In this document: positions 1-22,045 of the stretch, one piece after another | How the letters are laid out: the number at the start of each line of letters is the position of its first letter | Position numbering within the stretch: the first letter of the stretch is position 1 | NCBI RefSeq assembly: GCF_004786035.1 | Contig: NZ_CP035089.1 | Coordinates: 1-22,045 of the forward strand | Reading direction: 5' to 3' | DNA: 22,045 nucleotides | Source: Pseudomonas viciae | Lineage (GTDB): Bacteria > Pseudomonadota > Gammaproteobacteria > Pseudomonadales > Pseudomonadaceae | Position numbers and translations under genes: made by a program | Notes under the pieces: generated by a model | What the model was told of the DNA's origin: nothing | Seen by the model: the letters and a program-made list of their open reading frames with translations, nothing else | Databases searched by the model: none

Positions 1-1367
1 ACTGCGGCTTCTTGCAAGTTGCAAAAAGTCATCGATCGTATGCTCACCGCCGTATGGCGGGGAAAATGGAATCAACCTCAAAAGCGCATGGTGTGCAGGT
101 CCTTCGGGACGATAGCCATCGCGACAAGCCAGAAAAAGGCACTTATTCGCCATCACGGCGATTCTTTGAAGACGGCACGGCCCTAACCGCGTTGTCCTTG
201 AGGCCCCCTATCTTCCACGTTGCAGCGACAACAAGACTGCAACGCTGGTACGGCCACGCGACTACGCGATCCGCTATCCCTACATGCAGATCAACCGCAG
301 TGGGATGGTGTCGTGGTGATATTCGACCTCGATCACACCAATTCGCTTGCCTGGGACGACGAAGGCCTTCCGCCGCCGAATCTGATCGTGCGGAACAGAA
401 ACAATGGGCACTCCCACCTTTTCTACGCCATTCCCCCGGTCTGCACGACTGAGAACGCCCGAGACAAGCCGATTCAGTACATGAAGGCGGTTTACACTGC
501 CTTTGCCCTGCGCTTAAAGGCCGATACTGATTACAACAGCGGCCCAGTCGCCAAGACTCCAGGGCATCCATGGTGGTCGACCTCAGAGTTGCATAACCAC
601 GTCTACGAGCTAGGCGAACTGGCCGATTATGTGGAGCTGGAGGTTTCGCCCTGGAAGACGGGGCCACAGCTGGAAGACCTCCCGCACTCCAGACACTGCA
701 TCCTGTTTGAACAGCTGCGCTATTTCGCTTACAGCATCGTGAACCAGGAGCGCGAGCGCGGGACGCTCGCCACGTTCACACGGCGACTGGAAGCCTTCGC
801 TCACAACCATAATAAATTCGCTCGGAACGGCTTTACCAGGACTTAATGCTGTCCTCAGTAAGAGCGACGGTCAGATCCGTCGCACGTTGGACGTGGACGC
901 GCTACGAGGGCAGTGCCAGGTGTTGCCGGGGGGCGATGGAACTCGACAAGTCATTACCACTGAACGAGCGTCAGAGCCTCGCAGCTAGGCGTACCCACGA
1001 ATTGCGGCATAAGGCTACCGAATCGAAGATCCGAGCAGCGTGCAGAGGACTCCAGGAGCGCGGTGAAAAGCTGACACAAGCCTCGATAGCCAGCCTTGCG
1101 GGTGTCTCTCGGCAGACGGTGGCCAACTACGGGCACGTACTGGATGAAGTCTCGCGGCCGCAGACCATCGCCGTCCTGGGCGCGGCTAAATCCCCTTGCA
1201 TGCAATCAAAAATAGGCGCTTGCGATCGAGGAAGCGAATGCAATCATTCCGCAGCCCCTACCAGCTCGGCTTTGGATGTTAAGTATGGTGTACATCAGGT
1301 AACAGCCCCCATTGGGGCCGCCCTTGATCTTGCTGTTCAAGGTTCTGAAAGTGAGGATTCTTCATAG
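1..1367 (+). pseudogene. Broken plasmid replicase (ColE2/pPT23A RepA-type), three frameshifts
   Basis: The conceptual product resembles the Replicase family of ColE2-like and pPT23A-like plasmids, which start replication by priming at a nearby origin. Coding matter runs through three frames: about 3-170 (open to the window edge, so the true start may lie upstream), about 170-312 (containing RDYAIRYPYMQINRSGMVSW), about 312-840 (IFDLDHTNS, NGHSHLFYAIPPVC, KTPGHPWW) and about 834-1367 (SSVRATVRSVARWTW, then an HTH-like segment LTQASIASLAGVSRQTVANY). The frame changes at about 170-200, 311-316 and 828-843 each fit loss of one base. Near 312 a missing G after tcgtgg turns a continuing codon into TGA. 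Every expected block is present in order, so the gene was recently whole. Either it is dead, or the assembly has indel errors here; long neighbouring genes are intact, which favours true decay. Confidence 0.75.
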
Positions 1368-1772
1368 TGCTAGGGAGTGGTGTATGACGGCCAGCCTGCT
1401 TGTTGGCCTACAGTTGGTTCAACGCTAATTGATAGGGCAAGGACATGGCCATTTGGTCAGATTCTTGTCTCCTTGAGCTCTTTGTCAGTTGGCCGTTAGG
1501 ATCACCTGTGCAGAGTTTCTTTACTGGAACGACCTGCTAACAATTCAACGGCATGGGGTTGAATTGTCCATGGTGAGCAAATTACCTATCGATTTCTCAC
1601 GAACCCCAAATCGCCTAGCCGGCGGCGGGTGCTCGATCACCAGAAACCTTCGGTTACTGATGTCCGACCACCTCTGGCATTGCCTGAATTGGTTCTACAT
1701 GGACTGTGCTGGGGTACTGGGAGGTACTTAGAACCTAAGCGCTAGTGGTGCTGGCCTGGGCGGGATTTTCAT
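1368..1772. other. Gene-free stretch between replicase remnant and par region
   Basis: I see no convincing gene in this stretch of about 400 bases. In pPT23A/ColE2-type plasmids the origin lies just downstream of rep, so a former origin could be here, but I cannot point to a recognisable origin core. The only sizeable open frame, 1489-1731, needs a TTG start and has no family features. Confidence 0.4.
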
Positions 1773-1800
1773 AATTGTGAATTGTGAATTGTGAATTGTG
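1773..1800. repeat. Four tandem AATTGTG heptamers, downstream end of par operon
   Basis: Four perfect head-to-tail copies of AATTGTG lie directly after the end of the parB-like gene. Related heptamers (AATTATG on one strand or the other) occur in front of parA and again near 3170-3200, so the consensus is AATTRTG. RHH centromere-binding proteins of the ParG/Omega class bind arrays of such short repeats, so this is probably part of the partition site. Confidence 0.7.
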
Positions 1801-1808
1801 AATTCCAG

Positions 1809-2084
1809 TCAATATCCTTCGCGTTCCAGAAGCTCACGAATAATACCGCTGACAGTTTTCTGTCCGGCGCCACTACGCTTGTTTCTTAGCGCTTGGTCCT
1901 GGAGTTTTTCGATCATTGGAGGAGGTAAGCTGATGCCAATGGCTTGAGCTTTTTTCTCTATTTCCGCTTCTTTTTCTTTGGCATGTCCGTATGGCTTATC
2001 AGCCAACTGGCTGGCCAACTTCTCTATCTGATCGGGTGTCGCTGTTTGACGTCCGGCTGCCGATTGGCTTTTGGGCTTTACCAT
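1809..2084 (-). CDS. Small centromere-binding (ParB/ParG-like) RHH protein
   Basis: A 91-residue protein encoded directly after parA; its ATG overlaps the parA stop codon (TAATG), so the two are translationally coupled. The basic, flexible N-terminal half (MVKPKSQSAAGRQTATP) is followed by a C-terminal segment with the pattern of a ribbon-helix-helix fold: a strand around QAIGISLPPPM, then helices ending in VSGIIRELLEREGY. This layout is that of ParG-type partners of small ParA ATPases, which bind the plasmid centromere, stimulate ParA ATP hydrolysis and repress the operon. Likely targets are the AATTRTG heptamers on both sides of the operon. The partition role follows mostly from position and fold pattern; the sequence itself is not one I recognise by name. 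Confidence 0.75.
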   Translation of the reverse strand: MVKPKSQSAAGRQTATPDQIEKLASQLADKPYGHAKEKEAEIEKKAQAIGISLPPPMIEKLQDQALRNKRSGAGQKTVSGIIRELLEREGY

Positions 2085-2722
2085 TATCCAAACACCTCCG
2101 CGACAAGGGCGCTTACTTCATCTGCTGCGGCTTGGTTGCCAATCTCGAGCACTGACAGCCCTTCGCTTGCGGCGTCCTTATAGGCTTTACGGTAGAAGCC
2201 TACTGCGTTCAACACCGTAAACTCGGGGAACTCTTGCAGGTAACCAAGAAATTCTGATCGCTCTTTGGCTTTGACTGTCGCGTTTGTAGAAGCCATGGCG
2301 TGATAGATCTGAACAATGAGCCCGGGATTCAGGTCTCGGATTTTTATTACCTGTTCCTGGAGTTCTTCCAGTGTGTCCAAGTCGAACTGGCTGCACTGGT
2401 GGGGAGCTAGAATTTTGTGTGCAACGCTTGCACCTGTAACCAATTCTCTCGAATTTCGGCCAGCCACATCGACGATTACATGTTCGTATTTTTCGTCCAG
2501 GCTTCGCAAAGTAGATGCGATGTTGTCGCGTTTTTCGATAAGGGTGATGTTAGGTTTTTTATCACCGGCTTCGCGTTCAGCATGCCATTTAGCCGAGGTG
2601 CGCTGAGGGTCTGCATCTACTAGGCAAACATCTTTCCCCGCCTTTGCCAACGCGACAGCGACGTTAGTGGCTGTCGTGGTCTTGCTTGCCCCGCCCTTGT
2701 TACAGCCGACTATGGTGATCAT
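2084..2722 (-). CDS. parA: ParA-family partition ATPase (small, type Ib)
   Basis: A 212-residue P-loop ATPase that should drive segregation of the plasmid to daughter cells by ATP-dependent binding to the nucleoid. Visible motifs are a deviant Walker A with its signature lysine (KGGASKTT, residues 9-16), the A' motif CLVDADPQ (33-40) and Walker B HVIVDVAG (81-88). There is no N-terminal HTH extension, and the length matches the ParF/type Ib class rather than the longer P1/F SopA class. In that class the small DNA-binding partner, not ParA, represses the operon, which fits the repeats lying over the promoter at 2755-2782. The start is the ATG 30 bases downstream of the -10 element; its ribosome site is weak (GAGAC). 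Confidence 0.92.
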   Translation of the reverse strand: MITIVGCNKGGASKTTTATNVAVALAKAGKDVCLVDADPQRTSAKWHAEREAGDKKPNITLIEKRDNIASTLRSLDEKYEHVIVDVAGRNSRELVTGASVAHKILAPHQCSQFDLDTLEELQEQVIKIRDLNPGLIVQIYHAMASTNATVKAKERSEFLGYLQEFPEFTVLNAVGFYRKAYKDAASEGLSVLEIGNQAAADEVSALVAEVFG

Positions 2723-2739
2723 AGGCTTTGTCTCGATGG

Positions 2740-2782
2740 ATTATGAATTCATTAATCATAATTCATAATTCATAATTTACAA
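2740..2782 (-). promoter_or_regulatory. parA promoter overlapped by AATTATG repeats (operator/centromere)
   Basis: On the minus strand a TTGTAA (2777-2782), 16-base spacer, TATGAT (2755-2760) promoter faces parA. Three tandem copies of CATAATT (2757-2777; AATTATG on the coding strand) fill the spacer and the -10, and the palindrome ATGAATTCAT (2743-2752) follows. A protein that binds these heptamers would block RNA polymerase, so autorepression by the ParB-like protein is the simplest reading. Confidence 0.65.
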
Positions 2783-2944
2783 GGTCAATATGATCTTTTT
2801 GAGGTGGCAGCCGTCGGTTTCCGAAACAGATTTCGGTCTCTTTTGATTGCATTGGTGTTGGTCGTGACGAATCAGGAGCTCCACTGGTAAAGCCCTGGAG
2901 GACGGCAGAAAGTCGTGATTACTAAATAGGTGTCCATTCCTGAA

Positions 2945-3112
2945 ATGAGACACCGCAATATGCGCCAACTTAAATCTTTTCTCATTGTCTGCGCGTTCAT
3001 TGGCAGTAGCTTGCTTGGTCTCAGCACCATCGCGGCTAATCTGAGTACGGCTTTTCCGCCGCCGCCCTCTGCCACGCTGACGGTGCCTATTATTATTCTG
3101 CAAGGTCACTGA
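2945..3112 (+). CDS. Possible small exported peptide
   Basis: A 55-codon open frame from ATG 2945 (alternative ATG at 2960, 50 codons). The N-terminus is positively charged (RHRNMRQLK) and leads into a hydrophobic stretch FLIVCAFIGSSLLGLSTIAA, the pattern of a signal peptide or a single membrane anchor, then a proline-rich segment. No good ribosome-binding site precedes either start and I recognise no family. It is listed because it is the only plausible gene in the 2783-3257 gap; the minus-strand frames there have the look of random translation. Confidence 0.28.
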   Translation: MRHRNMRQLKSFLIVCAFIGSSLLGLSTIAANLSTAFPPPPSATLTVPIIILQGH

Positions 3113-3167
3113 TAACGAGGGGGGTAGGGTTCTACGCCGGCAAACAGGTTGCCGTAGCCTTGGATAG

Positions 3168-3200
3168 TTGAATTATGAATTATGAATTCATAAGTTATGA
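3168..3200. repeat. Third AATTATG cluster, upstream of the par operon
   Basis: Two tandem AATTATG units (3171-3184) run into AATTCAT (3185-3191) and a degenerate AAGTTATGA. The units match those at the parA promoter and, with one change, those after the parB-like gene. No gene reads away from this cluster with a good start, so a centromere role fits better than an operator role. Confidence 0.6.
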
Positions 3201-3257
3201 GGCGAAGAAGTTTTTTGCGGTGGGGTAAAAGAGAAGACCACCTATACGCTGATCAGC

Positions 3258-3461
3258 TTATTCATTGAGGGGTGGTGGGTCCCACCGCTGACGCCGCTGA
3301 TTGGGATCTTTCTTGCGCATCACTTCCCTCAGGCGCTCGGCGGCTGGTGCAAGGACGGCAGGATCTGCCTCTTGGATAGCTTTCATCAGCTCATCGCGTC
3401 GATGTGCCTTACCTTCCATTATCTCGGCGAAGCTGCTGTCTGACTGGTGATAGTTGCGCAT
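3258..3461 (-). CDS. Small hypothetical protein (67 aa)
   Basis: A charged, helix-rich protein of 67 residues with no recognised domain; its middle (AHRRDELMKAIQEADPAV and on) would form amphipathic helices. The start chosen is ATG 3461 because a GAGG Shine-Dalgarno sits about 10 bases upstream; the frame remains open further upstream to 3527, but that extension (CYPPKNGPFCEV) looks non-coding. It is the last gene of a minus-strand group with 3559-3663 and 3660-3947, and ends about 60 bases before the third AATTATG cluster. No function can be assigned. Confidence 0.5.
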   Translation of the reverse strand: MRNYHQSDSSFAEIMEGKAHRRDELMKAIQEADPAVLAPAAERLREVMRKKDPNQRRQRWDPPPLNE

Positions 3462-3558
3462 TTCGACAACCTCGCAGAAGGGGCCGTTTTTTGGAGGGTA
3501 ACACGTGGGTCTGGTTAGTGTGGGCAAGCTCGAAGGGGGAAGTTCCGAGGATTTTGGC

Positions 3559-3663
3559 TTAGGCCTTGATCAGCTGATGATCGATCACCAGGCCCGCGTC
3601 CACGTCAGCCAATGCCTCGTGTTTTGGTTCGGCGAGCTCTTCATCGTCGCTTAACCAGGTCAT
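3559..3663 (-). CDS. 34-residue antitoxin-like micro-ORF, translationally coupled
   Basis: The ATG overlaps the TGA of the upstream gene (ATGA at 3660-3663), so translation is probably coupled. The C-terminal part, EALADVDAGLVIDHQLIKA, follows a pattern (ALADVDAGxVIDHxxxxxW) that is common at the ends of short plasmid and chromosomal antitoxins of the ParD/CopG kind. Here the protein stops before the usual tryptophan-containing tail, and no ParE/RelE toxin follows. It is therefore either a truncated antitoxin remnant or an orphan. Too short for fold-level evidence; the assignment rests on the motif and the coupling. Confidence 0.5.
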   Translation of the reverse strand: MTWLSDDEELAEPKHEALADVDAGLVIDHQLIKA

Positions 3664-3947
3664 ACCGCTTCTGTCCCACTGTCATTCTTGATAACTAGCC
3701 TGATGCTTTTCCTGCGCTCTGCAACTTCTACATCTTTGATTTCTTCCTTCAGCGTAGCGGCATGCATCCTAGCCATATTCGCTGCAACGACATCGCCGGC
3801 ATCCTCGAGCTTTTTCAGGCGCCATTCCAGTGCATCTACAGCGGCCTTCAATGCTTGTTTCGAAGACTTTGTGCGGCCAGGCTTTTCTTTTCCCACGTGA
3901 ATGATCCTGTTTTTATCCTGCGGTTGTACACGATGGTCAACCAGCAT
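3660..3947 (-). CDS. Hypothetical coiled-coil protein
   Basis: Up to 95 residues. The middle (SSKQALKAAVDALEWRLKKL and following) has the heptad pattern and alanine/leucine content of a coiled coil, flanked by basic segments. I recognise no family. ATG 3947 has no clear ribosome site. An in-frame GTG at about 3896-3898, preceded by AGGAT, would give a protein of about 78 residues starting at GKEKPGRTKSS and may be the true start. Its stop overlaps the start of the antitoxin-like ORF (ATGA), which makes the two one transcription unit. Confidence 0.5.
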   Translation of the reverse strand: MLVDHRVQPQDKNRIIHVGKEKPGRTKSSKQALKAAVDALEWRLKKLEDAGDVVAANMARMHAATLKEEIKDVEVAERRKSIRLVIKNDSGTEAV

Positions 3948-4010
3948 GTTTTCTGAATAGTGATTGGAACACCTTGTGCTCTGGTCTCGGAAGCATCAAT
4001 TTTTGTCCTC

Positions 4011-4126
4011 TCAGCCTCCCCTTTCCTTGATGGTTTGTTGCTGTTGTTCGTTCATCACACCAGCACCATAACCATTCACCAAATCATCACCTGGCTTGTA
4101 ACCGAGCTGTCCTAGATTCCGTTCAG
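4011..4126 (-). other. Coding-like tail in a shifted frame after the 4112-4354 gene
   Basis: Read in the next frame past the end of the 4112-4354 gene, the minus strand stays open for 38 codons (SERNLGQLGYKPGDDLVNGY, then GAGVMNEQQQQ) to a TGA at 4011-4013. Its composition looks coding rather than random. A one-base slip near 4125 would join DYL to SERNLG and lengthen the upstream protein. It may instead be a separate tiny ORF from the GTG or ATG inside it. Confidence 0.35.
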
Positions 4127-4354
4127 ATAATCCCTCAACGGCTTCGGGGTGAGGTCCATTCGATTGCCTTTCAGAATTTCCGATATCTGCTCCAACGAGT
4201 AGCTACGTGCCTGCAACTGAATGATTGCCTCCGAAATCATTTCGCTGTCATCCATAGCGTCACCAATGCATTCAGTAACGTTCACCGGCGGAAGCTCTTG
4301 TAGTGTCATCCGGAGTAATTCGACCTGTTCGCGCGTGATTCTCTTTTTCGTCAT
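4112..4354 (-). CDS. Hypothetical HTH-like protein divergent from the mob genes
   Basis: An 80-residue protein starting at ATG 4354, chosen because a TGAGG ribosome site lies about 10 bases upstream; a GTG further up (4411) would add 19 residues but has no ribosome site. The C-terminal part, YSLEQISEILKGNRMDLTPK then LRDYL, has the helix-turn-helix-like pattern seen in small accessory proteins encoded next to oriT on mobilisable plasmids. It is transcribed away from the mobC-relaxase operon across the oriT candidate, so a role in regulating or shaping the relaxosome is plausible but is inference. The protein may be truncated by a frameshift (see 4011-4126). Confidence 0.5.
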   Translation of the reverse strand: MTKKRITREQVELLRMTLQELPPVNVTECIGDAMDDSEMISEAIIQLQARSYSLEQISEILKGNRMDLTPKPLRDYLNGI

Positions 4355-4439
4355 TAGAGCGGCCTCATGGCGGTCCCGCGGTTGTATTGTTGTTTGTTTT
4401 TGATCTTCCACAGCTTGGTGAAATTTGCTACATAAGCGT

Positions 4440-4500
4440 ATACTTACAGTGTAACAGGATGGCCCTTGTCTGACACATGAAAGCCTTCGGTTTCATGGTC
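4440..4500 (-). other. Candidate origin of transfer (oriT) with MOBP-type nick motif
   Basis: On the minus strand 4461-4454 reads CATCCTGT, which fits the YATCCTG|Y nick consensus of MOBP relaxases such as RP4 TraI. A hairpin, CATGAAA (4476-4482) with TTTCATG (4491-4497), lies 5' of it on that strand, and TTACAGTGTAA (4446-4454 region) lies on the other side. The position in front of mobC-relaxase is typical. The hairpin-nick spacing is longer than in RP4, so the site is tentative. Confidence 0.45.
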
Positions 4501-4561
4501 AGTCAAGGGACGACACCACGTTCGGCGCTTCGCTTCTCACATGGTGTCTCATCCTGCCAAG

Positions 4562-4649
4562 GGAACCCTTGGAACCCTTGGAACCCTTGGAACCCTTGGA
4601 ACCCTTGGAACCCTTGGAACCCTTGGAACCCTTGGAACCCTTGGAACCC
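4562..4649. repeat. Nine perfect tandem copies of GGAACCCTT before mobC
   Basis: Nine uninterrupted 9-bp units occupy 4562-4642, followed by a partial unit to 4649. The unit length is a multiple of three, so all forward frames stay open: one reads Glu-Pro-Leu repeats in frame with mobC, another Asn-Pro-Trp repeats. Each junction CCCTTGGAACC has partial dyad symmetry. It lies between the nick candidate and mobC, so it may be a relaxosome-protein binding array or simply a slippage-prone microsatellite. Confidence 0.9.
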
Positions 4650-4685
4650 GTTGATCGGCGCCGAGCGCCTAGTTGGAGTGGGCTA

Positions 4686-4991
4686 ATGCCATTCGAAGTA
4701 AAGGGTGCGGAACCGCTTAGCGAGAAGATCGCTGTGCGATTAACGAAGGACGAAAAGGAACGGCTCCGCGAAGATGCTGAACTGGCTGGCTTGAGCGTGT
4801 CCGAGCTGGTTCGCCGGCGCTATTTCGGGCGGCCTATTGTGGCCAACATCGACATGGTGATGGTGCGTGAGCTCCGCCGTATTGGCGGCCTTCTAAAGCA
4901 CGTACACACCAGCTCGAAGGGCGCATACAGCCGTGATACCGCACAGGCGTTAAATGAGCTGACCAGGCAGCTCGAAAGGCTTGAACAGTGA
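4686..4991 (+). CDS. mobC: MobC-like relaxosome accessory protein
   Basis: A 101-residue protein that should bind DNA at oriT and help the relaxase open the strands. The segment LSEKIAVRLTKDEKERLRED then LSVSELVRRRYFGRPI has the ribbon-helix-helix pattern of MobC/NikA-type proteins: a short strand, then two helices. The C-terminal helix (ELRRIGGLLKHVHTSS) matches the GxLLKH-type region common in MobC (RRIGxNLNQ in relatives). ATG 4686 is preferred: GGAG lies 7-8 bases upstream, whereas the longer frame would start with a TTG inside the 9-bp repeats and add an EPL-repeat tail. Its TGA overlaps the GTG start of the relaxase (GTGA). Confidence 0.82.
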   Translation: MPFEVKGAEPLSEKIAVRLTKDEKERLREDAELAGLSVSELVRRRYFGRPIVANIDMVMVRELRRIGGLLKHVHTSSKGAYSRDTAQALNELTRQLERLEQ

Positions 4992-6658
4992 TTTTTAAAA
5001 AGGTTAAGGCCGACCGGGTGAAGTCGAAGGCAAAGCACGTTCGTGATTTGACCGACTACATCCGGGACCCGGCGAAAACCAACCCGGGCGAAGAGGTTGC
5101 GTATGCCGGTGCACGTGGTTTTTTCAGCAGCCGACACGGGACGCAGCAGAATGAAATGATTGCCCTGGCCCTGGACGCGCCTAAGAGTAAAAACCCGATC
5201 AATCACTACATCCTGAGCTGGCGTGAAGGTGAATACCCAACCCCTGAACAGATCGAGCAAGCGGTAGATGTTTTCCTGGCCGAGCTGGAGTTGTCTGAGC
5301 ACCAGGCCATCTATGCATTGCACCAGGACACGGACAACCAGCATCTGCACATTGCGGTAAACCGTGTACACCCGGACACGCTAAAGGTGATCAAGCCGAA
5401 CAAAGGATTCGACATCGAGGCCGGACACCGCGCGATCGCCAAGATCGAATCACTGCAGGGCTGGCAGAGCGAGCAGAACGCGCGCTATCAAATGGAGGAC
5501 GGCGAAACTTCTCGCCGTGCTGTCCCGGGTAATGAGAAGCAACCGTCACAGCCACGCCGAGATATGGAAGTCCGGACCGGTGAGAAGAGCGCCGAACGGA
5601 TCGGCATTGAGCAGGCCGGCCCGATTATCCAGGCGGCGGCCAGTTGGTCGGAACTGCACACCAGGTTGAATGAGTGCGGCATGCGTTACGAGCGCAAAGG
5701 CAGCGGTGCAGTCATATGGATTGGTCATGTAGTCGTGAAGGCCTCGAGCGCTGACCGAGGAGCCTCCCTGGCTGCCCTGCAGAAGCGTCTGGGCAAGTTC
5801 CAAGCGGCTGATCAGGTCCACGATAAAGCGCCGACTGTCGATCCGGTTCAACTCAAACCAGGTGAGCGCTCTCCACGATGGACTGAGTATATCCAGGCTC
5901 GCCGTACACACTACGACTCCAAGAACCGGGCGCAGATCCGTATGCGTGAGCGGCAGCAGATTGAGCGCGACGCGGTGGCTAAGCAGCAACGCGAACAGCG
6001 TATCGAGCTAATGGCCGGCAATTGGAAGGGGCGAGGAGATGCGATGAATGCCCTGCGCAGCCTAATAGCAGCCCAGCAAGCCTCGACCAGAGCAAACATG
6101 ACGGATCGGTACCGTCAGCAGCGGGAAGACCTACAACAGTATTACAGACCATTTCCTTCCTACGAGGAATGGCTGCGCGCCGAAATCTCTGATCAGGCGG
6201 CCGATCAATGGCGGTACCGCGACAATTATTCGGGCGAGATCCCGGCCCGGCTTGTCGGCGATATACACGTCCCCCCGCGCCTGCAGGATATTCGGGATTA
6301 TGTCGGCGAAATACGTGGGAGCGATGTCGTCTATCGGCTGGCCGGCGCCGACAAAGCTTCACCCGCGTTTTTGGATCGCGGGCGGCAGGTGACGGTGTAC
6401 GACCACAACAGCGACGCGACAATCTTGGCCGCGATGCAGCTCAGCCGTGAGAAGTGGGGTAGTTTTACCGTCACTGGTACCGACGAATACAAGGCGCAGT
6501 GTGTCCGCTTGGCGGCACAGCATGGCTTCACTCTGAACAACCCTGAGCTGCAGGAAGCGCTGGGCGTTGAGCGTGAGTTGCTTAACCAAGACCTTCCAGG
6601 CGTCCCGCAATCTGGTCAGGGTTCATCCAGGACGGGCAGGCCACCGCGTATGCGGTAA
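4988..6658 (+). CDS. MOBP-family relaxase (TraI/MobA type) with LPD7 domain
   Basis: This nickase-transesterase would cut one strand at oriT, stay bound to the 5' end and pilot the strand into a recipient. Residues 1-160 form the relaxase domain: the likely catalytic tyrosine is Y24 (DLTDYIRD), and the metal-binding three-histidine motif is HQDTDNQHLHIAVNRVH (112-128), textbook for MOBP. A charged linker with coiled-coil character (about 300-400) follows, then a region like the LPD7 domain (about 445-522, VVYRLAG through TGTDEYKAQCVRLAA) often attached to TraI/MobA relaxases. It lacks a primase or helicase part. The start is GTG 4988, overlapping the mobC stop. The 556-residue length and intact motifs suggest a working enzyme. 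Confidence 0.93.
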   Translation: MIFKKVKADRVKSKAKHVRDLTDYIRDPAKTNPGEEVAYAGARGFFSSRHGTQQNEMIALALDAPKSKNPINHYILSWREGEYPTPEQIEQAVDVFLAELELSEHQAIYALHQDTDNQHLHIAVNRVHPDTLKVIKPNKGFDIEAGHRAIAKIESLQGWQSEQNARYQMEDGETSRRAVPGNEKQPSQPRRDMEVRTGEKSAERIGIEQAGPIIQAAASWSELHTRLNECGMRYERKGSGAVIWIGHVVVKASSADRGASLAALQKRLGKFQAADQVHDKAPTVDPVQLKPGERSPRWTEYIQARRTHYDSKNRAQIRMRERQQIERDAVAKQQREQRIELMAGNWKGRGDAMNALRSLIAAQQASTRANMTDRYRQQREDLQQYYRPFPSYEEWLRAEISDQAADQWRYRDNYSGEIPARLVGDIHVPPRLQDIRDYVGEIRGSDVVYRLAGADKASPAFLDRGRQVTVYDHNSDATILAAMQLSREKWGSFTVTGTDEYKAQCVRLAAQHGFTLNNPELQEALGVERELLNQDLPGVPQSGQGSSRTGRPPRMR

Positions 6659-6764
6659 GAGCAAGACGGCTCCTGCAGCTACCTGCAGGGGCTATAGGCG
6701 CCCCAGCGCTGTGCGCCAACACAGCACTGGGACTTCCATCAAGCACCTACAACCGAGGTGACCA

Positions 6765-7019
6765 ATGGCAACTTTGAATGCTACCAAAGACCGGGCGTAC
6801 CACGCCGATATACAACGCTTGCAGCAGGCCAATGTACTGATGCGGACGGCCAATCAGGCACTGGTCCAGGGTGATGACGCAGCGCTGCAGGCGTTAGGGT
6901 TTAGCGCGTCTCACATTGCCGAGCTACGGCAACGGGGCGGTTTCCGGGCCTCCGCGATCGGGCAAAATACGCGGATGATTTCGCGCCTACGCCGGGAGGT
7001 GACAGCTCATGATCAGTAA
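6765..7019 (+). CDS. Small hypothetical protein in the mob operon
   Basis: An 84-residue helical protein with a strong ribosome site (GAGGT) just upstream of ATG 6765. The pattern (IQRLQQANVLMRTANQALV, then DAALQALGFSASHIAELR) suggests a helical bundle; no domain is recognised. It follows the relaxase by about 105 bases on the same strand and overlaps the next gene, so it is probably cotranscribed with mobC-relaxase. Related small proteins next to relaxases are usually uncharacterised. Confidence 0.7.
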   Translation: MATLNATKDRAYHADIQRLQQANVLMRTANQALVQGDDAALQALGFSASHIAELRQRGGFRASAIGQNTRMISRLRREVTAHDQ

Positions 7020-7317
7020 TCCTGCACCCTTGTCGATCGCTGCCGGCGTGCTGGCCAGCAGCACCCTGGAGTGCGTACGGCGCTCGCCGTCGTACAACCA
7101 CCGCGGCTGGCAGATCCTTGATCGTTGGGCGTTCGACAGTCCGGGGCAACTACAGCGCCTTGAGGCGGAAGGCGAAGTGATCTTGTTGGGGCGCCTGTTG
7201 GAACAGCAGGAGATCGAGCATCGGGTATTGAGTTCGGACGCAGCTCTGGAGCTACGGCACTTGGGGTTGGTCGAGCACGAGATTCTGGCGTTGAACGAGG
7301 CGACCACCGCGCTGTGA
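7009..7317 (+). CDS. Small hypothetical protein, last gene of the mob operon
   Basis: A 102-residue protein starting at ATG 7009 with GGAGGT 8 bases upstream, its start lying inside the end of the preceding gene. The composition is coding-like (YNHRGWQILDRWAFDSPGQL, then LLEQQEIEHRVL), but no family is recognised. A clear terminator follows within 45 bases, which marks the end of the mobilisation operon. Function unknown; a relaxosome-linked or post-transfer role would be guesswork. Confidence 0.7.
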   Translation: MISNPAPLSIAAGVLASSTLECVRRSPSYNHRGWQILDRWAFDSPGQLQRLEAEGEVILLGRLLEQQEIEHRVLSSDAALELRHLGLVEHEILALNEATTAL

Positions 7318-7337
7318 ACCGATGGCGCAAATGAAGA

Positions 7338-7360
7338 GGCGGCCCGATGGCCGCCTTTTT
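7338..7360 (+). terminator. Rho-independent terminator of the mob operon
   Basis: GGCGGCC (7338-7344), a four-base loop CGAT, GGCCGCC (7349-7355), then five T. It ends plus-strand transcription before the convergent exc-traY operon. Confidence 0.9.
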
Positions 7361-7392
7361 CATATGTGTGGTTGATGAGCTCGGAAGGAAGC

Positions 7393-7917
7393 CTAGAAAG
7401 CAGCCCTGTAGTTCAGGACGTAGTGCACCTTGGCCTTTAGATCTTCAAGTGTGCCACGAGCTACCCGGATTGACAGCGCCGGCAGAGCGAAGTCATTGAA
7501 GCGTAGCGTCATGAAGGCCTGGCGCCCGTTATCTTCGCTGGCCCATTGCTGTACGAAACCGATCGGCTCACAGCGAGCGACCCCTTTTTTGGTATCCACG
7601 ATCACTACGGTATCCGTGTCTGGATCGACGCCGAAATATTCCAGGTGATGCGGACTCTCCAGCTCAACTTTCGGATTGAAGGTAGCCGGGGCGACGGTTC
7701 TGATTTTTTGGGTGAGCGCCTGCTTCAGGCGCTTTTCCCAAGCTTTTATCATCAGCCAACCGCCAATGATCCAGCCAAGCGCGAGGACTAAGGCAATAGT
7801 CGCCGAAGCTGCGTGCAGCAATTTCAAATCCCACAGGGCGTAGGCTATCGCCGGCACGGCGAAAAAGACCGTACCTAGGAAATAGGCTATCTGTAACAAC
7901 GTTACCCGCACATACAT
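7393..7917 (-). CDS. Two-helix membrane protein, probable entry-exclusion factor (ExcA-like by position)
   Basis: A 174-residue protein with two N-terminal membrane segments (about residues 7-29, LLQIAYFLGTVFFAVPAIAY, and about 37-57, ATIALVLALGWIIGGWLMI) and a soluble C-terminal domain of about 115 residues. It directly follows traY (11-base gap, ribosome site AAGGAG). In the IncI plasmids R64 and ColIb-P9 the gene after traX-traY is excA, an inner-membrane exclusion protein that acts on TraY of an incoming donor. The order here is the same. I cannot show sequence similarity to ExcA by eye, so the assignment rests on synteny and topology; another small conjugation-linked membrane protein is the alternative. 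Confidence 0.6.
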   Translation of the reverse strand: MYVRVTLLQIAYFLGTVFFAVPAIAYALWDLKLLHAASATIALVLALGWIIGGWLMIKAWEKRLKQALTQKIRTVAPATFNPKVELESPHHLEYFGVDPDTDTVVIVDTKKGVARCEPIGFVQQWASEDNGRQAFMTLRFNDFALPALSIRVARGTLEDLKAKVHYVLNYRAAF

Positions 7918-7928
7918 GAAGTTTCTCC

Positions 7929-10106
7929 TTATCCTTTCATGCCATTGCCTTCCGTGGATTGCGATTTACCACCATCGCTTTTTCCACCTCTAGGCATCAT
8001 ATGTTCAAACTTGTTGGCCATGACGTTGAACGAGCTCTTAATCTGATCGTTTGCTTCACGGCCTAAAGTAGTTGGTGTGTTACCGCCTACCCAGCTAATA
8101 ACGTTGTCTGGAACAATGAATACTAAGTTAAAGCAGGTGTGTATTAAATTCAAGCACATCATAAAATAAATACCAAGAAAAACAATAACGCTTACTAAAC
8201 CGGTAATGGAATCGAATTGAACATTCGCTACAGCAATGCCGTAGAGCTCATTGAGTGTTGTTCCACCTACTACAAGAATTGCGCCGCCGGCAAAAAAGCC
8301 AATAACCATAAGAATGGGGCGAACCATAACATTCAGTAGGAATATATAGCCATGGCCTGTGCGTTGCCCCATACCATCGCCATCATCACCTAAGTGTGTC
8401 ATTGCCCATAAAGGCGCCGCGATAATGGCTTCACATACAATAACTATCCAGTTGATTATCGCGCCGAACCATACAATAAACGGAACCAGGGGCAAGTAAA
8501 TAGAAAGCCCAGCACCAACTACGAATAATGGGATCAATATCATAAAAATAATAGGCGAAATGGCGTCTAATAGACCTTTTATTCCATCGGTCACACCGGT
8601 GAAAAAATTGGCGGTTTTAGCCGCGACACCGGCTGCGTTGATGCCATCGGCTACCGAGGTTGCGACCTTGGCCGTCACGTAAATGCCTACAGCGGTTTCG
8701 GCGGCGCCGAGGGTGTAGTCACCTAGGTTTTTCATCTTGATCAGCGGATTTATGGTGCCTCGTGCCTCGGCGCCGACATCGATGCTGGTCATGTAGTTGA
8801 CGATTTTTTGGCCCGGTCCGGAGAAGATCGACGAGATAATGTTGTTGGTGTCAGCTCCAGCGGTCGAAGCCATCCGGCCCAATGGGGAGGCATTGACCGA
8901 GTTGGCTTGCTGGGTCTGATAGGCGTGGAACACGCTGTTTCGTAAGGTGTTTATGCCGGGATCGCCGCTGAACGATTCTCCAAATACCTTGGCTTTACCA
9001 GCGATTGCGCTGGTGAGCTTGCTGTTGGCCTGGGCAAACGTCTGGTACCAGGCGCCCAGTGTCCACCAACCGCCTTCTTTGATGGAGCTGCTGAGATGGC
9101 TGGCGAGGTTGGCAATGTCGCCTTGTTTGGTTCCGGCATCATGGTTCAGTAGATTCTCGTAGGCTAAAGCCGCTGACTCAATGTTGGCTTGGGCGTCGGG
9201 GAGTGTGATGCTGTCCTGCTGCCCTTGTATTACCGCTGTAACGAAATCCTGAGCCGATTTTGATAGACGCGACTGCATTTCAGACAGGGCACGCAGGTGC
9301 GCCTGATAGATGGTGCTGGTGTCGATCGTTTCGCTGAACCAGTTCGTTGACTGGGCGGAGGGCTCGAGTTGAGTGATGTCTATTTCTGCCCCCCCACAGA
9401 CTTTACCCTCCGCATTTTTCAGCATGAAGCCAGAGTTGGTGACGGTTTGCTGGACGTACGCGCGGGGGGATTGGAGCCCGCCGGCCGCCACGGTCATCGC
9501 GTTACCCGCATTAATCGCGTGTAGGCACAGGTTTGCCTCGTAGAGGGCGCGCGCCAGGGTGACGGTGCTGGGCATCGCCGGCTGGATGACCATGGATTGC
9601 CCGTTATCGAAGGCGGCAACCGCGCCGTCGGTGCCTAGGTTAGCGATGCCGACGCCCATGACCGATGCGGCCCAAAGCATCAGTAACTGGGATAGACACC
9701 ATCCGTTGGCAGTGGGAACCAGGGAGGAGACACCCAACACCAACCGAATTGGCCCCCACAGGGTGGTCTTATCACGCCCAAACACGCTGCCGTCGTGGGC
9801 GATCTGGGTCAGCCGGCGGAACAGGATGTAGCAGGCAAACATCATACCCACGACGAGCAGAGCACTGTTGATTACCTGGAATAGGCTGGCCAGGATGGTA
9901 TCGCCGCCGTTGTTGGTGCCACTGGCGAGAGGGTTGTTCACAACCTGGCCAAAGATCGACACCAAGGCCTGCCGGCTCTTGTCTTCGCTGCGCTGCGCCG
10001 CCTGAGCGATTTCTCCCAGGGTCGTGGTGCTGCTGGCCAGTACGGTATTGCTCTGCAGCAGGCAGTAGAGCAATACCAGGGCGCCAAGTGCACGACCCCT
10101 ATTCAT
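7929..10106 (-). CDS. traY: TraY/DotA-family conjugal transfer integral membrane protein
   Basis: A large inner-membrane component of I-type (T4B) conjugation systems and of the Legionella Dot/Icm machine. The start is set at ATG 10106: it overlaps the traX stop (ATGA), has AAAGGAG 7 bases upstream, and yields a clean signal peptide (NRGRALGALVLLYCLLQSNT). The product is 725 residues. Membrane segments lie at about 72-99 and 136-157, then a long periplasmic region to about 510, then a cluster at about 514-560, 595-622 and 636-670. The C-terminal block with PLWAMTHLGDDGDGMG and GYIFLLNVMVRPILMVIGF is characteristic of TraY/DotA. The DNA for about residues 500-700 (8000-8600) is markedly AT-richer than the rest, which suggests a mosaic gene. 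In R64 TraY also sets exclusion specificity with ExcA. Confidence 0.9.
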   Translation of the reverse strand: MNRGRALGALVLLYCLLQSNTVLASSTTTLGEIAQAAQRSEDKSRQALVSIFGQVVNNPLASGTNNGGDTILASLFQVINSALLVVGMMFACYILFRRLTQIAHDGSVFGRDKTTLWGPIRLVLGVSSLVPTANGWCLSQLLMLWAASVMGVGIANLGTDGAVAAFDNGQSMVIQPAMPSTVTLARALYEANLCLHAINAGNAMTVAAGGLQSPRAYVQQTVTNSGFMLKNAEGKVCGGAEIDITQLEPSAQSTNWFSETIDTSTIYQAHLRALSEMQSRLSKSAQDFVTAVIQGQQDSITLPDAQANIESAALAYENLLNHDAGTKQGDIANLASHLSSSIKEGGWWTLGAWYQTFAQANSKLTSAIAGKAKVFGESFSGDPGINTLRNSVFHAYQTQQANSVNASPLGRMASTAGADTNNIISSIFSGPGQKIVNYMTSIDVGAEARGTINPLIKMKNLGDYTLGAAETAVGIYVTAKVATSVADGINAAGVAAKTANFFTGVTDGIKGLLDAISPIIFMILIPLFVVGAGLSIYLPLVPFIVWFGAIINWIVIVCEAIIAAPLWAMTHLGDDGDGMGQRTGHGYIFLLNVMVRPILMVIGFFAGGAILVVGGTTLNELYGIAVANVQFDSITGLVSVIVFLGIYFMMCLNLIHTCFNLVFIVPDNVISWVGGNTPTTLGREANDQIKSSFNVMANKFEHMMPRGGKSDGGKSQSTEGNGMKG

Positions 10107-10660
10107 GGATGCGCTCCTTTCTTGCGTGACAGCTCCGGATCTAACACGGTCCACCACCAGCCGCGGATCTCCGAGATGAAGTCCTGCAGGCTGCCTCTCT
10201 CAGTTTGGGATAGACGTCGAGTGCGCAGCTGCCAGAGACGCAATTGAGCTGACAGGGCGACCATGAAGAACACCGGAGGGCTGGCTAGCAGGGTGGTCAT
10301 ACCCAACCAGGTGGCGTTGACCATGGCGTAGATTCCCAGCGTGATAAACGCGGTGCCTGCCGCCAGAGCTAGGCGTTTCTTGAACAAAAAAAGGTCATAG
10401 AGCGCTGGAATGCTTGGCGAACCAGGTTCGCGATTGTTCATCGCTTCCTCGAAAGTGCAATCCGTCCGGGATGACTCTTTAGACTCAGGTTTGCTGCTCT
10501 TACGAACCACTTGATACAACGCACGGATGTGTTCCAGGTTTTTCTTATGTTGTTCCTTCGAACTCCTTGTGTGTTCGATCGTCTTTTTGATTGCTGCGCC
10601 AGGCCAAATAAGTCGTAGGGCAATTTGACCGGCTTTCTTGCTTGTTTGTTTAGCATTCAT
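10103..10660 (-). CDS. traX: TraX-like conjugal transfer protein
   Basis: A 185-residue protein between a small membrane protein gene and traY. It has a basic N-terminus (NAKQTSKKAGQIALRLIWPG), a charged middle and two close membrane segments at about 108-125 (LAAGTAFITLGIYAMV) and 128-148 (LLASPPVFFMVALSAQLRL), ending in a tryptophan-rich stretch (EIRGWWWTVLDPELSRKK). In IncI plasmids traX directly precedes traY, and the homologues are small two-helix proteins of unknown mechanism; order and topology agree. The ribosome site is strong (AAGGAG, 7 bases), its start overlaps the upstream gene by 11 bases and its stop overlaps traY, so coupling is tight. Confidence 0.65.
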   Translation of the reverse strand: MNAKQTSKKAGQIALRLIWPGAAIKKTIEHTRSSKEQHKKNLEHIRALYQVVRKSSKPESKESSRTDCTFEEAMNNREPGSPSIPALYDLFLFKKRLALAAGTAFITLGIYAMVNATWLGMTTLLASPPVFFMVALSAQLRLWQLRTRRLSQTERGSLQDFISEIRGWWWTVLDPELSRKKGAHP

Positions 10661-10937
10661 TTTTTGGCTCCTTCTTGAACTCGAAATCGAGCAGCTTTAG
10701 CCACCAATAAGGCGTCCGGTAGAAGTCAAAAGCGTGGGCGTCAGGGTTGCGCGCTAACCACAATAAACCTGATGCCGAAACTAGCCAGAGCAGGCAGGTA
10801 ATGAAAATAGCGAGCCAAATAGCTGCCGAATAAAGCCATCCGCTAATTAGCCCAGTAATTGAGAAAATCAGCCAGAACTGGCTGATTCTTTTGTTGTGAA
10901 TAAGTTCGGGATTTGCCGTTTTGGTAGGCGCTCTCAT
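10650..10937 (-). CDS. Small membrane protein, first gene of the traX-traY operon
   Basis: A 95-residue protein with two membrane segments (about 20-40, FWLIFSITGLISGWLYSAAI, and about 43-62, IFITCLLWLVSASGLLWLA) and a short charged tail ending DFEFKKEPKNEC. It overlaps traX by 11 bases and has a modest ribosome site (TGGAA). I recognise no named family; tight coupling to traX-traY suggests a conjugation-linked role. The AT-rich region upstream (10938-11179) must hold the operon promoter. Confidence 0.6.
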   Translation of the reverse strand: MRAPTKTANPELIHNKRISQFWLIFSITGLISGWLYSAAIWLAIFITCLLWLVSASGLLWLARNPDAHAFDFYRTPYWWLKLLDFEFKKEPKNEC

Positions 10938-11030
10938 TTTGTATTCCAGATGTTATACGGAACAAATTTGAGGGCAGTCTAGTATCAAGATATGTTTTGT
11001 GAAAGTATATTATGCGGGAAATTTTAGTTG

Positions 11031-11055
11031 TGCGTAATTGCGTAATTACGCAACT
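11031..11055. promoter_or_regulatory. Palindrome and repeats upstream of the traX-traY operon
   Basis: A perfect 16-base palindrome, TTGCGTAATTACGCAA (11038-11053), is preceded by a direct copy of TGCGTAATT (11031-11039), so GCGTAATT half-sites occur three times at a spacing of 8. The site sits in an AT-rich intergenic region in front of the 10937-to-7393 operon and looks like an operator for a dimeric regulator. The exact promoter is unclear; TATAAC at about 10950 is one possible minus-strand -10. Confidence 0.6.
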
Positions 11056-11179
11056 AATCTGATGTATTTTGTATTATGTTATTTTGCAAAATTATAGTGG
11101 TTGTAACGTGTTGAACGGTAAGGATTATTTTATTGTTTGGGTTTTCTTGAGGTTTCGTATTGTTGGATTATATGGAGAA

Positions 11180-11737
11180 TCATATCTCGGCAGGTCGCAA
11201 AAAAAAACCTTCCTGCAGTTGCCCCAAATAGTATTCAAGGTTGCCTGAAACCTTATCCAAAACCTTCGGTAAGTAGGGGAGCAAATCTGGAAAATCGGAG
11301 CGGGCTGGGCCTCCATGATAGTGCCTACAGTGTGCAAGGATGGCTTCGCGATCCTCGGTAGTAAGCTGTTGCATCGGGTCACGGTCGTTGTAATCGTGCA
11401 AATTTGACAGGTGGATGAATGCGCACCCAAATTTGTACACGGAACACGTCCAGCCTTGGAGCTGTTGTGCAAGCTCAACCATCTCCCGATCTGTGACACG
11501 ACCACGGCCGTTGACCTGCTTCCATTGCTGCCCTTTCACTGATGCCTCAATCAAGGTCGTCCGTCTTGCCGGCTCCTGGCTAAGCAGGTAAATAACACGA
11601 ACCATAGAGTCCAGCTCTTGGCGAAGAATGGCGATCATCTGGCTCGGAATGTTTGCGCGGGCAAGGAGCTGCATGGCTCGTTTGTGGTCGCTTGAACGGC
11701 TGAGAACCTGTCTAGTGAAAACGGCAACTTCGTCCAT
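11180..11737 (-). CDS. Hypothetical protein paired with a GNAT enzyme
   Basis: A 185-residue soluble protein. ATG 11737 is chosen over a GTG 20 codons upstream because AGGAGG lies 8 bases before it. It is rich in predicted helix. The segment YKFGCAFIHLSNLHDYNDRD and the later RHYHGG cluster histidines and aromatics as in an active or metal site. I have a sense of related uncharacterised bacterial proteins with the same FIHLSNxHDY signature but know no function. It follows the GNAT gene by 70 bases on the same strand, so the two may work together as an accessory or defence-like pair. Termination is unclear; a run of T and A follows at 11190-11210. Confidence 0.6.
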   Translation of the reverse strand: MDEVAVFTRQVLSRSSDHKRAMQLLARANIPSQMIAILRQELDSMVRVIYLLSQEPARRTTLIEASVKGQQWKQVNGRGRVTDREMVELAQQLQGWTCSVYKFGCAFIHLSNLHDYNDRDPMQQLTTEDREAILAHCRHYHGGPARSDFPDLLPYLPKVLDKVSGNLEYYLGQLQEGFFLRPAEI

Positions 11738-11807
11738 CAGGGCTTCCTCCTTTTGCCTATACCGTTGCAGCACTTCCCGACGTATAGGAGCTAGCACCTA
11801 CGGTAAG

Positions 11808-12401
11808 TCAGATAACTAGCAGCTGTTTGATGTCGTCATCGTTCAACATGAAAACCGGCGACGAGCCTTCAATCCCAGGGCTTCCCATGATGGCGAGGTC
11901 AACGTACATATCCCTCGTAAGGGCAAAGCCTTGTTGAGCGGTTGGGGGAGTGAAGTCGCCTTTGAACTCCAAACCTGCACGCTCATAGAACTGAATCAAA
12001 TTGTGATTGCATAGCAGGCAAGTGCCTTGCGAATAGTCCAATACGCCATTTAACAACTGAGTGCCAATGCCATGCCCCCTATAGGGCTCGAACACGAAGA
12101 TTTTGTGGCAGTAACGTGAGATGGAGGGATCTGGGTGTACAAAGAATATGGCGTAACCGTATAGCCGACCGTTTTCATGACTCACTGCAACCTTGAGGTG
12201 ACCTGCGCGGTAGCACTCCTCAAGGATCCCAACCACGTGTCGAATGGCTTTCATTGTTTCGGCTTTTGAGAAGGCCATGAAATGCATGGCGAGCCCAGGT
12301 TGAGCCAACAAATCAGCCAAAATACCCTTGGCATCATTCTCAAAGATCGTCGGCAGAAAAGTATCAACGATGTCCTGTGAAGCGTCTTGCAGCTGAGTCA
12401 T
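11808..12401 (-). CDS. GNAT-family N-acetyltransferase
   Basis: A 197-residue enzyme expected to move an acetyl group from acetyl-CoA to an amine. The core motif A is clear: KIFVFEPYRGHGIGTQLLNG (about residues 118-137) holds the R-G-H-G-I-G pyrophosphate-binding loop, preceded by the strand YGYAIFFVHPDP and followed by LIQFYERAGLEFKG, the usual motif B arrangement. ATG 12401 is favoured (AAGGA 7 bases upstream) over an in-frame GTG eight codons earlier. The substrate cannot be read from the sequence: it could be a small molecule, an antibiotic, or a protein or tRNA as in TacT-type toxins. The partner at 11180-11737 is not an RHH antitoxin, so a TacAT pair is unlikely. Confidence 0.85.
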   Translation of the reverse strand: MTQLQDASQDIVDTFLPTIFENDAKGILADLLAQPGLAMHFMAFSKAETMKAIRHVVGILEECYRAGHLKVAVSHENGRLYGYAIFFVHPDPSISRYCHKIFVFEPYRGHGIGTQLLNGVLDYSQGTCLLCNHNLIQFYERAGLEFKGDFTPPTAQQGFALTRDMYVDLAIMGSPGIEGSSPVFMLNDDDIKQLLVI

Positions 12402-12517
12402 ACCGATTTCCTTGTCAGTTTTCACGGGTGCGAAATTCGCATTCAGGTGCCGTCAAAGCCCACACGCTGCGGGCTATAGGTTTTCCTGTGGGCCTACTGG
12501 CCCCAGGAATACTCCAA

Positions 12518-12688
12518 TCAGATACATACTCTTTGGGCTGCCACCTCGATCAGTGCTGGTGCAGTACACGGGTGGCTTACCGGTGCTTCGGGAACAGGCC
12601 AGTAGACCAGAATAATACCGGCCAGCACTTTGATCAGGACGCCATTGACGATACCCAGGCACCAGGAACGAAGGTCAAACTTTTGCAT
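12518..12688 (-). CDS. 56-residue single-pass membrane peptide
   Basis: A short frame from ATG 12688 to TGA 12518. Residues about 9-31 (WCLGIVNGVLIKVLAGIILV) form one membrane segment preceded by a basic start (QKFDLRS); a proline-rich linker and a small tail with two cysteines follow. A weak ribosome site (GTGAG) lies 8 bases upstream. Codon choice and the clean topology make it more likely real than the overlapping frames. No family is recognised; single-pass peptides of this size include toxins and membrane-stress effectors, but nothing here proves such a role. Confidence 0.45.
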   Translation of the reverse strand: MQKFDLRSWCLGIVNGVLIKVLAGIILVYWPVPEAPVSHPCTAPALIEVAAQRVCI

Positions 12689-12761
12689 CTGTCGTACTCA
12701 CGGTTGTTGAAGACGACAGTTACCATAACGACCGACTTGCTCCTTTCAAGCAACAACCAAA

Positions 12762-12818
12762 TTATTTTTCGGCTTGCCTCAGAGTGACCCTCTGTCCCCT
12801 AAGAACAGGACGATCCAT
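12762..12818 (-). pseudogene. Possible severed N-terminus of a GNAT acetyltransferase
   Basis: An 18-codon frame beginning DRPVLRGQRVTLRQAEK has the LxGxRVTLRxxE pattern with which many GNAT acetyltransferases begin, then hits TAA. No continuation is visible in other frames. It may be a deletion remnant, or chance. Confidence 0.22.
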
Positions 12819-12832
12819 GGTCTTATGCGGGC

Positions 12833-13015
12833 TCAACTCTTTGAGTTTCCCCTTTCGGATTCGGTCAGACCATCCGCTTGATCCACGATACATTCTCGAT
12901 ATTCAACAATTTTATCTATCTGTGTTTCCCTGCCCCAGGGCGTGTAGTACGCCATTTCTCTGATGCGCTCATGCACCTCATATGTTTTCCCGTCTTCACG
13001 AACCACAATTTTCAT
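12833..13015 (-). CDS. Small hypothetical protein (60 aa)
   Basis: The start is ATG 13015, with CGAGGTAA about 9 bases upstream; the longer open frame to 13228 runs through a terminator and is not coding. The protein begins KIVVREDGKTYEVHERIREM, a strand-loop-helix pattern, and is charged throughout. No family is recognised. It lies between a strong terminator (13113-13135) and two very small genes, so it is probably transcribed from its own promoter. Confidence 0.55.
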   Translation of the reverse strand: MKIVVREDGKTYEVHERIREMAYYTPWGRETQIDKIVEYRECIVDQADGLTESERGNSKS

Positions 13016-13112
13016 AGCGTTTACCTCGTCATTGGCTAAACCCCATTGTGGCCCCAAAAAAACACCCTTCCTGGACGGTGTTTGCATCCTTGGTGCGTCG
13101 CCCGGCAGGCGC

Positions 13113-13135
13113 AAAAAAGCCCGCAAGAGCGGGCT
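13113..13135 (-). terminator. Terminator of the RHH/EVE-like gene
   Basis: AGCCCGC (13118-13124), AAGA loop, GCGGGCT (13129-13135); on the minus strand it is followed by six T. It ends transcription coming from 13179-13919. Confidence 0.88.
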
Positions 13136-13178
13136 GTTTGTGGAGCTGTGAGCGTAAAGGCGGTTAGTCGCTGACTTT

Positions 13179-13919
13179 TTAAGGCTTCGCTTTCTTTGAC
13201 TCAATGAGGTCAAGCACCTTTTGCCCATCGGGCATGCCCGACATGGTCCTCAGGAACACCACATTACGATCCAGCGCTTTCTTGATGGCCGCAGCCGAGA
13301 TGGGTTGCTCTAGAATTTTGAACCCTTCCAAGACCTGGTAGTGGCACTCATCCTTTTCACCCTCGTGATCACGCATCTGAACCTCACCGGTACCTCGGCC
13401 ATACGCCACAATACCTGTGATGTTTTCGTATAAAAACACCACCTCGCCCTTCTTGATGCGGTTGATGTTCAGCTTCCAGGGCGCATAGAACGCCGCTGCT
13501 GCCTTGTTAGCCAGCATCCACTCATGATCATCATCGGTATGGGTCTTGTTGGTATTCAAAATATGAAAACCTACGGCTGGTTGCGGCTCGACCTCCTCAG
13601 CCAGAGCTAACTGAGCCAACTCGGCCTTTTCCACCTCGTCCAACCTATCTTGGGCAGCCTCTGCACCGTGCTCAAGCAGTTTGAGCATGACCTCATGCTT
13701 CGAAATGTCTAATTCAAGAGCCAGCCTCTCCACGAACTTATGCATCCACTCGGGCATTCTGACGGTCGACGCAATCGACTCATTTTTAGCTTTTTTAGAG
13801 TTCTCGATCATTGTGAGGATGTTAGTCAAAGGTGATTCTCCACGGTCTTCAATTTGAGAACCATATAGAGAACCATTATTCGGTGCAACAAATTCATCAT
13901 AATAAACTCGGAACTGCAT
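13179..13919 (-). CDS. RHH-like plus EVE/PUA-like domain protein
   Basis: A protein of up to 246 residues with two recognisable parts. Residues about 50-92 (STVRMPEWMHKFVERLALEL then DISKHEVMLKLLEHG) have the strand-helix-helix pattern of an RHH-type DNA-binding or dimer domain. Residues about 117-230 look like an EVE/PUA-like fold: HILNTNKTHTDDDHEWMLAN, KAAAAFYAPWKLNINRIKKG, VVFLYENITGIVAYGRGTGE. EVE domains read modified bases and often accompany restriction or modification functions, so a modified-DNA sensor or regulator is possible. The start is uncertain: ATG 13919 has no good ribosome site, and ATG 13811 (210 residues) is an alternative. It diverges from 13986 across a 13-bp inverted repeat. 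Confidence 0.65.
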   Translation of the reverse strand: MQFRVYYDEFVAPNNGSLYGSQIEDRGESPLTNILTMIENSKKAKNESIASTVRMPEWMHKFVERLALELDISKHEVMLKLLEHGAEAAQDRLDEVEKAELAQLALAEEVEPQPAVGFHILNTNKTHTDDDHEWMLANKAAAAFYAPWKLNINRIKKGEVVFLYENITGIVAYGRGTGEVQMRDHEGEKDECHYQVLEGFKILEQPISAAAIKKALDRNVVFLRTMSGMPDGQKVLDLIESKKAKP

Positions 13920-13934
13920 AGAGCTGGTCGAAAG

Positions 13935-13966
13935 AAACTAACGATAAAATAGGTTATCGTTAGTTT
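13935..13966. promoter_or_regulatory. 13-bp perfect inverted repeat between divergent genes
   Basis: AAACTAACGATAA (13935-13947), six bases, TTATCGTTAGTTT (13954-13966). It lies 16 bases before the RHH/EVE-like ORF start and 20 before the gene at 13986. It could be an operator for the RHH protein, a recombination core for the recombinase encoded just downstream, or a hairpin. It lacks a GC-rich stem, which argues against a terminator. Confidence 0.75.
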
Positions 13967-13985
13967 TTAGTGCAGGAGCAGCCCT

Positions 13986-14291
13986 ATGGCGACACTTACG
14001 GATTTTGACGAATGGCTTGATGGCGCGGTCCCCAGCGACATGGTGGAAGACGTGTACGCGCTTTACGAAGCGGTCGATGGTGAAACCGAGTTTGCGCAGT
14101 ACAAGGCTGTGCGCGCTGCCAACGGTCAGTTGCTCGTGTCCTATGGTGATGGCAGCGATTGGCTGCGACTGGCCACAAACGACGCGAAGGAGGGTTTCCT
14201 CCGCCGTATCGGGGGCCGCTATGTGGGCGAGGGCGGTATGAGCGTGGGGGCCTGGTACATCATGCATCAGGGGATGGCTTCCGATGACTGA
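13986..14291 (+). CDS. Hypothetical protein coupled to the tyrosine recombinase
   Basis: A 101-residue acidic protein with a good ribosome site (AGGAG) 8 bases upstream. It is rich in aromatic and acidic residues ([20 protein letters not shown]), with no recognised domain. Its end overlaps the recombinase start by 8 bases, so the two are translationally coupled; it may be an accessory or directionality factor, but that is inference. The paralogous module at 16689 has a GNAT-like protein in the same slot, so the partner is not conserved. Confidence 0.7.
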
Positions 14292-15261
14292 GCTGACGGA
14301 ACGGCAAACTGGGAGCCTGCAGGGCACCAGCGAGCGCCGTCTGACCGCCGCCGAGTTCCAGGACCTGGCCACAGTCCCGGCCGCCGTCGAATGGTTTGCC
14401 AATCTAGCCAACCCACGCACCCGCCGCGCCTACCAGGGCGATATCGAGGATTTTTGCAGGTTCGTCGGCCTGCACACGCCCGAGCAGTTTCGCCTGGTGA
14501 CCCGTGCCCATGTCCTCGCCTGGCGTAGCCAATTCGAGCAGCGCGGCCTGTCCGGGGCCACCCAGCGGCGCAAACTTGCCGCCCTGACCAGCCTCTTCAA
14601 TCACCTGCTGGACAGCAACGCGGTCGCCGGCGGCAACCCGGTGCACGGCGTCAAACGGCCGAAAATTGAAAGCAACGAGGGCAAGACCCCGGCCCTCGCC
14701 GATCACCAGGCCAAGGCCCTGCTCGAGGCTCCCGATCCAAGTACGCTGAAAGGCCTGCGCGATCGGGCGATTATCGCGGTCTTGCTCTACCACGGCCTGC
14801 GTCGCGAGGAGGCCGCTCGCCTGCAGGTTGATGACCTGCAGCAGCGTCGCGGCCTTCAACACCTGCGCATCCACGGCAAAGGCGGCAAGCTGCGTTACGT
14901 GCCACTGCACCCGGTCGCCGCCGAACGTCTGCATAGCTATCTTGAGGCTTCGGGACACCACCATGAACAGGACAAGGCACCCCTGTTTCGCCCGCTGCGT
15001 GGGCCGAAAACCGGCGCGGGGATTTCCGCCGAAGGCATCTATGCCCTGGTCGGCCAGTACGCCCAAGCGGCCGGGATCGCCGTCGTCGGTCTCGGTGTGC
15101 ATGGTCTGCGGGCCACGGCCGCAACCAACGCCCTGGAGCATGAAGCCGACATCGCCAAGGTCCAGGCCTGGCTTGGGCATGCCAATATCAGCACGACCAA
15201 GCTCTACGACCGACGTCACGCCCGGCCCGAGGATTCGCCAACCTTCAAGGTCCATTACTGA
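14284..15261 (+). CDS. Tyrosine recombinase (XerC/D-like, plasmid type)
   Basis: A 325-residue site-specific recombinase. The N-terminal core-binding (SAM-like) domain is at about 30-115 ([20 protein letters not shown], then [20 protein letters not shown]). The catalytic domain has R173 (YHGLRREEA), K202 ([11 protein letters not shown]), H273 and R276 (VHGLRATAA), H299 (WLGHANIS) and the nucleophile Y308 (TTKLYD): a full set. The size and short C-terminus resemble Xer and plasmid resolvases, so dimer resolution of the plasmid is a likely job; integration of a cassette is the alternative. It is GC-rich and coupled to 13986. A decayed relative lies at 17234-17611. Confidence 0.93.
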
Positions 15262-15349
15262 CCCGCGTCGAGGCGCAAAAATTGGGTCATTGCCATGGAC
15301 GAACCACACCGTGGAAACCACAAACGACAGAACGCCAAGAGGATGAGTA

Positions 15350-16363
15350 ATGACAAAAGGAACAAAGGCTGGGCAGTTTTCGCCGGTATCACTGGAGGCG
15401 TTGGAGCTCATCGCTAGAGATAAAAAAAACCCACGCTTGCTGGTGGCATACCTTGGGCTAGCCAGGCATACGACCATGAAGGATTTAGATGGCCGTGGCC
15501 CCAACATGCTAACTGGCGCCGGAGCTGAGAAGGTGAGAGTGCTAACGGGCTGTGGTACGCCAATGGCTACAGGCCTGGTAAAGGCTTTGGTTGGTATGGG
15601 GCTGATCAAGAAAGCAGCGGCAGGGCTGCCACCTGCTCAGGCTCGGTGGGCAATGCAACACCGAGGGGAAGTAAACATTCCTCACGCACTGATAGATGGA
15701 GGGATAGGAAATGCGGACGGTATCGGTCGCCTATTGAAAGAGGGGGCGACTGATGAAGTGGTTGTCTGCGCCATCATGCTGCTGATCAACTGTTACGCAG
15801 AGCACGACTTAGAGAAATTCGGCGGAATCAATCACCAGCAAATGTGGCGCAATTGGGAACACTTGACCAGTACAGAGGGTGAAGGGTTCCGGGTGACTGC
15901 AGAGCCAAAGACCGAATCCGCTAACGGAAAATATCTGAGCAAGATAATCAGCAGTATCGGTGGCAAGGTAAACGAGAAAGGCAATAGCGATGTTTTTTGG
16001 GAAGCCTTTAAGTTGCTGAAAAGTACAGGCCTGTTTTATGAGGTTGTGACAGCCATCAGCATCGAGGGTAAGCGGCTGCCAATCAGGGTTAATGACTTTC
16101 ACGCCGTTGGGTCTGACCCATCGTTACTAAATGACGCGGCTGGCGTCGGAGTTGGATATTACGAACACAAGGATAATGATCGGTCGGAGCCTGAGGGCTG
16201 CTGGTTCTATCTGCCCTCAAAACCAGAGAAAGTGATCGGTATTTGGCGGCTCAGATTCAGATGTGCGACACCTGAAACGGCAAAAGGAATACACCTCGAC
16301 TGGTCCATAGTCGATAGGGCTATCACCGACCTTGGTGTAAAAGGCGTCCTCTATCTTGAATGA
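15350..16363 (+). CDS. Hypothetical plasmid protein with winged-helix-like N-terminus
   Basis: A 337-residue protein with a good ribosome site (AGAGG, 7 bases). Residues about 28-100 look like a winged helix: LLVAYLGLARHTTMKDLDGR, then VRVLTGCGTPMATGLVKALV, GMGLIKKA, then a wing-like ARWAMQHRGEVNIP. The rest is unfamiliar, with aromatic-rich C-terminal stretches. It is followed at once by two repeat arrays (16402-16525), an arrangement also seen for plasmid initiators and their iterons. Since the replicase at 1-1367 is broken, an initiator or copy-control role is worth testing, but I cannot identify a Rep family. It lies between the intact and the decayed recombinase, so it may instead be cargo of that region. 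Confidence 0.7.
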   Translation: MTKGTKAGQFSPVSLEALELIARDKKNPRLLVAYLGLARHTTMKDLDGRGPNMLTGAGAEKVRVLTGCGTPMATGLVKALVGMGLIKKAAAGLPPAQARWAMQHRGEVNIPHALIDGGIGNADGIGRLLKEGATDEVVVCAIMLLINCYAEHDLEKFGGINHQQMWRNWEHLTSTEGEGFRVTAEPKTESANGKYLSKIISSIGGKVNEKGNSDVFWEAFKLLKSTGLFYEVVTAISIEGKRLPIRVNDFHAVGSDPSLLNDAAGVGVGYYEHKDNDRSEPEGCWFYLPSKPEKVIGIWRLRFRCATPETAKGIHLDWSIVDRAITDLGVKGVLYLE

Positions 16364-16401
16364 GTGACATATAAGTAGATTGAATATACAAGTAGAGCTA
16401 C

Positions 16402-16459
16402 AGATATAGGTCAGGAAGACAGATATAGGTAAGGAAGACTAGAAATAAGTCAGAGTGAC
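16402..16459. repeat. Three tandem 19-bp repeats (AGATATAGGTMAGGAAGAC)
   Basis: Units at 16402-16420 and 16421-16439 differ at one base; a third, at 16441-16459, matches at about 15 of 19. Two AAGTAGA copies precede them. The array starts about 40 bases after the stop of the 337-residue protein. Periods of 19-22 bp are typical of iterons and of cooperative operator arrays. Confidence 0.75.
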
Positions 16460-16525
16460 GTGCGCACAGCCTCAAAAATCAGTTGCACACTCAAATCAGT
16501 GCACACAACCTCAAAGTCAAGTGCG
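16460..16525. repeat. Second repeat family with GTGCRCACARCCTCAAA units
   Basis: One unit spans 16460-16481 and another 16499-16520, agreeing at most positions; a shorter version, GTTGCACACTCAAATCA (16482-16498), lies between. The array follows directly on the 19-bp repeats. The rest of the gap to 16688 shows nothing clear. It may be an origin, a recombination site or a control region. Confidence 0.6.
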
Positions 16526-16688
16526 AGTAATCAGTACGGTGGTAGGGCATACCTTGCATGCATCCGGAAGACCAGTGATGGTCTCAGATTTAGCCACCAG
16601 AAAAGCGTGCTGACTGTGTAATCCACTCGACGCGGCTCAACGGGCATGATCCGTATGCTTAACACCAGTTTTCATGGAGAAGGACCCG

Positions 16689-17237
16689 ATGGAAGTGTTT
16701 GAGCCGATCCGCGATTTTTACCAACGGCGCCAGGCCAGCCATCTGAATGTGCGTGCGTCGACGGTGCAACTGCTGACGGAGCGCGCCGCCGCCTACCGTG
16801 GCCATTTCGTTTTTCCAGGCATCGACACCGTCGCCGGCATTGAGGTCGATGGCCTGCGCGTCGGCTATGTCGACTACGGCATCAACCCGCTGGGCGACCG
16901 GGTCTACATCAATAGAATCGATATCGAGGATAAGCATCAACGTAGGGGCGTGGGCCTATCTGTGATGTGGTTGCTATGGCGCATGCATCAGGTGCCCTTG
17001 GTGCCTATTCATGAGGTCTGGCGCTCAAAGGGATTTTGGTCCAAGGCCCGCCAGCGGTTGGCAGCAGCCGGCGCACTGATCGAACCTGAACTTCATACGG
17101 GTGATCTGGAGCAAGCCCAACAGCGCTGGCAGCATCTCGTGCCCGAGCTGGCACACGAACGGCAGATCCGCGAGATGATGGCCTCGCCGGAGTGGCCGGA
17201 GATCGAGGCGGGATTCAACGCGAGGCAGGCGTTATGA
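16689..17237 (+). CDS. GNAT-like N-acetyltransferase in the second recombinase module
   Basis: A 182-residue protein starting at ATG 16689, chosen because GGAGAAGG lies 5-12 bases upstream (an ATG 15 bases earlier overlaps that site). The GNAT core is visible: strand DGLRVGYVDYGINPLGDRVY, then INRIDIEDKHQRRGVGLSVM with the Q-R-R-G-V-G acetyl-CoA loop, then a helix and YxxxGFW-like packing (VWRSKGFWSKARQRLAAAGA). The substrate is unknown. Its stop overlaps the ATG of the decayed recombinase (ATGA at 17234-17237), as in the intact module at 13986-15261. Confidence 0.75.
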   Translation: MEVFEPIRDFYQRRQASHLNVRASTVQLLTERAAAYRGHFVFPGIDTVAGIEVDGLRVGYVDYGINPLGDRVYINRIDIEDKHQRRGVGLSVMWLLWRMHQVPLVPIHEVWRSKGFWSKARQRLAAAGALIEPELHTGDLEQAQQRWQHLVPELAHERQIREMMASPEWPEIEAGFNARQAL

Positions 17238-17611
17238 GCCTGCTCGTCACCCCGGCGAGCGTCGGCTGAGTTTCAGCCCCCCGTGGTACCAGCGGCGGTG
17301 GAATGGTTCGCTAATATCGACAACCCGCGCCCCGGCGCGCCTATCAGAATGACCTGGGAGATTTCTGCAGCTTTGTGGGGCTCACGGCATTTATGCCTTT
17401 GGGCCAGCACGCCAAGGTGGCCGGCATCGAGGTCATCGGGCTGGGTGTACACGGGCTTCGTGCTACTGCAGCGACTAATGCCCTGGAGCACGAAGCCGAT
17501 ATCAGTAAGGTCCAGGCCTGGTTGGGCCACGCCAATATAAGCACGACCAAGCTCTACGATCAGCGCCATACGCGGCCGGAAGACTCGCCGACTTTCAAGG
17601 TCAGCTATTGA
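17234..17611 (+). pseudogene. Decayed tyrosine recombinase with large internal deletion
   Basis: The ATG at 17234 overlaps the stop of the GNAT-like gene. Coding matter then shifts frame: an early in-frame TGA (about 17267), [15 protein letters not shown] (from about 17283), [16 protein letters not shown] in another frame after about 17335, then a jump at about 17383 to GIYA and, after one more shift, [20 protein letters not shown] to TKLYDQRH and the stop. Against the intact relative, residues about 64-250 are missing, so the catalytic R173 and K202 are lost while H273, R276, H299 and Y308 remain. The 3' part still aligns with 15060-15261 as a direct repeat. It cannot be active. Confidence 0.9.
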
Positions 17612-17660
17612 TCGGTAGCGACGTCACCTCAAAAAACCAAAAAGTCATAAGGGACAAGCA

Positions 17661-18044
17661 ATGCAAACACTGGATGAACTGAGACTTCGGCCACCGGTAA
17701 CAGCAGACGAAATGGTTCGCATAGAGGGCAGCCGGTCTACTTATAGACTGATTGAAGAGGTGATCAATTCGCTGGCTGAGGCGGAACTGAAAAAGGATCA
17801 AGGCTTCCTTGAGAAACTCGGCCGGCAATTAGGCCTCGTTAGGTCGCAGCCTAACTGGGAAGGTTGGAATGGCTGGGGAGCGGGACGTCAACTCAAATGC
17901 GCTGCTTTGCAACACGCTGGATGGACTTATGATGAAAGCCATCATCCTTACGGGGAGGCTGCATGTGCTTATGAAAAAGTACGACAAGTATTGCTTTCGC
18001 CGGAGTGTGGCTCCGCTGAGGACTTATTGAAGCGGCTCCAATAG
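17661..18044 (+). CDS. Hypothetical protein (127 aa)
   Basis: A soluble protein of 127 residues with an AGGGA ribosome site. The N-terminal half is helical (MVRIEGSRSTYRLIEEVINS); the C-terminal half contains WEGWNGWGAGRQLKCAALQH and YGEAACAYEKVRQVL, a small tryptophan-rich region of unknown fold. It follows the decayed recombinase by 50 bases and may once have been in its operon. No family or function is recognised. Confidence 0.6.
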   Translation: MQTLDELRLRPPVTADEMVRIEGSRSTYRLIEEVINSLAEAELKKDQGFLEKLGRQLGLVRSQPNWEGWNGWGAGRQLKCAALQHAGWTYDESHHPYGEAACAYEKVRQVLLSPECGSAEDLLKRLQ

Positions 18045-18130
18045 GCAGTAGGCGCTGTGCATGAGGCATGGTCGAGACTTGGCCCTGCGCCGGCGTAAGC
18101 TGGGGCAGCGGTCAATCCAGACAGGGAGTC

Positions 18131-18148
18131 GGAGACAGCTATGTCCTC
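18131..18148. promoter_or_regulatory. Isolated copy of the GGAGAC-N6-GTCTCC dyad
   Basis: GGAGAC (18131-18136), six bases, GTCCTC (18143-18148), matching the units of the array at 19577-19662, especially unit 2, which also ends GTCCTC. It lies in the 297-base gene-free gap 18045-18341. A partial GGGAGACTTGTCT follows at 18307-18319. Confidence 0.5.
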
Positions 18149-18341
18149 AGGGGACGACAGGTGGTTGCGATTTGATTAGCAGTTGCTTAACATTGACCAT
18201 GACTACGCAGACAGCAGAAAATTTGTCGGCGGAGCTGCGAAGGCCCAGGCAAGCCGGGGTCATATGAAGGGAAATTGTAGGCGTTTGGGTTGTTCTGCTT
18301 CAGTGCGGGAGACTTGTCTGCAAGGCCGTCCTTCCTCGTAG

Positions 18342-18857
18342 TCAACTAATGTTTCGAATTTTGGCCTCGGTCGCGTGATACGCGGTTACCGGGGCCAAGT
18401 ATTTTTCAGTCCCCTCCTGACAGACCTTCACTACTGCCAGTGCGTAGTAGCTTCCTACGCCAACTTTCACCTTACGGCCAGTATTGAAGATAATCCCCTG
18501 CGCGTTTTTAGGCTTGTTGAGCCCTATCTGACTGTAGGGCGAATAAGCTTTCGCCAAAATTTCCAGAGCTTCCTCAGGGGTGCAGTTGTCCTTGGTTTCC
18601 CGTGACTCTAGGGGATGAGCAATTGCCTGTAGATCAATCAGAATTCCACGGCGATTAGGTACCGTCCAATTTTGCTGCTTACAAATTTTTCGGATCCTGT
18701 CGAACTGTTTTGGCGTCATCAGATAGGTGAAAACAGGAGCATGTTGCACCTGGTCAAGCGATACGCCAGCGTCCCGCATGCTCACCACGATGGCCATCAG
18801 TTCCCGAAAAGCATCGGCTAGGGCCGCGTCCCCCAGTTGGTCGTTTGTGTTTGTCAT
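18342..18857 (-). CDS. Hypothetical protein (171 aa), downstream of the HTH gene
   Basis: The start is ATG 18857 (AGAAG about 10 bases upstream); a longer TTG start at 18899 is less likely. The N-terminal half is helical (ALADAFRELMAIVVSMRDAG, then HAPVFTYLMTPKQFDRIRKI), and the C-terminal part is strand-rich (GRKVKVGVGSYYALAVVKVC). No named family is recognised. It lies 75 bases after the end of the HTH gene on the same strand and may share its promoter and its control by the GGAGAC dyads, which would place it in the same plasmid-maintenance unit. Confidence 0.6.
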   Translation of the reverse strand: MTNTNDQLGDAALADAFRELMAIVVSMRDAGVSLDQVQHAPVFTYLMTPKQFDRIRKICKQQNWTVPNRRGILIDLQAIAHPLESRETKDNCTPEEALEILAKAYSPYSQIGLNKPKNAQGIIFNTGRKVKVGVGSYYALAVVKVCQEGTEKYLAPVTAYHATEAKIRNIS

Positions 18858-18931
18858 GTTCGTCGTTCTTCTAAATTCCGGTTTGCTCGACGAACCCAAT
18901 CGCCATGCTTCCTGGCTATCCCATACCCTAG

Positions 18932-19414
18932 TTAGCTTTTAACCAGCTCCAATTTTCCGGCCTGCTTGCTTGCTGGACGGCCACTGGACTCAGCTTTCTT
19001 TTTCTCGCGCTCAGCCGAAATTTCTTTAGCCAGTGGTGTAGCGGCCTTAATGAGGCCTGCGAATGAGTATCTGTTGGTGAGGTTGCCGCCCTTAGACGAT
19101 GTACGGGCAACCCGTTGGATGTAGCCTTTTTTCTCCAGCCCGGCGATCTGCCGTTGTACTGACCTGGGAGTGATACCGATGGCAGTGGCTAACGATTCTT
19201 TACTGGGATATGGGTCGTTACCTGCTTTCCACCAGTAGCCGGCCAGGTGCAAGATAATGAGGATATCCAGCTGCTTAAGACCCAATGCCTGCGAACACTC
19301 AAAAAGGACGTTGGGAATAGCTGTCCAGCCGGCAGCCGTAAGGTGCTTACCCCACTTTTTTTCGATTGCCTGGTCGGCTTCTTCTGATGGTTTTGATTGC
19401 GGTGCCTTGGCCAT
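18932..19414 (-). CDS. HTH_36-like DNA-binding protein, possible initiator or repressor
   Basis: A 160-residue protein with a winged helix-turn-helix of the HTH_36 kind, the fold of phage O-like and some plasmid replication proteins. The segment GWTAIPNVLFECSQALGL leads into LDILIILHLAGYWW, then YPSKESLATAIGITPRSVQR (about 69-88) and the recognition-wing part QIAGLEKKGYIQRVARTSSK. The tail is lysine-rich (EREKKKAESSGRP). ATG 19414 has AGGGG 9 bases upstream. One degenerate GGAGAC dyad lies 72 bases before the start and the four-unit array lies 160-250 bases before it, so the protein probably binds them, either to start replication or to control itself. The DNA target is inference. Confidence 0.7.
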   Translation of the reverse strand: MAKAPQSKPSEEADQAIEKKWGKHLTAAGWTAIPNVLFECSQALGLKQLDILIILHLAGYWWKAGNDPYPSKESLATAIGITPRSVQRQIAGLEKKGYIQRVARTSSKGGNLTNRYSFAGLIKAATPLAKEISAEREKKKAESSGRPASKQAGKLELVKS

Positions 19415-19485
19415 TTTTTCTACCCCTGTATTTAGCTCTGGGGGGATTATGGCCGCACAAAATGGGGCTTACAATGCCAGGGGGG

Positions 19486-19503
19486 GAGACGGCTGTGTCA
19501 GCC
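19486..19503. promoter_or_regulatory. Degenerate GGAGAC dyad in the leader of the HTH gene
   Basis: GGAGAC (19486-19491), six bases, GTCAGC (19498-19503), inside a larger G-run/C-run hairpin (19481-19508). Its place between the array and the HTH start suggests autoregulation, or an attenuating hairpin. Confidence 0.45.
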
Positions 19504-19576
19504 CCCCTTATTGGTATAGTGTGTATCGGTTAAATGGGTGTGAATAGAGTTATGTAATTTAAGTTGTTATGTTTTG

Positions 19577-19662
19577 GGAGACGCTGCTGTCTCTATCTGG
19601 GTGACGGTAGCGTCCTCCCCAGGGAGACACCAAGATCTCTATAGGGAGACCATAGCGTCTCC
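19577..19662. repeat. Iteron-like array: four GGAGAC-N6-GTCTCC dyads at 22-23 bp period
   Basis: Unit 1: GGAGAC gctgct GTCTCT (19577-19594). Unit 2: GGTGAC ggtagc GTCCTC (19600-19617). Unit 3: GGAGAC accaag ATCTCT (19623-19640). Unit 4: GGAGAC catagc GTCTCC (19645-19662). Starts are spaced 23, 23 and 22 bases, about two helical turns, so bound dimers would lie on one face. Half-sites are kept while the six middle bases vary, as expected for a dimer binding two half-sites. An A-tract block follows. Confidence 0.85.
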
Positions 19663-19668
19663 TGCAAC

Positions 19669-19700
19669 CACCAAAAAAAAACCAAAAAAACCAAAAAAAT
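19669..19700. repeat. Phased A-tracts (CCA7-9) next to the dyad array
   Basis: Three runs of seven to nine A separated by CC. Such tracts bend DNA or ease strand opening and often sit beside iterons in plasmid origins. The remaining bases to 19852 show no gene; the minus-strand frame 19701-20027 looks like a shadow. Confidence 0.6.
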
Positions 19701-19852
19701 TCAATTCGGGGACTCTGGTCTTACGGCTGAGCGAACTTTGCCGCATTTCAGGTTCAGCCTCAAGAACCTAAGGGAAAGAGGCGGTGGGGCGCAGCGAACA
19801 AAAAGCGAGGCTACAGTAGGCCAGTTTCCAGAGTTCAGGTTTCCGTTGGCCA

Positions 19853-19884
19853 GCAAAAAGCCCACCGAAGTGGGCTTTTTGCTG
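19853..19884. terminator. Bidirectional terminator
   Basis: AGCAAAAAGCCCAC (19853-19866), CGAA tetraloop, GTGGGCTTTTTGCT (19871-19884): 14 perfect pairs with T/A tracts on both sides. It ends the minus-strand gene at 19945-20214. Confidence 0.9.
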
Positions 19885-19944
19885 AAGCACACGAAATGCC
19901 ATAACTGGTGACGGTGACGCGGATCACCCAGCCCAGCCGGCTGG

Positions 19945-20214
19945 TCAGTTGGGCCGCCGTGGCGCGATTTGCGAAACTCGCGATGGGCTGACGTTGTAGC
20001 GCTCAGCGACAACTTTGGTTGGGACACCGCTATTGACCTCGGCGCGAATCGCGTTGTTACGCATATCCTTCACTTGAGCCTCTAGGTTGGCAATGTCTTG
20101 GCCTTGGCTCTGCAGGATCTTGCTGTGTTGGTCGATGGTTTTCTGTTGCTGTTCCTGTGCTTTGGCCAAGCTGGCCATGGCGTCATGCAGGTGATTACGA
20201 GGCGGTCGAGGCAT
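19945..20214 (-). CDS. Small coiled-coil plus HTH DNA-binding protein (KfrA-like in layout)
   Basis: An 89-residue protein from ATG 20214 (AAGGA 8 bases upstream; a TTG start 21 bases earlier is unlikely). Residues about 12-55 form a coiled coil (MASLAKAQEQQQKTIDQHSK, SQGQDIANLEAQVKDM); the C-terminus, EVNSGVPTKVVAERYNVSPS followed by RVSQIAPRR, reads as a helix-turn-helix. Coiled coil plus HTH recalls plasmid KfrA-type nucleoid or partition proteins, though KfrA has the HTH first and is longer. A regulatory role is likely; the palindromes in its upstream region (20248-20279) are candidate targets. Confidence 0.7.
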   Translation of the reverse strand: MPRPPRNHLHDAMASLAKAQEQQQKTIDQHSKILQSQGQDIANLEAQVKDMRNNAIRAEVNSGVPTKVVAERYNVSPSRVSQIAPRRPN

Positions 20215-20247
20215 TTTTTGTTCCTTATGACCCAATGGTTAAATTTA

Positions 20248-20287
20248 CTAAGCTTAATACTTAGCAAGGCAAAGCTTTGTTGCTTGC
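20248..20287. promoter_or_regulatory. Palindromes upstream of the coiled-coil/HTH gene
   Basis: CTAAG-N7-CTTAG (20248-20264) is followed by the perfect palindrome CAAAGCTTTG (20270-20279), flanked by AGCAAG and CTTGCT. They sit 34-73 bases before the minus-strand gene and could be its operators. No certain promoter is seen. Confidence 0.45.
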
Positions 20288-20370
20288 TCTGACCAATAGA
20301 ATAAGGGTTGTTAGGAAATCGTAGCAAGATTTATTTGTTGTGAATAATTGAGTTTGGCAGAAGCCAGGCC

Positions 20371-20396
20371 AAAAAAAGCCCGCTTTAGGCGGGCTT
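20371..20396 (-). terminator. Minus-strand terminator
   Basis: AAGCCCGC (20376-20383), short loop, GCGGGCTT (20389-20396); seven T follow on the minus strand. No minus-strand gene is obvious upstream of it, which raises the chance of an untranslated transcript from the 20397-20463 interval. Confidence 0.8.
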
Positions 20397-20463
20397 GTAC
20401 AGGATAGGATCTGCAGATTCGAGGCTGCTCATCACAGAGTCGTGCTGCTTTCTGAACGCGCAC

Positions 20464-20496
20464 AAAAAAGCCTCTTGACTGTCAAGAGGCTTTTTT
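20464..20496. terminator. Perfect 16-bp hairpin, bidirectional terminator with promoter -35 in its tip
   Basis: AAAAAAGCCTCTTGAC (20464-20479), one base, GTCAAGAGGCTTTTTT (20481-20496). Both strands end in six T, so it can stop transcription both ways. The tip contains TTGACT, the -35 of the promoter that follows. Confidence 0.9.
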
Positions 20497-20535
20497 GATA
20501 TACTTGAATTCTGTGCACTCGAAATGCACAGAATT
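20475..20535 (+). promoter_or_regulatory. Sigma-70-type promoter followed by an 11-bp-arm operator palindrome
   Basis: TTGACT (20475-20480), 18 bases, TATACT (20499-20504). The start point would be about 20511, within the inverted repeat AATTCTGTGCA-N7-TGCACAGAATT (20507-20535). A repressor bound there would block initiation. The nearest plus-strand genes are the toxin-antitoxin pair, about 200 bases downstream. Confidence 0.65.
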
Positions 20536-20685
20536 GGGGATTCTATGGTTTTTCTGTCAACGAGGCAAACTATAGGAAAAGATGACGTGAGTGTCAACTG
20601 ATGAATGATGCAATTGATGAGCGGTATTTTTGCTGATTTTCCAGGCGGCTCGCGCACATTTCTGCAACCCAGAGAGGATTGACAT

Positions 20686-20742
20686 ATGTTCAAAAATAAA
20701 CCAATATGGAGTCATAAACATGCAAGCGAAGCACCAACGTAA
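20686..20742 (+). CDS. Possible 18-codon leader ORF overlapping the toxin start
   Basis: The ATG at 20686 has AGAGAGG 8 bases upstream, a better ribosome site than many real genes here. The frame (FKNKPIWSHKHASEAPT) ends at TAA 20740-20742, 20 bases inside the toxin gene in another frame. Ribosomes on this leader would cover the toxin start site, so it could tune toxin translation. It may equally be chance. Confidence 0.3.
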   Translation: MFKNKPIWSHKHASEAPT

Positions 20743-21046
20743 TTACAAACCGCCATTCAGTAAATTCGTGAAAAAGGCGGCCAAGCCCCTGGCATTGGCT
20801 ATCGAGGATGAGGTTGAAATCATCTGTGAAACGCCAGAAATAGGGGTACAGAAGGTCGGCGATCTAGCCGGGATCTGGGTCCATAAATTCAGGTTCAACA
20901 AGCAAGAGTATTTGCTGGCTTATCGGCCACCGACACCTGAGGAAATACTGCAAGGGGTCGGCGTAGAGCTGCTAGGAATCGACTTCTACCAGGTAGGTCC
21001 GCATGAAAATTTCTATACGGACCTTAAGAAGTACTTAAAAAGTTGA
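20720..21046 (+). CDS. RelE/ParE-superfamily toxin
   Basis: A 108-residue protein from ATG 20720 (GGAG about 10 bases upstream); a longer frame to 20630 has no ribosome site. The order of elements fits RelE-type mRNA interferases: a basic start (KHQRNYKPPFSKFVKKAAKP), a long helix (LALAIEDEVEIICETPEIG), then the strand set LAGIWVHKFRFNKQEYLLAY and VELLGIDFYQVGPHENFY, ending YTDLKKYLKS. It is followed after 11 bases by a DNA-binding protein. Toxin-first order is usual for HigBA and some RelE pairs. Stalled-ribosome mRNA cleavage is the family role; gyrase inhibition (ParE) is less likely for this length and C-terminus. Confidence 0.82.
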   Translation: MQAKHQRNYKPPFSKFVKKAAKPLALAIEDEVEIICETPEIGVQKVGDLAGIWVHKFRFNKQEYLLAYRPPTPEEILQGVGVELLGIDFYQVGPHENFYTDLKKYLKS

Positions 21047-21057
21047 GGTAACCACCA

Positions 21058-21384
21058 ATGCGTGCCGCAATGACAGCTGAAGAGCTTTTTCAGGATCTGA
21101 GGAAGATGCCAGCCGCGGAACGGCAAAAATTCTTTGTCATTTTGTCTGCGAAAGCCTTTTCTGAGGAGAAAGACTCTACTCACGAAGAGGTTTTCGGTCA
21201 TCTGACCAATGATGAGTTTACGAGCTCCGAAGCTGCAGAATACCTAGAGGTTTCGACATCGACATTTCGACGCTATATCAAGAAGGAGCAGCTGGTTCCG
21301 AGCTCGTCTGTAGGCCGTAATCTGATGTTCGATGTACCTACATTGAAAGCATTCAAAAGAGCTCTGAAAACAGCCAAAGGCTGA
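21058..21384 (+). CDS. HTH antitoxin/regulator of the RelE-type toxin
   Basis: A 108-residue protein starting at ATG 21058 (GAGGT about 10 bases upstream), 11 bases after the toxin gene. The N-terminal half is helical and acidic (AEELFQDLRKMPAAERQKFF), suited to wrapping a basic toxin. The C-terminal half, FTSSEAAEYLEVSTSTFRRY, IKKEQLVPSSSVGRN, is an excisionase/MerR-type winged HTH for operator binding. It probably neutralises the toxin and represses the operon together with it. A pure regulator without antitoxin activity cannot be excluded. Confidence 0.78.
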   Translation: MRAAMTAEELFQDLRKMPAAERQKFFVILSAKAFSEEKDSTHEEVFGHLTNDEFTSSEAAEYLEVSTSTFRRYIKKEQLVPSSSVGRNLMFDVPTLKAFKRALKTAKG

Positions 21385-21678
21385 TGCTGTCGCATTGAGG
21401 CTGCTTCAGGGCATTCTTTTCTTGCTGATCTGATGAAGTCGCCGACGCCGTGTTTTGCCTGCCCTGCCCTGCCCTGCCCTGTGATGTGTAGGGCCATCTA
21501 CTAACTCCTCAGCGCAAACCTCTATGGCCTCAACCTGACAGGCCGAATGCTTGGCGTACGCCCCCCCCCCGTTTTATCTACCCTCGCCCCGAAGGTTTAT
21601 CAAATTTAAGACCCTTCAACCATCGATAGGCTAAGACTATGGTGAAGACTCGTATATCACCGACATTCCAATTAATGT
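21385..21678. repeat. Gap with GCCCT pentamers and a C10 run
   Basis: Four perfect GCCCT repeats (21461-21480), preceded by a partial copy, and ten C (21561-21570). No gene is seen. Both tracts are slippage-prone and are places where assembly length may be wrong. Confidence 0.6.
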
Positions 21679-21726
21679 TTGACGTCCCATTTGTCGCTGT
21701 ATAGGCTTTGTTTTACTGGGTAAAAC
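21679..21726 (+). promoter_or_regulatory. Promoter and operator of the RHH gene
   Basis: A weak promoter, TTGACG (21679-21684) with TATAGG (21700-21705), spacer 15. The palindrome GTTTTAC-TGG-GTAAAAC (21710-21726) lies over the expected start point and 12 bases before the RHH gene, as expected for autorepression. Confidence 0.55.
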
Positions 21727-21738
21727 CGGATAAGACAC

Positions 21739-21936
21739 ATGACCTATAGCGAAAATCTGAAAATCATCAGTTTCAAGCTGCCAGCAGACAAAAAACTGGC
21801 TCTTGAGGCGCTGCTGCGTAAGCGGGGCACAAACACCTCAGTTTTTCTGCGGCAGGCGGTAATTGAGTTTTTGGAGCGCGAAGACGAAGGCAAGGAACAG
21901 CTGAAGCTGCCCCTTGGAGAGAAAATGAGATCGTAG
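21739..21936 (+). CDS. Ribbon-helix-helix (CopG-like) regulator
   Basis: A 65-residue protein; GGATAAG lies 6 bases upstream of the ATG. The strand LKIISFKLPADKKLALEALL leads into the turn KRGTNTSVFLRQAVIEFLER, the standard RHH_1 pattern: an alternating strand with Ser/Phe/Lys, helix A, then the conserved G-T-N and helix B. CopG-like proteins bind DNA as dimers of dimers and control plasmid copy number, or act as antitoxins or transfer regulators. No toxin follows: a strong terminator comes immediately after, so this is a single-gene unit that probably represses itself at 21710-21726. Confidence 0.85.
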   Translation: MTYSENLKIISFKLPADKKLALEALLRKRGTNTSVFLRQAVIEFLEREDEGKEQLKLPLGEKMRS

Positions 21937-21939
21937 AAA

Positions 21940-21973
21940 CCAAAAAGCCCCGCTTGCAGGCGGGGCTTTTTGG
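21940..21973. terminator. Strong bidirectional terminator after the RHH gene
   Basis: CCAAAAAGCCCCGC (21940-21953), loop TTGCAG, GCGGGGCTTTTTGG (21960-21973): 14 perfect pairs, with T tracts within the stem on both strands. The last 70 bases of the window show no gene. Confidence 0.92.
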
Positions 21974-22045
21974 AAAATTCGTGAAGGGCCAGATCTTGGC
22001 AGAGCGGAGCCCTTCAACCACTTGGTGAGCAGATTATGGCTTTCA

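Follow-up and report, generated by a model that had tools for sequence, protein, structure and literature searches.

A regular array of palindromic sites upstream of an HTH_36/DnaD-like gene as a candidate replication origin and operator on a Pseudomonas viciae plasmid

Analysis of a 22,045-bp stretch of Pseudomonas viciae DNA (the window, which spans contig C2 from end to end, one of two contigs in a 6.70-Mb genome) revealed four evenly spaced 18-bp dyads and a fifth dyad next to a predicted promoter, all upstream of a gene encoding a small HTH_36/DnaD_N-like protein. The explanation that we consider probable is that the array is a Rep-binding replication origin and that the fifth dyad is the autoregulatory operator of the same protein. 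Observed in the sequences are the sites themselves, their periodicity, their conserved tie to the gene, the likewise conserved spacing between the fifth dyad and the −35 element, and the nearly independent variation of the two arms of the site; from these we infer binding, dimerisation, DNA opening, initiation and autorepression.

In the proposed mechanism, the HTH_36/DnaD-N winged-helix protein made from the adjacent gene would bind each dyad as a dimer, with one subunit per half-site, the half-site centres being 12 bp, or about one helical turn, apart. Dimerisation is suggested by knowledge of the family together with the palindromic form of the site. The four dyads, at 22–23 bp (approximately two turns), would then face the same side of the helix. 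The resulting Rep complex would open neighbouring DNA, probably at the A/T tract next to dyad 1 in the case of this plasmid, and recruit the host replication machinery. The fifth dyad, located before the −35 element, would act as an operator through which the protein limits its own expression and couples copy number to protein level.

Palindromic sites, promoter and A/T-rich flank

The initial annotation, made from the sequence alone, described four dyads of the form GGAGAC-N6-GTCTCC starting at 19577, 19600, 19623 and 19645, with steps of 23, 23 and 22 bp, and this geometry was confirmed. Numbered from the gene-distal end, dyad 1 (19645..19662; 17.3 bits) is perfect, dyad 2 (19623..19640; 14.9 bits) has two mismatches, dyad 3 (19600..19617; 16.2 bits) has three and dyad 4 (19577..19594; 18.0 bits) has one, counted over the 12 half-site positions, so that the description of the half-sites as conserved is generous for dyad 3. 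The array does contain four dyads, as had been claimed, and the fifth (19485..19502; 16.6 bits), the presumed autoregulatory operator, which lies 10 bp before the −35 element of the rep promoter, had been overlooked. The steps provide at least three repeats at about 20–23 bp, as in an iteron-type array, in which the dyads would serve as initiator sites, and the five dyads, kept in some of the relatives, provide the repeated sites upstream of the gene that are characteristic of HTH_36 Reps.

Allowing up to two mismatches, five matches were found in the window (18131, 19485, 19577, 19623 and 19645), compared to a mean of 0.71 in shuffled windows, and five were reached in none of 100 shuffles; the 400-bp region preceding the HTH_36 gene contains five sites with at most three mismatches, compared to a shuffle mean of 0.10. 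Across the whole genome, 13 places matched with at most one mismatch, compared to five for a reversed control pattern; two of the 13 are on the plasmid contig, and the other 11 are isolated and widely separated on the chromosome. The bit scores given above come from a palindromic motif derived from the upstream DNA of relatives, with the window and its near-identical counterpart L016 held out but other Pseudomonas relatives still in the training set. This motif placed the five window sites at ranks 1 to 5 across the 22-kb plasmid, the next best site scoring 12.7 bits.

A predicted σ70 promoter for the HTH_36 gene, TTGTAA-17-CATAAT (19446..19474, minus strand), matches the consensus at 9 of 12 positions. 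Shuffles of the region also yield one promoter-like site on average, and the promoter call therefore rests on conserved position: a TTG, the likely start of the −35 element, follows the promoter-proximal dyad after 9–10 nt in 18 of 22 loci, with distances of 6 nt in L010 and 17–20 nt in L022, L024 and L026, and for a randomly chosen point in the same regions the chance that the first TTG lies 6–12 nt beyond it is 0.10.

The A-runs that had been reported next to the array are present at 19673..19699 (starts at 19673, 19684 and 19693; T-runs in the orientation of the gene) and form a candidate opening region beside dyad 1, where the A/T fraction is 0.73 over 45 bp, compared to 0.42 further out. 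An A/T-rich flank exceeding its own background by at least 0.15 was observed in only 8 of 19 array loci; an A/T opening region common to the family was looked for and not found. Between the array and the operator lies a weak DnaA-box-like site (19539..19547, minus strand, one mismatch) that is not conserved in the family, boxes with at most one mismatch having been found in 5 of 22 loci.

Conservation of the site layout among relatives

Homologous loci whose proteins share 28–68% identity with that of the window (its identical twin L016 aside), to which further plasmid loci were added, yielded a motif of approximately G-G-A-G-[A/G]-C-N6-G-[T/C]-C-T-C-C. The relatives scored with this motif were also its training loci, and the counts that follow are thus in-sample, with shuffles and gene bodies serving as controls. 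Of the 45 loci, which include the window and its twin, 19 have one or more pairs of dyads 21–25 bp apart upstream of the gene, 15 have two or more such steps and 12 have three, whereas the controls gave no such pair either in 20 shuffle rounds or in the 400 bp from each gene start. The three-step loci are the window, L016, L005, L020 and L021 in Pseudomonas; L011 (Methylocaldum), L050 (Caulobacter), and L038 and L052 (Bradyrhizobium); and the MAGs L035, L036 and L039. Four dyads and a promoter-proximal dyad accompany the gene in both Gamma- and Alphaproteobacteria, and partial layouts include L024, L026 and L044 (Betaproteobacteria) and L022 (Dyella). Absence of the array from close relatives that keep the HTH gene had been named as an observation that would speak against the origin or operator reading; instead, it is present in L016, L005, L020 and L021.

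No dyad pair at 21–25 bp was found in the other 26 of the 45 loci. In four of these the sequence ends early (L023, L030, L032 and L033), ten are distant, at about 42% identity or less (L009, L012, L013, L040–L043 and L053–L055), and 12 have about 43–56% identity (L008, L010, L025, L028, L029, L031, L045–L049 and L051). Among the last 12, single sites number one to three in nine loci and zero in L008, L031 and L047. L008 (Vibrio vulnificus p93U204), the best case of a plasmid on which a homologue is the sole initiator candidate, has just two direct repeats of 22 bp. In some relatives the promoter-proximal dyad is present while no array can be recognised. Judged from these loci, the layout is widespread, yet not universal even in fairly close relatives.

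A tally of steps over 41 loci, near-twins included, gave 22 bp 20 times, 23 bp 11 times and 24 bp 15 times, and 19 other steps measure 87–97 bp, most of them separating the array from the promoter-proximal dyad. The 41 loci of this first scan excluded L017 (contained in L016), L018 and L019 (from the same record as L005) and L030–L033; L030, L032 and L033 end 87–129 bp upstream of the gene and L031 has a different upstream sequence, and these four were restored for the count of 45. The record shared by L005, L018 and L019, NZ_CP102430.1, is a plasmid of P. oryzihabitans (psychrotolerans) with two copies of the HTH_36 locus that are 99.98% identical and approximately 49 kb apart. Viral contigs gave 22 matches to the pattern but no relatives.

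Comparison of the two arms over 102 sites revealed that they vary close to independently, as measured by observed and expected numbers of strict complementary pairs. In raw counts, pairs 3, 5 and 8 showed a slight excess (49, 47 and 41 observed; 44.8, 42.1 and 36.2 expected, respectively), the innermost pair showed a deficit (18 observed, 29.6 expected), and the remaining pairs were closer to expectation. L016 and L005 were left out of this covariation test and kept in the spacing tally. Because the arms vary nearly independently, a DNA site that is read half by half is favoured over an RNA hairpin.

The candidate initiator, the second replicon and alternative functions

The gene adjacent to the operator (18932..19414, minus strand) encodes 160 aa and is presumed to be the replication initiator (Rep), based on Pfam, PHROG and PDB profile matches. 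In Pfam, the protein matches HTH_36 (E = 2.1e-14; 53.5 bits against a gathering cut-off of 25) and DnaD_N (1.3e-8), with MarR, Crp-like and LexA matches below their cut-offs and no match to Rep_3; NCBIfam contained no family for it. PHROG families named replication initiation protein or O-like also matched (best 5.2e-9), and a profile of 66 relatives matched in the PDB 2vn2, a ‘chromosome replication initiation protein’, best (8.8e-8), followed by DnaD (2e-6 and 1.2e-5) and, more weakly, by transcription regulators. The winged-helix N-terminal domain is like that of DnaD and phage O-like initiators, but the protein is much shorter, has only the N-terminal DnaD domain in Pfam, is plasmid-borne in Proteobacteria and has its own site array. 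Among 144 related genomes searched, only its own and one of P. yamanorum contain it, and relatives of the gene were found on 326 plasmid records (match at E 1e-5), where, among the matches listed, they are mostly annotated as helix-turn-helix or hypothetical proteins.

In Rep_3-type iteron plasmids, such as RK2, pPS10, P1 and F, initiator sites lie about two turns apart, with an A/T-rich flank and an extra site at the rep promoter for autoregulation. The array resembles these plasmids in site spacing and promoter site and, in the window, in a candidate A/T-rich flank, but it differs in that the protein has no Rep_3 match and in that each repeat is a palindrome with a variable centre rather than a directional iteron.

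Precedents are provided by small plasmids whose HTH_36 proteins have been classified as Reps by Maj et al. 2013 (PMC3832669). Paracoccus pAES1 (pKL1-like), the pAES7, pMARC3 and pMOS2 group and Escherichia coli pKL1 all have a small HTH_36 Rep and, upstream of rep, an origin with repeated or inverted sites. According to that study, replication of the cloned pAES1 and pAES7 REP regions was confined to Alphaproteobacteria and did not occur in the Pseudomonas and E. coli strains tested there; the pAES1 Rep is 46% identical to the pKL1 Rep; and the pKL1 origin lies upstream of rep and contains several Rep-binding sites (PMC3832669). The layouts described there differ from the four 18-bp dyads and operator of the window, since pAES7, pMARC3 and pMOS2 have two iteron-like repeats and pAES1 has inverted repeats and three 15-bp direct repeats (PMC3832669), pKL1 and pAES1 being set beside the window by published description rather than by sequence.

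The link of the 160-aa protein to pKL1 and pAES1 rests on that description and on an E. coli protein, L055, that is 30% identical to it (E = 3.6e-19) and may be related to the pKL1 Rep. The pAES7 subclass, judged via pYEE7, is hardly similar to the 160-aa protein (BLASTP E = 0.023), so that the proven function of pAES7 transfers only loosely; pYEE7 shares one subfamily with a 13,005-bp P. aestuarii record and a 6,410-bp P. marcusii record, which have the sizes of pAES7 and pMOS2. The P. yeei plasmids pYEE7 and pYEE8 were considered as relatives of proven function and rejected, given the E value of pYEE7 and those of the two HTH proteins of pYEE8 (0.28 and no match).

Titles and opening abstracts on HTH_36, pKL1, DnaD, iteron plasmids and GGAGAC, a search that covered few of the subscription papers, contained no such array. 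The kind of system is known, HTH_36 Reps having been described already (PMC3832669), and the site layout and its breadth look undescribed.

Small plasmids provide a further indication that the protein may be an initiator. On the 5.7-kb V. vulnificus plasmid p93U204 (L008), annotation, ORFs of at least 80 aa and Rfam point to no initiator candidate other than a homologue with 51% identity; the plasmid also carries HicAB, a RelE/ParE-HigA pair, two PAGEV RNAs and two other ORFs of at least 80 aa, and no RNAI on it reached the Rfam threshold. A 12.7-kb Spongiibacter plasmid encodes a 49%-identical homologue, with no other initiator family among the 10 of its 14 annotated proteins that were scanned and no RNAI; one protein (8211-9005) gave a sub-threshold Replic_Relax match. 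L009, L013 and L060, small plasmids whose homologues are more distant, were rejected as cases in which the HTH_36 protein is the only replicon, and the protein need not be the initiator there, because ColE1-type RNAI is present on them.

The window itself also carries the gene of a second, unrelated replication protein, RepA (Replicase, PF03090, with PriCT_1; about 1-1370, plus strand), which we take to be ColE2/pPT23A-like. The relation between the two systems was examined using a P. yamanorum contig, L016 (19,591 bp), that aligns with the window in four main blocks at 96.9–99.6% identity over positions 13935–22045 and 1–6855, with a gap of approximately 50 bp within the alignment; positions 6856–13934 (about 7 kb) are not common to the two. 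The alignment crosses the end and start of the window, and the ends of L016 meet inside window sequence, as would be expected if both plasmids are circular and complete. They encode the same HTH_36 protein, and a single base separates their arrays. Mismatches to L016 reach 52 per 500 bp over window positions of about 14000–16500, compared to one or two per 500 bp in the rep region, as if the former segment had been replaced by recombination.

The repA gene is split over frames in the window, which may reflect decay or sequencing error, and forms a single open frame of 452 aa in L016; on the evidence of the two contigs, the plasmid lineage carries two replication systems. The initial annotation had reasoned that the array could be the working origin since RepA is broken, and had noted that another intact replicon might explain replication. 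The frame split was borne out, but the conclusion drawn from it is weakened by L016, which keeps both systems open; with RepA open in this related P. yamanorum plasmid, another intact replicon may account for replication.

The presence of RepA bears on an unlikely alternative, in which the five dyads have no origin function and serve solely as operators through which the HTH_36 protein, as a transcription regulator, would repress its own gene and possibly a further transcript, with RepA replicating the plasmid. Consistent with such a function are the resemblance of the domain to transcription regulators (MarR, Crp-like and LexA, below cut-offs), the single dyad beside the promoter, the open repA of L016, the RNAI alongside the three distant homologues and the relatives that have a promoter-proximal dyad without a recognisable array. 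However, four of the five sites form a regular row 75–160 bp upstream of the promoter-proximal dyad, which is unusual for simple repression, and this array layout is kept in different genetic surroundings. Moreover, homologues are the only initiator candidates seen on p93U204 and, among the proteins scanned, on the Spongiibacter plasmid, and the protein resembles DnaD and phage O. The initial annotation had left the choice between an iteron origin and an operator array, and comparison supports both an iteron-like array and an operator belonging to the HTH_36 gene, given that the layout goes with this gene.

Centromeres typically hold arrays of short repeats, and the plasmid carries a ParA-like gene (2084-2722) with a 91-aa partner ORF (1809-2084), raising the possibility that the array is the centromere of this system, bound by the small protein beside ParA. 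We consider this very improbable, since the array is about 4.2 kb from the ParA pair by the shorter way round the circle, it accompanies the HTH_36 gene in relatives, and the incomplete PLSDB tables list no ParA gene in the 1.5-kb flanks of the gene in L046, L051 and L052. Least probable is that the dyads form hairpins along a leader or antisense transcript that controls rep: each dyad is compatible with a hairpin that has a 6-nt loop, but the arms of the 102 sites pair near independence with a deficit at the innermost pair, no Rfam family was found at the array with E values up to 1, and the array lies upstream of the sole predicted promoter.

If the array and operator function as proposed, a fixed, recognisable site layout beside part of the relatives would make it possible to tell from sequence which of the genes encode initiators, and it could serve as a marker for replicon typing and as a defined operator/origin pair for experimental work.

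The plasmid also encodes a relaxase with a NikA-like partner, a DotA/TraY protein, the ParA-like ATPase and a ParE-like toxin. A PtaRNA1 antisense RNA (Rfam RF01811, 48.6 bits), also present in L016, lies at 6696-6771 on the minus strand, just beyond the relaxase gene. A XerC/D-like recombinase gene occupies 14284-15261, and 2 kb past it, at 17283-17611, two frames resemble, by eye, its start and end, as if this were an internally deleted second copy of the recombinase. Beside the recombinase gene, a 337-aa ORF (15350-16363, plus strand) had no Pfam, NCBIfam or PHROG match.

A tRNA-like RNA after rep in relatives

In 22 of 42 sources, rep is followed on its own strand, mostly at a distance of no more than about 40 nt, by a tRNA-like RNA of 107–128 nt (25 matches, E < 1e-6), with acceptor, D and T arms as in tRNA and an anticodon arm extended by approximately 30–50 nt. 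These sources are L010 (3389-3502), L011 (14629-14741), L022–L024, L027–L039, L044, L049, L050 and L052, and do not include L025 or L026; L035, L037 and L044 have tandem pairs, and ARAGORN called a tRNA in L049 only. The model was built from 12 loci, so that ten are independent of it, though L030–L033 score alike and L038 resembles L052. In an alignment of 14 sequences, several of which are close relatives, 10 of 23 predicted pairs showed pair-keeping changes on both sides. Among the papers listed, no title concerned a rep-linked tRNA-like RNA.

With E values up to 1, the model matched nothing in the window or in the other Pseudomonas sources, where a 171-aa ORF occupies the place of the RNA. 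This ORF (18342..18857, minus strand, in the window) lies directly downstream of rep, was found among the loci compared only in Pseudomonas members, and is kept in place in the Pseudomonas relatives with 58–76% identity between species; it had no Pfam, NCBIfam or PHROG match. We tentatively suggest, as a possibility that we rate below even, that the array, the operator and the DnaD-like Rep define an undescribed replicon type across Alpha-, Beta- and Gammaproteobacteria. Many of its members other than those of Pseudomonas would use the tRNA-like RNA in replication or copy control, and the Pseudomonas clade of the window would have the 171-aa protein instead.

With only the RNA model as query, one search matched 3 of 398 genomes and a second matched 30 of 385; of 31 places in the latter search, 26 are 77 nt long and were taken to be ordinary tRNAs. 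Six places across both searches exceed 100 nt, three of them directly after a Rep homologue (E = 6e-67, 1e-40 and 7e-13, each locus searched alone). The long tRNA-like matches that are not beside a Rep homologue are in L061, L064 and L081, and the match in L081 follows a gene whose translation contains the letters DGQHR, a known motif.
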